Of a stretch of DNA of 64,000 bases, positions 1 to 64,000 are shown piece by piece. The first letter of the stretch is position 1. Each line of letters opens with the position of its first letter. The notes beneath the pieces are model-generated. The model was not told the DNA's origin and searched no databases. It saw only the letters and a program-made list of their open reading frames with translations. A program made the position numbers and the translations under genes. The DNA is taken from positions 1-64,000 of the forward strand of contig NZ_RDQF01000013.1 in NCBI RefSeq assembly GCF_004114425.1, given 5' to 3'. The stretch comes from Bradyrhizobium vignae (GTDB taxonomy: Bacteria; Pseudomonadota; Alphaproteobacteria; Rhizobiales; Xanthobacteraceae).

Positions 1-193
1 GACCCTGAAACGGCGGGGCCGGCCACCAAAAGACGGAGGTGCTGATCACGTCGACGGCTGATCGCCATCCCGCCAACTGGGGAATTTTGCGGCGCCACTT
101 CTGAGGAGATTCCGTGCGCCGTTGACACCGGTGGGATCCGAAGGTGAAAAGCCCTAGCGAAACAGCACCATCCGGGCTAGTTGATCGGCCTTG

Positions 194-1381
194 ATGACGG
201 AGCCCGGCGACACAGCAGCCAGCGCCTCGCAGGCGCAAGAGATCCAGGCCGGACTGGTCCGCCTGCTGACGGAGCGGATCCGCGAAATCTCCGACGATCC
301 CAGGCAGATGCGGGATGTCGTGTACGAGCTGGCCCGGATCAAGCTCCTGGAACAATTCACCCACACCGATGCGCGGGAAGCGCGAGAGCTCCAGCAAGTC
401 CTCGAGCGCGCCATTCGGGAGGTCGAGCGGACCTTTGAACGAAGCGGAACATCCCCACCGCCAAAGGCCGCCCCCGCGACGCCGGTCAGCGTCTCTGTTC
501 CGGCACCGGCTGCCTCGGCTTCAGCGGCCATTCCAACGGCTGCCGAGACGCCGCGCCATCCTGCCGCACCGCCACGATCGCCCGACCGAGCCAAACGGAG
601 CGGCGCCTTCAATTCTCTGGTTCGATTGAGCCCCATCCTCCTGCTCATCGCGGGCGCCGGGACCGCGGCCATCTATTGGCCACGGCTGAAGACACAACTG
701 ACCGCATCGTCGCAGGTGGCGCCGCTGTCCGAGCGTGCGCCGAAAAGTCCGGAGCCTCAGCCGACCGCGATCCCGGCTCGCTCGGCAGGCGAGACCATGG
801 AACGAACGGCGGAGAGCACAAAGGATCCGGCGCCAGCTGCGCAACCCTCGATGCCTTTGCCGACGACGTTCGGCGTCTACGCCTTGAGCGAGGGCCAGCT
901 CCATGAACTCAAGCCGGTTCCTGGAAAAATCCCGGACCGGCGCGTCGCGATCTCCGCCGCCATCAACACGCCGAGCGTGACCACATTGCCGGACGGCGAC
1001 GTCAAGTTCATCGTGTTCAGGCCCGACGGAGGTGTCGATGCAAGCGGGACCGAAGTTCGCGTGGTCGCGAAGGTCTCCCGGGCCATGGGCGTCGATGCCA
1101 CCGGGAAAGCCGCCATGGTCAGCGCCGGCGATTCCTGGGTCATCCGCAGCATGTCCTACCCCTACAAGGTAGGTCCGATCGAAGATCAATCGAGAATGCT
1201 ATTGCTGCAGCCGGAGCAAGACGGTTTTGCGCTTGCGCCGGGCCGCTACATCGTCGTCGTCAAGGGCATGGGCTACGACTTCACCGTGGCTGGAACGATC
1301 ACTGATCCCAATCAATGCGTCGAACGCATCAATGCGACCAACGGCGCGTTCTACTCGCCCTGCCCGCCGCCGCGAAGATAA
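194..1381 (+). CDS. Hypothetical single-span membrane protein
   Basis: A 395-residue protein of unknown function. Residues 1-80 are charged and look helical. Residues 85-135 are a Pro/Ala-rich linker. One hydrophobic segment at about 141-162 (LSPILLLIAGAGTAAIYW) is followed by a second Pro/Ser-rich linker. The C-terminal 185 residues form a compact domain, probably periplasmic, ending in a Cys-containing Pro-rich tail. The layout suggests a cytoplasmic N-terminus and an exported C-terminal domain. An in-frame TTG lies one codon upstream at 191; the ATG at 194 is preferred. The opposite-strand frames look like shadows. I recognise no family. Confidence 0.75.
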   Translation: MTEPGDTAASASQAQEIQAGLVRLLTERIREISDDPRQMRDVVYELARIKLLEQFTHTDAREARELQQVLERAIREVERTFERSGTSPPPKAAPATPVSVSVPAPAASASAAIPTAAETPRHPAAPPRSPDRAKRSGAFNSLVRLSPILLLIAGAGTAAIYWPRLKTQLTASSQVAPLSERAPKSPEPQPTAIPARSAGETMERTAESTKDPAPAAQPSMPLPTTFGVYALSEGQLHELKPVPGKIPDRRVAISAAINTPSVTTLPDGDVKFIVFRPDGGVDASGTEVRVVAKVSRAMGVDATGKAAMVSAGDSWVIRSMSYPYKVGPIEDQSRMLLLQPEQDGFALAPGRYIVVVKGMGYDFTVAGTITDPNQCVERINATNGAFYSPCPPPRR

Positions 1382-1398
1382 CGCTGCGTCCCCCTTTC

Positions 1399-1677
1399 CT
1401 ATTTGACCGGCTTGTTGTCCTTTGGCGCATCCGCCGGCATGTCGTCGACCTTGCCGTTGTTGGCGACGCACTTTTGGAAGTATTCGCGCCGATCCTTGGC
1501 CGTTCCCTTGGCGCTCCCGGCCGCGGGGTTGCCGATTTGTCTGGGCGGAAAGGCCTTGGCGACCGCGGCATCGCATGCGCGCGCCACTTCGGCAGTGATG
1601 GCCGAAGCCGTCGCCGGCGCGACCAGCGTCAAGGCACCTGCCAATCCAACCAACGTCCGCAAATTCTTGACCGGCAC
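1399..1677 (-). CDS. Small exported two-cysteine protein
   Basis: A 92-residue protein with a Sec-type signal peptide (residues 1-26, cleavage near ATASA) and a mature part with two cysteines (ARACDAA and FQKCVAN), which could form a disulfide in the periplasm. The start is a GTG at 1677, supported by an AAGGAG ribosome-binding site about 6 bases upstream; no ATG fits better. The Lys-rich mature part loosely resembles small PsiF-like proteins, but I would not assign it. It converges on the preceding gene with 17 bases between the stops. Confidence 0.65.
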   Translation of the reverse strand: MPVKNLRTLVGLAGALTLVAPATASAITAEVARACDAAVAKAFPPRQIGNPAAGSAKGTAKDRREYFQKCVANNGKVDDMPADAPKDNKPVK

Positions 1678-1978
1678 CGCTTCGCTCCTTCAGTCCGTGA
1701 ATGCTTGCCGGAACCATACCAAAAAGCAACGAAGCGCCAAACGGCAAAGCGATGCCGAGTTGTCACGCGGTCTGCCTGCAACGGCTATCGCAAGACTCGG
1801 CGGCGGCCTCAGCGCACGCCTCGTCCTTCGAGACGGCGCGTACGCGCTTCTCAGGATGAGGCTAATCGACGTCAGAGCCTATTGAAACTGCTGCCGCGCA
1901 CGCCGTCCCTCATCCTGTGAGGAGACCGCGAAGCGGTCGTCTCGAAGGATGGCCGCAAAGCGCGCACCGAGGTCCCAA
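1678..1978. other. Intergenic stretch dominated by a dispersed repeat
   Basis: No credible gene is seen. Most of the stretch (about 1799-1960) is an inverted-orientation copy of a repeat that occurs twice more near 3.4 and 4.3 kb. The short open frames crossing it are repeat-derived. Confidence 0.6.
1799..1960 (-). repeat. Dispersed repeat, copy 1 (inverted)
   Basis: Read on the minus strand this starts with a CCATCCTTCGAGACG block, continues through CACAGGATGAGG, TGCGCGGCAGCAG and CTCATCCTGAG, and ends in TCTCGAAGGACGAGGCGTGC. The same blocks occur in the same order in the plus-strand copies at 3367-3575 and 4243-4434. The internal CTCAGGATGAGG / CCTCATCCTGAGG pair and the terminal CTTCGAGAC / GTCTCGAAG pair are inverted repeats, so the unit could fold as nested hairpins, like MITE- or REP-derived intergenic repeats. 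Confidence 0.75.
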
Positions 1979-2404
1979 CTAGCTGTTGAGCTGCGGCGGC
2001 TTGAAGTCCGGGAAACGGGTGAGCATTGCGGTCTTGACGAACTTCAAGTGGGCAATGGTGCTGGCCAATTCCTTGAGCCGTCGCTGGCCGTTCGAGATGT
2101 CGGCTGCAAAGAGATCCTGATGATAATTATCGAGCGCCTCGCGCTCGAGATATTCGTCGGTGCCGTTTCCGAAGGTGACGGATGCACGCGCAAGGGCATC
2201 GTCAACACGCCGGTTGAGCCCGACCTGTTCCCTCTCCGCCTCTTGCAACGCTGTTTCGATCGCCGCCAGGACGGCACCGATCCGCACGCGGTCGGTCTCG
2301 GCATCACGCTCGACGGAGCGGGCTTTGAAGCCTTTGTCCTCGCGGCGGGAGCCGAGAAGATTGTGTGCGCGCGCTCTCAGGAACAGCTGAAACATCTGGG
2401 CCAT
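1979..2404 (-). CDS. Hypothetical helical cytoplasmic protein
   Basis: A 141-residue protein with no signal peptide or membrane span. The composition (Glu, Arg, Ala, Leu; no Cys) and the central stretch around IETALQEAEREQVGLNRRV suggest a mostly helical, partly coiled-coil protein. The ATG at 2404 is the only good start. It is followed on the same strand, after a 32-base gap from the next stop, by nothing else, and lies downstream of the 96-residue gene at 2437-2727, with which it could be co-transcribed. Family not recognised. Confidence 0.6.
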   Translation of the reverse strand: MAQMFQLFLRARAHNLLGSRREDKGFKARSVERDAETDRVRIGAVLAAIETALQEAEREQVGLNRRVDDALARASVTFGNGTDEYLEREALDNYHQDLFAADISNGQRRLKELASTIAHLKFVKTAMLTRFPDFKPPQLNS

Positions 2405-2436
2405 CCCACATTCGAGATTCAGACGGCTACCATCGG

Positions 2437-2727
2437 TCAGACATAGTTAACAAAGCTTAAATCCTGCGCTCGCCCTGCCTGGCTTTGTACGATCCACGCC
2501 CGCCAAGCTCCTTCGTGCTTGGCATAGAGCTCGCGCCAGCGAATTTCGTGCCTGGCAGCGGCGCCTTCGCGCACGCAGATCCCGGATGCGAGCTGCACTG
2601 TCTCGTCCGGTGCAAGATCGAGCGCCTCGAACTCTGCCGTCTCTTCCGCAGACAGGCCGATCAGAACACGATGTCCTTGGGCGTCGACGAAATATCTGCG
2701 GGGCGCGTTGTGCCTTTGATCAATCAT
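2437..2727 (-). CDS. Hypothetical 96-residue protein
   Basis: A soluble, charged protein with an N-terminal region rich in His and Arg, then a region (VLIGLSAEETAEFEALD) that reads like a small alpha/beta fold. No signal peptide or membrane span. Its ATG overlaps the stop codon of the 43-residue ORF at 2720-2851 by 8 bases, which implies translational coupling. Function unknown; it is kept because of the coupling and because no longer frame competes. Confidence 0.6.
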   Translation of the reverse strand: MIDQRHNAPRRYFVDAQGHRVLIGLSAEETAEFEALDLAPDETVQLASGICVREGAAARHEIRWRELYAKHEGAWRAWIVQSQAGRAQDLSFVNYV

Positions 2728-2851
2728 TCGAATGGCCCTCGTTCAGGATCCAAGGACCCGGAAGATGTTTCAGCCGCCGATCAAAGCTACGAACAAACGC
2801 GATCGAAATAAGGACGCAAATCGCGCCCAGCAACGCAATCAAATACGCCAT
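2720..2851 (-). CDS. 43-residue single-span membrane protein
   Basis: A short frame with an AGGTAG ribosome-binding site before its ATG. It encodes one hydrophobic helix (residues 2-20, AYLIALLGAICVLISIAFV) followed by a basic segment (RSFDRRLKHL) that would stay in the cytoplasm, and a short polar tail. It overlaps the start of the 96-residue gene by 8 bases, so the two probably form a coupled pair, with the small protein as a membrane partner. No function can be assigned. The coding call rests on the ribosome-binding site, the overlap and the membrane-helix pattern. Confidence 0.55.
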   Translation of the reverse strand: MAYLIALLGAICVLISIAFVRSFDRRLKHLPGPWILNEGHSND

Positions 2852-3038
2852 TCACGCTACCTATGCGCGCCGCGAAAAATATCGAAGCAGCCAAATTCTC
2901 GCCATGAACTGATACGTTTTAGGTTGCCTTTCCGAAGCTCTCAAGGACCGCACCATGTTAACCTAACTGCACATGGTTATCCGATCTTTCGGCAAGGCAA
3001 GATCAACCCCAGCCGACACCGCGGCCATGGCTCTGCCA

Positions 3039-3200
3039 TCACGATGGATGCTCATTTTGCCTGACGCCCATCGATGCCGGCGTGTAGGGCGCATAGAGAC
3101 GATATCGGGCTGATCGCTTGCGCGAGCGCCACGCCCGCACACCATAGCCACAGCAAAAGCCAGCTGCAAAAATCGAAATCAAAACCAGAACTGCAAGCAT
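3039..3200 (-). CDS. 53-residue single-span membrane protein
   Basis: The frame encodes an N-terminal membrane helix (LAVLVLISIFAAGFCCGYG), then a basic stretch (VRAWRSRKRSARYRLYAPY) and a polar tail. This helix followed by an Arg-rich tail is, from memory, a pattern of a small protein common in Bradyrhizobium genomes; that is recollection, not a search result. Overlapping frames of similar length on the same strand lack such a topology and are rejected. Function unknown; it is probably anchored in the inner membrane with the basic tail in the cytoplasm. Confidence 0.6.
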   Translation of the reverse strand: MLAVLVLISIFAAGFCCGYGVRAWRSRKRSARYRLYAPYTPASMGVRQNEHPS

Positions 3201-3986
3201 TTGGAATGTTCCCAATTTTCGGAACGCACCTCCCGGTACATTTCAACGTGATGCTGTAACCAGTTCAAGATCAGCGGCGCTGAAACTTTTGTCAGACGAA
3301 CATGAAGTTTGTGCAACGTGATGCTCGAAGCTCGGTCGTCATGACGGGGTTATGCATTTGATGGCTTTTCCCTGCGGCCATCCTTCGAGACGCCCGCCTT
3401 AGGCGGGCTCCTTTTTGAGTCAGGCTCTCAGGATGAGGACGGAGTGCGCGGCAGCAGCTTCAACGGGTACTGACGCCGATTGGCCTCATCCTGAGGCGGC
3501 GCGGAAGCGCCGTCCCGAAGGACGAGGCGTGCGCGCAGGCTGCCGTCGCGAGCCATATGCGATAGCCCCTGCAGAAGATGACGCAATCTCTCATTGTTCG
3601 AGAGCAGTATCCAGCGGGCGATGTTAACCCCTGTTCATTTCGACAAGCAGCCTCAAACGAAGCGGCTGAACGCGCTGTGGTCGGGCACAGCTGCGATCTG
3701 CACGCTAGTGTCTCCGGCACGTTCTCGAACACGTCTGGCAGCCGTCGCGGGTGAGACTGCTGACGAAAACACCCGTGGTTATACGGAGCGTCATGCACCA
3801 ACTTCAGCGCGGTAAGGTTGAGAGGTTAGCTTAATCCCCGTTGTTTGTTGCGAACCCTCGCGCTTTGCTTATCCATCTTCCGCACCGGGCTCCCCCAAGC
3901 CCGGCCCCACCCAAGCAAAGCCGTCGAGCGAACATGGGTCCGCTTGGCGGCTTTGTCGTTGTGTCGACGAGAGGATCATTTCGGTT
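3201..3986. other. Long intergenic stretch with repeat copy 2
   Basis: About 785 bases in which no gene is convincing. The repeat at 3367-3575 fills the left part. Short frames in the rest lack ribosome-binding sites and have no coherent composition. Confidence 0.5.
3367..3575 (+). repeat. Dispersed repeat, copy 2
   Basis: A direct copy of the element at 4243-4434. The shared path runs from TTTCCCTGCGGCCAT through CTTCGAGACGCCCGC, GGATGAGGACGGAGTGCG and CAGCAGCTTCAACGGG to CATATGCGATAGCCC. The two copies differ by scattered substitutions and small indels, by eye near 85-90% identical. An AGGCGGGCTCC hairpin near the left end and the CTCAGGATGAGG / CCTCATCCTGAGG pair are internal inverted repeats. 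Confidence 0.8.
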
Positions 3987-4160
3987 ATGGCGCGCAGGCC
4001 CTGGTCGTTCAAGGAAGATCGCCGGCTCATGGAGTTGGCCAAGTCTTCAGCCTCGTTGGAGCAAGCGGCGAAAGCTCTCGGGCGCTCGCCCGATGCGATC
4101 AAGCGCATGGCGTTGCGCCTTGGTCTTTCGTTGAAGTCGAAGGCGGCTAAGAAAACCTGA
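3987..4160 (+). CDS. 57-residue SANT/Myb-like HTH protein
   Basis: A short basic protein beginning MARRPWSFKEDRRLMELA and continuing with LEQAAKALGRSPDAIKRMA, then a Lys-rich tail. The pattern (Trp near the N-terminus, an acidic/basic first helix, then a helix-turn-helix with LGRSPDAIKRMALRLGL) fits the small SANT/Myb-like or GcrA-like DNA-binding fold common in rhizobia. A GAGAGGA ribosome-binding site lies about 10-16 bases before the ATG. The gene sits between the two direct copies of the dispersed repeat. A role in DNA binding is an inference from the fold. Confidence 0.65.
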   Translation: MARRPWSFKEDRRLMELAKSSASLEQAAKALGRSPDAIKRMALRLGLSLKSKAAKKT

Positions 4161-4242
4161 TTGCGAAAACGACCGCGCTCGCCGCAGGCGGCGCAGTCTG
4201 CACGGCTTCCCTTCGGCGCAGGGCCATCGCATATGAGATCCT

Positions 4243-4434
4243 TTCCCTGCGGCCATACTTCGAGACGCCCGCTTGAGGCGGGCTCCTCAGCATGAGGACG
4301 GAGTGCGCGGCAGCAGCTTCAACGGGCACTGACGCTGATTGGCCTTATCCTGAGGAGGCGCGTACGCGCCGTCTCGAAGGACGAGGCGTGCACGCAGGCT
4401 GCAGCCACGACCCATATGCGATAGCCCTGCCCTC
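4243..4434 (+). repeat. Dispersed repeat, copy 3
   Basis: Same orientation and block order as copy 2, with one shorter segment around GGGCTCCTCAGCATGAGG. Together the two direct copies flank the 57-residue gene at 3987-4160. The open frame that enters the next gene from 4292 starts inside this repeat, so it is not used as the gene start. Confidence 0.8.
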
Positions 4435-4462
4435 GGCGGGACGGAACCAAATCAACCTTCGG

Positions 4463-4660
4463 ATGTTGGTCCCGATCTCGCAGCGAGGTCTGGCGGTGCT
4501 CCACTTTGCCATTTCCGCAATCTTGGTTTGGCTGGCGATCAACATCGCCTTCGTGCTGCTCCGGTTGCGGACGATTCGCCATTCCGCCGCGCACCGCATC
4601 GACGGGCCTAACCGGTCCTATCCTGAGCTCATTCCCGTCCGCCAGCGCCCCGGGCAGTGA
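4463..4660 (+). CDS. 65-residue single-span membrane protein
   Basis: The frame from the ATG at 4463 encodes a short polar start (LVPISQRG), one hydrophobic helix (LAVLHFAISAILVWLAINIA) continuing into FVLLRLRTIRH, and a polar basic tail. A longer version of the frame starts at 4292, but that part lies within the repeat, so the internal ATG is chosen. The ribosome-binding site is weak. No family is recognised; a small inner-membrane protein is the most that can be said. Confidence 0.45.
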   Translation: MLVPISQRGLAVLHFAISAILVWLAINIAFVLLRLRTIRHSAAHRIDGPNRSYPELIPVRQRPGQ

Positions 4661-4701
4661 GCATCGATTGAGCGTCCTGCCCGGCGGCCTGGCCTGCTCA
4701 A

Positions 4702-4929
4702 CTAGTTGTGCGTCCTCTTCTGGGAGCCCATCCCCGGGCTGGTGCCGTAGTTCGGCGTCCCCGTTCCTTTGAACGCACCCCCCATGCTGTCCGAACCGGA
4801 GTTGGTGCCCGTGCCGCTGCGCGTCGCGGAAGTCGGCTGCGTGCCCGATGGCGTGTCTTTGGTTCCCTGCGCCGAAGCCACAGAGATCCCGACGGCTAGC
4901 GCCAGGAGGAGGCTTAACGTCCTGATCAT
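4702..4929 (-). CDS. Small exported Gly/Ser/Thr-rich protein
   Basis: A 75-residue protein. Residues 1-21 form a clear signal peptide (IRTLSLLLALAVGISVASAQ). The mature part is low in complexity, rich in Gly, Ser, Thr and Pro with repeated GTGT/GSDS patterns, so it is probably unstructured in the periplasm or cell envelope. The ATG at 4929 is preferred to a TTG three codons upstream. Such short Gly/Thr-rich exported proteins are frequent in rhizobia and lack assigned roles. Confidence 0.6.
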   Translation of the reverse strand: MIRTLSLLLALAVGISVASAQGTKDTPSGTQPTSATRSGTGTNSGSDSMGGAFKGTGTPNYGTSPGMGSQKRTHN

Positions 4930-5073
4930 ACTGCTCAACTTTCCATGCTCGTTTCTATCCGGGCCGCCGGACCATTGGTCAGGCCATCCTCGGGTCGGCC
5001 GTCCGGCCGGTCTCTCCGTTAAACCCTATCTTAGCCCTTGCTGGCTAGGATCAATCGCCAAGCCTTGGCCCAA

Positions 5074-5104
5074 ATTCAAGCCTCGCCCGAATTCAAGCCT
5101 CGCC
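5074..5104. repeat. Short tandem duplication upstream of the EAL gene
   Basis: ATTCAAGCCTCGCC occurs twice with a 17-base period just before the EAL-protein start. It may be slippage-derived; it could fall in the leader of that gene. Confidence 0.6.
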
Positions 5105-5122
5105 TGATTTCACCCAAGCCGG

Positions 5123-6715
5123 ATGCGATTGCTGCGACCAACCTTTCCGTTTGCGGCGCTCGTGCTTGCGAGCACGATGGCGTTCGCCTTGGCGGGCCAT
5201 TTCGCCGCTGAGGCCGTCATTCGCCGCCAGCAGGCGCATCAACTCGACGAGCTGACCGAGGTCGTTCTGCGCCGGTCGGAATTTGCGGTCGATTTTGCCG
5301 CGGCCAGCCTGGACGAGCTCGCAAGGCGCAAGCTGGTCAGCTGCGAGCCGGGCGCACTGCAAGCCATCCGCCTGCACGTCTATCAGCGCTCGGCGATCAA
5401 GGACGTCCGGCTCGTCAAGCCGGATGGCTCCGTGATCTGCTCGGCCTATTCCGAGACGCTCGAATTCGACAAGGGATGGGTGGATCGTCGCGACATGCTG
5501 CCTTCGCGCGACAAGGCGCTTTCGCTGTTTCGCGTGGAGCAGTTCGGAGGCGCCGCCTTGGGCGTGCTCAGGGACATCGATGGCAGCTCCGCGCTCGTCG
5601 CCATTGTCGGCATCAACGCCAGCCTGTTCGACATCATGCCCGCCGAGCTGCGCGCACGCAGCGACGTGATCCTCGCCTTGGGCAATGGCGAGAAGCTCGG
5701 CAAATTCCAGAGCGACGCCGGTAAGTCCTTGCTGGAGCCGATCAGCTTCGAGCGGAATTCCGTTCGCTTCCCGCTTCATGCCACGATCCAGCTCGAGCGC
5801 GCGGTGCTTGCGAGCTGGAATAACGAGGCATATTGGCCCACAGTCGCGGTGGCCCTCGGACTTGGCGCAATCTTTGGCATCCTGTTGGCACGCAGCCGCC
5901 GCATGGAGGAGCCTGTCGCCGATCTCGATCGGGCGCTGGCAGCCGGCGAGTTCAAGCCATATTACCAACCGATCTTCGACCTGCGGACAGGTCAGATCAA
6001 GGGCTGCGAGATTCTGGCGCGTTGGCTGCGCCGAGACGGCTCGGTCGTCCCGCCGATGAACTTCATTCCGCTCGCCGAATCCAGTGGGCGCATCCAGGCG
6101 ATGACGTGGCATCTGCTGGGATCGGCGCTGACCGAACTGAAGCCGTTGCTGAAGACAGACAAGAATTTCAAGCTGTCCCTGAATGTCGTACCCAATCATC
6201 TCCTGAGTGCGGGCTTCGTCGAAACGCTGCGCCGCACGGTCCTGGCGGCGCGTGTCTCCGCGCGCCAGATCGTGGTCGAGATCACCGAGCGCGACGAGCT
6301 CGACGATCTCGCGCGCGCCGCGGCGGTCGTTGCCGAGCTGCGGGACCACGGCTTCCGCGTCGCCATCGACGACGTCGGCGTCGGCCATAGCGGACTGTCC
6401 CGGCTGAAGGGCCTCGGCGCCGACATGATCAAGATCGACAAGTTCTTCGTCGACACGATCACCGTGGACGCATCGACGACGGCGATCGTGGAAATGCTGG
6501 TGGCGCTTGCGAAGGACCTCAATATGACCGTGGTCGCGGAGGGCATCGAGACGGAGGAGCAGCTCCGTGCATTGATCGCGTCCGGCGTCGAGGAGGGCCA
6601 GGGCTATCTCGTTGCGCCGCCCCTGCCCTTCGCCCGCTTCAATGAGCTCGTGGTATCGCGCCGCGTGAGGCGGTCAGGCGCGGCGGTCTCCGGCGACACG
6701 GTTTTGGTGGCCTGA
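5123..6715 (+). CDS. CSS-motif EAL cyclic-di-GMP phosphodiesterase
   Basis: A 530-residue inner-membrane protein. A helix at about 8-28 and a second at about 236-258 bracket a periplasmic domain with cysteines at 74 and 106 (VSCEP and VICSAYS), the pattern of CSS-motif sensors whose redox state controls the enzyme. The cytoplasmic EAL domain spans about 270-520. Signature residues are present with variations: EIL instead of EAL, NVVPNH for the metal Asn, EITERDE, IDDVGVGHS, KIDKFF and VAEGIETEEQ. Since Asn, both Glu, Asp-Asp and Lys are retained, hydrolysis of c-di-GMP to pGpG is likely. It stands alone, with the chemosensory cluster 3 kb downstream on the other strand. Confidence 0.88.
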   Translation: MRLLRPTFPFAALVLASTMAFALAGHFAAEAVIRRQQAHQLDELTEVVLRRSEFAVDFAAASLDELARRKLVSCEPGALQAIRLHVYQRSAIKDVRLVKPDGSVICSAYSETLEFDKGWVDRRDMLPSRDKALSLFRVEQFGGAALGVLRDIDGSSALVAIVGINASLFDIMPAELRARSDVILALGNGEKLGKFQSDAGKSLLEPISFERNSVRFPLHATIQLERAVLASWNNEAYWPTVAVALGLGAIFGILLARSRRMEEPVADLDRALAAGEFKPYYQPIFDLRTGQIKGCEILARWLRRDGSVVPPMNFIPLAESSGRIQAMTWHLLGSALTELKPLLKTDKNFKLSLNVVPNHLLSAGFVETLRRTVLAARVSARQIVVEITERDELDDLARAAAVVAELRDHGFRVAIDDVGVGHSGLSRLKGLGADMIKIDKFFVDTITVDASTTAIVEMLVALAKDLNMTVVAEGIETEEQLRALIASGVEEGQGYLVAPPLPFARFNELVVSRRVRRSGAAVSGDTVLVA

Positions 6716-6787
6716 TCCCGACGCGGGCCTTTAACGATATTTTCGGCTTTCGAACCAGACCGGCAACCAACCGGCTATGCTGGCGCC

Positions 6788-7153
6788 ATGCGCAGAAACC
6801 ACGTCATTGCAGCCGCGAGCATCTGCCTTGCCCTGATCGTCTACGCCACGCTGGCGAAACTATCGGGAAGGCCGGCGCTCATGGGGCATCACGAGGCGTA
6901 CTGGGTCGTCGTGATCGAGCGCTTCAGCGCCTATGGTCTGCTCGGTTTTCTGCTTTCCTTCCTGCTGCCCGGACGAATCGGTTTGGCTTGCTCGCTCGTC
7001 ATCGCGGTCGCAATGGGACTGGAGCTGATGCAAGCGTTCATCCCCGACCGGGATCCGGGCTTCCTCGACGTTTTGCAGAAGGCGGCAGGAGGCACTGTGG
7101 GCGTCATGCTCGCCCAGATGATCCTGGCGTTCCTTCCGAGACCCCCGTCCTGA
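6788..7153 (+). CDS. VanZ-like membrane protein
   Basis: A 121-residue protein with about four hydrophobic segments (near 6-24, 42-62, 66-84 and 98-116). The segment GLELMQAFIPDRDPGFLDVLQKAAGGTVGVML carries the features of the VanZ-like family, in which an acidic Asp before the last helix and a Gly-Gly in it are typical. The role of VanZ-like proteins outside glycopeptide-resistance loci is unclear. It follows the EAL gene by 72 bases in the same direction and could share its transcript. The ATG at 6788 gives a membrane segment right at the N-terminus. Confidence 0.7.
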   Translation: MRRNHVIAAASICLALIVYATLAKLSGRPALMGHHEAYWVVVIERFSAYGLLGFLLSFLLPGRIGLACSLVIAVAMGLELMQAFIPDRDPGFLDVLQKAAGGTVGVMLAQMILAFLPRPPS

Positions 7154-7197
7154 GGCGGCCCGCATCTCCTTGGCGAGATGACCGGCGGACCGCGCTT

Positions 7198-7626
7198 TTA
7201 CTTCATCATCTGACCGCGCAACTCACCGCCCGGATTCGCGGCCGTGTGGATGTTCGCGTACCATTTGCCGCCCAGCAGATCTGCCGCCTGCGCGTCGGTG
7301 AGCGTGGCATGGCCTTGGATCGGGCTTTGCACCGTCTTGAACGGCAGGACGATGCCGGCATTCTTGCCGGCCTCGCCGGGACCGTGAAAATGCGCCCCCA
7401 TCGCCGGCCCCGTGAGCCCGGTATAGGTGACAACGTAAGTCAGAACTCTGGTTTCAGTGTCGTAGCTCGCCTCGGCCTTGCCCGACCCGGTCGAGCCGTT
7501 CGGAGGCACTTCATTGCTTCCCTTGAGCTCGGCTTGCAGCTTCACGACTTCCGCGTTTGCCGTTCCGCTCGCCGCAATGATGCCTCCGACGAGCGCAAGT
7601 GTCCCCAACAGTGCCACTTTGCTCAT
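7198..7626 (-). CDS. Exported CHRD-domain protein
   Basis: A 142-residue protein: signal peptide (SKVALLGTLALVGGIIAASGTANA), then one CHRD domain filling the rest. Landmarks are LKGSNEVPPNGSTGSG near the start, TYVVTYTGLTGPAMGAHFHGP in the middle and WYANIHTAANPGGELRGQM at the end, all hallmarks of the family first defined in chordin. It is probably periplasmic or secreted; no enzymatic function is established for bacterial members. The frame is open a further 57 codons upstream, but only the ATG at 7626 gives a signal peptide directly; a GAGGAG-type site precedes it. Confidence 0.85.
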   Translation of the reverse strand: MSKVALLGTLALVGGIIAASGTANAEVVKLQAELKGSNEVPPNGSTGSGKAEASYDTETRVLTYVVTYTGLTGPAMGAHFHGPGEAGKNAGIVLPFKTVQSPIQGHATLTDAQAADLLGGKWYANIHTAANPGGELRGQMMK

Positions 7627-7702
7627 GCACTCCTCCCGCACACTCCGCTCCCTATCGTGATCGAAACACCGACCGCAACCGGAAAATTCCGCCATGGAGG
7701 GA

Positions 7703-8164
7703 TTATTGCCGATTTGGCTTTTGCTTGGGCGAGCCCGCCTTGAACGGAGGCCGCGGTCGGGAACGGCCGTCGAGTCCCTTGGGCAGCTTGTCGGCATTGA
7801 GCTTTACGACCGCGCTCCGGGCGTCGGCAGCCGGCGCGACTTCCTGGCTGTAGATCAGGGTCGCTTCGAACCTCACGTCGGGCGCTTGGCGAGCCGTGCC
7901 CGAACAGGTCGCCATCGCACCGCTATACACGCCGGAGAGCTCGACCTCGACTTCGTCGAACCCGAACACGGTCGGCGGTCCGTCGGCATGTCGCCGTGTG
8001 GTCAGAACGGCCGTGAAACGCTGGTCGTCGTCGAACCGATAGGAGCCGCCATAGGTGAAGAAGCTGTCACTGCCCGAGATCCGACCCTGGGCCAGATGCA
8101 CGATACCAGTGCCTTGTGCTTGCGCGGTTCTGAACCACGCCGCGTATTTGCCCTCTTTCAGCAT
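7703..8164 (-). CDS. GrlR-like small beta-rich protein
   Basis: A 153-residue cytoplasmic protein. Residues 1-105 (LKEGKYAAWFRTAQ, GTGIVHLAQGRISGSDSFFTYGG, FTAVLTTRRH, VELSGVYSG, CSGTARQ) read as a compact beta-barrel like the GrlR family, founded on a negative regulator of type III secretion but widespread in rhizobia with unknown roles. The last 50 residues, rich in Pro, Lys and Arg, are a separate tail. The ATG at 8164 is chosen over a GTG four codons upstream. It precedes the CHRD gene on the same strand with 76 bases between. Confidence 0.55.
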   Translation of the reverse strand: MLKEGKYAAWFRTAQAQGTGIVHLAQGRISGSDSFFTYGGSYRFDDDQRFTAVLTTRRHADGPPTVFGFDEVEVELSGVYSGAMATCSGTARQAPDVRFEATLIYSQEVAPAADARSAVVKLNADKLPKGLDGRSRPRPPFKAGSPKQKPNRQ

Positions 8165-8314
8165 GGAAACGTCCACCCATGAATTCCATGCGTATTTGCA
8201 ACGAACCGTGAGGGCGCGACAATGACCGTCGCGGCGAGCATTCCGCCACGGTTAACGCCCTGCAAAGTCAATCCGTCAAATTTCCGCGGGCGCGAGGCGA
8301 CGCCCACGGCAGCA

Positions 8315-10048
8315 TCAAAACAATTCGATGCCATCGTCCGCGCTCTCGATCGCCTCGACCCGGCGCGTGGTCGCGATCGACGCCAGCCCGAGCGTCTGCA
8401 GAAATTCCCGGTGGACGTGCCGCTCGCGCTCCATCGTGTAGCGCGCGAACAGCTGGTCGAGCATCGCTTGGTCCTGCGCTTGCGGCCGCGGCTTCTGCGC
8501 GCCAGCGCTTGCGGCTTCGAGCCGCGCTGCGACCGCGGGCAATGCCGCGGAGGCCTCGCCAAGCGTGGTCATCAGGCCTTGCGCCGAATTCATGAGCTCC
8601 TCGAATTCCGCACCTTCATTGACCAGCCGGCTCATCAGCTTGCCGAGCCGTTCATTGCCGGCCTCGACCTCGCGCAGCGCCTGGAGAATCTGCGGTTCGA
8701 GCTTGGCGAGCTGGGTGGGATCGCCCTGCACGCGGAGCTCCTTCAGGTCCCTGGCCGAGCGCTCGATGCCGTCGAGCACGGGCCTCAGACGCCCCGCCCC
8801 CGCCGAGACCTGGTCGGCGGTGGCCTTCAGCTCGTTGGCAATGACGACGAAAGCGCTGCCGCGGCTGCCGAGATGGCTTGCCTTGAGGCCCGCATTCATT
8901 CCGATCAGCGTGATGTCGACGGTCGCCTCGGCCAGCCCGGCGATGGCGTGGCGGAATTTCGTCAGCGTCTCCTCGACGATCGCGAGCGCCTCGTCCACCG
9001 AGCGGCCGGCGCCCTCGCAGGTGGCGATCAGGGTCGAGGCGTGCGCCAGCGTCTGCTTGATGCGCGCCAGGAACGATGACGACCCGCCCTCCTCGCCGCC
9101 GAACAGCGTGCGGCCCCGGCCGACGACACTGCCCGCATCGCGCAGGATTGCGGTCAGCGCGTGAACGATCTGGCCGATGTCGCCGCCGAACTCGCGTTGG
9201 GCATCTCTGAGCTGGGCCGCCTGCAATTGACAAATGATGCGCACCCCGTCGTCGCTCGCGACAGGTTCGGGAACGAGGCTCGGGGTGGATCCCGAGGCGA
9301 GCGTGAGGCCATCGGAGACGTGCTCGAGACGCTGACGCGTGCTGTCGCCGGCCTGCAAGGAGATGATCGCACTGCCGACCGCCTCGGCGATCTTCCTCGT
9401 GCTGGCGCTCGCAAGATCGGCGAGATGGCTGCTGTTGCTGCGCTGGTCGCGCAACCCGGAATAGGCGGACGCGAGCTCGACGCTCTCCGCCGCCAGCTGA
9501 TTGCGGTAGCGGCTCTCGAACTCCTTCTGCCGGCCGAATGCGGTGGCGACCGCCTCGGACAGGCGCTGCTGATCCCGCGCGCAGCCCTCGATCGCGCCCT
9601 GGACGGCCTTGCCGAGATCGTAGGCCTCTTGCGTGAAGGCGAGAAAGCCCTCGCGGTCGCCGTCGAGCGAGGCCGCCTCGATCCGCGCGCTACGCGCGAT
9701 GATGGTGATCATCTGGATGTGCTTGAACAGCGGCTTGAGCAGCGAAGACGCCTCCGCCGTGCTCGTGCCGATGGTCTCCAGCAGCGCGGCCTCGGCCGGC
9801 AGCGCCTGCGCCAGGTCGTTGAGCCGCGCGGCGATCTCCTGGAGCGCCGTTGCAGCGCCTTCGATCTCGGCGCCGGAGAGCTCACCGGAAAGCGCCGCGA
9901 GACCCTGGTTCAGCTCCTTGAAGACGAGATGCCCGCGTCCCAGCTCGTTGCCGACGCGCGCGAACACGGCCTCGATTCGCGAGGAGACGTCCTCGATCCC
10001 GGCGATGGCCTCGGTGAGCATATTGGCTGGAATGAGCGACATTGCCAT
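8315..10048 (-). CDS. Soluble MCP-like chemosensory protein
   Basis: A 577-residue, mostly helical protein without membrane spans or signal peptide. Two segments resemble the signalling hairpin tip of methyl-accepting proteins: ITIIARSARIEAASLDG near residue 115, and ITLIGMNAGLKASHLG followed by FVVIANELKATADQ near 360-390. Both keep the spacing of the canonical tip but replace many of its residues. It ends in a coiled region. Its ATG overlaps the cheB stop by one base, so it is the last gene of the che operon and translationally coupled. It may bind CheA or CheW as a receptor-like adaptor, or serve in a non-motility output; this is inference. Confidence 0.75.
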   Translation of the reverse strand: MAMSLIPANMLTEAIAGIEDVSSRIEAVFARVGNELGRGHLVFKELNQGLAALSGELSGAEIEGAATALQEIAARLNDLAQALPAEAALLETIGTSTAEASSLLKPLFKHIQMITIIARSARIEAASLDGDREGFLAFTQEAYDLGKAVQGAIEGCARDQQRLSEAVATAFGRQKEFESRYRNQLAAESVELASAYSGLRDQRSNSSHLADLASASTRKIAEAVGSAIISLQAGDSTRQRLEHVSDGLTLASGSTPSLVPEPVASDDGVRIICQLQAAQLRDAQREFGGDIGQIVHALTAILRDAGSVVGRGRTLFGGEEGGSSSFLARIKQTLAHASTLIATCEGAGRSVDEALAIVEETLTKFRHAIAGLAEATVDITLIGMNAGLKASHLGSRGSAFVVIANELKATADQVSAGAGRLRPVLDGIERSARDLKELRVQGDPTQLAKLEPQILQALREVEAGNERLGKLMSRLVNEGAEFEELMNSAQGLMTTLGEASAALPAVAARLEAASAGAQKPRPQAQDQAMLDQLFARYTMERERHVHREFLQTLGLASIATTRRVEAIESADDGIELF

Positions 10049-11139
10049 CAGCCCGCCACCGCTGGATGCCCGGCCTGATACCAGAGCATGATCTCGCGCG
10101 GGATGTGGTGCAGCGAAACGACCTTCTCGACGCCGCCATGGGCGATGGCTTCCTTGGGCATGCCGAACACCACGCAGCTCTCTTCGTCCTGCGCCCGCGT
10201 CGCGGCGCCGAGCTTGCGCATCTCCAGCATGCCGCGCGCACCGTCATCGCCCATGCCGGTCATGATCACGCCGAGTGCGTTGGCGCCGGCATGCTGGGCG
10301 GCCGAGCGGAACAACACGTCCACCGACGGACGATGCCGGGACACCGGCGGTCCGTCCTTGATCGCGATCTGGTAGCGCAGACCGATGCGCTGGAGCAGCA
10401 TGTGGCGGGCGCCCGGCGCGATATAGGCACAGCCCGGCAGCACCGGCTCACCGTCCTCGGCCTCCTTGACCCGGATCTGGCAGACGCTGTCGAGACGCCT
10501 GGCAAAGGCCGCGGTAAAGCCTGCCGGCATGTGCTGGACGATAACGATCGGCGGACAGTGGGCCGGCAGCATCTCGAGGACGTCGTTGAGCGCTTCGGTG
10601 CCGCCCGTCGAGGCGCCGATGCAAACGATGCGCTCGGTGGTCGGCCGGACCTTGCCCTGTACCGGCGGCGGGATGATGGCATCGGCAGTCAGCTTCTTCT
10701 CGATCTCCCGACGCTCCGCGCGCGGACGCACCCGGGCGCGGGCGGCCGATTTCACGGCCTCGCGCAACCGCGTGGAGCATTCGAGCAGCGCCTGCCGCGT
10801 GTCGATCTTCGGCTTCGGCACGATGTCGACCGCACCCGCCTCGAACGCCTCGAACATCACGTTGGAGCCCTCCTCGGTGAGCGAGGAGCAGATGATCACC
10901 GGGATCGGACGTTGCGCCATGATCTTGCGCAGGAACGTCATGCCGTCCATGCGCGGCATTTCGAGGTCGAGAATGATGACATCGGGCAACTCCTTCTCGA
11001 GCCGGCGCGCCGCGGCGAAAGGATCGGAGGCGGTCGCCATCACCTCGATATCAGGGTCTTCGGAAAGGATCGTCTGCAGGATTTGGCGCACCGACGCCGA
11101 ATCGTCCACGATCAGCACGCGAACTTTCCCCCTCGGCAT
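10048..11139 (-). CDS. cheB: CheB receptor methylesterase/deamidase
   Basis: A 363-residue protein: receiver domain 5-120 with the phospho-acceptor Asp58 ([11 protein letters not shown]), then a linker and the methylesterase domain at about 168-355. The catalytic triad is visible: Ser177 in GASTGG, His203 in VQHMPAGF and Asp299 in TGMGDDG. CheB removes methyl groups from receptor glutamates when phosphorylated by CheA, giving adaptation. Here it acts with the cheR product encoded 16 bases upstream, on the two MCPs of the same cluster. Length and architecture are standard. Confidence 0.96.
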
Positions 11140-11155
11140 CGTGGTTGCGCTCCGG

Positions 11156-12010
11156 CTAGACCTGGAAGATGGTTGGCTGAACCTGCTTCAGCCCAGGCAC
11201 GGTACTGTGAATCATCGATTCCGAATGCCCGACCAGCAGGTAGCCGCCCGGACGCAAATGGCCGCACAATTGCTCGACCACCTTGCGCTGGGTCTCGCGC
11301 TCGAAATAGATCAGGACGTTGCGGCAGAAGATGATATCGACGTCACGGTCGACGGGATAGGACTTGTCCATGAGGTTCATCCTCATGAAGTGCGTCATGC
11401 GCCGTAACTCGGGCACGATCCGCACTTCGCCGCGCGACCTGTCCCGCGACGACGAGAAGTATCGTTTTGCGAATGGCTCCGGCACCGGGGCGAGCACATC
11501 GCGGGTGTAGATCGCCGTCCTGGCGAGGCGCAGCACCGCGGTCGAGATGTCGGTGCCGAGGATGCGGTACTGGAAGCGCGAGCCGTTCCGCGTCATGTCG
11601 TCCAGCACCATGGCGATCGTGTAGGCTTCCATGCCGGTGGAGCTCGCCGAGCTCCAGATCTTCAGGTTCGCATTCTTCCGTCCATGCGACTTGAGCAGAG
11701 CAGGGACCGCGACGTCCCTCATGAAGGTGAAGTGCTGCGGCTCGCGGAAAAAATCGGTCTTGTTGGTCGTCACCACGTCGATGAGATGAGTAAGCTCGGT
11801 CTCGAACAGATCCGCCTCGAACAGGTTCTCGACATATTCATTGAGACCGGCGAAGTTCAGCGCGCGCACGCGCTTGTGCAGCCGCCCCTCCAGCATCAGC
11901 CGCTTGCCCTGCGGCAGCTTGATGCCGACCTGGCTCTCGATCAATTCGGCGATGGTCCGGAAGTGGCGGTCGGACAGATGCACGGCCGTATCCTGCATGG
12001 CGGGCATCAT
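11156..12010 (-). CDS. cheR: CheR receptor methyltransferase
   Basis: A 284-residue SAM-dependent methyltransferase. The N-terminal helical domain (about 12-85) is followed by the catalytic Rossmann domain with the SAM motif [18 protein letters not shown] (the usual CS-TGEEPYS is slightly changed), the ILGTDIS acidic loop, and [11 protein letters not shown], a signature of the family. It methylates glutamates of chemoreceptors. The start could be either of two adjacent ATGs (12010 or 12007). It lies 140 bases downstream of the second MCP gene, a gap that contains a strong hairpin. Confidence 0.95.
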
Positions 12011-12103
12011 GGATGACGACCCTGCTTCGTAACGGCCGCCTGCACTGAATGTCGGGTCATCCTGGCCATGTTGAATCCCACGCGTTCACGTTCACCGCTG
12101 AAA

Positions 12104-12133
12104 GCGGACCGGTCACCGAACGGACCGGTCCGC
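12104..12133 (-). terminator. Hairpin between the MCP gene and cheR
   Basis: A perfect 10-base stem (GCGGACCGGT with ACCGGTCCGC) and 10-base loop. There is no T-run on the coding strand, so it may act as an attenuator or RNA-stability element rather than a classical terminator; cheR follows in the same direction. Confidence 0.4.
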
Positions 12134-12150
12134 AGGAGCCTCGCGGGGGC

Positions 12151-13950
12151 CTAGCGCTGGAAATCGGCGTCGCGGTCGTCCTCGCCGTCATTCATGTCGA
12201 AAGTGAAGCCGCCGCCGGCGACCTTTGCGGCGCGTACCGGCTTGGCCTGCGGCTTCTTGGCCGGTCGTTCAGCCGCCGCCATGGAGGCCGCCTTGGCGCG
12301 CAGCTGGCTGACCGCCCGGTCGATCGGCGCGGGCGCCTGGCTCTTTGCGCCCTGTTCGATGCGGAAATAGGCGATGGTGGACTGCAGCTGTTCGGCCTGC
12401 GAGGCGAGCTCCTCCGAGGTCGAGGACACCTGCTCGGAGGCGCTGGCGTTCTGCTGGCCGACCTTGTCGAGCTGCTGGATCGCCTGGTTGATCTGCGCCG
12501 AACCGACGTCCTGCTCGCGGCAGGCCGCGGTGATCTCCTCGACCAGCTCGGCCGTCTTCTTGATGTCAGGAACGAGCTTGGCGAGCATCGAGCCCGCCTC
12601 CTGCGCCACCTTGACGGTGTCGGCCGAGAGCGTGCCGATCTCGGCGGCGGCCGCCTGGCTGCGCTCGGCGAGCTTGCGCACCTCGGAGGCGACCACCGCA
12701 AAGCCCTTGCCGTGCTCGCCGGCGCGCGCGGCCTCGACCGCTGCGTTGAGCGCGAGCAGGTCGGTCTGGCGCGCAATCTCCTGCACGATCGTGATCTTCT
12801 CGGCGATGGTCTGCATCGCGTTGACGGCGCGGCCCACGGCGGCGCCGCTGGCCTCGGCGTCCTTGGCGGACTGCGCGGCGATCTTCTCGGTCTGGTTGGC
12901 GTTGTCGGCGTTCTGCTTCACGTTCGAGGCCATCTCCTCCATCGATGAAGAAGCTTCCTCGGCGGACGAGGCCTGTTCGGCTGCGCCCTGCGAGAGCTGC
13001 TCGGCGCTCGCGGAGAGCTCCTGGCTGCCGGCAGAGACGTTCTGCGCCGCCGTCAGCGCCTCCGATACGATCTGCCGGAGCTTCTCCACCATGCGTTCGA
13101 GCGCGAGGCCGAGCGTGTCCTTGTCCGACAGCGGCTTGGCTTCGATCGTGAGATTGCCTCGTGCGATCTCGTTGGCGACCGCCGCGGTGGCATTCAGATT
13201 CACCGTCATCGCGTTCAGCGACTTGATGAGATCACCGATCTCGTCGTCGCTGGAGGATTCGATCTTTTGGCTGAGATCGCCGATCGCCACCGCATCGGCA
13301 AGGCCGACGGCCTGCCCCAGCGACCGGCTGATGTTGAGTGCGATCAAGATGGCGGCCACCGCCGCGATCAGGAGCGAAGCGATGACCAGGATCATCAACA
13401 GCAGCTCGGCGCGCGAGCCATCCTGCCTGGCCTGCTCGACCTGCTCGGCCATGTTCTTCTTGACGTTGTTGATGTAGGCATTGGCCGCTTCGAGCGCATC
13501 GGCGACGACCTTGCGGCCGTCATGCATCGAGCGGTCCATCGCCCTGGCCTTGTCGGTCTTCGCCAGCCTGACCGTTTCGTCCTGGTAAGCGTTCATCCTG
13601 CCATAGGCGGCGGAGAAGCCATCCATCAGCTTCTTGCCGCCTTCGCTGGCGGCTGCATAGATCTCGTCCTTGGACTTTGCGAGCTGTTCGCGGGTCTTGG
13701 CGAGGTCGGCGACGAATTGATCGTATTCGGCGTCCGATGCGAGGATCGAGTTCTTCTCCGCGCGAAGCTGGAGCAGGATGCCTTCCTTGAGCTCGGACGC
13801 CTTTTCCATGCGATTCGCGCGAGCGACCAGAGCCTCGGTGGTGCCGACCATATCGGACAGCTTCATGTAACCGACCCCGCCGGCGATCATGGACAGCAGG
13901 ATGACCACACCGAATGCGCTGGCCAGCTTGGCTTTGACGGTGAATCTCAT
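12151..13950 (-). CDS. Methyl-accepting chemotaxis protein (599 aa)
   Basis: A transmembrane chemoreceptor. Helix 1 (about 9-29) and helix 2 (about 193-213) flank a periplasmic four-helix-bundle-type domain of about 165 residues; HAMP and MCP signalling domains follow. The tip [20 protein letters not shown] is canonical. The start is the ATG at 13950 ([14 protein letters not shown]), with an AAGGGA site just upstream; an open frame 31 codons longer is ignored. The C-terminus ends in a Pro/Lys-rich linker and the tail [16 protein letters not shown], also seen in the neighbouring MCP. It signals through CheW and CheA of the cluster. Confidence 0.95.
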
Positions 13951-14011
13951 CTCAATCCCTTTTGGTTCGAATGGAGCTGCGTACGCTCGATAACGCCTAA
14001 AACGAACAAAC

Positions 14012-14500
14012 TCAGGCGGCGCGGGACGCGTCCACGGCAGCATCGCGCCCGTCCGGGAACTCGTCCTTCGCCATCAGTTTGGCGAGATCAAAGATGATGA
14101 CAAACTTTTCGCCCTTGCGCCCGATACCGGCCGCATAGTCAGACTGCCATTTGCCGCCGACCTCCGGCACGGGCTCGATCGCCTGTTCGTCGATGTCGGT
14201 GACCTCGAACACGCAATCCGCGACGAAGCCGACGCCGACCAGGCGGTCCTTCATCGGCACGTCGAGGATGATGATGCGCGTCGCCTCGGTCGCCGAGACG
14301 CTTGGCAAGCCGAGCTTGGTCCTGAGATCGACGATCGGATAGCCGCTGCCGCGCACGTCGATCATGCCCAGCAGGAAGCTCGGCGCATGCGGCAGCCGCG
14401 AGATCGGCCGCATATCCAGGATCTCCCGGACGTTGCGAATGCTGATGCCGAACGTCTCGCCGGCGAGACCGAGCGTCAGGTATTGCGAGGTTGCGGCCAT
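14012..14500 (-). CDS. cheW: CheW coupling protein (first copy)
   Basis: A 162-residue protein made of a single CheW (SH3-like) domain: [22 protein letters not shown] at the start, [23 protein letters not shown], then [24 protein letters not shown]. It couples receptors to the CheA kinase. It lies between the two MCP genes, 45 bases after the stop of the upstream MCP, and a second CheW-like gene exists at 16672-17136. The C-terminal tail (ASRAA) is Ala-rich. Start at the ATG at 14500 is unambiguous. Confidence 0.94.
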
Positions 14501-14545
14501 GGTGCGTCCATTCGATGTTGGGAGAGGCCTGTTCGGACCAGCCAG

Positions 14546-16633
14546 TCAGCGTTGAAACTCCGCGTCGCGATCGTCGCCGCCAGCATCCATGTCGAAGGCG
14601 AAGCCGCCTCCCGCGCCGGCAACCTTCAGGGCTCGGGCCGGTTTGGCAGCGGGCGCCTTGCCGCGGCGATCGACCGCCGCCATCTTCGCCGCCTGGGCGC
14701 GGAGCTGTCCAACGGCCCGGTCGATCTCCTGAGGTGCGGCCTTCGCTCCGCGCGCAGTGTCATCGATACGGAAGAACGAGATCGTCGACTGCAACTGCTC
14801 GGCCTGGGAGGCCAATTCCTCGGAGGTCGAGGAGACCTGCTCTGATGCGCTGGCGTTCTGCTGGCCGACCTTGTCGAGTTGCTGGATCGCCTGGTTGATC
14901 TGGGCCGAGCCGACGTCCTGCTCGCGACAGGCCGCGGTGATCTCCTGAACGAGCTCCGCCGTTTTCTTGATGTCGGGCACCAGCTTGGAGAGCATCTCTC
15001 CGGCCTCCTGGGCAACCTTGACTGTTTCGCTCGACAAGGTGCCGATCTCGGCGGCGGCGGCCTGGCTGCGCTCGGCGAGTTTGCGCACTTCGGAGGCGAC
15101 CACCGCAAAGCCCTTGCCGTGCTCACCGGCACGGGCGGCTTCGACGGCAGCGTTGAGCGCGAGCAGGTCGGTCTGCCGCGCGATCTCCTGAACGATCGTG
15201 ATCTTTTCGGCGATGGTCTGCATCGCCTGAACGGCCCGACCGACAGCGCTGCCGCTGGATTCGGCATCGCGCGCCGACTGTGCGGCAATCTTCTCCGTCT
15301 GGTTGGCGTTGTCGGCGTTCTGCTTCACGTTGGACGCCATTTCCTCCATGGAAGACGAAGCTTCTTCCGCCGAGGAAGCCTGCTCCGTCGCACCCTGCGA
15401 CAGCTGCTCGGCGCTGGCGGAAAGCTCCTGGCTGCCGGCAGATACGTTCTGGGCCGCGGTGAGAGCTTCGGACACGACCTGACGAAGCTTCTCGACCATG
15501 ACGTTGAGAGAACGGACGAGATCTCCGATCTCATCGTTGCTCTTGACGGCGATCGTCTGGCTCAGATCGCCATTGGCGACCGCGCCGGCGAGGCTGACCG
15601 CGCGCGACAAGCCGTGGCTGATGCTGAGTGCCATCATGACTGCCGATCCTACGCCAAGCAGGAGTGACAATCCGATGACGCTGACCAACATGATCTTTGC
15701 GCGAGCGGCATTCTGCACCGACTCCGCGGACATCTCCGCCATCTGCTTCTTGACCAACGTGATGTACTCGCCCGAGGTTGCGATCGCGTCCATAGCGTTC
15801 GCCTTCCCTTCGGTCGCGGCAAGCGTGGTTGCCCTGATATTACCGCCCTCCTTCACGATTTCCGCCACGCGGGAGACGACATTGACGAGGCGATCCGTCT
15901 GAGCCACAAAGCTCGCGGGCGACACGCCGGCCGCGGTGAGGGGGGCGACGGCCTGCTTGGTTGCCGCCTTGAGCGCTTCGTCTCCTTCGCTGATTGACTT
16001 GATCGCGGCATTCAGCTCCTCGACGCTGGAGGCCGAGAACGACAAGGCGACCTGCCGCTGCAGGCGGACACCTTCGAGCCTGATGGCATGGATCGCCAGA
16101 ACGGCGCTGTTCTTCTCGGCGGAAGGCGGCAGGCGATTCAGCTCGGCGAGAGACGCATCGAGCGAGTCGTTCCAATGCTTCAGAATCGGCATCGCGTCGG
16201 TGGTCCACAGCTGGCCGCCCCGATAGTTCGAATTCTTCATCGCGAGCCCGACGATGACGTCCTCTCCGGCATTCATCTTGTCGTAAGACGCCGAGAACTT
16301 GTCGAGCAGGTGCTTGCCGACGTCAGAAGCGGTCGCCTTGATCTCGGTAAGAAGACGACTCACCTCGGCGCGATACTTCTTGATCTCATCGGCCAGCTTC
16401 TGCATCTCCGCGTCCGTGGACGCGAGGATGATGTCGCGCTCCGCCCGGGTCTGATAGAGCACGTTGTTTTGCAGCTCGCCGGCCCTGTCGATGCGCGCCG
16501 CGCGCACCACGAAATCCGCGGAGACCTCGACCTGATCCGAAAGCTTCAGAAAAGCCAGTCCACCCGTGAGTCCCGAAAGCACGATGATCGCACCAAACGC
16601 GCAAGCCAGCTTTGCCTTGATCGTGAATCGCAT
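14546..16633 (-). CDS. Methyl-accepting chemotaxis protein (695 aa)
   Basis: A second transmembrane chemoreceptor, larger than its neighbour because of a longer periplasmic domain (about 30-310 between the two helices). HAMP and signalling domains follow, with the tip [20 protein letters not shown] identical to that of the other MCP. From the HAMP exit to near the end the two proteins are almost identical in sequence, and both close with an [16 protein letters not shown]-type tail. Start at the ATG at 16633 ([14 protein letters not shown]) matches the neighbour. The differing sensor domains imply different ligands with a common output. Confidence 0.95.
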
Positions 16634-16671
16634 ATCGAGCCCCCAATTTACCGGCCTTCTCGAGACCGCTC

Positions 16672-17133
16672 TCAATTCAAAATGCGTTCCATGTTGGGAA
16701 CAATAACGAACTCTTCACGCCACTTCGCGATAAAACGAATGAACTCAGGCTTCCAGTGCATGCCGACACGCGGCGTCTGCTGCACATCGGCCTGCGAGAT
16801 CTCCGTGACCTCGTAAACCTTGTCCGCGGTCACGCCGACCAGCACCGGTTCGTTATCGATCTCGATTTCGATCACGACGATGCGGGTGTCGGCGGAGTTG
16901 TCGAGCTGCGGCATGCCGAAACGGATGCGCAGATCCGCGAGCGGAATGACGTTGCCGCGCACGTTGATCACGCTGGGAACGAAGGCTCGCGCGCCCGCAA
17001 CCTGGGTCACGGGAACGGGATCGATGATCTCGCGCACGAGGCCCGCGTCCAGCGCGAACTTCTCCTCGCCGAGGCCGATCATCACGACCTGCATCGCACT
17101 CGACTGCTGCTCGCCCGCCAACCCGCCGTTCAT
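16672..17133 (-). CDS. cheW: CheW coupling protein (second copy)
   Basis: A 153-residue CheW-domain protein ([57 protein letters not shown]). It lies directly after cheA; its ATG at 17133 overlaps the cheA stop (ATGA), and an alternative GTG lies one codon upstream at 17136. It probably links the two MCPs of this cluster to CheA. Two different CheW proteins in one operon suggest that each MCP has its own preferred partner, which is inference from arrangement alone. Confidence 0.94.
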
Positions 17134-19217
17134 CACGCCGCCTCGTTGATATGCTGCTTCTCGAACTTCGACTGCGCCAGCGAGACCAGCTGCGCGACGT
17201 CGAGGATCAGCGCCGCCGTGCCGTCACCCAGGATCGTCGCGCCGGAGAAGATCGTGACGTCCGAATGCAGCTTGGACAGAGACTTGATCACGGTCTGGTG
17301 GTTGCCGATGATCTGGTCGGCGACGAGGCCGACGCGGGTCTCGCCGGTCGAGATGATGATCGTCTTCTGGTGCTGGTCGGGCGCACCGGATGCGGCCATG
17401 AGCTCGCGCAAGCGCAAGAAGGGCACGAGGTTGCCGCGCACGTTGAGGAAGTTGCGGCCGCGCGAGCGCTCGTCCTCGGCCGTCAGCTCGACGCATTCCT
17501 CGACCGCCGACAGCGGGATGATGTAGCGGCCTTCGCCGACGCGGATGAGCAGGCCTTCGATGATCGCGAGCGTGAGCGGCAGGCGCAGCGTCACGGTGGT
17601 GCCCTGGCCGGGCCTGGTCGACAGGTCGATCGAGCCGCGCATGTTCTCGATGGTGCGCTTGACCACGTCCATGCCGACGCCGCGGCCGGACAGTGCCGAG
17701 ATGGTCTGCGCCGTCGAGAAGCCCGGGTGGAACAGGAATTGATGGATCTCATGGTCGGTCAGCACGGCGCCGGCCGCGATCAGCCCCTGCTCTTCCGCCT
17801 TCGCGCGGATGCGCGCGGTGTTGAGGCCGCCGCCATTGTCCTTCACCGTGACCAGCACCTGCGCGCCCGAATGCACCGCGGCAAGCTCGATCCGGCCCTG
17901 ATCGGTCTTGCCGTTGGCGGCGCGCGTCGCGGTGTCTTCGATGCCGTGGTCGATGGCGTTGCGGATCAGGTGCACCAGCGGATCGGCGAGGCACTCGATC
18001 ATGGTCTTGTCGAGCTCGGTATCCTCGCCCGAGGTGACGAATTCGACCGGCTTGGACAGGTCGCGCGACAGATCGTGCACGAGGCGGCGGAAGCGGCCGA
18101 ACAACGAGCCGATCGGCACCATGCGCGCGCCCATCGTGGTGTCGCGCAAGGAGGACGCAAGGCGCTCGATCTCCTCGGCGATCATCTTGATCGAGAGGTC
18201 GGAGCCGGAGGCGGCGAGCTGGGTCAGCCGCGCCTGGGCGATGACGAGCTCGCCGACCCGGTCCATCAGCTCGTCGAGGCGCTCGGCCTGGACGCGAACC
18301 GTGGCGATGCCACGCTCTTGCTTTCCGTCCTCGCGGCGCGCGGGTGCCGCCTCGCGCTTGATCTCCGGCTTCGTCTCCGGCTTGGCCTCAGATTGGGGTT
18401 TCGCCCTTGCGACGGGCTGCTCGGCAACAGCCTCCACCACCGGCGCAGCCATCTCGGCGATCACCGGCTCCTCCTCGGACAGCTGGAACAACGGGACCGG
18501 CGCGAGCGCTTCGACACGTTGCAAAGGCGAGAGCGTCAACTTCATCTCGTCCTGGACGAACATGAAGACGTCGTCGATGGCGTCCTTGGTGCAGGCGGCG
18601 TGCAGCTTGACGTCCCACTTCAGATAGCAGTCTTCCGGCTCCATCTCGTCGAGGAACGGGATGCCGTCGGTGACGGGCACGACGAAGCAGGGACCGAGCT
18701 TGCAGAGATCTTCCAACAGATCGAGCGGATTCGAGCCGTTGCGCAGGATATGGGAATCGAACTCCAGATACAGGTGCCAGCCGGCCTGCTTGCTCTCGGG
18801 TGGAGACAGCAGCGGTGCCTCGACGACCGGAGCGGCAGGCTTGTCGGCGGAGACGAAGCGCTTGAGGTCGTCGAGGATGGCTTCGCCGATGATGTCGTCG
18901 GTCGACTGCGGGTCCTCGATCAACGCGCGGATGTAGTCCTTGGCGGCGAGCGCGACCGAGATCAGCTCCTGCGTCGGTTTGATCTCGCCCTTCCTGACGC
19001 GGTCGAAGGCGGTCTCGAATTCGTGGGTGAAGGAGGCGACCTTGTCGAAGCCGAACATGGCGCCCGATCCCTTGATCGTATGCAGGGCGCGGAAGGCGGA
19101 ATCGACCAGCTCGCGGTCGTCGGGACACTGGCCGAGATCGAGCAAGGCCCCTTCAAGAACTTCGAAGAGCTCGCTGGCTTCCTGACGGAAGACCTCGGCC
19201 GGGTCCATTGCGCTCAT
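17133..19217 (-). CDS. cheA: CheA histidine kinase
   Basis: A 694-residue kinase with the usual order: an HPt domain with the phospho-His46 (ALHTIKGSGAMFGF), a linker with a response-regulator-binding P2-like part (about 150-260), a Pro/Lys/Glu-rich linker, dimerisation helices, an ATPase domain (HLIRNAIDHGIED N box; DNGGGLN and GRGVGMDVVK G boxes) and a CheW-like domain at the end. It autophosphorylates under receptor control and passes phosphate to CheY and CheB. The start ATG at 19217 overlaps the cheY stop. A longer frame continues upstream but runs in a shadow of cheY. Confidence 0.95.
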   Translation of the reverse strand: MSAMDPAEVFRQEASELFEVLEGALLDLGQCPDDRELVDSAFRALHTIKGSGAMFGFDKVASFTHEFETAFDRVRKGEIKPTQELISVALAAKDYIRALIEDPQSTDDIIGEAILDDLKRFVSADKPAAPVVEAPLLSPPESKQAGWHLYLEFDSHILRNGSNPLDLLEDLCKLGPCFVVPVTDGIPFLDEMEPEDCYLKWDVKLHAACTKDAIDDVFMFVQDEMKLTLSPLQRVEALAPVPLFQLSEEEPVIAEMAAPVVEAVAEQPVARAKPQSEAKPETKPEIKREAAPARREDGKQERGIATVRVQAERLDELMDRVGELVIAQARLTQLAASGSDLSIKMIAEEIERLASSLRDTTMGARMVPIGSLFGRFRRLVHDLSRDLSKPVEFVTSGEDTELDKTMIECLADPLVHLIRNAIDHGIEDTATRAANGKTDQGRIELAAVHSGAQVLVTVKDNGGGLNTARIRAKAEEQGLIAAGAVLTDHEIHQFLFHPGFSTAQTISALSGRGVGMDVVKRTIENMRGSIDLSTRPGQGTTVTLRLPLTLAIIEGLLIRVGEGRYIIPLSAVEECVELTAEDERSRGRNFLNVRGNLVPFLRLRELMAASGAPDQHQKTIIISTGETRVGLVADQIIGNHQTVIKSLSKLHSDVTIFSGATILGDGTAALILDVAQLVSLAQSKFEKQHINEAA

Positions 19218-19579
19218 GTGCGCACCAGCTTGCCAACCACCGCGAGCAACTGCTCGGGCTTGAACGGCTTGGTGATCCAGCCGGTGGCGCCGGCGCTCTT
19301 GGCCTCCTGCTTTACGGCATCGTTGGATTCGGTGGTCAGGAACACGATGGGCATGCCGACCGCGCTCGGCAGCTTGCGCAGTGCCCGGATCAGCTCCAGT
19401 CCATTCATGACGGGCATGTTGAGGTCGGTGATGACGAGGTCGAGCTTGCCCGCTTGCGCCTTGGCGAGCCCTTGCGCGCCGTCGCCGGCCTCGATCACGT
19501 TGTGACCGGCCGGCTCGAGCACGACCTTGATCATTTGCCGGATACTGGGGGAGTCGTCGACGGTCAGAATCGTGGCCAT
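19214..19579 (-). CDS. cheY: CheY-type single-domain response regulator
   Basis: A 121-residue receiver domain. Asp8, Asp9 and the phospho-acceptor Asp52 (DLVITDLNMPVMNG) are present, as are Thr (FLTTES) and Lys of the KPFKPEQL loop. It can take phosphate from CheA. No output domain is attached, so it works through binding to a target, the flagellar switch or another partner. It overlaps STAS on one side and cheA on the other (1 and 4 bases), so the three are translationally coupled. Confidence 0.94.
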   Translation of the reverse strand: MATILTVDDSPSIRQMIKVVLEPAGHNVIEAGDGAQGLAKAQAGKLDLVITDLNMPVMNGLELIRALRKLPSAVGMPIVFLTTESNDAVKQEAKSAGATGWITKPFKPEQLLAVVGKLVRT

Positions 19580-19902
19580 TAGATGCCATCTTTCTTTTGC
19601 GGGAAATGCTGATCGATCAGTGAATCGCTGGCGAAGCCGGCGCGGCGCAGGGTGTTGCGCAGAGACTGGGAGAAGGAGGTCAGGACCACCGGGCGGCCCT
19701 GGGCCTCGCCCGTCTTGGCGGTCGACAGCAGAAGCTGGATCGAGGTCACGTCGGCCTTATCGACGCTCGAACAGTCGATCTCGAGCCGCTCCTGGCGGCC
19801 GAACGCCTCGCGAACGAGGTCGTAGACGCTGCGAATGGCCGCAATGCTGCAGTCGGCGGGCAACCGTAACGACCACTTCGGCTCCGTGGGATTGAGCGCC
19901 AT
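19579..19902 (-). CDS. STAS-domain protein at the head of the che operon
   Basis: A 107-residue protein. The central part (LEIDCSSVDKADVTSIQLLLSTAK) fits a STAS fold, with the regulatory loop around CSSVDKADVTS; the Ser that would be phosphorylated in SpoIIAA-type proteins is present in the loop. Such proteins can bind kinases or sit in chemosensory pathways with non-flagellar outputs. It is the first gene of the operon, ahead of cheY with a one-base overlap. What it senses or binds is not visible from the sequence. Confidence 0.78.
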   Translation of the reverse strand: MALNPTEPKWSLRLPADCSIAAIRSVYDLVREAFGRQERLEIDCSSVDKADVTSIQLLLSTAKTGEAQGRPVVLTSFSQSLRNTLRRAGFASDSLIDQHFPQKKDGI

Positions 19903-20166
19903 CGCTGCCCCGCCTTTGCGAAACTTCTAATACACGTTTGACGCGAATCAGATGAGCAAACCCCTAACGGAGGGCTCCGTACAACTACGGGTCACATTCC
20001 CAAAGACTTCGCGCGAATGCCTGCAACCGTGCATAGCGTGGCGAAATCTCATGCAAGGTGCGCAAGCCCATCGCCGCGTATCTGCACGATGCATTTGCTT
20101 CGCGTTAAATCGTGCGCGGTATGCAAGGGGCCGTGCTTTTGCCAGCGAAGAGAGCCCCGGCCGCCG

Positions 20167-21294
20167 ATGCTGACCCAAGCGCTCCTGGTTGATGACAGTC
20201 GCTCCGTCCTCAACTTCCTGAAACGTCACATCGAGGCCGAAGGTCTGGTCGAGGCCACCGCCTTCCTCGATCCCGTGGAGGCGCTGGCCTGCGCGCAGGA
20301 GCGCGTCTTCGATCTGGTGCTGGTCGACTATGAGATGCCGCATATGGACGGCATCAGCTTCATCCGTGTCTTCCGGACCTTGGCCGGCTGCTCCGACATT
20401 CCGATCGCGATGATCACCTCGCGACAGACCGATGACGTCAAGATGGAAGCGCTGCAGGCCGGTGCAACCGATTTCCTGCCCAAGGCGCCGCAGAGCGTCG
20501 AGATGACGGTGCGCCTGCGGAATTTGATTCAGCTCGGTGCAGCCGTGCGCAAGCTCAACGATCGCGCCGCGCACCTGGCCAGCGAAGTCGCGGCCGCGAC
20601 ACGAAAGCTCGGCGAGCGCGAGGAGGAGATCATCCTGCGGCTCGCGCTCGCGGTCGAATACCGCGACAACGACACCGGCGAGCATACGCTGCGTGTCGCC
20701 CGCTACAGCCGCATCATCGCCGAGCAGCTCGGCCTGCCGGCCCGGCTCTGCCGCGACATCTATCTCGCCGCGCCGCTGCACGACGTCGGCAAGGTCGCCA
20801 TTCCCGACAATATCCTGCTCAAGCCAGGCAAGCTCACCGACGAGGAGATGGCGGTGATCCGGACGCACGCGACGATCGGCGAGCGAATCCTGGCCGATTC
20901 CGGCTGCGAGCTGATCCGGCTCGGTGCGCAAATTGCCGCAGGACATCACGAGCGCTGGGACGGCGCGGGCTATCCGAACGGGCTCAAGGCGGATGAAATC
21001 CCGGTCGCCGCGCGCGTGGTCGCAGTCGCCGACGTCTTCGACGCCCTGACGACGCGGCGGCCATATAAGGAGCCGATGCCGCTCGAGGTGGCGCGGACTT
21101 ACCTCGCTGAGAACGCGGGCCGGCAGTTCGATCCCGCCTGCGTCGAGGCTTTCTTGTCGCGCTGGGACGAGGTGATCGAGATCGCCGCCGGTCAGCGGAC
21201 GACCTCTTTTCAGAGGATCGAGTCCCCTCTCGTTCCAGCTATGGAGGGTGCGGCGGAGAGCCGTCCGGCCAATCGGCCGAGGCCGACCGCCTGA
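20167..21294 (+). CDS. Response regulator with HD-GYP phosphodiesterase domain
   Basis: A 375-residue protein: receiver domain 1-120 with phospho-acceptor Asp54 (LVLVDYEMPHMDG) and a C-terminal HD-GYP domain at about 155-350. The metal-binding signatures are present: DTGEHTLRVARY, LHDVGKVAIPDNILLKPGKL, HHERWDGAGYPNGL and VVAVADVFDALTTRRPYK. HD-GYP enzymes hydrolyse c-di-GMP to GMP. Start at the ATG at 20167 is chosen because the receiver domain begins there; 50 further codons upstream are open but unlike a receiver. It is divergent from the che operon, so it may be a target of CheA or its partner kinase. Confidence 0.93.
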   Translation: MLTQALLVDDSRSVLNFLKRHIEAEGLVEATAFLDPVEALACAQERVFDLVLVDYEMPHMDGISFIRVFRTLAGCSDIPIAMITSRQTDDVKMEALQAGATDFLPKAPQSVEMTVRLRNLIQLGAAVRKLNDRAAHLASEVAAATRKLGEREEEIILRLALAVEYRDNDTGEHTLRVARYSRIIAEQLGLPARLCRDIYLAAPLHDVGKVAIPDNILLKPGKLTDEEMAVIRTHATIGERILADSGCELIRLGAQIAAGHHERWDGAGYPNGLKADEIPVAARVVAVADVFDALTTRRPYKEPMPLEVARTYLAENAGRQFDPACVEAFLSRWDEVIEIAAGQRTTSFQRIESPLVPAMEGAAESRPANRPRPTA

Positions 21295-21467
21295 CATGAT
21301 CAGTTCGCGAACATCTTGCCGCGGCTTCATTTTTCTGCGGTCGCCGGTTTGAACCTGTTCCTGCTAGAGTGGCACCAACAGCTAAGAGTGATTCTGGTCA
21401 CACTTGCCCCGGCGCCCTGCTGCTAGGCATCGAACCAGGACGGGGCACCAGAGCATCGTCGAATTGG

Positions 21468-22148
21468 ATGAGAATTCCCATGAAATGCCTGATCGGCGCC
21501 TGTGTCGGCGCGTTTTTTGTTGCGGCCCCTGCTTTGGCGGAGACCGCTGCCGCGATCGTCGAGGACGTCCAGGGCAAGGTCGATGGCATCGCGTTCATGG
21601 ACTATGTGGCGCCGGGCAAGATCATCAAGCTCGGGCCCAAGGCGAGCATCACGCTCAGCTACCTCAAATCCTGCCAGCGCGAGACCATCAGCGAGGGTGT
21701 CGTCCTGGTCGGCGCCGAGCAGAGCACCGTGCAGCTCGGCGAGGTCAAGCGGGAAAAGGTGCCCTGCGATACCAATGCGGCAAAACTGTCCGAGCGCGAG
21801 GCGAACCAGAGTGCCGCAACGACCTTCCGCACCATGCGGTCGGACGCGAAGGGCATGCCGGCCAAGCTGCCGACGCTCTACGGCGTCTCGCCGCTGGTGC
21901 AAGCCAAGGCCGGCAGCACGCTGGTGATCGAGCGCACCGACGGCAAGGAGCCCACGATCAGCGTGCCGCTCAAGGGCGATGCCATGATCGGCGGCAAGTT
22001 CTATGATTTCGCCAAGGCCGGGAAGGCACTGACGCCGGGCGGCAGCTATCTCGCCATTCTCGGTGCCAAGCGCTACACCTTCCAGATCGACGCGAGCGCC
22101 ACCTCCTCGCCGACCCCGATCATCGGCCGCCTGCTGCGTCTCGAATAG
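21468..22148 (+). CDS. Exported protein, FecR-like, linked to the cyclase gene
   Basis: A 226-residue protein with a signal peptide (IPMKCLIGACVGAFFVAAPALAE). The mature N-terminal 85 residues (IVEDVQGKVDGIAFMDYVAPGKIIKLGPKASITLSYL) resemble FecR-type domains, with two Cys residues further on (SCQRETI and VPCDT). The second half reads as another beta-rich domain. The start is at 21468, with an in-frame ATG four codons later also possible. The cyclase gene follows after 19 bases, so the two are co-transcribed; it could act on the periplasmic CHASE2 domain, which is an inference. Confidence 0.65.
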   Translation: MRIPMKCLIGACVGAFFVAAPALAETAAAIVEDVQGKVDGIAFMDYVAPGKIIKLGPKASITLSYLKSCQRETISEGVVLVGAEQSTVQLGEVKREKVPCDTNAAKLSEREANQSAATTFRTMRSDAKGMPAKLPTLYGVSPLVQAKAGSTLVIERTDGKEPTISVPLKGDAMIGGKFYDFAKAGKALTPGGSYLAILGAKRYTFQIDASATSSPTPIIGRLLRLE

Positions 22149-22167
22149 GAAGCCTGGCGAAGGCGCG

Positions 22168-24315
22168 ATGCGGCGGATCGGCAGGCGGGATATGGTTGCG
22201 GCGATCCTGATCGCGCTCCTTGCGGGCGGGGTCTTCACGTCGCCCCCGCTTGAGACGCTGCAAGGTCTCTCCCTCGACATCCTCACGGCGCTGCGCGGCA
22301 AGATCATTGGCGATCGCCGCGATCCCGCGACATCACCCGTCGTCGTGGTGGCGATCGACGGGGAGACCTACGACACGCCACCCTTCAAGGGGTCGCCGAC
22401 GCAGACCTGGACGCGCGAGATCGGCCGGGTGCTCGGGAGCATCACTGAGGGCGGCGCCAAGGTGATCGGCTTCGACGTCATCTTTCCGAGCTCGATCGAG
22501 CAGTCCGAGATTCCCTTTGGCGAGGCGCCGCTCGGCGCGCGCATGAAGGGATTTGACCGGGACTATCTGATTGCGCTCAGGCGACTTTCCGACAGCGGCA
22601 AGCTCGTGCTGGGCGAGATTCTCAGCAACGACCATCCGGACAGGCCCGACCGCGCGCAGCAACTGGCGGCGAAGAACAACATCCGCGCGCTCAACGTCCA
22701 TACCGACAGTGACGACGTCATCCGGCGGATGCCGCTGAGCTTTTCCATTGCGGGCCAGCCGGCGCCTGCAATGGCGGTCGAGCTTGCCGCGCGCGCCCTC
22801 GGTGCCAAGCCTGAGATCGGACCGACCGGAATGACGAACTTGTCGGGCTATGCCGTCCCCAGCGCGGTGCCCAACACGCTCACGCTCAACTTCCGCGGCC
22901 TCGGCCGCGACGTCCCGGCCTATTCATTCGCCGACCTGCGCGCCTGCGTCGAGAAAGGCGACCGTGATTTCTTCCGCCGCGCCTTCGAGGGCAAGGTCGT
23001 GCTGCTCGGCACCATCCTCAATTTCGAGGATCGCAAGCTCACCTCGATGCGGCTGTCCGGCGGATATGACGGCTCGCCGGGGTCGCGATGCGCGCTGCCC
23101 GCCCCTGCCAGCACCGCGAAGACCCGCAGCGACGTTGCAGGCGTGTTCGTGCATGCCACTGTGGTCCGCAGCCTGATCGAGCAGGACGCCGTGACCGAGC
23201 TCGGCTCTCCCATGCGGACCATTCTCACATTTGCGTTCGCAGTGATCATCGCCTGCGCGGCTTGCATGCTCGCGCCTTTCGGTGCGGTGATCGCCTGGCT
23301 CGCCCTCACCGCCGTTTACGCGGCCGCGGCCGTCGGCGTGTTCGTGCATGCGCTGGCACTGCCGCTGACCGAGCCTGCGCTCGCGAGCCTTGCCGCGCTC
23401 GCCATGATGACCGGCTATCGCTTCGTGCTGGCCGACCGCGACGAGCGTTTCCTGCGCAAGAGCTTTGCGCTCTATCTCGCGCCTGAAGTGATCGAGACGA
23501 TGGTCGCCTCCGGCAAGATGCCGGCGCTCGGCGGCGAGATGCGCAATGTCACCATGTTCTTCTCCGACCTCAGCGGTTTCTCCTCGATCGCAGAGACGAT
23601 GACGCCCGGTGAGCTGGTCACGCTGATGAATGAATATCTCTCCGCCATGACCGACATCATCGAGGGTCATGGCGGTTACGTCGACAAATATATCGGCGAT
23701 TCCATCGTCGCCATGTTCGGCGCGCCCGCCGACGATCCCGCGCACGCGCGCAACGCGGTGTGTGCCGCACTGAAGTGCCACGGGAAGCTGGCGGAGCTCA
23801 ATGCCGGCCATCCCGCGTTCGCCGGCCACGGCCTGTCGCATCGCATCGGGCTCAACAGCGGCGAAGCCGTGGTCGGCAACATCGGCTCGCGGCGCCGCTT
23901 CAACTACACCGTGATGAGCGACACCGTGAACGTCGCCTCGCGGCTCGAAGGCGCCAACAAATATTACGGCACCGCGATCATGGCATCGGAGGCGACGGTC
24001 GCGCAGACCGGCGACACCTTCGCCTGGCGCGAGCTCGATGCCATCAGGGTGATGGGACGCGGCGAGGCGATCAGGGTGTTCGAGCCGCTGGCGGAGATGG
24101 GCGCGGAAACCGCCGCGCAGGCAAAGGTCGCCGCCGCGTATGCAGAGGGGCTGACGTGCTGGCGGGCAAGGGAGTTTGCGAAGGCGGCGGATGCGTTCGG
24201 AAAGACGGCAGAGACCGATGCGGCGTCGGCATTGTTCGAAAAACGCGCGAGAGCGCTTGCGGCAAGTCCAACGCCGTCGGGTTGGACACCGGTCAATATC
24301 CTGGAAGGGAAGTAG
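22168..24315 (+). CDS. CHASE2-domain adenylate cyclase
   Basis: A 715-residue membrane protein. An N-terminal helix (about 9-27) precedes a CHASE2 periplasmic sensor (about 35-345), then three helices (about 350-430), and a class III cyclase domain (about 455-625). Key residues are seen: VTMFFSDLSGFS (first metal Asp), YVDKYIGDSIVAMFGAP (second Asp), GLNSGEAVVGNIG, and FNYTVMSDTVNVASRLE with the transition-state Asn/Arg region. It makes cAMP. The last 80 residues form helices. The start at 22168 is chosen because the earlier open frame overlaps the preceding gene. Confidence 0.93.
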   Translation: MRRIGRRDMVAAILIALLAGGVFTSPPLETLQGLSLDILTALRGKIIGDRRDPATSPVVVVAIDGETYDTPPFKGSPTQTWTREIGRVLGSITEGGAKVIGFDVIFPSSIEQSEIPFGEAPLGARMKGFDRDYLIALRRLSDSGKLVLGEILSNDHPDRPDRAQQLAAKNNIRALNVHTDSDDVIRRMPLSFSIAGQPAPAMAVELAARALGAKPEIGPTGMTNLSGYAVPSAVPNTLTLNFRGLGRDVPAYSFADLRACVEKGDRDFFRRAFEGKVVLLGTILNFEDRKLTSMRLSGGYDGSPGSRCALPAPASTAKTRSDVAGVFVHATVVRSLIEQDAVTELGSPMRTILTFAFAVIIACAACMLAPFGAVIAWLALTAVYAAAAVGVFVHALALPLTEPALASLAALAMMTGYRFVLADRDERFLRKSFALYLAPEVIETMVASGKMPALGGEMRNVTMFFSDLSGFSSIAETMTPGELVTLMNEYLSAMTDIIEGHGGYVDKYIGDSIVAMFGAPADDPAHARNAVCAALKCHGKLAELNAGHPAFAGHGLSHRIGLNSGEAVVGNIGSRRRFNYTVMSDTVNVASRLEGANKYYGTAIMASEATVAQTGDTFAWRELDAIRVMGRGEAIRVFEPLAEMGAETAAQAKVAAAYAEGLTCWRAREFAKAADAFGKTAETDAASALFEKRARALAASPTPSGWTPVNILEGK

Positions 24316-24346
24316 CGCAGAACCCCTCATCCGGCGCATCGCGCCA

Positions 24347-24369
24347 CCTTCTTCCACAAGGGAAGAAGG
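24347..24369. terminator. Hairpin in a convergent gene gap
   Basis: A 9-base stem (CCTTCTTCC with GGAAGAAGG, loop ACAAG) lies between the stop of the cyclase gene and that of the pobA relic, which converge. The flanking CCCCTCATCCGGCGC is typical of a dispersed rhizobial intergenic repeat. It could act as a two-way terminator. Confidence 0.4.
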
Positions 24370-24400
24370 GATGGCAGCACGCATCTTGCGAGAGCGCTCC

Positions 24401-25592
<1,192 letters not shown>

Positions 25593-25660
25593 CTACTTTT
25601 TTGCAGAATCGGCGCCGCAAACCGATGGAGGGTTTCGTCATTGTCTTGTACTATTCGAAC

Positions 25661-26530
25661 ATGAAGAATGCCGCCCCTGCTCCGCCGATCCGGGTCTACA
25701 ATCTGTTCGGCGAGTCCGGCGATCTGCCGGATGTCGTGCATTGCGAGACGATCGCGTCCCGCTCGGTGCTGCACGACTGGACGCTGGCCGTGCACCGCCA
25801 TGCCCGGCTGCACCAGGTGCTGCTGATCGAGCGCGGCGGCGGCGAGGCGACACTCGACGGGCGCCTGGTGCCCTTGAGGCCGATGCAGATCGTCAACGTG
25901 CCTGTCGGCCACGTCCATGGCTTCCGCTTCGTGCCCGGTACCCAGGGCTGGGTACTGACGATCGCGGCGGAGATTCTGGATGAGGCGTTGCTCTCGGCCG
26001 AGGGCCTGCGCGGTGTCCTGTCGCAATCGGGCGTGGTGCGCGGCACGCCGCAGATCCGCGCCATCATGAAGCAGATCTTCGCCGAACACGCCGCTCGCCA
26101 TTTCGGCCGTGCGCACGTGCTCCGCGCCCTGTCGGCGGCCATGATCGGGCTCGTGGCACGCGCACTCACGGGCGAGTGCGGCGGCAGCGGTACGGCAGAA
26201 AGCGGATTATTCCGCCGCTTCGAGGCACTGCTGGAGCAGCACCACCTGGAGCGCTGGAGAGTCGCCGATTATGCCAAGGCGCTGTCGGTGTCCCCGACGC
26301 ATCTCAACCGGATCACGCGGGCGGCGACCGGCGACACCGCCTCGCATCTCATCCTCAATCGCCTGATCCGCGAGGCGCGACGCAACCTCGTCTACACCAA
26401 CCTGCCGGTCTCGACGATCGCCTACGCGCTCGGCTTCGAGGATCCTGCCTATTTCAGCCGGGTCTACGCCGCAGCCACGGGCGTATCGCCGCGCGCCTTC
26501 CGCGCGCAGCTCCATGGCAGCGAAAGCTGA
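25661..26530 (+). CDS. AraC-family regulator, probably of pobA
   Basis: A 289-residue regulator. Residues 20-105 form a cupin-like sensor domain (LTVHRHARLHQVLLIERGGGEATLDGR, VNVPVGHVHGF); the last 100 residues form two AraC helix-turn-helix motifs (WRVADYAKALSVSPTHLNRI and VSTIAYALGFEDPAYFSRVY). It is divergent from pobA with 86 bases between the starts, as PobR-type activators usually are in Pseudomonas and rhizobia. The ATG at 25661 is preferred because the upstream open codons lie in the intergenic region. Confidence 0.88.
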   Translation: MKNAAPAPPIRVYNLFGESGDLPDVVHCETIASRSVLHDWTLAVHRHARLHQVLLIERGGGEATLDGRLVPLRPMQIVNVPVGHVHGFRFVPGTQGWVLTIAAEILDEALLSAEGLRGVLSQSGVVRGTPQIRAIMKQIFAEHAARHFGRAHVLRALSAAMIGLVARALTGECGGSGTAESGLFRRFEALLEQHHLERWRVADYAKALSVSPTHLNRITRAATGDTASHLILNRLIREARRNLVYTNLPVSTIAYALGFEDPAYFSRVYAAATGVSPRAFRAQLHGSES

Positions 26531-26891
26531 GGCCCCGGAAGCCAAACCTGCAAGCGTCGCATTCTACTAGGCCGCGGTGCGCGCCGACCGCCTCAATCCG
26601 GCGTCTTCGCGGCCACTTACCTTCGTATATGGCGTCCCATCCTTTGGATAGAGGCCCTTTACCTCCGTACAATTGAGCAGGGGATGCGAACGCCTTAGCG
26701 TGACTGCATTCGGCGCCCTGGCGCTGGTGGCATGGAACCTCCCTAACCTCGGCGCAAGGCGGCCAACCCTGTCCGGTCGTCTGCGCCGCTTTTTAGGCAA
26801 GCCATCGGCGCCTTCAGTATTTTCCGGCCGACACACCGAGCCATTCCGGCTGGACGGTCAGCTTTCGTGTCGAACTGGGGATTTGTGCACA
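26531..26891. other. Intergenic stretch without visible gene
   Basis: About 360 bases between the AraC regulator and the NYN gene. Short frames on both strands lack ribosome-binding sites and look like shadows. The promoter of the NYN gene presumably lies in the right half; I see no clear -35/-10 pair. Confidence 0.4.
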
Positions 26892-27503
26892 ATGTCTTCG
26901 TTTGGGAAGATCGCGCTCTTCATCGACGGCTCCAATCTCTATGCCACCGCCAAGGCGCTCGGCTTCGACATCGATTACAGACGCCTGCTCGGCGAATTTC
27001 AAAGCCGAGGTACGCTGCTTCGGGCCTTCTACTATACGACCCTCATCGAGGATCAGGAATTTTCGTCGATCCGCCCGTTGATCGACTGGCTCGACTACAA
27101 CGGATACACCGTCGTCACCAAGCTCACCAAGGAATTCGTCGACGCCACGACCGGCCGCCGCAAGGTGAAAGGCCGCATGGATGTGGACCTCGCCGTAAGC
27201 GCGATGGAGCTCGCCCCGCACGTCGACCAGATCGTGTTGTTCTCGGGCGATGGCGATTTCCGTTCGCTGGTTGAGGCCTTGCAACGCCGCGGTGTCCGCG
27301 TGACGGTCGTCTCCACACTGTCCACTCAGCCCCCCATGGTCGCCGACGACTTGCGCCGGCAGGCGGACGTCTTCATGGATTTGGCCGAACTGAGACCAAA
27401 GCTGGGACGAGATCCGGTCGAGCGCACGGGATCGCGCGAGCTGCGGCAGCCGCAGCAATTCCTCGCGCGCGGAACGATCAAGCGCGACGACCGGGTCGAG
27501 TGA
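26892..27503 (+). CDS. NYN-domain (LabA/DUF88) protein, putative RNase
   Basis: A 203-residue protein with a PIN-like NYN domain (residues 5-155). Acidic residues expected to bind metal are in place: FIDGSNLY, KGRMDVDLAVSAM and LFSGDGDFRSLVEAL. Members are thought to be endoribonucleases. The last 40 residues (RDPVERTGSRELRQPQQFLA) form a basic tail. The start ATG at 26892 follows a long open frame with no fitting homology. It sits between the pob and pca genes but the connection to aromatic catabolism is unclear. Confidence 0.85.
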   Translation: MSSFGKIALFIDGSNLYATAKALGFDIDYRRLLGEFQSRGTLLRAFYYTTLIEDQEFSSIRPLIDWLDYNGYTVVTKLTKEFVDATTGRRKVKGRMDVDLAVSAMELAPHVDQIVLFSGDGDFRSLVEALQRRGVRVTVVSTLSTQPPMVADDLRRQADVFMDLAELRPKLGRDPVERTGSRELRQPQQFLARGTIKRDDRVE

Positions 27504-27527
27504 CCCTGCGAGACGACCGCAGGATAC

Positions 27528-28154
27528 TCACACGTCGAAGAACACCGTCTCTTCCGGCCCCTGCAGATTGATCGTGAAGGTGTACACGATCTTGCCGGCA
27601 CGCTCGCTGCGCTTTGCGATCAGCGTCGCGCGCCGGGCCGGCTGCTCGATCAGGTTGAGCACGGGATCGGCGGCATTGGCGGCCTCTTCGTCCGAGAAAT
27701 AGAGCCGCGTGTTGAGACCGATATTGATGCCGCGCGCGACGATCCAGAGATTGACGTGCGGCGCGCATTTGCGCCCAGTCCTGTCGGTGATCGCGCCCGG
27801 TTTGATGGTCTCGAAGGTGACGAGGCCGCTGTCGAAGTCGGAGCCGGCGCGGCCCCAGCCGCGAAACTCTTCCTCCAGCGCACCGGCCGAACGGTCGGCC
27901 GGATGGTTGTAGCGGCCGGCCGCATTGGCCTGCCAGATCTCCAGCAGCACGTCGCGCAACGGCGTGCCGGCGCCGTCGAGCACCCTGCCCTCCAGCGTGA
28001 TGCGTTCGCCCTTGGTATTCGGCGTCACCAGCACGTTGGAGAAATTCTTCTCGAAGATGTCGAAGCCGGCCATCGCCGGGATCAGGCCGATATGGACGTA
28101 GGGCCCGGCGGTCTGCGAGGCGGTTTCCTTGAGATAGTTGAGCGGCTGCGGCAT
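27528..28154 (-). CDS. pcaG: Protocatechuate 3,4-dioxygenase alpha subunit
   Basis: A 208-residue subunit of the intradiol ring-cleaving dioxygenase that converts protocatechuate to 3-carboxy-cis,cis-muconate. The fold markers (ETASQTAGPYVHIGLIP, RVLDGAGTPLRDVLLEIWQANAAGRYNHP, HVNLWIVARGINIGLNTRLYF) are typical; alpha lacks the full set of iron ligands, which are in PcaH. It starts 5 bases after the pcaH stop, so the two are one operon. Later pca genes (pcaB, C, D) are not in the window. Confidence 0.95.
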   Translation of the reverse strand: MPQPLNYLKETASQTAGPYVHIGLIPAMAGFDIFEKNFSNVLVTPNTKGERITLEGRVLDGAGTPLRDVLLEIWQANAAGRYNHPADRSAGALEEEFRGWGRAGSDFDSGLVTFETIKPGAITDRTGRKCAPHVNLWIVARGINIGLNTRLYFSDEEAANAADPVLNLIEQPARRATLIAKRSERAGKIVYTFTINLQGPEETVFFDV

Positions 28155-28159
28155 GGGTT

Positions 28160-29965
<1,806 letters not shown>

Positions 29966-29971
<6 letters not shown>

Positions 29972-30043
29972 CATCGAGTCCTGACATCGAGCCCCGATAT
30001 CGAGCCCTGACATCGAGCCCTGATATCAAGTCCTGATGTCAGG
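29966..30043 (+). repeat. Tandem repeat of six 13-base units
   Basis: Six consecutive 13-mers, the first two identical (TCCTGACATCGAG), then CCCCGATATCGAG, CCCTGACATCGAG, CCCTGATATCAAG and TCCTGATGTCAGG. The first unit includes the TGA stop of the LysR gene. Each unit contains an imperfect palindrome around GATATC/GACATC. It could bind a protein or be a slippage product; no gene overlaps the rest. Confidence 0.85.
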
Positions 30044-30114
30044 TGCCGTCGTCTGCAAGACTGCCCTTCGCAAACCCACTGGTTGCGCAAGGGGAGCCGC
30101 GCTAAAATCCGCTC

Positions 30115-31419
30115 ATGACAGTGACCGACATTGCGAGCCGGACCTACAATCACAGCTGGCGGCTGGATCCCATCATCCGCAGCCTGCTTGATACCGACTT
30201 CTACAAGCTATTGATGTTACAGATGATTCGGGAGGATTACCCGAGTCAGCAGGTGACCTTCTCGGTCATCAACCGCTCGCGCCATGTGCGGCTCGCCGAG
30301 ATCATCGACGAGGGCGAGCTGCGCGCCCAGCTCGACCACGCCCGCACCATCCGCTTCAGCAAGAAAGAGCTGATCTGGCTCGCCGGTAACACCTTCTACG
30401 GCAAGACTCATATGTTCTCGGCGGACTTCATCCGCTGGCTGGCGGAATTCCGTTTGCCTGAGTACGAGCTGCGCAAGGTCGAAGGCCAGTACGAGCTGCA
30501 TTTCCATGGCCCCTGGACCCACACCACGATGTGGGAAATTCCGGCGCTTGCGATCCTCAACGAGCTGCGCTCGCGCGCGGCGATGAAGGGCCGCGGCCGC
30601 TTCGAGCTCGACGTGCTCTATGCCCGCGCCAAGGCCAAGCTGTGGACCAAGGTGGAGCGGCTGCGCAAGCTGGAGAACTTGCGGCTCTCCGACTTCGGCA
30701 CCCGCCGCCGTCACGGCTTCCTCTGGCAGCGCTGGTGCGTCGAGGCGGTGAAGGAAGGCCTGGGCTCATCCTTCATCGGCACCTCCAACGTGCTGCTCGC
30801 GATGGACAACGATCTCGAAGCGATCGGCACGAACGCACACGAGCTGCCGATGGTCGCAGCCGCGCTCGCCAGGGACGACGAGGAATTGCGCTGGGCGCCT
30901 TACCGGATTCTCGACCAGTGGCGCCAGACCTATGGCGGCAACCTCCTGATCGCGCTGCCCGACGCCTTCGGCACCAAGGCCTTCCTGCGCGATGCGCCGG
31001 AATGGGTCGCCGACTGGACCGGCTTCCGCCCCGACAGCGCGCCGCCGATCCAGGCCGGCGAGGAGATCGTCGCCTGGTGGCAGAAGAAGGGCCGCAACCC
31101 CAAGGACAAGCTCCTCGTCTTTTCCGACGCGATGGACGTCGGCTCGATCGAGGAGACCTATCATCACTTCGCCGGTCGCGTGCGGCTCTCCTTCGGCTGG
31201 GGCACCAACCTCACCAACGACTTCGTCGGCTGCACGCCGGATGGCTCGTTCGATCTCGATCCGATCTCGCTGGTCTGCAAGGTCTCGTCGGTGGACGGCC
31301 ATCCGGCCGTCAAGCTCTCCGACAATCCGGAGAAAGCGACCGGCCTTCCCTCGGAGATCGAGCGTTACCTGCGCGTGTTCGGCGACGCCGGCCGCGTGCG
31401 CAAGCCGGTGCTGGTGTAG
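30115..31419 (+). CDS. pncB: Nicotinate phosphoribosyltransferase
   Basis: A 434-residue enzyme of NAD salvage that converts nicotinate and PRPP to nicotinate mononucleotide. Landmarks are [15 protein letters not shown] at the N-terminus, [24 protein letters not shown], the phospho-His region [12 protein letters not shown], DSGDxx-type [12 protein letters not shown], and [10 protein letters not shown] near the end. Length matches the family. It stands alone: upstream are the LysR gene and the 13-base repeats, downstream is the convergent tcuB. Confidence 0.96.
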
Positions 31420-31505
31420 AGCACGTCACGGCGACGGCGATGGCCCGCGAGCAGGCTTCCGCGCCGGAGCGCGAGGTGGCGTAAGACGGCGAGCGGGTTC
31501 GCCGG

Positions 31506-32606
31506 TCATGCCGCCGTTCGCCGCTCCTGCGCGTAACGCACCAGCGCGGCGAAGCGATAGATGCCGTGCACGAACTTGCCGTAGGGCATGGTGATGAACA
31601 GAGCAAACACCGCACCGAGATGCAGCGCGAGCAGCGGGCCCATCGCGCCAGTCTCGCGCAGGAGCAGCAGCAGCATCCCGGTGAAACCGGTCAGGAACAG
31701 CATGGCGATGAAGCCGACATCCATGCCGTAGCGGCTCTCGTCGAGCAGCGCCGGATCGCGCTGCATCCTGGCCATGAACAGGCCGATCGGCCCGATGATC
31801 AGACCGATGCCACCGAGCGTGCCGAGCACGACCGGCAGATCCCACCACGGATACGGCGCCTCGCGTCCCCAGAGATAGTGATACAGCGTCGCCACCGACG
31901 TCGCGACAAAGCAGAGCAGGAAGCCATAGAACGTCAGATGATGATAGAGCTTGCGCCGGTCCGTCGGACGGTCGTCCTCGTTGTAGCAGCCGACGCCGCC
32001 GCCATGGAGATAGCGCAGCTCGCCGGCATCACGGATCGCCTGGAACATCGAGCCGCCATCGACGCGGCCGCCGATCGGCGCACCAATATCGCGCCAGAAC
32101 GCGCGCACGCTCATGGCGAGGGCCAGGATGGCATAGAGAAGTGCGGCGCTGAACAGCGCAGCCATCGCATTGTGCGGCATCAATTTGTAGAACGCACCCG
32201 GCCCGGTGTTGACGCCGAACAGCACGCTGCGATCGTTGAGCACGGCGAAGCCGAGGATGAAGGCCGCCATGCTCAGCGCGGCGATGATGCTGATGAGGAG
32301 GCCGTTGCGCGCGAAGGCGCCGGACAGCATGCGCGGCCAGGCATAGGCCGCATAGGATTCCGCGCGTGCGACCGCAAGCGTCTTGGGAACGTTGACGTTG
32401 AACTCGTGCGGCGGCGAGAACTGGCAGTCGACGTAGCAGGCGCCGCAGGCATGGCAGAGATTGGCGAGATAGTTGAGGTCGCCGTCGGAGAAGGCGCGCC
32501 GCATCTCCATCGCCGGAAATACCGCGCACAGACCCTCGCAATAGCGACAGGAATTGCAGACCGTCATCAGACGGTCGGCTTCGTCCAAAATCCTAGTTCC
32601 GTGCAT
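31506..32606 (-). CDS. tcuB: Tricarballylate-utilisation membrane protein TcuB
   Basis: A 366-residue inner-membrane protein that takes electrons from TcuA. The N-terminus has two [4Fe-4S] motifs (CNSCRYCEGLC and CHACGACYVDC). About six membrane helices follow, carrying His residues that could bind heme b. In Salmonella TcuB re-oxidises the FAD of TcuA. The gene overlaps the tcuA stop by 14 bases, so the pair is translationally coupled. It ends with a basic tail; no tricarballylate permease (TcuC) is present beside it. Confidence 0.93.
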   Translation of the reverse strand: MHGTRILDEADRLMTVCNSCRYCEGLCAVFPAMEMRRAFSDGDLNYLANLCHACGACYVDCQFSPPHEFNVNVPKTLAVARAESYAAYAWPRMLSGAFARNGLLISIIAALSMAAFILGFAVLNDRSVLFGVNTGPGAFYKLMPHNAMAALFSAALLYAILALAMSVRAFWRDIGAPIGGRVDGGSMFQAIRDAGELRYLHGGGVGCYNEDDRPTDRRKLYHHLTFYGFLLCFVATSVATLYHYLWGREAPYPWWDLPVVLGTLGGIGLIIGPIGLFMARMQRDPALLDESRYGMDVGFIAMLFLTGFTGMLLLLLRETGAMGPLLALHLGAVFALFITMPYGKFVHGIYRFAALVRYAQERRTAA

Positions 32607-33984
32607 GTTCCGCCGCTTCCCGTCCTGCGATCCGCCCGAACACGCTGCCGATGGTCATGCCCATGCCGGCCGCATAGCCCTGGCCGAGCACGTTGCCGGC
32701 CATGATCTCGCCGGCGGCGAACATGTTGCTTGATGGCTTGCCGCCCTTCATCAGCATCCGCGCCTCCTTGTTCACGCGCGTGCCGAGATAGGTGAAGGTG
32801 ATGCCGGGTCGCACCGGATAGGCGAGATAAGGCGGCGTTTCGATTTTGCGCGCCCAGTGCGTCTTGGGTGGCGTTATGCCCTCTGTGCGACAGTCGTCCA
32901 GAATGGTGTGATCGAACGTGCCGGGCCGCACCGCGGCGTTGAATTCAGTGATGGTCTTCTCCAACGCGGTCGGATCGAGCTCCAGCTTACCGGCAAGCTC
33001 GGCGACGCTCTGCCCGGCGATCGGCGGAAACAGCGTCGGCATGAAGCTCGTCACGACGGTGGAATCGAAGATGATGTAGGCGATCTGGTCGGGCTGCGCC
33101 GCGACCAGGCGGCCCCAAATCGCGTAGCGCTTCGGCCAGATGTCCTCGCCCTCGTCGTAGAAGCGCTGGGCATGCTTGTTGACGACGATGCCGAACACGA
33201 CGGAGTCGTGGCGCGTGATGATGCCGCCGTCGAATTTCGGCGCGCGGGCGTCGATCGCGACCGCATGACATTGCGTGGGATCGCCGACCTCCTGCACGCC
33301 CTTGTCGAGCAGCAGCTTCAAGATCGAGCCGCGATTATAGGGGGTGCCGCGGATCAGGAAATTGTCGGCAGCCTCGCCCCAATATCGCTTCAGCCATTCG
33401 ACGTTGGCCTCGAAGCCGCCAGCCGCCGCGACCAGCGAAGTCGCGCGGATCTCGGTCTCGCCCTTGACCGGCCGCTTGAGGCGCGCGGCGAGGAACATGC
33501 CATCCTCGATCACGAGGTCGATGACCTCGGCGTCGTATTCGACCTCGACGCCGAGCCGTTCGGCCGTGAGATACAACGCGTTCAGCATGGCCCGGCCGCC
33601 GCCGAGAAAGAAGGAGTTGGTGCGGCCGAGGCTCAGCGTGCCGCCCAGCGAGGGCTGCCAGCGCACGCCCTGCTCCACGATCCAGTTCAGGATGTCCTTG
33701 GACTCCCGGATCATGTGACGGGCCAGCTCCTCGTCGGTCTGCCCGCCGGTGACGCGCAGCAGGTCCTCCCAGAATTCCTGTTCGGTATAGGGGCCAGTCA
33801 GGATTTCGGTCGCCGCATCGTGGGCGCAGCGCATGTTGCGGGTGTGGCGGGTGTTGCCGCCGCGATAGAACTTCGGCGCACCTTCGAGCACGAGCACCGA
33901 GGCGCCGCCGCGCCGTGCGCTGATCGCCGCACACAGGGCCGCGTTGCCGCCTCCGATCACCAGCACGTCGTATTTGCTGCCCAT
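32593..33984 (-). CDS. tcuA: FAD-dependent tricarballylate dehydrogenase
   Basis: A 463-residue flavoprotein that oxidises tricarballylate to cis-aconitate. The dinucleotide motif VIGGGNAALCAAISARRGG is at the N-terminus; further fumarate-reductase-type features (GGFEANVEWLKRYWG, GRAMLNALYLTAERLGVEV, GNVLGQGYAAGMGMTIGSVFGR) follow. The ATG at 33984 gives a protein close to the length known for TcuA; an ATG at 34017 is an alternative. The divergent GntR gene lies 151 bases upstream. Confidence 0.93.
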   Translation of the reverse strand: MGSKYDVLVIGGGNAALCAAISARRGGASVLVLEGAPKFYRGGNTRHTRNMRCAHDAATEILTGPYTEQEFWEDLLRVTGGQTDEELARHMIRESKDILNWIVEQGVRWQPSLGGTLSLGRTNSFFLGGGRAMLNALYLTAERLGVEVEYDAEVIDLVIEDGMFLAARLKRPVKGETEIRATSLVAAAGGFEANVEWLKRYWGEAADNFLIRGTPYNRGSILKLLLDKGVQEVGDPTQCHAVAIDARAPKFDGGIITRHDSVVFGIVVNKHAQRFYDEGEDIWPKRYAIWGRLVAAQPDQIAYIIFDSTVVTSFMPTLFPPIAGQSVAELAGKLELDPTALEKTITEFNAAVRPGTFDHTILDDCRTEGITPPKTHWARKIETPPYLAYPVRPGITFTYLGTRVNKEARMLMKGGKPSSNMFAAGEIMAGNVLGQGYAAGMGMTIGSVFGRIAGREAAEHARN

Positions 33985-34064
33985 GCCGTCTGCCCGATGC
34001 GACGAAGTTGGAGACATTCTGCCGGCCGGCGGGCTCGATTGCCGCCGATCCGCCATTGCGTACT

Positions 34065-34076
34065 TTTGTATACAAA
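34065..34076. promoter_or_regulatory. Operator-like palindrome between tcuA and its regulator
   Basis: TTTGTATACAAA is a perfect 12-base palindrome in the divergent gap, followed at once by GATATACAT. FadR-subfamily GntR proteins bind short palindromes with the shape TNGTNxACNA, and TTGTATACAA fits that form. It is centred 60 bases ahead of the GntR start and 87 ahead of tcuA. No other palindrome in the gap is as strong. Confidence 0.6.
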
Positions 34077-34135
34077 GATATACATAACAGGCGCAAGCGG
34101 CATCTCTGCATGGGCAGGATGCGCATCGAGGGATC

Positions 34136-34819
34136 ATGGCCAGACGCCCGGCAAAGACAGGCGGATCGGTTTCGCGCGGCGCCGGCGTGGCGCTGGGCGA
34201 AGCCGTGTTCCGCTCACTGTGCGAGGCGCTCCAGGCCGGCAGCTACCGCGCCGGCGACCGCCTGCGCGAGGAGGAAGTGGCGCAGCGGCTCAAGGTCAGC
34301 CGCACGCCGGTGCGGGAAGCGCTGGGCCGGCTCGCGGCGCGCGGTTTCGTCGCGCCCGCCGGCGGCCGCGGGCTGATCGTCCGCAATCTCGACATCTCCG
34401 AGGTGCTCGAGCTCTACGCCATGCGCGAGATCATGGAAGGCGCTGCCGCGCGCCTCGCCGCCGCGCACGCTTCAATGACGGAGATCGACGCGCTCTGCGA
34501 TATCGAGCAGGCCTTTGTCGAGACATCCGCGAGAGACGCAGCCGAAATGGCGCGGCTCAACCGCGCCTTCCACGAGGCCATCTGCCGCGCCGCACGCAAC
34601 CGCTATCTCGACAACGCTTCGCGGGAATTGCAGGATTGGATCGCCCTGCTCGGCCCGACCACCTTCACCGTATCGGGCCGCCCTTCGACCAGCCACGCCG
34701 AGCATCAGGCTATCATCGACGCGATCGCCGCGCGCGACGGCGACAAGGCCGAGCAGCTGGCGCGCGCACACATCCGCGAAGCGCTGCGCTGCCGGCTCAA
34801 GCTGCTGCAGAAGCAATAG
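34136..34819 (+). CDS. GntR/FadR-family regulator of tcuAB
   Basis: A 227-residue regulator: winged HTH at about 18-85 (LREEEVAQRLKVSRTPVREALGRLAARGFV) and an all-helical FCD ligand-binding domain (about 95-220) with conserved metal-site residues (AFHEAI, SHAEHQAIIDAI, RAHIREAL). Its divergent position beside tcuAB, with a palindrome between, suggests it represses or activates tricarballylate use. In Salmonella the local regulator TcuR is LysR-type, so the control type differs here. Confidence 0.9.
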   Translation: MARRPAKTGGSVSRGAGVALGEAVFRSLCEALQAGSYRAGDRLREEEVAQRLKVSRTPVREALGRLAARGFVAPAGGRGLIVRNLDISEVLELYAMREIMEGAAARLAAAHASMTEIDALCDIEQAFVETSARDAAEMARLNRAFHEAICRAARNRYLDNASRELQDWIALLGPTTFTVSGRPSTSHAEHQAIIDAIAARDGDKAEQLARAHIREALRCRLKLLQKQ

Positions 34820-34828
34820 CCGAGACGC

Positions 34829-35302
34829 TCACGCCAGCACGTCCGCGACGACCGCCTTCAAAACTTCCCTGACGTCACCGGGCTTCAGCCGCACCTGCAA
34901 GCCGCGCTGCCCGCCGTTGAGATAGACCAGGTCATGGGCGAGCGCGCTCTGCTCGACCACGGTGCGCACCGTCCGCCGCTGCCCGAACGGGCTGATGCCG
35001 CCGACCTTGTAGCCGGTGACGCGCTCGGCCTCGGGCGGCTTCATCATCTGCGCCGACTTGCCGCTCGCCGCCGCCGCCAGCTTCTTCATCGAGACCTCCT
35101 GGTCGGACGGCACGACCACGCAGACCGGCTTGCCATCGACCAGCGCCATCAGCGTCTTCAGGACGCGCGCCGGGTCCTCGCCAAGGGCAGCGGCCGCCTG
35201 AAGCCCGATACTCTCGGCGTCGGGATCATAGTCGTAGGTGTGAACGGTGAAGGCAACACCGGCGGCGCCAAGCGCACGTGTGGCGGGGGTGACTTTGGAC
35301 AT
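34829..35302 (-). CDS. ybaK: YbaK-type aminoacyl-tRNA deacylase
   Basis: A 157-residue protein of the YbaK/EbsC family, which removes cysteine mischarged onto tRNA(Pro). Markers are the N-terminal TPATRALGAAGVAFTVHTYDYD, the catalytic Lys region EVSMKKLAAAASGKSAQMM, and GYKVGGISPFGQRR. It is the standard single-domain length. It converges on the GntR gene with 9 bases between the stops, and a palindromic repeat lies just upstream of its start. Confidence 0.93.
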   Translation of the reverse strand: MSKVTPATRALGAAGVAFTVHTYDYDPDAESIGLQAAAALGEDPARVLKTLMALVDGKPVCVVVPSDQEVSMKKLAAAASGKSAQMMKPPEAERVTGYKVGGISPFGQRRTVRTVVEQSALAHDLVYLNGGQRGLQVRLKPGDVREVLKAVVADVLA

Positions 35303-35316
35303 AAACGGTATTTACC

Positions 35317-35406
35317 ACCGTCATTGCGAGGAGCGAAGCGACGAAGCAACCCGGAATCTTGCCGCGGAGGCAGTCTGGATTGCTTCGCTTCGCTCGCAAT
35401 GACGGT
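35317..35406. repeat. Palindromic interspersed repeat, 90 bases
   Basis: ACCGTCATTGCGAG at the left end is the exact reverse complement of CTCGCAATGACGGT at the right end. The interior contains CGAAGCGACGAAGCAA and TTGCTTCGCTTCG, so the whole forms a long hairpin. The same family occurs at 47878-47957. It lies between ybaK and the 3' end of the formate dehydrogenase alpha gene. Confidence 0.85.
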
Positions 35407-35442
35407 GTGGGTGCAGATGCGCGCCCCACCCGCGACGCCCCC

Positions 35443-38208
35443 CTACTCCGCCGCGTCCCGCATCTCGGCGCGCTCGGCCCGTACTGCGCAGAACTTGAAC
35501 TCCGGGATCTTGCCGAACGGGTCCAGCGCCGGGTTGGTGAGCAGGTTCGCCGCCGCCTCGGCGTAGCAGAACGGCATGAACACCATGTTCTCCGGCACGT
35601 CGCGGTCGGAGCGGACCTTGACCTCGACGGCGCCGCGGCGAGTCTCCAGGCGAATGAAATCGCCCGGCGCGAGGTTCTTCTTCCGCATGTCCTTCGGCGA
35701 CATGAACGCGACCGCCTCCGGCTCGATCTGATCGAGCACCTGGGCGCGGCGCGTCATCGAGCCGGTGTGCCAATGCTCCAGCACGCGGCCGGTCGACAGC
35801 ACCATCGGATATTCATCGTCCGGAATCTCGTCCGGCGGGATGACCTTGGCCGGCACGATCTTGCCGCGGCCGGTCGCGGTCGGGAAGCCCGTGGTGAAGA
35901 TGATCTCGTTGCCGGGCTTGTCGGGAGCGTCGGCCGGATAGGTGACCGCGCCTTCGCGCACCAGCCGCTCCCAGCTGATGTTCTTCAGCGACGGCATCAG
36001 CTCCGCCATTTCGGTATAGACGTCGCCGGGGCCTGAATAATTCCACGGCAGCCCCATGCGCTTGCCGATCTCCTGGATGATCCAGAGATCCTGCCGCGCA
36101 TCGCCCGGCGGATTGATCACCTGGCGCGCAAGTTGCACGCGGCGGTCGGTGTTGGTGAAGGAGCCCTCCTTCTCCGCAAAGGCCGAGGCCGGCAGGATCA
36201 CGTCGGCATGGAATGCGGTCTCGGTGACGAAGAGATCCTGCACCACGAGATGATCGAGCATGGCGAGCGCTTCGCGGGCATGCTGGAGATCGGGATCGGA
36301 CATCGCGGGGTTCTCGCCCTCGATATACATGCCCTTGATCTCGCCGGCATGGATCGCGTTCATGATCTCGACCACGGTCAGGCCCCGGACGGGATCGAGG
36401 TCCTGCTGCCAGAGCTCTTCGAAGGCGCCGCGCAGGTCGTCGCGGCCGACCGGCTGGTAATCCGGCAGGAACATCGGGATCAGGCCGGCGTCGGAGGCGC
36501 CCTGCACGTTGTTCTGGCCGCGCAGCGGATGCAGGCCGGTGCCGGGACGGCCGACCTGGCCGGTGATCAATGCAAGCGCAATCAGGCAGCGCGCATTGTC
36601 GGTGCCGTGAACGTGCTGGCTGATGCCCATGCCCCAGAAAATGATCGACGATTTCGCGCGCGCATAGGTCCGTGCTACCTCGCGCAGCATCTGCGCCGGG
36701 ATGCCGCAGATCGGCTCCATCCTCTCCGGCGTGAATTCCTTGATCTTCTCCTTGAGCTCCTCGAAGCCCTCAGTGTAGCCGGCGATATACTGGTCGTCGG
36801 TCAGGCCTTCGGTGATGATCGTGTTGATCATCGCATTCAACATCGCAACGTCGGAGCCGGGCTTGAACTGCAGATGCTTGGTCGCGTGACGCGACAGCGT
36901 CTGTCGCCGGGGATCCATGACGAACAGCTTGGCACCGTTCTTCGCCGCATTCTTGATGTAGGTCGCCGCGACCGGATGATTCACCGTCGGGTTGGCACCG
37001 ATCACCCAGATCACTTCGGCGTCCATCGCGGCCGCAAACGGCGCCGACACCGCCCCCGAGCTCAGTCCTTCGAACAGCGCCGCGACCGACGAGGCGTGGC
37101 ACAAACGGGTGCAATGGTCGACGTTGTTCGAGCCAAAACCGGTACGCACCAGCTTCTGGAACAAATACGCCTCTTCGTTGGACCCCTTGGCCGAGCCGAA
37201 GCCCGCCAGCGCCTTCACGCCCTTCTCGTCGCGAATCTTGACCAATCCCTCAGCCGCGATGTCGAGCGCCTCTTCCCAGCTCGCTTCACGGAAATGCGTG
37301 AAGGGATTGGCGGGATCGACCTGGTCGTTGGCATCCTTCTTCGCATTGGGCAGCCGCACCAGCGGCTTGGTCAGGCGATGCGGATGGTGGATGTAGTCGA
37401 AGCCGAAACGACCCTTCACACAGAGACGGTTGTGGTTGGCGGGGCCGTCACGGCCTTCCGCATAGATCACCTTCTCGTCCTTGACCTCATACGTGACCTG
37501 GCAGCCGACGCCGCAGAATGGGCAGAGCGAGTCGACCTTCCTGTCGGCATAGGTGACGCGGGTCTGCTTGTCGTCGAGCATCACGGCCGGCATCAGCGCC
37601 CCGGTCGGGCAGGCCTGCACGCATTCGCCGCAGGCGACGCAGGTGGACTCGCCCATGGGATCGTCGAAATCGAACACGATCTTGGCGCCGGCATTGCGAT
37701 AGGCCATGCCGATGACGTCGTTGACCTGGACCTCGCGGCAGGCGCGCACGCACAGGCCGCACTGGATGCAGGCATCGAGATTGACGCGCATCGCCGGATG
37801 GCTGGCGTCGGTCGCCCAGCGTTCGGCGGCGGGGAAGCGGCTTTCGGTGACACCCGTGGTCTCGGCCCAGTGCCAGAACTTCGAATCCGGATCGTGCGAG
37901 GTTTCGCGTGCCGGCTGGTCGGCGACGAGCAGCTCCATCACCATTCTTTGTGCCGCAATCGCACGCGCGGATTCCGTCTTCACCTTCATGCCGACCGACG
38001 GCGTGCGCTTGCAGGACGCCGCGAGCACACGTTCGCCCTCGATCTCGACCATGCAGGCGCGGCAATTGCCGTCGGGGCGATAATCGGGCGCCGGCGAGTA
38101 GCACAGATGCGGGATGTCGCGGCCCTGGCGTTTGGCGACCTGCCAGATCGTCTCGCCGGGATTGGCCTCGACCTGCTTGCCGTCGAGCTCGAACGTAATC
38201 TTCGTCAT
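35443..38208 (-). CDS. NAD-linked formate dehydrogenase, alpha (Mo/W) subunit
   Basis: A 921-residue cytoplasmic subunit of formate dehydrogenase, oxidising formate to CO2. Order: N-terminal [2Fe-2S] domain (Cys36, 49, 52, 66), two [4Fe-4S] motifs (Cys147/150/153/157 and 190/193/196/200), then the pterin domain with its own [4Fe-4S] (Cys229, 232, 236, 263) and the catalytic pair Cys370-His371 in RLCHASSVAAL. The C-terminal molydopterin-dinucleotide domain is complete. The His-Cys3 motif (CPTC type) of the NuoG N5 cluster is not visible after the [2Fe-2S] domain. It overlaps the beta-subunit stop by four bases. Electrons pass to NAD+ via beta; the active metal is Mo or W. Confidence 0.94.
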   Translation of the reverse strand: MTKITFELDGKQVEANPGETIWQVAKRQGRDIPHLCYSPAPDYRPDGNCRACMVEIEGERVLAASCKRTPSVGMKVKTESARAIAAQRMVMELLVADQPARETSHDPDSKFWHWAETTGVTESRFPAAERWATDASHPAMRVNLDACIQCGLCVRACREVQVNDVIGMAYRNAGAKIVFDFDDPMGESTCVACGECVQACPTGALMPAVMLDDKQTRVTYADRKVDSLCPFCGVGCQVTYEVKDEKVIYAEGRDGPANHNRLCVKGRFGFDYIHHPHRLTKPLVRLPNAKKDANDQVDPANPFTHFREASWEEALDIAAEGLVKIRDEKGVKALAGFGSAKGSNEEAYLFQKLVRTGFGSNNVDHCTRLCHASSVAALFEGLSSGAVSAPFAAAMDAEVIWVIGANPTVNHPVAATYIKNAAKNGAKLFVMDPRRQTLSRHATKHLQFKPGSDVAMLNAMINTIITEGLTDDQYIAGYTEGFEELKEKIKEFTPERMEPICGIPAQMLREVARTYARAKSSIIFWGMGISQHVHGTDNARCLIALALITGQVGRPGTGLHPLRGQNNVQGASDAGLIPMFLPDYQPVGRDDLRGAFEELWQQDLDPVRGLTVVEIMNAIHAGEIKGMYIEGENPAMSDPDLQHAREALAMLDHLVVQDLFVTETAFHADVILPASAFAEKEGSFTNTDRRVQLARQVINPPGDARQDLWIIQEIGKRMGLPWNYSGPGDVYTEMAELMPSLKNISWERLVREGAVTYPADAPDKPGNEIIFTTGFPTATGRGKIVPAKVIPPDEIPDDEYPMVLSTGRVLEHWHTGSMTRRAQVLDQIEPEAVAFMSPKDMRKKNLAPGDFIRLETRRGAVEVKVRSDRDVPENMVFMPFCYAEAAANLLTNPALDPFGKIPEFKFCAVRAERAEMRDAAE

Positions 38209-39908
38209 TCGGCCGCTTCCTTGAACTCGTCAGGGAAATATTTGATCACAGAGGACAGCGGGTTCGATGCCGCCTGTCCGAGCCCGCAGATCGAGGCGTC
38301 GCGCATCGCCTGGCTTAATTCTTCCAGCAAGGCACGGTTCCAGACCGGCCTCTGCATCAGCAGCGCCGCCTTCTGGGTTCCGACGCGGCACGGCGTGCAC
38401 TGGCCGCAGCTCTCGTCCTCGAAGAACTTCATCAGGTTCAGTGCCGCTGCGCGCACGCTGTCCTTCTGCGACAGGATCACGATCGCAGCCGAGCCGATGA
38501 AGCAGCCGTATTTCTCCAGCGTGCCGAAGTCGAGCGGGATGTCGTCCATCGAGGCCGGCAGGATGCCGCCGGACGCACCGCCCGGCAGGTAGGCGTAGAA
38601 CTGATGGCCGTCGGCCATGCCGCCGCAATATTCGTCGATCAGCTCGCGCACGGTGATGCCGGCAGGCGCCAGCTTCATGCCGGGATTCTTCACGCGCCCC
38701 GAGACCGAGAAGCTGCGCAGGCCATGACGCTCGTGGCGACCATGGCCCTTCCACCAATCGGAGCCCTTCTCGACGATGTCGCGCACCCACCACAACGTCT
38801 CGACGTTGTTGATCAGCGTCGGCAGCCCGAACAGGCCGACCTGGAACGGATATGGCGGCTTGTGCCGGGGCAGGCCGCGCTTGCCCTCGATGCTTTCCAG
38901 CAGCGAGGATTCCTCGCCGCAGATATAGGCGCCGGCGCCGCGGCGCATGTGCAGCGTCGGGCCGCCCGGCGGGAGCTTGGCAATCTCGCGCTCGAGGATC
39001 TCGCGCGATGCCGGGTATTCGTCGCGCAGATAGATGTAGACGTCGGAGGCCTGCACCACGTGCGCGCCGATCAGCATGCCCTCGATGAAGCGGTGCGGAT
39101 CGGTTTCCAGGTAATAGCGGTCCTTGAACGTGCCGGGCTCGCCCTCGTCGCCGTTGATCGCCATCAGCCGCGGGCCCGGTTCGCCCAGCACCGCGCGCCA
39201 TTTCCGTCCCGTCGGGAAGCCGGCGCCGCCGAGGCCGCGCAGCGAAGCATCGTCGAGCGCCTTGAGGAGATCGTCCTTCGACAGCTCGCCCGAGCGCAGC
39301 CGGCCCAGCAGCTTGTAGCCGCCGCCGGCGACATAGGCATCGTAGTCGATATATTTGGGCAGATGCGCGTGAGTGTTGCCAGCCTTGGCCGCCGCCATCA
39401 CATTGGCGACGGTGGCGTGATCGACGAAGTTGTGACCGACCTCCGCGGCAGGCGCGGTATCACAACGACCGACGCAGGGCGCGCGCACGACGCGGATGCC
39501 GGGACCTGACGCACTCTGCAGATCCTCGAGCAGCTTCTCGCCGCCAAGCATCGCGCAAGTCAGCGAATCGCAGACGCGGATCGTCAGCGGCGGAATGTCG
39601 GGCTCGCCTTCCTTCACCACGTCGAAATGCGCATAGAAGGTCGCGGTCTCGAACACCTCGGCGAAGGCGAGCTTCATCTCGTCGGCGAGCGCGGCCAGAT
39701 GCGCAGCCGAGATTTGATGGTACTTGTCCTGGATCAGGTGCAGATATTCGATCAAGAGATCGCGCCGCCGCGGCCTGTCGCCGAGCAACTTCTCGATCTC
39801 GTGCGCGGCCGTGGGATCGACCTGCCGCCCCTTGGGGGTCGCCTTGGCGCGTCGGCGCCCCTCGCCGGGATGCTCGAACGGGCGGACCTTGTGCACGTCG
39901 TGGCTCAT
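38205..39908 (-). CDS. Formate dehydrogenase beta subunit, NuoE-NuoF fusion
   Basis: A 567-residue fused diaphorase subunit. Residues about 30-165 are NuoE-like (FdsG-like) with the [2Fe-2S] cysteines 113, 118, 145 and 149. The rest is NuoF-like: LRGLGGAGFPTGRKWR (FMN/NADH site), GEESSLLESIEGKRG, and the [4Fe-4S] motif CGQCTPCRVGT with a distal Cys in ICGLG. It transfers electrons from the alpha subunit to NAD+. In Fds-type enzymes these are two genes (fdsG, fdsB); the fusion is the arrangement known for Methylobacterium extorquens Fdh1. It is the first gene of the operon. Confidence 0.94.
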   Translation of the reverse strand: MSHDVHKVRPFEHPGEGRRRAKATPKGRQVDPTAAHEIEKLLGDRPRRRDLLIEYLHLIQDKYHQISAAHLAALADEMKLAFAEVFETATFYAHFDVVKEGEPDIPPLTIRVCDSLTCAMLGGEKLLEDLQSASGPGIRVVRAPCVGRCDTAPAAEVGHNFVDHATVANVMAAAKAGNTHAHLPKYIDYDAYVAGGGYKLLGRLRSGELSKDDLLKALDDASLRGLGGAGFPTGRKWRAVLGEPGPRLMAINGDEGEPGTFKDRYYLETDPHRFIEGMLIGAHVVQASDVYIYLRDEYPASREILEREIAKLPPGGPTLHMRRGAGAYICGEESSLLESIEGKRGLPRHKPPYPFQVGLFGLPTLINNVETLWWVRDIVEKGSDWWKGHGRHERHGLRSFSVSGRVKNPGMKLAPAGITVRELIDEYCGGMADGHQFYAYLPGGASGGILPASMDDIPLDFGTLEKYGCFIGSAAIVILSQKDSVRAAALNLMKFFEDESCGQCTPCRVGTQKAALLMQRPVWNRALLEELSQAMRDASICGLGQAASNPLSSVIKYFPDEFKEAAE

Positions 39909-39953
39909 CGATTCGTCTCGATCTCGTCTTTTAGAACGGCTCCAGTTCTAGCT

Positions 39954-39967
39954 TCTGGCATGCCAGA
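39954..39967. promoter_or_regulatory. 14-base palindrome before the formate dehydrogenase operon
   Basis: TCTGGCATGCCAGA is a perfect palindrome 46-59 bases ahead of the beta-subunit start. On the coding strand the same segment can be read as TTGGCATCTGGCATGCC (39973 to 39957), which has the GG and GC dinucleotides of a sigma-54 -24/-12 element at the right 10-base spacing but a poor -12 box. An operator for a dimeric regulator is at least as likely. Confidence 0.4.
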
Positions 39968-39973
39968 TGCCAA

Positions 39974-40206
39974 GCAAATTCTCATGCTCTCGGAAGCAGT
40001 TAAGCGCGGCTCGAAAGGCAACCCTGGAACGCTGCCGGACACAGCCTTGCGTTCGTCTAACGCGCCAACCGATGGAACGAAGCCTGAATTGGTCTGGAGA
40101 TCAATAAAGGCTTCCCATGCTGCGATAGCGAAATCGTATCGCGCTCCGGCTCCGAGGCTACGGCGGGAGCGCGCAAGCTGCGCTCCCGCCCGTGGCGAAC
40201 GTGCGA
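39974..40206. other. Intergenic stretch upstream of the formate dehydrogenase operon
   Basis: No gene is visible. It holds the operon leader region on the left and the transporter's 3' hairpin (40162-40190) on the right. The short plus-strand frame that crosses it (from 39627) is a shadow. Confidence 0.4.
40162..40190 (-). terminator. Strong hairpin after the transporter gene
   Basis: An 11-base perfect stem (GGCGGGAGCGC with GCGCTCCCGCC, closing one more G-T pair) with a five-base loop, 17 bases beyond the transporter stop. There is no T-run after it on that strand, so it may rely on Rho or serve as an RNA-stability element. Confidence 0.5.
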
Positions 40207-41841
40207 TCAGAAAATCTTGACCGCGCTCTCCAGCGTCTTCCAGACACCCCAGAGGAGAGGACCGCCGACGATCGCCCAGAAGAACGCCGCCTTGATGTCA
40301 AGCCCGCCAAATCCGATGCCGTAGGAGCCGTGCGGCCCCGCAGCCGCGGCGCTGGCGCTCGCCGCCTGCAGCTTGGCGACGTCGGCCTCCTTCATGTGCC
40401 ACTTCGAATCCACCGGCTTGATCAGGTAATTGCAGATCAGGCCCGCGATCAACATCGCACAGAGGATGTACATGGTGGTGTTGTAGAGTTGGTCGCGCGG
40501 CACGCCGGCCGCAAGTTGGAACTCGCGGATGTAGTTCACCACGACCGGGCCGATGATGCCGGCGGTCGACCACGCCGTCAGCAAACGGCCGTGGATGGCG
40601 CCGACGAACTGCGTTCCGAACATGTCGGCAAGATAGGCCGGCACGGTCGCAAACCCGCCGCCATACATCGACAGGATGATGCCGAATCCGGCCACGAACA
40701 GGAGCTTCGAGCCCATCGCCGCAAAGGTCGGCGCCAGCGCGTAGAGCACGATGCCGAGGATGAAGAACGTGTAGTAGGTGTTCTTCCGCCCGATCCTGTC
40801 CGACAGCGACGCCCAGAAGAAGCGGCCGCCGATGTTGAACAGCGACAGCAATCCGGCGAAGCCGGCGGCGATCGCGGCGATCTGCGCCTTCTGCCCGGCA
40901 TCGAGCGCGTTGAAGCCGACTTCCGGCAAACCGATCAGCTTGCCGGCGAAGATCTCCTGAAGCATCGGCGAGGCCATGCCGATCACGCCGATACCCGCCG
41001 ACACGTTGAGGCAGAGCACCCACCAGATCAGCCAGAACTGCGGCGTCTTGTGCGCGTCGTTGAGATGGACGTTGTTCTTCGAGATCATCGCGTTGGCCTT
41101 GACCGGCGGGGTCCAGCCTTCGGGCTGCCAGCCGGCCGGCGTCACGCGATAGGCGAAGGCGCCGATCATCATGAAGACGAAATAGACCACCCCCATCGTG
41201 ACGAAGGAGGTCGGCGTCTTGAAGTAGTTGATCAAGAGATTGGCCAGAGGCGCTCCGATCATGGCACCGCCGCCAAATCCCATGATGGCCATGCCGGTCG
41301 CCATGCCGCGGCGGTCCGGAAACCATTTGATCAAGGTCGACACCGGGGAAATGTAGCCGAGGCCGAGACCGACGCCACCGATCACGCCGCAGCCAAGCCA
41401 CATGATCCAGAGCTGGTGGACGTAGACGCCGAAGGCACCGATCAGAAGCCCGCCGCCCCAACAGCAGGCAGCGACGACGCCCGCCTTGCGCGGACCGGCG
41501 CGCTCGAGCCAGCCGCCCCAGATCGCGGCCGAAACGCCGAGCAGGACAAAGAACAGCGTGTACATCCAGCCGAGGCTCGCGACCTTCCAGTCGCAGGTCG
41601 TGGTGAACAGCTCCTGCCACAGCGACATGTCGGGGCAGGCCTTCGGCGCCGCGACGCCAATTGCGCGCGACAGCGGTAGCCAGAACACCGAGAAGCCGTA
41701 GGCCATGCCGATGCACAGATGGATGCACAGCGCCGCCGGCGGCACCAGCCAGCGATTGAACCCGGCCGTCGCGATCGTGCGTTCACGATCGAGAAAGCCG
41801 GAAGCACCAACCGGTGCAAGAACGGTATCGGCAGTCGTCAT
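40207..41841 (-). CDS. OFA-type MFS transporter (oxalate/formate antiporter-like)
   Basis: A 544-residue MFS protein with 12 main membrane helices. The OFA features are GLGLGYISPVSTLIKWFPDRRGMATGMAIMGFGGG in the middle of the N-terminal half and RFFWASLSDRIGRKN at the start of the C-terminal half. The first outside loop is long and has two cysteines (APKACPDM and TTTCDW). A C-terminal extension ends in an extra hydrophobic helix (FFWAIVGGPLLWGVW), making the protein about 125 residues longer than OxlT. The ATG at 41841 fits a GGAGG site eight bases upstream. Substrate is inferred from the neighbouring formate dehydrogenase; OFA members also carry other anions. Confidence 0.8.
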   Translation of the reverse strand: MTTADTVLAPVGASGFLDRERTIATAGFNRWLVPPAALCIHLCIGMAYGFSVFWLPLSRAIGVAAPKACPDMSLWQELFTTTCDWKVASLGWMYTLFFVLLGVSAAIWGGWLERAGPRKAGVVAACCWGGGLLIGAFGVYVHQLWIMWLGCGVIGGVGLGLGYISPVSTLIKWFPDRRGMATGMAIMGFGGGAMIGAPLANLLINYFKTPTSFVTMGVVYFVFMMIGAFAYRVTPAGWQPEGWTPPVKANAMISKNNVHLNDAHKTPQFWLIWWVLCLNVSAGIGVIGMASPMLQEIFAGKLIGLPEVGFNALDAGQKAQIAAIAAGFAGLLSLFNIGGRFFWASLSDRIGRKNTYYTFFILGIVLYALAPTFAAMGSKLLFVAGFGIILSMYGGGFATVPAYLADMFGTQFVGAIHGRLLTAWSTAGIIGPVVVNYIREFQLAAGVPRDQLYNTTMYILCAMLIAGLICNYLIKPVDSKWHMKEADVAKLQAASASAAAAGPHGSYGIGFGGLDIKAAFFWAIVGGPLLWGVWKTLESAVKIF

Positions 41842-42073
41842 AAGCATTACCTCCCAAGCGCGGCCTTGCCGGCACATCGGTTTGAGACCGGGCATGCGTG
41901 CTCCCAGCCGCGCATGACGGGTCGGACTTCATGTCGAAGCGGAATGTCTGGTGCACATCGCCTCATGCGCACCGAGCAAGCAGCTGATCGCGGGTGATGT
42001 CCCTTCGCCTTGCGAGCAGCGTTGCAGTGACGGCTATCGCGCCCTCATCCCCTCAACACCCTGTCTTGAAATG
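41842..42073. other. Leader region of the transporter gene
   Basis: About 220 bases from the predicted sigma-54 start site to the transporter's ATG. No gene is seen; a long 5' untranslated leader is implied if the promoter at 42074-42090 is used. Confidence 0.4.
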
Positions 42074-42090
42074 AGCAACGCGCGTGCCAG
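42074..42090 (-). promoter_or_regulatory. Sigma-54 (-24/-12) promoter for the transporter gene
   Basis: On the minus strand this reads CTGGCACGCGCGTTGCT. The sigma-54 consensus is YTGGCACGRNNNTTGCW; all fixed positions match except one flexible base, and the GG-N10-GC spacing is exact. It points toward the transporter gene, with a start site expected near 42063. The divergent regulatory gene pair beyond it encodes a sigma-54-dependent response regulator, so the local logic is complete. Confidence 0.8.
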
Positions 42091-42141
42091 AAATGGCATC
42101 GTGACAATTCAACGACTTCCCGCAGCGCAATGTGCTGCGTC

Positions 42142-42177
42142 GGACAGAATGTCCCGAGGTCCTTGGACAAAATGTCC
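42142..42177. promoter_or_regulatory. Two palindromic activator-binding sites
   Basis: GGACAGAATGTCC (42142-42154) and GGACAAAATGTCC (42165-42177) share the form GGACA-N3-TGTCC and are offset by 23 bases, about two helical turns. The second extends to TTGGACA/TGTCCAA arms. They lie about 85 and 108 bases upstream of the predicted transporter start site, where upstream activator sequences of NtrC-type regulators are usually found. Confidence 0.7.
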
Positions 42178-42179
42178 AA

Positions 42180-44204
42180 TCAGGTCGCTTCCGGCAGCCA
42201 CACCGTGAATGTACTCCCGGAACCGACGCGGCTTTCGGCCGTGATCTGTCCGCCCTGGCGCTTGATCAGCGTCTGGCTGATGGAGAGGCCGAGCCCGGTG
42301 CCTTGCCGCCGCTTCGTCGTGTAGAAGGGGTCGAATATCTTTTCGATCACCTCAGCGCTCATGCCGATGCCGGTGTCGGCGACCTCGATGGCGACGCCCT
42401 GCTGGCCTTCGCGCTCGGCATCGAAGGAGCGGAGCGTCAGGGTTCCGCCTTCCGGCATGGCGTGGATCGCGTTGACGATGAGATTGACCAGCACCTGCTG
42501 CAACTCGTTGCTGTTCATCAGCACGAGCCGGTTGGCACGATCATCCCTGACCACGGCGATCTCGGTCTTGTTCAGAAGATGCTGCACCAGCGGCAGACAG
42601 TCGGAGATGACGCTTGCCGGTGCATGGCGCTCGACATAGCCGGCATATTCCTCCGGCCTCGCAAACTGCAACAGCTTGGTCACGATCTGACTGATGCGGT
42701 GAATCTGCTCGTCGAGCAGGCGAAACTCGACCTTCGCCTTGTCGGCATCGCCGCCGAACACGCTGCGGATGACGTCGAGATTGCCCTGCATCACCGCGAT
42801 CGGATTGTTGATCTCGTGCGCAACGCCGGCGGTGATCTCGCCGATCGCAGCCAGCTTCTCGGACATGATGAGCTGCTTGGTGGTTGCCTCGAGCTTGAGA
42901 TTGGCGTGCTCGAGGTCGCGGGTGCGCTCGCGCACGCGCACGTTCAGCTCTTCATTCCATTCGCGGAGTTGCCGGTCGCGTTCCTGGATCTGGTCGAGCA
43001 GGCTGTCGAGATGAACCGCGACGCGGCCGATCTCGTCGCCCAGTACCGGCATCTTGGTGCGGGCGGAGAGGTTCCCGCGCTCCACCTCGGTGATCGTCGC
43101 CGTAACGCGCTCCAGCGGCATGAAGATGGAGCTCGCCCAGCGCAGGAAGATCGGTACGGTCGCGGCGGTGATGATGATGAACGCCGCGATGATGATCACC
43201 AATGTCTGGTATTTGGCTTCGCTGAACGGCTTCTCCAGAAAGCCGACATAGAGCATGCCGACCCGCTTGCCGTAACTGTCCACCAGCGGCTCGTAGGCGG
43301 AGATGTACCAGTCATTGACCACGAAAGCGCTGTCGAGCCAGGTGCGCCCCTCGCCCAGCACGGCCGAGCGCACCGCCGCCGACACGCGCGTGCCGAGCGC
43401 GCGCCGTCCCTCGAACAGGCGGACGTTGGTCGATATCCGTACGTCGTCCAGGAACAGCGTCGCGGTGCCCTGGCTGCCCTCCGGCAGGCTCGCCGCGCGA
43501 TAGACGAGATCGTTGATCGTGTCGATGAATTCGAGATTCTGGTTGAGCAGTGTGCCGCCGACCAGCGCAGCGGCGCCACCGTCAGGCAGCATCGCCCGGC
43601 TGGCCGCATGCACGACCATGCCGCGCGTCTCCGTGCTGCGGTCGGTCGGCACTGCGTTCGGGGTCGGCACGAGGTCCAAGCGCGCGCGCTCGGCCAGGGC
43701 CGGCGAAATTGCGGCGAGCTCGTCATTGCCGAAAATGTCGACGCCCGTCGCAGGAGCCTGGCCCGACAGCGCCGACATGATGATCGGCCAGTCACTTCTC
43801 GGTCGATGCTGCAGCGGCGGCGACGAGGCCAGGACGTCGCCGTGGCCGTTGGCCAGATACAGGAAATCGAGGCCGATTTCCTTGCGGGTCTCATCGAGCA
43901 GATCCTGCAGGGAGCCGCGCGCATCCGGCGCCAGCACCTCGTGGAAGCGGGCCGACAGGCTGAGCGCCCGGAGCTGGACGCCGGTCTTTTCGAGGATGCG
44001 GGCGAGATATTGGTGGGCGATGGTGAGATCGCCGTTGACCTTGGAGATCAGGGTCGCGTCGAATTTCGCGTTCCAGCGATAGATCGCAACGCCGAGCAGG
44101 AGCGGCAGGATGACCAGCATCGGCAGCAGCGCGATCGCGAGCAGCCGGAAGCGGACGGAGCGTCCCCGCACGGGCTCGCCGCTGCGGCCGCCAGCATCAG
44201 ACAT
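42180..44204 (-). CDS. Cache-domain sensor histidine kinase
   Basis: A 674-residue membrane kinase. Helix 1 (about 20-42) and helix 2 (about 325-345) enclose a large periplasmic double-Cache sensor. HAMP follows (PLERVTATITEVERGNL), then a coiled coil, the HisKA site AGVAHEINNPIAVMQGNLDV, and an ATPase domain (NELQQVLVNLIVNAIHAMPEGG, DTGIGMSAEVIEKIFDPFYTTK, GTGLGLSISQTL). The type resembles DctB-like kinases that sense organic anions. Start at the ATG at 44204 overlaps the regulator's stop by 8 bases. Its stop is just beside the activator palindromes. Confidence 0.92.
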   Translation of the reverse strand: MSDAGGRSGEPVRGRSVRFRLLAIALLPMLVILPLLLGVAIYRWNAKFDATLISKVNGDLTIAHQYLARILEKTGVQLRALSLSARFHEVLAPDARGSLQDLLDETRKEIGLDFLYLANGHGDVLASSPPLQHRPRSDWPIIMSALSGQAPATGVDIFGNDELAAISPALAERARLDLVPTPNAVPTDRSTETRGMVVHAASRAMLPDGGAAALVGGTLLNQNLEFIDTINDLVYRAASLPEGSQGTATLFLDDVRISTNVRLFEGRRALGTRVSAAVRSAVLGEGRTWLDSAFVVNDWYISAYEPLVDSYGKRVGMLYVGFLEKPFSEAKYQTLVIIIAAFIIITAATVPIFLRWASSIFMPLERVTATITEVERGNLSARTKMPVLGDEIGRVAVHLDSLLDQIQERDRQLREWNEELNVRVRERTRDLEHANLKLEATTKQLIMSEKLAAIGEITAGVAHEINNPIAVMQGNLDVIRSVFGGDADKAKVEFRLLDEQIHRISQIVTKLLQFARPEEYAGYVERHAPASVISDCLPLVQHLLNKTEIAVVRDDRANRLVLMNSNELQQVLVNLIVNAIHAMPEGGTLTLRSFDAEREGQQGVAIEVADTGIGMSAEVIEKIFDPFYTTKRRQGTGLGLSISQTLIKRQGGQITAESRVGSGSTFTVWLPEAT

Positions 44205-45630
44205 CCCACAACGCGCATTTGCGGTCGATGGTCTTGCGCGAGATGCCGAGGCGCCGCGCCGCCTCCTCGCGATTGCCATTGACCTCCTTCAGCACGCCGA
44301 GAATGTGACGGCGCTCGAGCTCCGCGAGACTGTCGGCAGGCGCCGACTGACCGTTGTCGCGGGGGCCGGCGAAATCGTCGGGGAAGGCGCCGAGGATCAG
44401 CGTGCGCTCGATCAGGTTACGCAGTTCGCGCACGTTGCCCGGCCAGTCATAGCTTGCGAGCGCCGCCCGCACCGAGGCGTCGATCGGCACCGGCGGCATG
44501 CCGAGCTGAGCCGAGAGCTTGCTCATGAAGATGGTGGCAAGCTCCTGCACGTCATCGCCGCGATCCTTCAGGAGCGGCAGGCGGATCTGCATCACGTTGA
44601 GCCGGTAGAACAGATCGGCTCGGAAACGTCCCTTCTCGACCTCCTTCTGCAGCTCGGCATTGGTTGCGAAGATGAAGCGCAGGTCGACCGGAACTTCGCG
44701 CTCGGAGCCGACCGGACGGACGCGGCGGTCCTCGAGCACGCGGAGCAGCTTGCTCTGCATCGGCAGCGGCAGCTCCCCGATCTCGTCGAGAAACAGCGTG
44801 CCGCCATGCGCATACAGGAACAGGCCCTCGCGCCCCGAATCGGCGCCGGTGAAGGCGCCCTTGATGTGCCCGAACAGCTCGGCCTCAATCATCTCGGGCG
44901 GGATCGCCGCGCAATTCACGGGCACGAAGGGCTTGTCGGCGCGATCGGACAGCGAGTGGATCGAGCGCGCGGCGACTTCCTTGCCGGTGCCGGATTCGCC
45001 GGTGAGGAGAACCGAGGTCGGCAGGCGCGCGACGCGGGCGATGGTCTCACGCACGCGCAGCGTCGCCGCCGACCGTCCGATCAGATTGTCACGCAGGAAC
45101 GTGCGGTCGGACGAGGCACGCAAAGCGTAGCGCAGGACATAGTTCTCGCGCTGCAGGCGGACACGGTCGAGGCATCGTGCCACCGCGTTGAGGATCTGGT
45201 TGGAGCGGAACGGCTTCAGCACGAAATCGGCCGCACCGGCGCGCAGGGCCTGGATCGCGGTGTCGAGGTCGGCATAGGCGGTGATCAGGATGGCGTCGGC
45301 GAAAAAGCCGACGGCGCGCTGCTCGGCGAGCCAGTCGACGCCGTTCTTGCCCGGCATGATGTTATCGAGAATGACGACGTCGTAGCGATTGGAATCGAGC
45401 TTGCGCGAAGCCTGGTCGGTATCGGCCGCCTCGTCCACCAGCTTGCAGCGCGGCGCCAGCGTGCGCACCAGGAAATTGCGCATGCCCGGCTCGTCGTCGA
45501 CGATCAGGATGGAGGCCTGCGCCAGCGCGCTGAACTCCGGCCCTGCAGCTGCCTTGCCGAGCTTGACGGCAGGCTCGCGACCCACCGTGGGGTTTGCGGC
45601 TGCGCTTGCCCTCGATGTTGAGAAAGTCAT
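44197..45630 (-). CDS. NtrC-family sigma-54-dependent response regulator
   Basis: A 477-residue activator: an N-terminal Ala-rich extension, receiver domain from about 40 with phospho-acceptor Asp89 (YDVVILDNIMPGKNG), AAA+ domain with Walker A GESGTGKE, the sigma-54-contact loop GAFTGA and Walker B GGTLFLDEIGEL, and a Fis-type HTH at the end (GNREEAARRLGISRKTIDRKC). It is the partner of the adjacent kinase and first gene of the pair. The likely target is the sigma-54 promoter at 42074-42090. Confidence 0.94.
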   Translation of the reverse strand: MTFSTSRASAAANPTVGREPAVKLGKAAAGPEFSALAQASILIVDDEPGMRNFLVRTLAPRCKLVDEAADTDQASRKLDSNRYDVVILDNIMPGKNGVDWLAEQRAVGFFADAILITAYADLDTAIQALRAGAADFVLKPFRSNQILNAVARCLDRVRLQRENYVLRYALRASSDRTFLRDNLIGRSAATLRVRETIARVARLPTSVLLTGESGTGKEVAARSIHSLSDRADKPFVPVNCAAIPPEMIEAELFGHIKGAFTGADSGREGLFLYAHGGTLFLDEIGELPLPMQSKLLRVLEDRRVRPVGSEREVPVDLRFIFATNAELQKEVEKGRFRADLFYRLNVMQIRLPLLKDRGDDVQELATIFMSKLSAQLGMPPVPIDASVRAALASYDWPGNVRELRNLIERTLILGAFPDDFAGPRDNGQSAPADSLAELERRHILGVLKEVNGNREEAARRLGISRKTIDRKCALWDV

Positions 45631-45754
45631 GCCCGATGTTTAAGGTTTGAGATCATCCACCACAATAATCGGCGCCTTTCGCATTGCAGCGAAGCTCCGG
45701 CCGTTCCCCCAGGCGCAGCATAGTCAAACGTCCCCGCCGTGAATATTCGCCTTC

Positions 45755-45988
45755 CTACGGGGCGTCGCTCTTTTCGACCAGGAACACGATGCGCGTCTCG
45801 TTGCGCTCGGTGATCTCGACCTTGTCGCCGGTCTCGCGAATCAGGTTCGGAATGTCAATCACCGACAAGGGATCGGTACAGTGAACCTCGAGCTGATCAC
45901 CCGGCTGCAAAGGCTTGAGCGCCTTGCGCGTCTTGAGGGCGGGCAGCGGGCATTTCAGTCCGGTGAGATCGAGCGTCGTTCTGGCCAT
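45755..45988 (-). CDS. tusA: TusA/SirA-type sulfur-carrier protein
   Basis: A 77-residue protein with the family motif LKCPLPALKT, in which Cys13 carries persulfide sulfur. The fold continues through VEITERNETRIVFLV. Such proteins hand sulfur to tRNA thiolation or to molybdenum-cofactor enzymes. In Escherichia coli sulfur for the formate-dehydrogenase cofactor passes through the desulfurase IscS to FdhD, and TusA affects this route, so its place beside moeA and fdhD fits. The ATG at 45988 is clear. Confidence 0.9.
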   Translation of the reverse strand: MARTTLDLTGLKCPLPALKTRKALKPLQPGDQLEVHCTDPLSVIDIPNLIRETGDKVEITERNETRIVFLVEKSDAP

Positions 45989-46033
45989 GGCCGCAACATG
46001 GCGGGACGAAGCGATGGCGTCAACGGAAGGGCC

Positions 46034-47290
46034 CTAGAGCAGGTCGGCGTAGGACAGGAAGCCCACGTCCTGACCCGGCTCGACATTGGTGATGTCCTCG
46101 CCGAGTTCGACGAGTCCGTCAGTCTCGACCAGCGAGGACAACAGCCCGGCTCCTTCGCGCGGGAACTTGATCGCCTCGAGGCCGCCGTCCTCAGCGCGGC
46201 GCAGCGAGGCGCGCACATATTCGCGCCGCCCGGCCTTCTTCTTGTAAGTGAACGCCGCCCGCAGCGGGATGGGCGTCAGCGGCTCCGGTAGGCCTCCCCC
46301 CAGCGCCAAGGCCGTCGGTCGCACCACATGGACAAACGTCACGAAGCTCGCGACGGGATTGCCCGGCAATCCGATCAGCGGCACGCCGTCGATGATACCC
46401 ATCGCCACGGGACGGCCGGGCTTGATCGCCATCCGCCACAGCACCAGCGAGCCGACGCTCTCGACCGCCGCCTTGACGTGATCCTCCTCCCCGGTCGAGA
46501 CGCCGCCGGTGGTGAGGATCAGGTCGTGGTGACCTGCGACCTGCTTCAGGCCGCTCGCAAGTGACGTTCGCTCATCCCGCAGGATGCCGAGGTCGCTGAC
46601 CTCGCAGCCGAGCCGCCGCAGCATCGTCATCAGCATGAAGCGATTGGAATCAAACAGCTGCGAGGCGGAGCGCGGCTCGCCAGGTGAGGCCAATTCGTCG
46701 CCGGTCGAGAACACGGCGACGCGGATGCGCCTGACGACGTCGAGCCTCGTCAGGCCGAATGCGGCGGCGAGCGCGACATGCTGCGGCCGCAAGCGCTGGC
46801 CGCCGCGCAGCGCGACGTGACCTTGCGGAATGTCCTCGCCTGCGGGACGGACATTGGCGCCGGGCTTCAGCCCCGGCGGCAACACGATCTTGCCGGACTC
46901 ATCGATGCGGACGTCCTCCTGCATGAAGACGGTCTCGGCATCCGGCGGCATCGGCGCGCCGGTGAAGATCCGCGCGGTGTGGCCGGGCTTGATTGGCGCT
47001 TGCGCAAGCCCGCCGGCCTGGATGCGACCATCGAGCGGGAATGCCTGCTCCGCAGCTTGCGGAAGGTCGGCGTTGCGCACGGCGTAGCCGTCGACCGCGG
47101 AGTTGGTGAACGGCGGCAGCGGCAGTGGCGCCGCGTTATCGCGCGCGAGCACGCGCCCGTCGGCATCGACCAGCGCAACAGTCTCGAGATCGGTGATCGC
47201 GTTGACGCGTGTCGTGATGAGGCCGACGGCTTCGTCGACCGACATCATCGGGCCGCCGAAGGCAAAGCAATCGTCCGATAATTGCGCCAT
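46034..47290 (-). CDS. moeA: Molybdopterin molybdotransferase MoeA
   Basis: A 418-residue protein of standard MoeA length that inserts molybdate into adenylated molybdopterin. Visible landmarks are PPFTNSAVDGYAVRNADL, RIFTGAPMPPDAETVFMQED, VAVFSTGDEL, FDSNRFMLMTML, TTGGVSTGEEDHVKAAVE, and GLPGNPVASFVTF. The start could be an internal ATG (M15, MMSVDEAVGLI) rather than the first codon. It follows mobB by 9 bases on the same strand, so the two are co-transcribed. It is the canonical member of three MoeA-type proteins in the window. Confidence 0.95.
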   Translation of the reverse strand: MAQLSDDCFAFGGPMMSVDEAVGLITTRVNAITDLETVALVDADGRVLARDNAAPLPLPPFTNSAVDGYAVRNADLPQAAEQAFPLDGRIQAGGLAQAPIKPGHTARIFTGAPMPPDAETVFMQEDVRIDESGKIVLPPGLKPGANVRPAGEDIPQGHVALRGGQRLRPQHVALAAAFGLTRLDVVRRIRVAVFSTGDELASPGEPRSASQLFDSNRFMLMTMLRRLGCEVSDLGILRDERTSLASGLKQVAGHHDLILTTGGVSTGEEDHVKAAVESVGSLVLWRMAIKPGRPVAMGIIDGVPLIGLPGNPVASFVTFVHVVRPTALALGGGLPEPLTPIPLRAAFTYKKKAGRREYVRASLRRAEDGGLEAIKFPREGAGLLSSLVETDGLVELGEDITNVEPGQDVGFLSYADLL

Positions 47291-47299
47291 GGTGCCTCG

Positions 47300-47827
47300 T
47301 CAGCGTATCGCGGTGCTTCTTGCCACCACTTCCTCGACCGGCATCGCCGCAAGCAGCAGCAACGCGGCTACAGCAGGGATATCATCGAGATGGACGGTCG
47401 GCAGCCGGGTTTCAACCGCGGTGTCGGTCGCAATCCCGGCAATTCCGGGATCGTCGGGAAAGAGCAGCGGTTTGCCGTTCGCGGCACGATGCACCTCGAT
47501 CTTGCGATGCGGCTCGCGCTTGAAGCCCTCGACCACGACGACATCGACCGCGGAGAGCTTCTCGAGCAGCTCCGGCAGCCGCGGCTCCGCCGCCCCGCGC
47601 AACTCATGCATCAGCGCCCACCGCTTTGACGAAGCGACCAGCACCTCCGCCGCGCCGGCCTCGCGATGGCGCCAGGAATCCTTGCCGGGCACATCGACGT
47701 CAAACTGGTGATGCGCATGCTTGATCACGGAGACGCGCAGGCCTTGCGCCTTGAAATGCGGGATCAGCCGCGTCAACAGCGTGGTCTTGCCCGCACCGCT
47801 CCAGCCTGCAAGGCCGATGACTTTCAT
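47300..47827 (-). CDS. mobB: MobB, GTP-binding protein of Mo-cofactor biosynthesis
   Basis: A 175-residue P-loop protein. Walker A is GWSGAGKTTLLTRLI near the N-terminus; further signatures are SVIKHAHHQFDVDVPGKDSWRHREAGA and VDVVVVEGFKREPHRKIEVHR. MobB assists MobA in forming molybdopterin guanine dinucleotide, the cofactor form used by formate dehydrogenases. The gene starts 51 bases from a palindromic repeat and is divergent from fdhD, which lies about 200 bases away. Confidence 0.94.
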   Translation of the reverse strand: MKVIGLAGWSGAGKTTLLTRLIPHFKAQGLRVSVIKHAHHQFDVDVPGKDSWRHREAGAAEVLVASSKRWALMHELRGAAEPRLPELLEKLSAVDVVVVEGFKREPHRKIEVHRAANGKPLLFPDDPGIAGIATDTAVETRLPTVHLDDIPAVAALLLLAAMPVEEVVARSTAIR

Positions 47828-47877
47828 AACCGTTCGATCTCCGCCAACGGCTCGCCAGCCGATGGAACCCGCCGGCC

Positions 47878-47957
47878 GTCATTGCGAGCGCAGCGAAACA
47901 AATCCAGACCGTCACTGCGGATATTATTCTGGATTGCTTCGCTGCGCTCGCAATGAC
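47878..47957. repeat. Palindromic interspersed repeat, 80 bases
   Basis: A perfect 20-base terminal inverted repeat (GTCATTGCGAGCGCAGCGAA with TTCGCTGCGCTCGCAATGAC) and a central AT-rich part. It is the same family as 35317-35406. It lies between the divergent mobB and fdhD genes, where it could influence both leaders. Confidence 0.9.
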
Positions 47958-48032
47958 GACGAGGCGGCATTTCGCTCTCTTGCCGCCATGCTTATATCGG
48001 CTTGACCCGAATGTCATGCTAACCTCGCCGCC

Positions 48033-48923
48033 ATGATGAAGATCGACAAAGCCCCGGTGCCCCTGATCGTCCCCAATCCGGACGACCCGCGCCTGACCCA
48101 GAGCGTGACCGGCACTGACCAGACCGGCGCCAGGGTCGAGATCAAGGTCCCGATGGAGCGGCCACTGACGCTCTACCTGAATGCCCAGGAGATCGTCACC
48201 ATGATGACGATCGGCGATTACCCCGAATATCTGGCGCTCGGCTATCTGCTGAACCAGAACATGCTGAAATATAATGACGTGGTCACCGAGGTCGAATACG
48301 ACGACGACCTCCAGGTGGTCGTCGTGCGCACCGAGCACCACACCAATTTCGAGGCCAAGCTGAAGAAGCGCACGCAGACCTCGGGCTGCGCGCAGGGCAC
48401 CGCCTTCGGCGACCTCTTGGAGGCGGTCGAGAGCGCCGCGCTGCCCAAGGCGGAGCTGCGCACCTCTTGGCTCTACCAGATGACGCAGACCATCAACACC
48501 ATGCCCTCGCTCTACCTTGAGGCCGGCGCGATCCATGGCTGCGTGCTGTGCAAGGAGGGCACGCCGCTCTGCTACACCGAGGACGTCGGCCGCCACAATG
48601 CCGTCGACAAGATCGCAGGCTGGATGTATCGCCACGGCGTCGATCCCTCCGACAAGATCCTCTACACCACGGGACGCCTCACCTCGGAGATGGTGATCAA
48701 GACCGTGCGCATGGGCATTCCAATCCTGGTCTCGCGCTCCGGCTTCACCGCCTGGGGCGTCGACCTCGCCAGGCAGGTCGGGCTGACGCTGGTCGGCCGC
48801 ACCCGCGGCAAGCGCTTCATTGCGCTCGCGGGCGAGGAGCGCATCGTCTACGACCAGAACCTCGCCTATGTGGAAGAGGAGTCCGCCAAGCACAAGCGCA
48901 AGGGTGAAGGCGGTGACGACTGA
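48033..48923 (+). CDS. fdhD: FdhD sulfurtransferase for formate dehydrogenase
   Basis: A 296-residue protein needed to sulfurate the Mo/W cofactor of formate dehydrogenase. Landmarks are [10 protein letters not shown], the conserved Cys pair in [27 protein letters not shown], and [24 protein letters not shown]. The ORF starts with two successive ATGs. Its 3' end overlaps the start of mobA. In other bacteria fdhD is often within the fds operon; here it is about 10 kb from the alpha subunit. Confidence 0.95.
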
Positions 48924-49560
48924 CATCCCCGCCACGAGTGTTCCTTCGACTCTTGGCGTGCTGCTCGCCGGCGGTCTCGCGCGGCGCATGGGCGGCGGCG
49001 ACAAGCCGATGCGCACCATCGGCGGCCGCACCATTCTGGAGCGCGTGATCGCGCGCCTTTCGCCCCAGTGCAGCGGGCTGATCCTCAACGCCAACGGCGA
49101 TCCCGCCCGCTTCGCCGCGTTCGGCTTGCAAGTCGTCGCCGACGACGTGCCCGGCTTCCCCGGCCCGCTCGCCGGCATCCTCGCCGCGCTCGACTGGACC
49201 GCGGCGAACCGGCCGGAGATCGAATGGGTGCTCAGCGCCGCCGGCGACTGCCCGTTCCTGCCGCGCGATCTCGTCGCACGGCTACATGACGCGCGCGCGC
49301 GTGAGAACGCGCAGCTCGTGGTCGCCGCATCAGGCGAGCAGTCGCATCCGGTGATCGGCCTGTGGCGCGTCGCCTTGCGCGACGAACTGCGCCACGCCCT
49401 TGTCGTCGAAGACCTCCGCAAGATCGACCGCTGGACGGCACGCTATCCGCTGGCGACGGTGACATGGCCGACCGAGCCGCTCGATCCATTCTTCAATGCG
49501 AACACGGTCGAGGACATTGCCGAGGCCGAGCGGCTGGCGGCGCTGGATGACGCGTCCTAA
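48913..49560 (+). CDS. mobA: MobA, molybdenum cofactor guanylyltransferase
   Basis: A 215-residue nucleotidyltransferase that attaches GMP to molybdopterin. The signature [17 protein letters not shown] is at the N-terminus, then [14 protein letters not shown] and [14 protein letters not shown]. No ATG lies near the fold start. A GTG at 48913, three codons into the fdhD overlap, is chosen; a GTG at 48904 is possible. The start region overlaps the fdhD stop, suggesting coupled translation. Length is close to the family norm. Confidence 0.93.
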
Positions 49561-49609
49561 GGCGGTGCATTGAGCTCTGGCCGTGACCCGGGATAGACCC
49601 AGCTGGTAT

Positions 49610-51571
49610 CTACGCGGGCCGGAAGCCGGCGCGCTCGAGTGCTACGCGGGCCGCGTCCGAGCCGAGCGCATCGAGAAAGGCCTGCACTGCCGGCCGGTGT
49701 TTGCGCGCCGTCACCAGCGCGAAGTCATAATGCTCTTCCGCCAGCGGAATGAAGCCGAGGCTGGCCGCATGGGCGACCGGCGCGATCGTCATGCCCCAGT
49801 CCGCGCGGCGCTGGGCGACGGCCGCCGCCACCGCATTGTGCGAACGCGGCTGGTTCCAGTAGCCGTCCGGCCGTACGCCGCCGAGCAGCCGGTCGATCAG
49901 GATGCGCGTGCCGGCGCCCTGGTTGCGGTTGACCATGATGCAGCTGGAGTCCGCGAGCGCGGCAGCGACCGCATCCTTCGCGTTCAGGCCCTGGAAGCGC
50001 GTGTCGCCCTTTCGGAAGACGATGCCCTGCATCCGCCGCCAGCCTGGGACGAGCTCGAGCCCGTCGACGAGATAAGGCGTGTTGTAGGTCTCGCTCCTGT
50101 CGTCGAACAGGTGGATCGGCGCGAGATCGCATTCGCCGCGCTTGGCCGCTGCGAGGCCGCCGAGGCTGCCGACCGCAATGGAACGCACGGTCAGGCCGGC
50201 ATGCGCGACTTGTGCGGTGACGAGATCGAGGCCGGTGCAATGGCTGCCGACAATGACGAGATCGGGCACGCGCACATGCGGCGTGAATAGCGTCACCTCT
50301 GTCGCGGTCCCAGCCGGCATCTGATCGGCGAGCGCGTCGATGCGCAGGAATCCATCGGCCTGTGCAAATGACGTGATCGCACCAGAGCCCTTGCCGGAGG
50401 GATAGGCAATCAGGCCATCCCTGCCCTGGACCAGCGAGACCATGACGAATTCGGTGCGGCCGAGCTCGGACGCAATGCGCACCGGCACGGTCGCGCTGAC
50501 CTTGGCATCGGAGCGCGGCGGCAGGCCGGCCATCCTGCGCAGCACCGGCACGATCATATCGTGGAAGGTGAACATCGCCGAGGTTGGGAAGCCCGGCAGT
50601 ATCACCACCGGCTTGCCGTCGCAGACCGCAAGGCAAAGCGGCTTGCCGGGCTTGAGCGCCACACCATGCGCAATGATGCCGGGCGCGCCGAGTCGGCCGA
50701 TGATGCGATGGGAGAGATCGCCCGCGCCTTTCGACGTCCCCCCCGACAGCACCAGCATGTCGGCATCCGCAAGCGCGCTGCACATGGCGGCTTCGAGCCT
50801 GGCTTCATCGTCGGGAATGGCACCGAGGAAAACGGCCTCGCCACCATTCTCGTCGACCGCGGCCGCGACGATGGCGCCGTTGGTATCGTAGATTTCGGCA
50901 GGTCCGAGCGGCTGGCCGGGCTGAACCAGTTCGTCGCCGGTGGAGATCACGGCAACCCGCGGCCGGCGCGCGACACTCACCTCGGCAATGCCGCAAGCCG
51001 CCAGCATGCCGATCTCGCGCGAGCCCATGACGGTGCCGGCGCGCAGCAGCGCCTCGCCGCGCGCGATGTCGGATCCGGCGTATGAGACGAACTGCCCCGG
51101 CGAGACGGCGCGGCGGACATCGATCGCATCCGGCCCGGCCGGCTGGGTGTGCTCGACCATGACCACGGCATCGGCGCCGCGCGGCAGCGGACCGCCGGTG
51201 GCAATCGGCGTCGCAGTCCCGGCGGCCACCTGCAGCGACGACGCGGTGCCGCAATGAATTGTCTCGCCATTCAACGCAAGGCGCACGGGCGCGCCCTCGC
51301 CGGCCCCCGCGAGGTCGGCAGAGCGCACGGCAAAGCCGTCGACATTGGAGCGGTCGAACGGCGGCACGTCGATCGGCGCGGTAATGTCCTCGGCGAGCGC
51401 CGCGCCGAGCGCAGCGGCGAGCTTGCGCGTTTCGCTGCGAAGCGCGCGCGGCAACAAGGCCGCCTCGAAGCGCACCAGGGCCTCCTCGCGCGAGAGGATC
51501 TTGAGGAACTGCTCCTGTTCGAGCGCGCTGCGGTCTGGTGATTTCGGGATCATCGTCATGCCAGGACCCAT
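49610..51571 (-). CDS. MoeA fused to a periplasmic-binding-like domain
   Basis: A 653-residue protein. Residues 20-405 are MoeA-like (PPFDRSNVDGFAVRSADLAG, GGPLPRGADAVVMVEHTQ, VAVISTGDELVQPG, IYDTNGAIVAA, LSGGTSKGAGDLSHR, ILPGFPTSAMFTFHD). Residues about 430-653 form a binding-protein-like domain without signal peptide (IVGSHCTGLDLVTAQ, NRNQGAGTRILIDRLL, SHNAVAAAVAQRRADWGMTI). This second domain (PBP-like, Pfam PF12727) probably senses or holds an oxyanion such as molybdate or tungstate. It follows the next MoeA paralogue by one base (stop 51573); start at 51571 has a GGGAG site. Confidence 0.9.
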   Translation of the reverse strand: MGPGMTMIPKSPDRSALEQEQFLKILSREEALVRFEAALLPRALRSETRKLAAALGAALAEDITAPIDVPPFDRSNVDGFAVRSADLAGAGEGAPVRLALNGETIHCGTASSLQVAAGTATPIATGGPLPRGADAVVMVEHTQPAGPDAIDVRRAVSPGQFVSYAGSDIARGEALLRAGTVMGSREIGMLAACGIAEVSVARRPRVAVISTGDELVQPGQPLGPAEIYDTNGAIVAAAVDENGGEAVFLGAIPDDEARLEAAMCSALADADMLVLSGGTSKGAGDLSHRIIGRLGAPGIIAHGVALKPGKPLCLAVCDGKPVVILPGFPTSAMFTFHDMIVPVLRRMAGLPPRSDAKVSATVPVRIASELGRTEFVMVSLVQGRDGLIAYPSGKGSGAITSFAQADGFLRIDALADQMPAGTATEVTLFTPHVRVPDLVIVGSHCTGLDLVTAQVAHAGLTVRSIAVGSLGGLAAAKRGECDLAPIHLFDDRSETYNTPYLVDGLELVPGWRRMQGIVFRKGDTRFQGLNAKDAVAAALADSSCIMVNRNQGAGTRILIDRLLGGVRPDGYWNQPRSHNAVAAAVAQRRADWGMTIAPVAHAASLGFIPLAEEHYDFALVTARKHRPAVQAFLDALGSDAARVALERAGFRPA

Positions 51572-51572
51572 A

Positions 51573-52679
51573 TCACTCCCGCATCGGATGGGCATCCACC
51601 GGCGTACCTGCCGCAAATCCCTCGTGACTGGCAGGAATGAGCAGCCATGCGTCCGCACCGGCGATGGCCTGAAGCGGCCATTCTCGCACGGCAAGCGGCA
51701 GCCAGGCACGATGTTCCTCGGCCAGCAAAGCGATCTCAGCGATGCCGACACTGGATGCGATTTTTCGCGCGAGCGGCAGGGACACTTTTAGTCGCGGCCG
51801 ACGCGCCGACAAACGGTCGACGAGCGGCAGCACGAGCGCGAGCCACGCCGCAAGCGCAGAATCGGGCGAGCCGGGCAAGGCGACGACGGGAACTCGTCCG
51901 AGCCGTCCGACCGCGGCGGTGCGCCCGGGCTGGAGCGCAAGGCCGTGCGCCATCACCTCGCCGCGCTGCGCCAGGGCCGTGATGGCGGCGTCCTGTCGGC
52001 CGACGCCGCTACCGCCGATGGACAGCAGAAGATCGCAGGAGGACGCATCAAGCACGTCGGCAATCGATGCTGCATCGCGTGCACGGGCTTGACGCGTTTC
52101 CGCGTTCAATCCCGTGGCGCGCGCGATCCCGGCAATCAGATGCATCGTTGCCGTTGCGCCCGGCACGTTCACGATGTGCAGTCGGGGCCGCCGCACGCCG
52201 ATTTTCTCCAGGCCCGCAACGCGCGCGAGCAGCAGATCCGTCGCACCGATCGGACAGCCCTCGGCACCGGCTGGCGTGCGTTCCACGATGTCGCTACCGG
52301 CGCGCCGAACGCCCTGCCCCGGCACGCCCTCCGCCAGCACCTGGGCGAGCGGCCCCGCCACCTCCACCGCGTCGGCATCGAGCACACAATCGCAGCCCGC
52401 AGGCATCGCGTCGCCGGCCTCGACCCACGACGGCAGTTTAGTCAAAGGCAGCGGCGAGTAAGCGGACGCACCGACGAGATCATTGGCGGATAACGCCCAA
52501 CCGTCTGCGGCCGCAATGTCGCGCGAAGGATAGGCGGCAGGCAGCGGAGTGCCCGCCGCGATGCAGCCGATCGCGTCCGCCAGCGGCACCTCCACCGGCG
52601 CCACGGGATCAACGCCTCGCAGCAAAGCGGCGAGCGCGGTGTCGAGCGGCGTGAGCGAGGATGGCAGGCGTTGGGTCAT
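51573..52679 (-). CDS. MoeA-like paralogue
   Basis: A 368-residue protein with a diverged MoeA fold: IAAADGWALSANDLVGAS, PAGCDCVLDADAVE, RAGSDI, LHIVNVPGATATMHL, LLSIGGSGVGRQDAAITAL and VVALPGSPDSALAAWLAL. The common VDGYAV and TGDE signatures are altered, so substrate metal or reaction may differ from the other two. It lies between the MoeA fusion and the TupA-like gene on one strand. Candidate starts are the ATG at 52679, chosen because it precedes the fold, and two upstream. Confidence 0.8.
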   Translation of the reverse strand: MTQRLPSSLTPLDTALAALLRGVDPVAPVEVPLADAIGCIAAGTPLPAAYPSRDIAAADGWALSANDLVGASAYSPLPLTKLPSWVEAGDAMPAGCDCVLDADAVEVAGPLAQVLAEGVPGQGVRRAGSDIVERTPAGAEGCPIGATDLLLARVAGLEKIGVRRPRLHIVNVPGATATMHLIAGIARATGLNAETRQARARDAASIADVLDASSCDLLLSIGGSGVGRQDAAITALAQRGEVMAHGLALQPGRTAAVGRLGRVPVVALPGSPDSALAAWLALVLPLVDRLSARRPRLKVSLPLARKIASSVGIAEIALLAEEHRAWLPLAVREWPLQAIAGADAWLLIPASHEGFAAGTPVDAHPMRE

Positions 52680-52733
52680 GCGCCATGATGGATCACGCAT
52701 CGTCCGGTTTGGCAACCGCCGGCGACGACGGCC

Positions 52734-53561
52734 TCAGCCGCCGGACCTGTCCGAATTGGGGAAGAACAGCTGCTGCCCGTCGACCTTGTAGCCGGCGATC
52801 GCTGTCTGCCCCTCCGGCGACGTCAGCCAGTCGATGAAGGTCTGCGCGAGGTCCTTCTTCACGTTCGGGAACTTCTCGGGGCTCACGAGCATCACGCCAT
52901 ACTGGTTGAGCAGTCGCCGGTCGCCTTCGACGACGATGTCGAGATCGCCGCGATCCCTGAAGCCGGTCCAGCTGCCGCGATCCGACAGCACATAGGCGTT
53001 GGCCGCACGCGCGGCCTCGAGCGCCGCATCCATGCCCTGCTTGGCCTCGCGATACCAGGCGCCCTTGGCGCTCGCGATGTCGATGCCGGCGACGATCCAA
53101 AGCGCGAGTTCCGCGGCGTGAGTGCCCGACCGATCGCCACGCGTCACGAACGGCGCGCCCTTGGCTTCGATCGCTTTCAGCGCCGTCGCGATGTCCTTGC
53201 CCTTCACGCCCGCAGGATCGCTCTTCGGCCCGATCAACACATAATCGTTGTACATCACGTCGTAGCGCTTCACGCCAAAGCCGTCGGCAACGAATTTCTC
53301 CTCCTGAGGCCTCGCGTGCATCAGCACGACGTCGACCTCGCCCCGTCGCGCCCCATCGAGCACTTCGTCGGCGCGCCGTGCGATCACGGTGACGTCGATG
53401 CCGGTCTTGTCGCGGAAGATCGGCAGCAGATAGTTGAGCAGGCCGGACTCCTGCGTCGCCGTCGTCGTCGCGAGGACTATGCCGCGGTCCTGCGCGGACG
53501 ACGCGGCAACGCCCGCAGCAAGGCCGCAGAGAAGCGCGGCGGCAACGGATAGGCGGCCCAT
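52734..53561 (-). CDS. tupA: Tungstate/molybdate ABC transporter binding protein, TupA-like
   Basis: A 275-residue exported protein. Signal peptide (LSVAAALLCGLAAGVAASSAQ). The mature protein starts with IVLATTTATQESGLLNYLLP, close to the TTTS-x-x-(D/E)SG signature of TupA-type oxyanion binding; further family features are VLMHARPQEEKFVADGFG, RGDRSGTHAAELALW and LTSPEGQTAIAGYKVDG. It starts the moeA-type gene series (55 bases from the next start). No permease or ATPase (TupB, TupC) is in the window. The ATG at 53561 with a GGGGA site is preferred to a GTG five codons upstream. Confidence 0.9.
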   Translation of the reverse strand: MGRLSVAAALLCGLAAGVAASSAQDRGIVLATTTATQESGLLNYLLPIFRDKTGIDVTVIARRADEVLDGARRGEVDVVLMHARPQEEKFVADGFGVKRYDVMYNDYVLIGPKSDPAGVKGKDIATALKAIEAKGAPFVTRGDRSGTHAAELALWIVAGIDIASAKGAWYREAKQGMDAALEAARAANAYVLSDRGSWTGFRDRGDLDIVVEGDRRLLNQYGVMLVSPEKFPNVKKDLAQTFIDWLTSPEGQTAIAGYKVDGQQLFFPNSDRSGG

Positions 53562-53709
53562 GATCAAGTTCCCCACTGGCTATGACGCGATCATGATGAT
53601 CGATTGCGCCGCGCTCGTGACGCGCTTGCGCTGCTTAGCCGGGAAACTTCGGCAACGCAGAGCGCTCTGGGATCGTTCACCAGAGCAGAAATCGCGCGTG
53701 CGGATGTGT

Positions 53710-53993
53710 TGCAAAGCAGCGAGATGATCGGGCATGGTTCCCGCGCCGAACTGGTCCACGCCGGCCAGGCCGATTGCGGCATTGCGACGCGCGCCGCGGC
53801 GCGCTCGGCCGGTCTCGATTTCGTGCCGCTGGTCTGGGAGAACTTTGACCTCGCGATGCGGCAGCGCAGCTATTTCCGCCCTGCCATGCAGGCCTTGCTC
53901 CGCTTCCTGAACGAACGGCGGCTGCGCCAGCGTGCCGAGGAGCTGACCGGCTACGATCCCTCGCCCGCACGGCTGATCCGCTTCGCGGCCTGA
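53710..53993 (+). pseudogene. Truncated binding-protein-like domain (TupR-type relic)
   Basis: The region encodes about 90 residues (SEMIGHGSRAELVHAGQADCGIATRAAARSAGLDFVPLVWENFDLAMRQ onward) that match the last part of the PBP-like domain found in the MoeA fusion. No HTH or other N-terminal part precedes it, and the open frame starts only with a TTG. Binding-protein-like regulators with this domain are often divergent from tupA; this could be the remnant of one. The opposite reading, a short functional gene, cannot be excluded. Confidence 0.6.
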
Positions 53994-54091
53994 CGTTGAC
54001 GCCCGCCCCCAAACAGTTGCAAAAGAAACCAATTCAGCCGGGCATACCCGGACGCAACACCGGCCAACGAGCCGGCTCAGGGGAGGACAGC

Positions 54092-55306
54092 GTGAACCCA
54101 ACCAGATTTGGACTGCCGGTCGCGGCCGCTTTGACTGCGGCGCTGCTTTCAGGTGCGGCGTCGGCGCAGGTTTCCGACGACGTCGTCAAGATCGGCGTGC
54201 TCACCGACATGAACGGCCCGGCCTCGGCGCCGACCGGCCAGGGCTCGGTGACGGCGGCGCAAATGGCGATCGACGATTTCGGCGGCACCGTGCTCGGCAA
54301 GCCGATCAGCGTCGTGATCGGCGACCACCAGCTCAAGGCCGATGTCGGCGGCGCGATTGCGCGGCGCTGGTACGACGTCGACCACGTCGATCTGATCGTC
54401 GACGTGCCGGTCTCGGCGGTCGGGCTCGCGGTGCAGAACATCGCCAACGAGAAGAAGCGGCTGTTCATCACCCACTCCACCGGCACCGCGGATTTCCACG
54501 GCAAGTTCTGCTCGCCTTACGCGATCCAATGGGTGTTCGACACCCGCGCGCTCGCGGTCGGCACCGCGGACGCCGTGGTCAAGCGCGGCGGCGACAGCTG
54601 GTTCTTCATCACCGACGACTACGCCTTCGGCCATTCGCTGGAGCGCGACGCCTCCGCCGTCGTCACCGCCAATGGCGGCAAGGTGCTGGGCTCGGTGCGG
54701 CCGCCGCTGGCAACGCCGGACCTCTCCTCATTCGTGCTGCAGGCGCAGGCCTCCAAGGCCAAGATCATCGGCATTGCTGCCGGCCCCCCCAACAACATGA
54801 ACGAGATCAAGACCGGCGCCGAGTTCGGCGTGTTCAAGGGCGGCCAGCAGATGGCGGCGCTACTGGCGCTGATCACCGACATCCACGGCCTCGGCCTGCA
54901 AGCGGCGCAAGGCCTGCTCCTGACCACGTCGTTCTACTGGGACATGGACGACAAGACCCGCGAATGGTCGAAGCGCTATTTTGCCAAGATGAACAAGATG
55001 CCGTCGATGTGGCAGGCCGGCGTTTATTCCAGCGTGATGCACTATCTCAACGCCATCAAGGAGACCGGCACCGACGATCCGCTCAAGGTCGCGGCCAAGA
55101 TGCGCGAGAAGCCGATCGAGGATTTCTTCGCCCGCAACGGCAAACTGCGCGAGGACAATCTGATGGTGCACGACCTCTGGCTGGTGCAGGTGAAGACGCC
55201 GGAGGAGAGCAAATATCCGTGGGACTATTACAGGATCCTCACGACCATCTCCGGCGACAAGGCGTTCGGTCCGCCGGACCCGGCATGTGCGCTGGTGAAG
55301 AAGTGA
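54092..55306 (+). CDS. Branched-chain amino acid-type ABC substrate-binding protein
   Basis: A 404-residue exported protein of the LivJ-like family. The start is a GTG at 54092, supported by a perfect GGGAGG site five bases upstream. Signal peptide to about residue 25 (VAAALTAALLSGAASAQ). Two lobes: VVKIGVLTDMNGPASAPTGQGSVTAAQMAIDDFGG and SWFFITDDYAFGHSLERDASAVVTANGG. Relatives in rhizobia often bind aromatic acids rather than amino acids. No Liv permease or ATPase genes lie beside it in the window. Confidence 0.9.
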   Translation: MNPTRFGLPVAAALTAALLSGAASAQVSDDVVKIGVLTDMNGPASAPTGQGSVTAAQMAIDDFGGTVLGKPISVVIGDHQLKADVGGAIARRWYDVDHVDLIVDVPVSAVGLAVQNIANEKKRLFITHSTGTADFHGKFCSPYAIQWVFDTRALAVGTADAVVKRGGDSWFFITDDYAFGHSLERDASAVVTANGGKVLGSVRPPLATPDLSSFVLQAQASKAKIIGIAAGPPNNMNEIKTGAEFGVFKGGQQMAALLALITDIHGLGLQAAQGLLLTTSFYWDMDDKTREWSKRYFAKMNKMPSMWQAGVYSSVMHYLNAIKETGTDDPLKVAAKMREKPIEDFFARNGKLREDNLMVHDLWLVQVKTPEESKYPWDYYRILTTISGDKAFGPPDPACALVKK

Positions 55307-55316
55307 CGAGGTAGCC

Positions 55317-55415
55317 GTCATTCCGGGGCGGTCCGCAGGACCGAACTACGGTGCGCAATTGCGCACCTGAGAATCTCGAGATTCCGGGTTCGCGCTTCGT
55401 GCGCCAGGGAATGAC
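55317..55415. repeat. Palindromic interspersed repeat, 99 bases
   Basis: Ends are GTCATTCC and GGAATGAC; the interior contains GAATCTCGAGATTC, a perfect palindrome, and GTGCGCAATTGCGCAC, another. A third family of nested palindrome, distinct from those at 35.3 and 47.9 kb. It separates two solute-binding-protein genes that converge. Confidence 0.85.
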
Positions 55416-55425
55416 CGCTACGCGG

Positions 55426-56388
55426 TCACTTCACCACGCCGATCTCGCGAAAGTACTTCATCACGCCCGGATGGATCAGCTGCACCTTCGGCGCGGCCGC
55501 GACCGTGTTCGCGGCCGTGGTCTCGCAGGCCTGCGCGAGCTTCCTGCAGAACGTCGCCTCGATACCGTGCAGCGTCTTCGCGAGCCGATAGGCGACATCG
55601 TCGGGCAGATCCTCGCGCGTCAGCACGAAGCTCCACGAGCCGAGCGAAGCGATCGGCTCGGACTGTTTCGGATAGCTGCCGGCCGGCACGGTGAGCGGCT
55701 TCAGGAACGCATGCTTGGCGCGGATGCGCGCGATCTCTTCGGCATTGGGCGCGATGAAGCGCGCGCCCGATGCGCTCGAGGCGACCGCGGCAAAACCGGG
55801 CCAGCCGATGCCGGCGCCCCAGAGCGCGGCGACGCGGCCGTCCTCGACCATCGCAGGGCCGTCGCCGGCGCGGTCGAGATAGATCGCCTTGAAGTCCTCG
55901 TCCTGGTTCAGGCCGAGGCCATCGAGTACATAGCGCGCCAGGATCGGCAGGCCGGAGCCTTTGGCGCCGAACGCGACGGGCTGGCCAACGAGATCGCGAA
56001 TGGTCCTGTAGGGACTGTCCGCGCGCACCACGAACATGCCGGGGTTGGAATAGATCGCCGTGAGAATCTTCAATCGTACCGGCGCACGGCCGATGCCGGC
56101 GAAGGCCTCATAGGCCGGCTCGCCCGCGACCAGCGCAAGATCGAGCTCGCCTTTCTCCAGCAGCGGGATGTTCTCGTTGCTGCCCTTGGTGTTGCGCGGT
56201 GCGATGGAAATTTCCGGATCGGCCGCGTTCATCACCTCGGCGAAGGCATTGCCATAGAGCGGGAAGCCGCCGCCGGGTGTCGCGGTGCCGAGGCTGAGAG
56301 TAGTGGTCGGAATGGCCGTGCCTCCGGTTTGGGCGGCGGCGGAGCTGGCGAGCAGCGCCGCACTGATGAGCATCATCGCGAATCTCAT
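55426..56388 (-). CDS. TAXI-family TRAP transporter solute-binding protein
   Basis: A 320-residue exported protein. Signal peptide (MLISAALLASSAAAQ). The mature part starts LSLGTATPGGGFPLYGNAFAEVMN and carries the TAXI features TKGSNENIPLLEKGELDLALVAG, PYRTIRDLVGQPVAFGAKGSG and ILARYVLDGLGL. TAXI receptors deliver substrates such as glutamate or aromatic acids to a fused TRAP permease, which is absent here. Start at the ATG at 56388 has a GGGAGCG site. It is divergent from the next gene. Confidence 0.9.
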   Translation of the reverse strand: MRFAMMLISAALLASSAAAQTGGTAIPTTTLSLGTATPGGGFPLYGNAFAEVMNAADPEISIAPRNTKGSNENIPLLEKGELDLALVAGEPAYEAFAGIGRAPVRLKILTAIYSNPGMFVVRADSPYRTIRDLVGQPVAFGAKGSGLPILARYVLDGLGLNQDEDFKAIYLDRAGDGPAMVEDGRVAALWGAGIGWPGFAAVASSASGARFIAPNAEEIARIRAKHAFLKPLTVPAGSYPKQSEPIASLGSWSFVLTREDLPDDVAYRLAKTLHGIEATFCRKLAQACETTAANTVAAAPKVQLIHPGVMKYFREIGVVK

Positions 56389-56495
56389 GGTCGCTCCCGG
56401 CGGGCCTGCGTCAACATCGACTTGCGGCGATGTAGGCAGCCGCGCGTTTTTGTGAAAGCATGCCCTCCAACGACAATAAAGCAATGGGAGGCGTC

Positions 56496-57470
56496 ATGTT
56501 GCGAATTTTGCGTAACGGTGTTTTCGGGCTCGCAGTTCTCTTAGGTCTTTTCAGCGCCACCCCTCCCGCCGCCGCCGGCTACCCCGACCGTCCCGTGCAC
56601 TGGCTGATCGGCTTTGCCGCCGGCGGCCCGGTCGACATCGTGGCGCGGATCATGGCGCAGTGGCTGTCGGACCGTCTCGGCCAGCAATTCATCGTCGAGA
56701 ACCGCACCGGATCCGGCGGCAACATCGCCGCGGCTGCCGCGATCAATTCGCCTCCGGACGGCTACACGCTGCTGTTCGTCGCGCCCAACAACGCGATTTC
56801 GACCTCGCTCTACAAGAAGCTGCCGTTCGACTTTTTGCGCGACACCGTGCCGGTGGCCAGCATCATGCAGCTCACCAACATGCTGGTCGTCTCCAACGCG
56901 TTTCCGCCGAAGACGGTCCAGGAGTTCATCGACTATTGCAAGGCCAATCCCGGCAAGATCTCCTTTGCCTCCTCCGGCAACGGCACCTCGGTGCACATGT
57001 CGGCCGAGCTGTTCAAGGTGATGACGAAGTGCGACATGGTGCACGTGCCCTATCGCGGCTCGGCCATCGCCTTCCCCGACATCATCTCCAACAAGGTGCA
57101 GCTGATCTTCGACAATCTGCCCTCGGCGATGGAGCAGGTGAAAGGCGGCAATGTCCGCGCGCTCGGCGTGACCTCGCCGCAGCGCTGGCCGAGCGTGCCC
57201 GACGTGCCCGCGATCGCCGAGACCGTGCCGGGATTCGAATCGGTCGGCTTCTACGGCATCTCCGCGCCGAAGGGCACGCCGCCCGAGGTGATCGAGATCC
57301 TCAACAAGGCCGTCGGCGAAGCGCTGAAGGACCCCAAGCTGGTCGCGCGCCTCACTGAGGTCGGCGGCCTCCCCAAGCCGATGACGCCCGCCGAGTTCGG
57401 CAAGCTGGTCGCGGACGAAACCGAGAAGTGGCGCAAGGTGGTGGAGTTCGCCGGGGTCTCCGTGGACTAG
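56496..57470 (+). CDS. Bug-family (TctC-type) solute-binding protein
   Basis: A 324-residue exported protein. Signal peptide (LRILRNGVFGLAVLLGLFSATPPAAA). The mature protein starts YPDRPVHWLIGFAAGGPVDIVARIMA, the Bug signature, followed by VENRTGSGGNIAAAAAINSPPDGYTLLF and PKGTPPEVIEILNKAV. These proteins belong to tripartite tricarboxylate transporters; in Bradyrhizobium they occur in many orphan copies. Start at the ATG at 56496 is fixed by a GGGAGG site. No permease is adjacent. Confidence 0.92.
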   Translation: MLRILRNGVFGLAVLLGLFSATPPAAAGYPDRPVHWLIGFAAGGPVDIVARIMAQWLSDRLGQQFIVENRTGSGGNIAAAAAINSPPDGYTLLFVAPNNAISTSLYKKLPFDFLRDTVPVASIMQLTNMLVVSNAFPPKTVQEFIDYCKANPGKISFASSGNGTSVHMSAELFKVMTKCDMVHVPYRGSAIAFPDIISNKVQLIFDNLPSAMEQVKGGNVRALGVTSPQRWPSVPDVPAIAETVPGFESVGFYGISAPKGTPPEVIEILNKAVGEALKDPKLVARLTEVGGLPKPMTPAEFGKLVADETEKWRKVVEFAGVSVD

Positions 57471-57896
57471 GCGGCGGCCCGTCCGCTTGCTTGCGAGACA
57501 TCTGTGGGGACCGTGCGGTCCCCCTCAGACAAAAAGTCGAAAAACAACCCCATGCACAGTAGACGAGGCCAGCAATTACAAGGGGTTACGGAAGCACGAA
57601 ACGAGCCTTGCCGTAAGCTCGATTTGACCCGTCGGGCAAAACAGGACTATAAGGGCATCATCGCAGATTTCGGGTATTCAAAAATTCGGGCGCTGGCGCT
57701 CCTTCCGCCGGCGCGATGAGATTTGGATGAATCGTCATCGCGCTTTAGGTTGTTGTTTACGCATGACCTTTCCGGAAAACCGCTTCGCACTTTTCCGGAT
57801 CATGCTTTGGCGCCAGCATTGCACCCCCGCCTTCATCCCTGTAAACGAACCGCGCACCGTTGCCGGCCGCGTGTTCCCGCGAGCCGCCTCGCGGCG
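57471..57896. other. Intergenic stretch with repeat DNA before the tRNA
   Basis: No gene is accepted. An open frame (57504-57719) lies in what looks like repeat-derived DNA and has no ribosome-binding site. The palindrome at 57761-57805 is within it. The tRNA promoter should be just left of 57897 but is not distinct. Confidence 0.4.
57761..57805. repeat. REP-like palindrome
   Basis: GCATGACCTTTCCGGAAAA and TTTTCCGGATCATGC form an inverted repeat around CCGCTTCGCAC. From memory, very similar palindromes are common between genes in Bradyrhizobium, Rhodopseudomonas and Nitrobacter; this is recollection and was not searched. Confidence 0.65.
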
Positions 57897-57972
57897 GGGC
57901 CTGTAGCTCAATGGTTAGAGCCGGCCGCTCATAACGGTCTGGTTGCAGGTTCGAGTCCTGCCGGGCCCACCA
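57897..57972 (+). tRNA. tRNA with CAT anticodon, most likely tRNA-Ile2
   Basis: A full cloverleaf: acceptor stem GGGCCTG with CGGGCCC (one G-T pair), D arm GCTC-AATGGTTA-GAGC, anticodon stem GGCCG/CGGTC with loop CTCATAA, T arm with GGTTCGAGTC, and an encoded ACCA end. The anticodon CAT fits elongator tRNA-Met or the lysidine-modified tRNA-Ile2. The short D loop and the TGGT-GC stretch resemble ileX-type tRNA-Ile2 more than tRNA-Met. The integrase stop is 14 bases past the CCA end, so the 3' end is the probable attachment site. Confidence 0.88.
57948..57972 (+). other. Probable attachment site (att) at the tRNA 3' end
   Basis: Inferred from the position of the integrase gene. The crossover segment is likely within the T arm and acceptor end; the second direct copy should be beyond the right edge of the window, so it cannot be checked here. 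Confidence 0.45.
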
Positions 57973-57986
57973 ATAAAATCAGTAAC

Positions 57987-59240
57987 TTATGAGGGATGAT
58001 TTCGTTTCATCGGAAGCACCGCACCAGATATCGCACCAGATACGTGCGCCTTTCGTTCGCCAGCCGAATCACGTCTGGCGATCTTTTCCACAGCATCGGA
58101 CAAATAGTCGGGATGGTGATGACCATAGGTGTTGAGCAACACCTCTAGCGACATCCCGAGATAGCCAGCTGCCTGCCAAGGATCCGCACCTCTCTGCATG
58201 AGCCAGGTCGCTGCGGTGTGCCGCAAAGTGTGAGGGGAGATTCCCGGGCCGAGTCCTGCGAGCCTGACAGCACTCTTGAATGCCGTCTTGACTGAGCTCA
58301 CAGCCTTTCCATTGTACTCCACAAAATGCTTCGCCTCTGGATTAACTCGGTGCCAGCGCCGCAGGTGCGCGAGCAAGCGCAAGGGGATCGGCACGGTCGG
58401 TTGCCGTTTGTTGGTTTTCGCGCTGCCCTGCTTCAGGCGATAGTAGCGGCCACGCTCTAAGTCGACGTAAGAGCGACCAATCGCCGGAATGGGAGATGCA
58501 GCTGCGATAGCTCCGGCACGAGTTCCACTGTAGATCCCCAATAAAATAAACCGTGCAAGATGGCGCAATGGACGCTTGCTTGTCGGGACCTTCACATCGT
58601 CGGTCGGCCGACGCGAGCCCTTTTGCATTTCGCGATAGCGCCAGCAGGTCCAAATCAGTTTGGCCGCATCGCTTCGCGTCAGCCACTTGTCTCTAGGTTG
58701 GCCCTTCTCTGGCAGCGATATCTTGACGATCTCCCGATGATATCCTTCGGCCGCATGGAGACCAATGGCTGCGCGGAGGTCTTCAAGGTCTCGGCGCGCG
58801 CCTCCCCTCTTGGCGCGCTTCTTGGCGTACGAGCGACAGGCCTCCCCATTTACCTCGCCCAGCATTTTTGCTCCCCACCAGTCGTTCAACCGCTCGATCC
58901 GCTTTTTGAACTTGCGGATATCGGGGATGGTGTCTTCGCTCTCGCTATCAACATTGAAACGGGCGCGAAGCTTGTCCAATTGCGCATCCAAATAGATTGA
59001 GAGGACGTCCGCGACGGCGATATCGTCAATGTGACGAATTCGTCGCTTGGGCGTGTGTTTAGACGTGATGTAATCCCTTAGTTTTTCTTCCGCGGCCGCA
59101 ATCTCATCTGCAGCGCAGCCCGTGCCGACATCCCGGCCGTTGTCTCTGATGATCCAGGTCGCTTGGTGGGTGATCTTTCCGCTTTTGTTTCGGCGGGCGG
59201 CCTTAAGCTGGAGTCTGGCCCCCTTGCTTCTTCGCGGCAT
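57987..59240 (-). CDS. Tyrosine site-specific integrase
   Basis: A 417-residue phage/island-type integrase. An N-terminal arm-binding part (KGARLQLKAARRNKSGKITHQATWIIRDNGRDVGTG) and SAM-like core domain precede the catalytic domain. Active-site residues are Arg in GIYSGTRAGAI, the box HTLRHTAATWL (His-x-x-Arg) and His/Tyr in MSLEVLLNTYGHHHPDYL. Transcription is toward the tRNA. It probably catalyses integration at the tRNA 3' end, making this the left edge of an island that runs beyond the window. Start at 59240 overlaps the preceding gene by 163 bases. Confidence 0.94.
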   Translation of the reverse strand: MPRRSKGARLQLKAARRNKSGKITHQATWIIRDNGRDVGTGCAADEIAAAEEKLRDYITSKHTPKRRIRHIDDIAVADVLSIYLDAQLDKLRARFNVDSESEDTIPDIRKFKKRIERLNDWWGAKMLGEVNGEACRSYAKKRAKRGGARRDLEDLRAAIGLHAAEGYHREIVKISLPEKGQPRDKWLTRSDAAKLIWTCWRYREMQKGSRRPTDDVKVPTSKRPLRHLARFILLGIYSGTRAGAIAAASPIPAIGRSYVDLERGRYYRLKQGSAKTNKRQPTVPIPLRLLAHLRRWHRVNPEAKHFVEYNGKAVSSVKTAFKSAVRLAGLGPGISPHTLRHTAATWLMQRGADPWQAAGYLGMSLEVLLNTYGHHHPDYLSDAVEKIARRDSAGERKAHVSGAISGAVLPMKRNHPS

Positions 59241-59437
59241 AGCTCTCGCATCCGTTCGATATGAGCCAGGGTCGTAAATTCCTTGCCGGCAATCTTCTCG
59301 ATAACCAATCGGTTACGATCGCGCTCGCGACGTAGGCCCGCGACCGTCATTCCTCCCAGAGGGAACGCGATCTTCACGGCATCAACAAGGCGAAGAGGGG
59401 TATCGGGTGTAATTTCAGGTTGCGCTCGATTTGACAT
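59078..59437 (-). CDS. Excisionase-like DNA-binding protein
   Basis: A 119-residue protein. Residues 12-66 (LRLVDAVKIAFPLGGMTVAGLRRERDRN, EFTTLAHIERMRELCREEA) resemble the small winged-HTH proteins often encoded just before rhizobial integrases. From residue 67 on the sequence is low in complexity and basic (ERSPTKRPGSSETTAGM) and overlaps the integrase's first 54 codons in another frame. A role in directing excision or controlling the integrase is an inference. Confidence 0.6.
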   Translation of the reverse strand: MSNRAQPEITPDTPLRLVDAVKIAFPLGGMTVAGLRRERDRNRLVIEKIAGKEFTTLAHIERMRELCREEARGPDSSLRPPAETKAERSPTKRPGSSETTAGMSARAALQMRLRPRKKN

Positions 59438-59463
59438 CGACGCTTGTCAGCTGTTGTGGGGGC

Positions 59464-60339
59464 TTACACGAGCAGTCCCACTATCTTCGCAAAGGCAAAT
59501 CTCCGCATAAAGGCACCACGCTCCTTAGTCGCACAATCGAGTGCGTCCTCGACCAATCGAGTAGGTGAGCGTAGCCGCGAGCAGGCGCGCTGGCCGCCGG
59601 GCTCGCCACCAAAGAAGCCATCGATACTCCCGACGCGAAGGCTTGCGACGTACTCGGTAGGAGGAACGATCCGATATTTGACGTCCTGGTCGGGATCGAG
59701 GCCGGCCGCGGCCAGATAATTACGAAGCTGCAGGGTCTGGTGGCTCTGTTCGAACGGAACGGCGAAGGTGAAGCCCTTCCAGTTCTTCGGATCTCGATTA
59801 TCCTTGTGCTTGTTCGCGAGGACGAGGGAGTTTCCATTCTGATTCAGGATGGTAAGCACCTTAATCGACTGGACATTGCCCTCGAGGCCTGCCGTCATGG
59901 TCAGGGGACTGGCATGACCTGCTGTGAGACGTCCAGCTCTCCATTGAGCATCTTGTCGCGAATCAAGGCGATGCCGGCGATCTTTTGCAGGCTGACCTCA
60001 AGACCTTCCTTGCTGTAGCTTCCGAGCTTCTCGCCGTAGATCAGCGGGACGGCACAGGTGATCGGCAAGAAGCCCACGGCAAGTTTCGTCTTCTCGAGAG
60101 GCTTAAGCTCCTGGGCGATCGCCTTCAGCGTCTCGATCGGGAGAATGCTAGAAAGCGCTCCGATGATCGCACCCGTCCCGACGGTTCGCAGCAAATCGCG
60201 CCGCACGGGAACAGACCGTGCAGAAGCGCCTGCTCGACTCGATTTGAGATGGCAGCCTCAAGGGCCGCTGAGCCGGACCAGGCGCGCAGCAATCGCAACT
60301 CTCGCCGCCGAAGCGACGATGCTTCGATGCATCACCCAT
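59464..60339 (-). pseudogene. Decayed nitrate/CmpA-type ABC substrate-binding protein gene
   Basis: Pieces of one protein lie in successive frames: a start with strong AGGGGG site at 60339 (MGDASKHRRFGGESCDCC), AALEAAISNRVEQALLHGLFP, then VRRDLLRTVGTGAIIGALSS (a Tat-like twin-Arg region), LAVGFLPITCAVPLIYGEKLG, LNGELDVSQQVMPVP, and finally LANKHKDNRDPKNWKGFTFAVPF with GSIDGFFGGEPGGQRA. Joins fall near 60262-60275, 60203-60210 and 59901-59910; the part after GGQRA is no longer recognisable. The order matches NrtA/CmpA-family proteins. Three or more frameshifts in 0.9 kb indicate decay. Confidence 0.8.
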
Positions 60340-60498
60340 GTGCTTTCCCCCTTCAGCGTCCTCATTTCAAAAATGGCGTCCGGCGCCACCTGGACGAAGC
60401 TTGGCGTATCAGTCGGGAAGCGGTACTTTGAAAATGCGCAAGGGCCTTCGCAGAAAAGCGATCACCCGGCCCACGGGGCGGCAGCAAAGCGCAGGCGA

Positions 60499-61896
60499 TC
60501 AGTTCATTGTCGGCGCGCTAGGCAATGTATCTGGCTCACCAAGATCCCAATATAGCCCCGCCATAATCTCTAGAGCTTCACGCGCGAGCCCGATCGGCAG
60601 GTGCTCGCCGGCTGCATGTTGCCGGCACCCAGGATAGGCATGTGGTATCCACAACGTGGGCAAATCCAGCACGTTGGCAAAGATATCGTTCGGAAGGGAT
60701 CCTGCGAAGTTGGGCAAGATTGCCGGCAATTTTTGTGTCGTTCGAGCGATCGAGGCTTGAGCCCACCCGGCCCAGGGTCCCTCAGGATCGAGACGCGTGG
60801 CCAGAAAAACACCGTCATCGGGACTTGGCGTCACCTGGACCATGCCGAGACCGGACTTCGCGAAGTGTCGCCGAAGCGCCGGCAAAATGTCCTCGTAATC
60901 AACGCCGACCACGAAGCGGAGCTGACAGCGCGCCCAGGTACTCGGGGGAATGGCGTTGACCGGCGCCCCCGGATTTCCGCAACTCATGGCGAGGACATCG
61001 AAAGAGCACCAGCCGTACACCTGCTCTGCCGGAGTCAGTCCCGGCTCACCCCAAGCCGGATCGATCTCAGGTCCGCCAGGACCCCCGTCAACCACACAAT
61101 CGGCAAGCACCATCCGGACGGAGTCAGGCAGCGCACTTGGAAGCCATTCTGGGACCAGGATGCGGCCGGTCGGGGAGACGATCGTCGCCAAGGCATGCGC
61201 GAGCTGGATTGCGGGATCGGAAAGCAGGCCGCCCCAATTGCCCGAATGGTACGCGCTCTCTCGCGCGTTAATTGAAATGTCGAATGTGACACATCCGCGC
61301 GAGCCCAGGAATATTGTCGGCCGACGCTCGGACAACCGCGGTCCGTCGGATGCGATGAAGAGATCGGCACGCAGGAGTTGCTGCTGCGTCGTGCACAATT
61401 CGCGAAGGCCGGGCGAATCGACCTCTTCACCCATTTCAACGAGGTATTTGAGATTGAATCCCAGCCGACCTCTCGTCTCGAGGACAGCACGGAGGCTGGC
61501 AATATTGATGGCATGCTGTCCCTTGTTGTCTGCGACACCACGCCCATACCAGCGATCATTGAGCTTTGCGAGGCGCCAAGGCGACATTCCGGCGGCCCAG
61601 GATTCGTCCATTCCCCGAACCACATCGCCGTGCCCATATCCGAGCACAGTCAGCATTGCCGTATCTTCTATGCGCTCTGCATAAAGGAAATGTGCGCCTG
61701 CAGCCGTCAAGAGCTGGCAATCGCAGCCGAGTTCTTCAAGCATGCAGCGGAGTTCGTCGAGATACTCGGCAATCTGGTCTGTCCGCTCCGGATTCTGACT
61801 CTCGGAGGGAATTGCGACGAGCCGCGAGAGCACAGTCTCGAAGTCCCCAGAATCGAGATGGCTTCTCGCGCGCGAGATTGCGGCGTTCCGGCTCAT
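60499..61896 (-). CDS. M20-family metallopeptidase/amidohydrolase
   Basis: A 465-residue enzyme of the ArgE/DapE/CPG2 group. The metal-site regions are LTVLGYGHGDVV (first His), GRGVADNKGQHAINIASL (bridging Asp), MGEEVDSPGLREL (catalytic and metal Glu) and SDGPRLSERRPTIFLGSRG; a dimerisation domain lies at about 210-330, and HAYPGCRQHAAGEHLP holds the last His. It hydrolyses an amide or peptide bond in a small substrate. Start at the ATG at 61896 has a GAGGAG site; a longer frame overlaps the ABC gene. It is the last gene of a putative operon with the ABC and M24 genes. Confidence 0.85.
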   Translation of the reverse strand: MSRNAAISRARSHLDSGDFETVLSRLVAIPSESQNPERTDQIAEYLDELRCMLEELGCDCQLLTAAGAHFLYAERIEDTAMLTVLGYGHGDVVRGMDESWAAGMSPWRLAKLNDRWYGRGVADNKGQHAINIASLRAVLETRGRLGFNLKYLVEMGEEVDSPGLRELCTTQQQLLRADLFIASDGPRLSERRPTIFLGSRGCVTFDISINARESAYHSGNWGGLLSDPAIQLAHALATIVSPTGRILVPEWLPSALPDSVRMVLADCVVDGGPGGPEIDPAWGEPGLTPAEQVYGWCSFDVLAMSCGNPGAPVNAIPPSTWARCQLRFVVGVDYEDILPALRRHFAKSGLGMVQVTPSPDDGVFLATRLDPEGPWAGWAQASIARTTQKLPAILPNFAGSLPNDIFANVLDLPTLWIPHAYPGCRQHAAGEHLPIGLAREALEIMAGLYWDLGEPDTLPSAPTMN

Positions 61897-61927
61897 TACG
61901 GGCAGCTCCTCGCACGCCAAAGGCAGC

Positions 61928-63055
61928 TCAACGGGCGGCTGGAAACACCCGGGTATGCGCAGCATCGATCTCAAAGCGGACGCGTTGACCGGATTGGAAC
62001 AGCGGCCGCCCGGCGCTCACCGAAGTCCGGGCGGTCAATCGAATGGATCCCACCTGCACGAGCACGCTTTGGTTCGTGCCCGTGTAGGCAGATTCCAAAA
62101 CCATCGCGGTGGCACGCTCGTCCGGTGTCAAACCGACATACTCCGGGCGAACCGCCAGCAATCCTCGGTCGCCCGACGTCAGCACCTGACCTGCCTCCTG
62201 CATAACCTCAAGCCCGAGATCAGCGCTACGGGCACAGACCTCGCCTCCCGACTGCCGCAACTCGACCGGGAGAAAGTTCATCTCGCCGATGAAATCCGCG
62301 ACAAACGCAATCGCCGGCTGCTCGTATAGCTCACGCGGTGTTCCACACTGCTGCAAGCGGCCCTGCTCGAGAACGGCAACGCGATCGGCCATGGACAGCG
62401 CTTCCTCCTGGTCGTGGGTAACGAAGATGATCGTGCTGCCGACCTCCTTATGGATCAGCTTGATCTCCATTTGGAGCTGCTGTCTGAGCTTGCGATCAAG
62501 TGCACCGAGCGGCTCGTCCATGAGCAACAGGGGTGGACGGAAGACAAGAGCGCGGGCCAGAGCGACGCGCTGCTGCTGCCCCCCCGACAACTGGCTCGGA
62601 AGTCGCGTACCATAGCCGTCAAGTGCAACGAGCTTGAGGGCTTTAACGACTTCACGCTCAACATCTGCTCCACGCAGTCCGCGTCGCCGCAGTGGATAAG
62701 CAATGTTCTCCGCGATGGTCATATGGGGGAACAACGCATAACTCTGGAAAACCATGCCGAAGCCGCGACGATAGCTTGGAACATCATTGATCCGCATGCC
62801 GTCGAGCATGATATCGCCGGATGACGACGCTTCGAACCCTGCGATCATCATCAGCAGCGTTGATTTTCCCGACCCGCTCGATCCAAGCAAGGCCACGAAC
62901 TCTCCTGGCTCGATAGACAAAGAGACGTCGTCGACCGCCTTGACTGGACCAAAGTTCTTGGTCAACGAGTTGACCGAAACGGCGCCTCGCCGACTTTGCG
63001 ACGTTGCTAGGCCTGCCGTTACCTTTGCGCTCACCGTTGCTGTGCTGACGCTCAT
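61928..63055 (-). CDS. ABC transporter ATPase, PotA/spermidine-putrescine type
   Basis: A 375-residue ATPase. Walker A is GSSGSGKSTLLMMIAG, the Q loop FGMVFQSYALFPHM, the signature LSGGQQQRVALARALVF, Walker B LLLMDEPLGALD and the H loop VTHDQEEAL. A C-terminal TOBE domain (about 275-375) completes the PotA/FbpC type. It overlaps the M24 stop by four bases. The permease and binding-protein genes of the system are not in the window and may lie to the right. Substrate unknown; PotA-type systems serve polyamines, opines and similar compounds. Confidence 0.93.
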   Translation of the reverse strand: MSVSTATVSAKVTAGLATSQSRRGAVSVNSLTKNFGPVKAVDDVSLSIEPGEFVALLGSSGSGKSTLLMMIAGFEASSSGDIMLDGMRINDVPSYRRGFGMVFQSYALFPHMTIAENIAYPLRRRGLRGADVEREVVKALKLVALDGYGTRLPSQLSGGQQQRVALARALVFRPPLLLMDEPLGALDRKLRQQLQMEIKLIHKEVGSTIIFVTHDQEEALSMADRVAVLEQGRLQQCGTPRELYEQPAIAFVADFIGEMNFLPVELRQSGGEVCARSADLGLEVMQEAGQVLTSGDRGLLAVRPEYVGLTPDERATAMVLESAYTGTNQSVLVQVGSIRLTARTSVSAGRPLFQSGQRVRFEIDAAHTRVFPAAR

Positions 63056-64000
63056 TTCGGCCTCGTCTCGAATATCTTGCGCGGTATTGAGGTCAATCGC
63101 TTCCCACCCGAACTGGTCACCACGACGGACTCGCTGAAGGCAAGGCCAGCAGCGGATGTGTACATGTGAAAGACCATTCCTTCCTCCACAGTCCACTCCG
63201 AACGAGGCGTGAAGCAGCGGTAGAGGTCACTCGTGTGCTGGGAAACGAGCGGGGCGGTACCAAGCGTATACCCGGTGATGTTATCGTAGCTCTCGCGCAA
63301 CCCCGCCGCGACAACGCCTTCCCGGACGATACGGTCGACGTCAGCGGCAATCGCGCCGGGCCGGAGCGCGGCGATTTGGCGATCTTGCAACGCAATAAGA
63401 GCCTGAGCCGCAGCTTGCTGCTCCTCGGTTGCCCGTCCCACGATGACGGACCGCATGATCCGTACCGTATAGAACCGTAATCGCGGCAATAGCTCGATAT
63501 GAACGATGTCGCCATCGACCAGCGGTCGCTCTGCTAAGAACCCATGCAGCGAATCCCAGCCTGATCCGACATTGAGAGGCCCAACAAAGCCATCGTCGAA
63601 CCCAAGCCGATAGTAGGCCGCAGCGGCAGCTGCAGCGATATCACGCTGATTCTTGCCGCTCGCCACCTCCTTGACAGTTGCGTCGAAGGCCGCATCCAAG
63701 AGTGAACCGGCGCGAGACATATGCGCGATCTCCTCCGGCGACTTGCATCGCCTGAGATCCCATCCCGACCGCTCAAGGTCAACAAACTCGGTAGCCGGCA
63801 AGAGCTTTCGAAGCGATTGGAGTCTTTGGATCGTGAACGAATTCGATTGAAACTCAGCGGCGATCCGGGCGGGCACCGAACCCCTTTCCCGCAAAGTGCT
63901 GACCAGCACTGTCAGCGGATCGTCCCAATCGCCAAACCCCACGATGTTATCCATCCACGTGCGTTGCCGCGCCGGCGGCATATCAAGCTTGCGCACCAGC
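63052..64000 (-). CDS. M24-fold (creatinase/aminopeptidase P-like) protein, partial
   Basis: The frame is open to the right edge, so the N-terminal part is missing. About 315 residues remain, including most of the pita-bread domain. Compared with metal-dependent M24 peptidases the usual ligands are changed: DIVHIELLPRLRFYTVRIMRS has Glu and Val where two Asp are expected, GYTLG replaces GHGIG, and VFHMYTS lacks the first Glu; only SESVVVTSSG keeps a Glu. This resembles non-metal members such as creatinase. It is the first visible gene of the M24-ABC-M20 operon. Confidence 0.8.
   Translation of the reverse strand, partial: LVRKLDMPPARQRTWMDNIVGFGDWDDPLTVLVSTLRERGSVPARIAAEFQSNSFTIQRLQSLRKLLPATEFVDLERSGWDLRRCKSPEEIAHMSRAGSLLDAAFDATVKEVASGKNQRDIAAAAAAAYYRLGFDDGFVGPLNVGSGWDSLHGFLAERPLVDGDIVHIELLPRLRFYTVRIMRSVIVGRATEEQQAAAQALIALQDRQIAALRPGAIAADVDRIVREGVVAAGLRESYDNITGYTLGTAPLVSQHTSDLYRCFTPRSEWTVEEGMVFHMYTSAAGLAFSESVVVTSSGGKRLTSIPRKIFETRPK

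Follow-up and report, generated by a model that had tools for sequence, protein, structure and literature searches.

How is the signal terminated in a chemosensory operon whose genes include no recognised phosphatase? The question applies to many alphaproteobacteria, soil symbionts included, and is raised here by a che operon of Bradyrhizobium vignae found in the window, i.e. the whole stretch of 64,000 nucleotides of contig NZ_RDQF01000013.1 that was analysed. We suggest, with a probability of roughly 60%, that the last gene of this operon, here called the tail gene, encodes a CheY-P phosphatase that belongs to the operon itself and is built on a receptor scaffold.

The chemosensory operon

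The operon is complete, with the order STAS, CheY, CheA, CheW, MCP, CheW, MCP, CheR, CheB and tail (Table 1), and several adjacent genes overlap, for example at TGATG where cheB meets the tail gene. The matches of CheY, CheA, both CheW proteins, both MCPs, CheR and CheB all exceed the Pfam cut-offs. In a CheA tree that contains no class references, the CheA proteins of tail-bearing operons form a single group (24 rows, 100/100).

Table 1. Features of the che operon, its tail gene and the neighbouring c-di-GMP genes (positions in the window)
Feature	Position	Strand	Basis
STAS-domain protein, first operon gene, CheS-like position	19579..19902	-	Pfam STAS_2 52.5 bits, passes cut-off
CheY, single receiver domain	19214..19579	-	Pfam Response_reg 103 bits
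CheA kinase (Hpt, dimerisation, ATPase and CheW domains)	17133..19217	-	Pfam and CheA tree
CheW 1	16672..17136	-	Pfam CheW 104.7 bits
Membrane MCP 1 (4HB sensor, HAMP, MCPsignal)	14546..16633; open frame from 16675	-	Pfam and hydrophobic windows
CheW 2	14012..14500	-	Pfam CheW 114.4 bits
Membrane MCP 2 (4HB sensor, HAMP, MCPsignal)	12151..13950; open frame from 14043	-	Pfam and hydrophobic windows
CheR methyltransferase	11156..12010	-	Pfam CheR 195 bits
CheB methylesterase with receiver	10048..11139	-	Pfam CheB_methylest 232.6 bits
Tail gene, 577-aa soluble protein, proposed CheY-P phosphatase on tandem degenerate receptor hairpin	8315..10048	-	Profile, conservation, hydrophobicity
Degenerate hairpin tip, N-terminal half, tail residues 116-138	9635..9703	-	Alignment to FAM2 hairpin
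DxxxQ block SLQAGDSTRQRLEHV, tail residues 230-244	9317..9361	-	D235/Q239 31/31; window conservation; block profiles
Second hairpin, tail residues 324-520, N385 and G394 kept	8489..9079	-	Alignment
YTMxxERxxH box, tail residues 537-546	8411..8440	-	T538 30/31, R543 31/31
DDGIELF C-terminal peptide, candidate CheY-binding tail, after low-confidence linker	8318..8338	-	31 C-termini
Divergent receiver-HD-GYP protein, candidate second output	20017..21294	+	Pfam Response_reg and HD_5; HD and HHERWDGAGYP residues read in sequence
EAL phosphodiesterase with CSS-motif domain, nearby	5123..6715	+	Pfam EAL 222.8 bits, CSS-motif 32 bits

Pfam identified no CheD, CheC, CheX or CheZ among the ten operon genes, a search of the draft genome found no cheD, and the sole FliM found in the genome lies on a different contig. 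These results agree with the original prediction of a chemosensory operon headed by a STAS gene and containing neither cheD nor a flagellar gene. A canonical CheZ is encoded elsewhere in the genome. The STAS head had in addition been taken as a hint of a non-standard output, an argument that we rejected because rhizobial che clusters ordinarily encode CheS, a STAS protein which is described as binding CheA (PMC12654446; PMC8429497).

A soluble protein made of two receptor hairpins

Not one 19-residue window of the tail protein exceeds a hydrophobicity of 1.6, whereas the two MCPs of the operon contain 25 and 29 windows of that kind. Its two halves match one another by profile (E 1.4e-6) and each of them matches FAM2 (E 9e-12 and 2e-14), a second soluble family that has an intact receptor hairpin and a QFQDxxxQ motif and is usually encoded after cheB in another type of che operon. 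The tail is a tandem duplication of the receptor hairpin, and its description as a soluble protein with two degenerate MCP hairpins is therefore borne out. It had also been called unusual, which we can confirm; its receptor-like identity fares less well, a phosphatase of the CheZ/CheT type being the better reading.

For comparison, 31 tails were gathered by a whole-protein search in which no motif was used, 18 of them non-redundant at 80%. A role as a soluble, degenerate receptor or as a component of the array, which would bind CheA or CheW and modulate the kinase while the DxxxQ motif described below would be structural, is in keeping with the profile matches of both halves to the receptor-hairpin family, with Pfam MCPsignal matches, at E values of up to 10, in each of the 14 tail-family members scanned, and with a PDB sequence search in which the tail retrieves receptors on its C-terminal half. 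However, although the asparagine of the receptor tip is present in 31/31 tails, the glutamate four residues on is found in none of them and the tip arginine is absent in 20. Moreover, MCPsignal scores 16.1 bits on the tail, under the cut-off of 34.6, no sensor domain exceeds the Pfam cut-off, there is no transmembrane region, and conservation peaks at the DxxxQ block and not at the tip. Tip residues, Pfam score and missing membrane part together make the receptor role unlikely.

Foldseek with the tail model gave no PDB match at E <1e-3. The fold search with the full model listed long-helix proteins, among them receptors and pore-forming toxins, and gave no decisive hit; CheZ was not on the list, which proves nothing. 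The N-terminal half folded alone without an alignment reached a pLDDT of 58.6 and this model was left out.

The DxxxQ block

The phosphatase reading takes its main argument from a block in the first half of the tail. Its consensus, LQxGDxTRQRxEHV, spans the 14 residues with the highest conservation in the protein (0.84 compared with a mean of 0.40), and D235, R238, Q239, R240, E242 and H243 are kept in every one of the 31 tails. In the structure model D235 and Q239 fall within a predicted helix (residues 232-252). The second half has no DxxxQ common to the family. The motif served as scan key for the 80 named loci considered below, so that its conservation there is circular and was not counted.

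Ordinary MCPs have a motif of their own, QxDxxxQQN, situated 22 residues closer to the tip, and we considered whether the DxxxQ of the tail could be the same element. The distance from tip to D is 93 in 43 of 44 ordinary MCPs taken from the fetched che loci, whereas it is 115 in 11/18 tails (107-111 in the others) and 115-116 in all ten FAM2 proteins in which it could be measured, seven of the 17 having been kept out of the count as the tip pattern was unmatched. This difference, together with the absence of a profile match between MCPs and the DxxxQ block, makes it less likely that the two motifs are the same element, though with some three heptads inserted the spacings would come near each other.

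The connection to CheZ

CheZ, the CheY-P phosphatase, is characterised by a DxxxQ motif and an acidic-hydrophobic C-terminal end. The FAM2 profile matches that of CheZ with E 6.7e-7, a score reached by none of 150 column shuffles, and the score falls from 56.6 to 24.6 once 60 columns in the motif block are removed. A block of 120 columns taken by itself still matches CheZ (E 1.7e-6). The FAM2 block matches the tail block (E 2.8e-9), while none of the three control alignments (MCP sensor part, CheA and MCP signalling part) exceeds a score of 17.2 on either of these two blocks. When the tail is compared with CheZ directly the score is 29.4 with a probability of 5%; it is reached by 0/150 column shuffles but equally by the MCP (29.8) and CheA (29.9) controls. 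Pfam CheZ gave no match for the tail (E up to 1 or 10) nor in the ten FAM2 proteins scanned, and the AXXFQ box of CheZ is not kept in the tail, which reads LQAGD, FAM2 having QFQD. As judged from these profiles, the statistical link of the tail to CheZ runs solely through FAM2. L156 was left out of the CheZ set because of a wrong frame, L186, L191, L197 and L198 out of the FAM2 alignment (tip pattern unmatched), and L071 as a near copy.

CheT, another DxxxQ protein, is small and has its gene beside cheD. A frame in the CheT position was recognised in 4 of 11 cheD loci, with 137-164 codons between stops; all four contain QxxDxxxQ and three have an FF end. With just these four sequences in the profile, the comparison gave E 0.073 for the tail, which is not significant, E 1.4e-4 for FAM2 and E 1.3e-3 for the MCP control, and is not decisive.

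Distribution of the tail and its C-terminal peptide

The search of the species collection gave 411 candidate loci, of which 80 named loci were kept and examined. The gene preceding the tail is cheB in 80/80, and because of this constancy the association of the tail with the operon is more than chance. No frame in these 80 loci had the genome's own CheZ as its best match. The arrangement varies in other respects: of 30 neighbourhoods, three have the tail ahead of cheY and a further one has it divergent at the STAS end, and in four no cheA is in view beside it. The entire cassette, with the tail last, is also carried on a Methylosinus plasmid. FAM2, for its part, is the next che gene past cheB in 13 of 17 loci, in one of them across a gap of 530 bases.

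The coupling to cheB, seen in the TGATG junction and in the constant order of the two genes, would also suit an adaptation or targeting partner, not an enzyme, that binds CheR or CheB, for instance, and places them at the arrays; CheT of S. meliloti reportedly binds CheR. However, the neighbourhoods in which the tail precedes cheY or is divergent do not follow this pattern, and the invariant DxxxQ helix would be left unexplained, so that we regard a targeting role as highly unlikely.

The C-terminus of the tail is acidic with two of L, F or M in 30/31 proteins. It follows a linker, and residues 562-577 have a pLDDT <50. For comparison, CheZ of the class ends in [DEQS][IV]Dx[LI][LF] in 28/29 and FAM2 in [IV][EQ][LM]F in 17/18 matched frames. 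The peptide is retained in 75 of the 80 named tails; it is missing in L148, L149 (Alsobacter) and L155 (Lichenibacterium), the other two being a contig end (L127) and a broken frame (L146). We did not lower the odds of a phosphatase for the three relatives without the peptide, since it is the DxxxQ block that carries the argument.

Neighbouring c-di-GMP genes

The divergent HD-GYP gene and the nearby EAL phosphodiesterase gene announced by the original prediction are both present and supported by Pfam. A receiver-HD-GYP match turns up within the stretch fetched for 46 of the 60 named loci that show cheY and cheA, and in 5 of 14 divergent operons that have retained the tail along with cheY and cheA. 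Moreover an HD-GYP gene adjoins the tail gene itself in L055, L064 and L153 (Azospirillum). The c-di-GMP output proposed for this operon gains some support from these counts and the three adjacent genes, and the operon may plausibly have a second output of this kind through the HD-GYP regulator. That the tail is a phosphatase acting mainly on the HD-GYP receiver, thereby setting c-di-GMP and not CheY-P, would suit the same 46 loci and three adjacencies, and is nevertheless very improbable, the HD-GYP gene being out of view in 9 of those 14 divergent operons.

Proposed role of the tail

We hypothesize that the operon forms a self-contained chemosensory pathway, in which two membrane receptors, two CheW, CheA, CheY, CheR and CheB would be complemented by a tail gene that supplies signal termination. 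The STAS protein may act in the manner of CheS, binding CheA and steering phosphotransfer. The tail is predicted to be a soluble all-helical protein derived from two copies of the receptor hairpin. The first copy, with its degenerate tip, would carry an active helix of the CheZ/CheT type (LQxGDxTRQR), D235 and Q239 acting on CheY-P as they do in CheZ. The second copy, which has kept the hairpin and has no shared active helix, would lead through the linker to the acidic-hydrophobic peptide that may tether CheY. The adjoining receiver-HD-GYP gene could give a second, c-di-GMP output.

If this is true, a function can be predicted for a family of 411 candidate loci (80 examined), an enzyme can ride on a chemoreceptor scaffold, and some soluble proteins that carry a receptor annotation may be something other than sensors. 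The proposed phosphatase would be of a kind that escapes gene annotation; the one annotated tail relative that we found is labelled hypothetical. More tentatively, soluble receptor-hairpin CheY-P phosphatases might represent a branch of signal termination in chemosensory systems that has so far gone unrecognised. FAM2, in whose examined members the tip is preserved, could then sit in the array as a receptor, and the tail could be a duplicated module of which one copy kept catalysis and the other the hairpin and the CheY tether. DxxxQ phosphatases would in that case have become distributed over receptor scaffolds, with CheZ and CheT as possible relatives of these proteins.

Comparison with known systems

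The tail resembles soluble MCPs in being a helical hairpin protein whose C-terminal half retains the tip asparagine and glycine. It differs from them in lacking the tip glutamate, the sensor and the membrane part, and in its additional DxxxQ block with a different spacing. With CheZ (PF04344) it shares a DxTxQR[IL] helix and an acidic-hydrophobic C-terminal peptide, whereas it has no Pfam match or AXXFQ box and is fused to tandem receptor hairpins.

Within the same genus, the che3 cluster (class F8) of B. diazoefficiens USDA110 is described as containing an additional cheW and several MCP genes (PMC8429497), as does the present operon. However che3 is said to have a CheA of 636 aa and to lack cheY (PMC13390405), and because of the missing cheY the che3 genetics (PMC13390405), the nearest that are published, are not directly relevant here; the two clusters were compared by description.

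In comparison with CheS, the lone STAS domain of the operon is likewise encoded immediately 5' of cheY and cheA, although the operon of Bradyrhizobium vignae has one cheY and not two; the likeness is one of domain and position. In the account of PMC12654446, CheT (S. meliloti; Agrobacterium atu0522) is a DXXXQ protein, CheZ-like by AlphaFold, that dephosphorylates two CheY proteins unequally, and its che cluster also encodes a CheS (atu0515), numbered just ahead of cheY1 (atu0516). The tail differs from CheT in its 577 aa, in its receptor hairpin scaffold and in that the genome search found no cheD; it is like CheT in its DXXXQ and in belonging to an alphaproteobacterial che cluster with a STAS protein.

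Organization of the operon

The che operon comprises ten genes, with overlapping junctions between cheB and the tail gene (TGATG), STAS and cheY (TAATG) and cheY and cheA (ATGA). The original prediction of a STAS-headed operon that closes with the tail gene and has no cheD proved sound, as all ten genes were seen and no CheD was found in a search of the 8.2-Mb genome (156 contigs). The same search identified a single copy of the tail gene, two CheA genes and, each on a contig other than that of the operon, one canonical CheZ and one FliM match. The STAS protein likely acts, by analogy, like CheS (for CheS and CheT, see PMC12654446 and PMC8429497).

Features discussed in the text, with their positions
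Feature	Sequence	Position	Strand	Content
che operon	window		minus	STAS, CheY, CheA, CheW, MCP, CheW, MCP, CheR, CheB, tail
Tail gene	window	8315-10048	minus	577-residue soluble protein
Receiver-HD-GYP gene	window	20017-21294	plus	divergent from the operon
Neighbouring genes	window	21369-24315		gene with no Pfam match, then CHASE2 adenylate/guanylate cyclase gene
Likely island end	window	57897-64000		includes tRNA-Met gene
Phage-type integrase	window	57987-59240	minus	directly after tRNA-Met
Plasmid operon (L269)	NZ_AP022335.1			178-kb Methylosinus plasmid; complete operon: STAS, response regulator, CheA, CheW, two MCP, CheW, CheR, CheB, tail
Plasmid gene pair (L270)	NZ_JX627582.1	204-2447		Methylobacterium oryzae plasmid pMOC3; adjacent STAS and response regulator genes, MCP gene beside them

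The tail protein as a putative phosphatase

The tail protein is predicted to be entirely helical; the model has a mean pLDDT of 84.5, confidence being low for residues 562-577. In profile comparison the two halves of the protein match each other (E 1.4e-6). The C-half also matches ordinary receptors (E 2e-9), whereas no match to them was obtained with the N-half (E 0.02). In the non-redundant tail set 8 of 18 invariant columns lie at 232-243, and among the 31 sequences found by whole-protein search D235 and Q239 never vary, the receptor tip glutamate is present in none, and 30 end in an acidic-hydrophobic peptide. This peptide also occurs in 75 of 80 loci kept from a scan keyed on the DxxxQ motif; in the five exceptions the peptide is absent (3), or the tail is cut by a contig end (1) or has a broken frame (1). 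The tails of L148 and L149 (Alsobacter) terminate just past the YTMxxER box and that of L155 (Lichenibacterium) has a different end, so the peptide can be lost.

In CheZ a C-terminal peptide tethers CheY while the D and Q residues promote hydrolysis. These two residues are described as critical for phosphatase activity in PMC7750401. We suggest, with a probability of about 0.6, that the tail is a receptor-derived CheY-P phosphatase: CheY, once phosphorylated by CheA, would be tethered by the C-terminal peptide of the tail, and D235 and Q239 would promote CheY-P hydrolysis in the fashion of CheZ. A search of open-access literature found no account of a CheY phosphatase built on a receptor hairpin.

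A partial match to the tail led to a second soluble family, FAM2 (L228, L229, L230 and others), which belongs to another type of che operon, has open frames of 354-547 codons and unites a receptor hairpin with a CheZ-like FQDxxxQ block and a C-terminus resembling IELF ([IV][EQ][LM]F) in 17 of 18 matched frames. The hairpin tip reads as intact in the ten members where the tip pattern matched. At 13 of 17 loci the first che gene to follow cheB is that of FAM2, in one case with a 530-base gap between them. Two of the FAM2 operons were found to contain CheD genes. In ten FAM2 proteins scanned against Pfam, MCPsignal was the only label above cut-off and CheZ gave no match. The FAM2 proteins may themselves act as phosphatases.

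Profile comparison aligned FAM2 with 29 alphaproteobacterial CheZ sequences (E 6.7e-7, FQDxxxQR aligned), the score falling from 56.6 to 24.6 once 60 motif columns were removed. The tail block matched that of FAM2 (E 2.8e-9); on either block, controls made from receptors and CheA scored no higher than 17.2. The direct score of tail against CheZ (29.4) is at control level (29.8 and 29.9), and the link between them is therefore indirect; their best alignment is in the right register and shifts elsewhere after masking of D235, T237, Q239 and R240. The hairpin tip and D are separated by 115-116 residues in ten FAM2 proteins, and a spacing of 115 is the commonest in the tail; in ordinary receptors the corresponding value for the QxDxxxQQN motif is 93.

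Distribution and mobility of the cassette

Tail orthologues of at least 50% identity were found in 10 of 18 other genomes of the genus, with a further 25% relative in one more (G007). Counting the B. vignae genome, full-length relatives occur in 20 of 249 genomes of the order, where 84 more have partial matches only (mostly to the receptor-like C-half among the matches listed), and in 3 of 289 genomes of the class, where the remaining 24 matching genomes align to the C-half only.

Among named genomes the scan identified 411 candidates; the 80 kept derive from Bradyrhizobium, Rhodopseudomonas, Devosia, Alsobacter, Azospirillum, Lichenibacterium and two MAGs classified to family or order only. 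In all 80, cheB immediately precedes the tail. A second set of 30 neighbourhoods places the tail after cheB (22), before cheY-cheA (3) or divergent at the STAS end (1), with no cheA in view in 4. In a tree, the CheAs encoded by tail operons cluster together (24 rows, 100/100), separate from the 15 CheAs of FAM2 operons.

The absence of cheA from the 14-20 kb examined around four relatives (L059, L060, L062, L063), together with an EAL-like gene near the last three, suggests that these tails are orphans, possibly serving other receivers. One Bradyrhizobium genome (G014:C445), which the matching coordinates of L121 and L128 point to as B. campsiandrae INPA 394B, has two oppositely oriented operon copies (L043 and L044) separated by about 117 kb, and the HD-GYP match of L043 is divided between two frames.

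The cassette ending in the tail can move, as seen on the Methylosinus plasmid, where integrase and toxin-antitoxin genes precede it and transposase genes follow. The tail there is annotated "hypothetical" and its DxxxQ block is LQIGDNTRQRVEH. The pMOC3 gene pair may be what is left of a cassette of this kind, no cheA having been found in the 16 kb viewed.

Neighbouring genes

The receiver-HD-GYP protein adjoining the operon may provide a second output, possibly through c-di-GMP as first proposed. Among the 60 kept loci showing cheY and cheA, STAS is present in 56 and HD-GYP in at least 46, the latter a lower bound because some loci may end before its position. In several Bradyrhizobium loci, the HD-GYP gene likewise has the gene with no Pfam match, which may be FecR-like, and the cyclase gene as neighbours. 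The end of the window is likely to be a boundary of a genomic island integrated at tRNA-Met, given the adjoining integrase and a drop in G+C from about 0.65 to 0.57-0.60 across 58-64 kb.

Relation to published chemosensory systems

Chemosensory classes are treated in PMC10782961. According to PMC13390405, strain USDA110 has three che operons, chemotaxis being driven by che2 with che1 as backup; single deletion of cheA3 gave no chemotaxis defect, and in a cheA2 mutant it slightly increased motility. The same paper describes che3 as having no cheY, whereas the operon of the window encodes CheY, and che3 as reported is thus not the arrangement found here.
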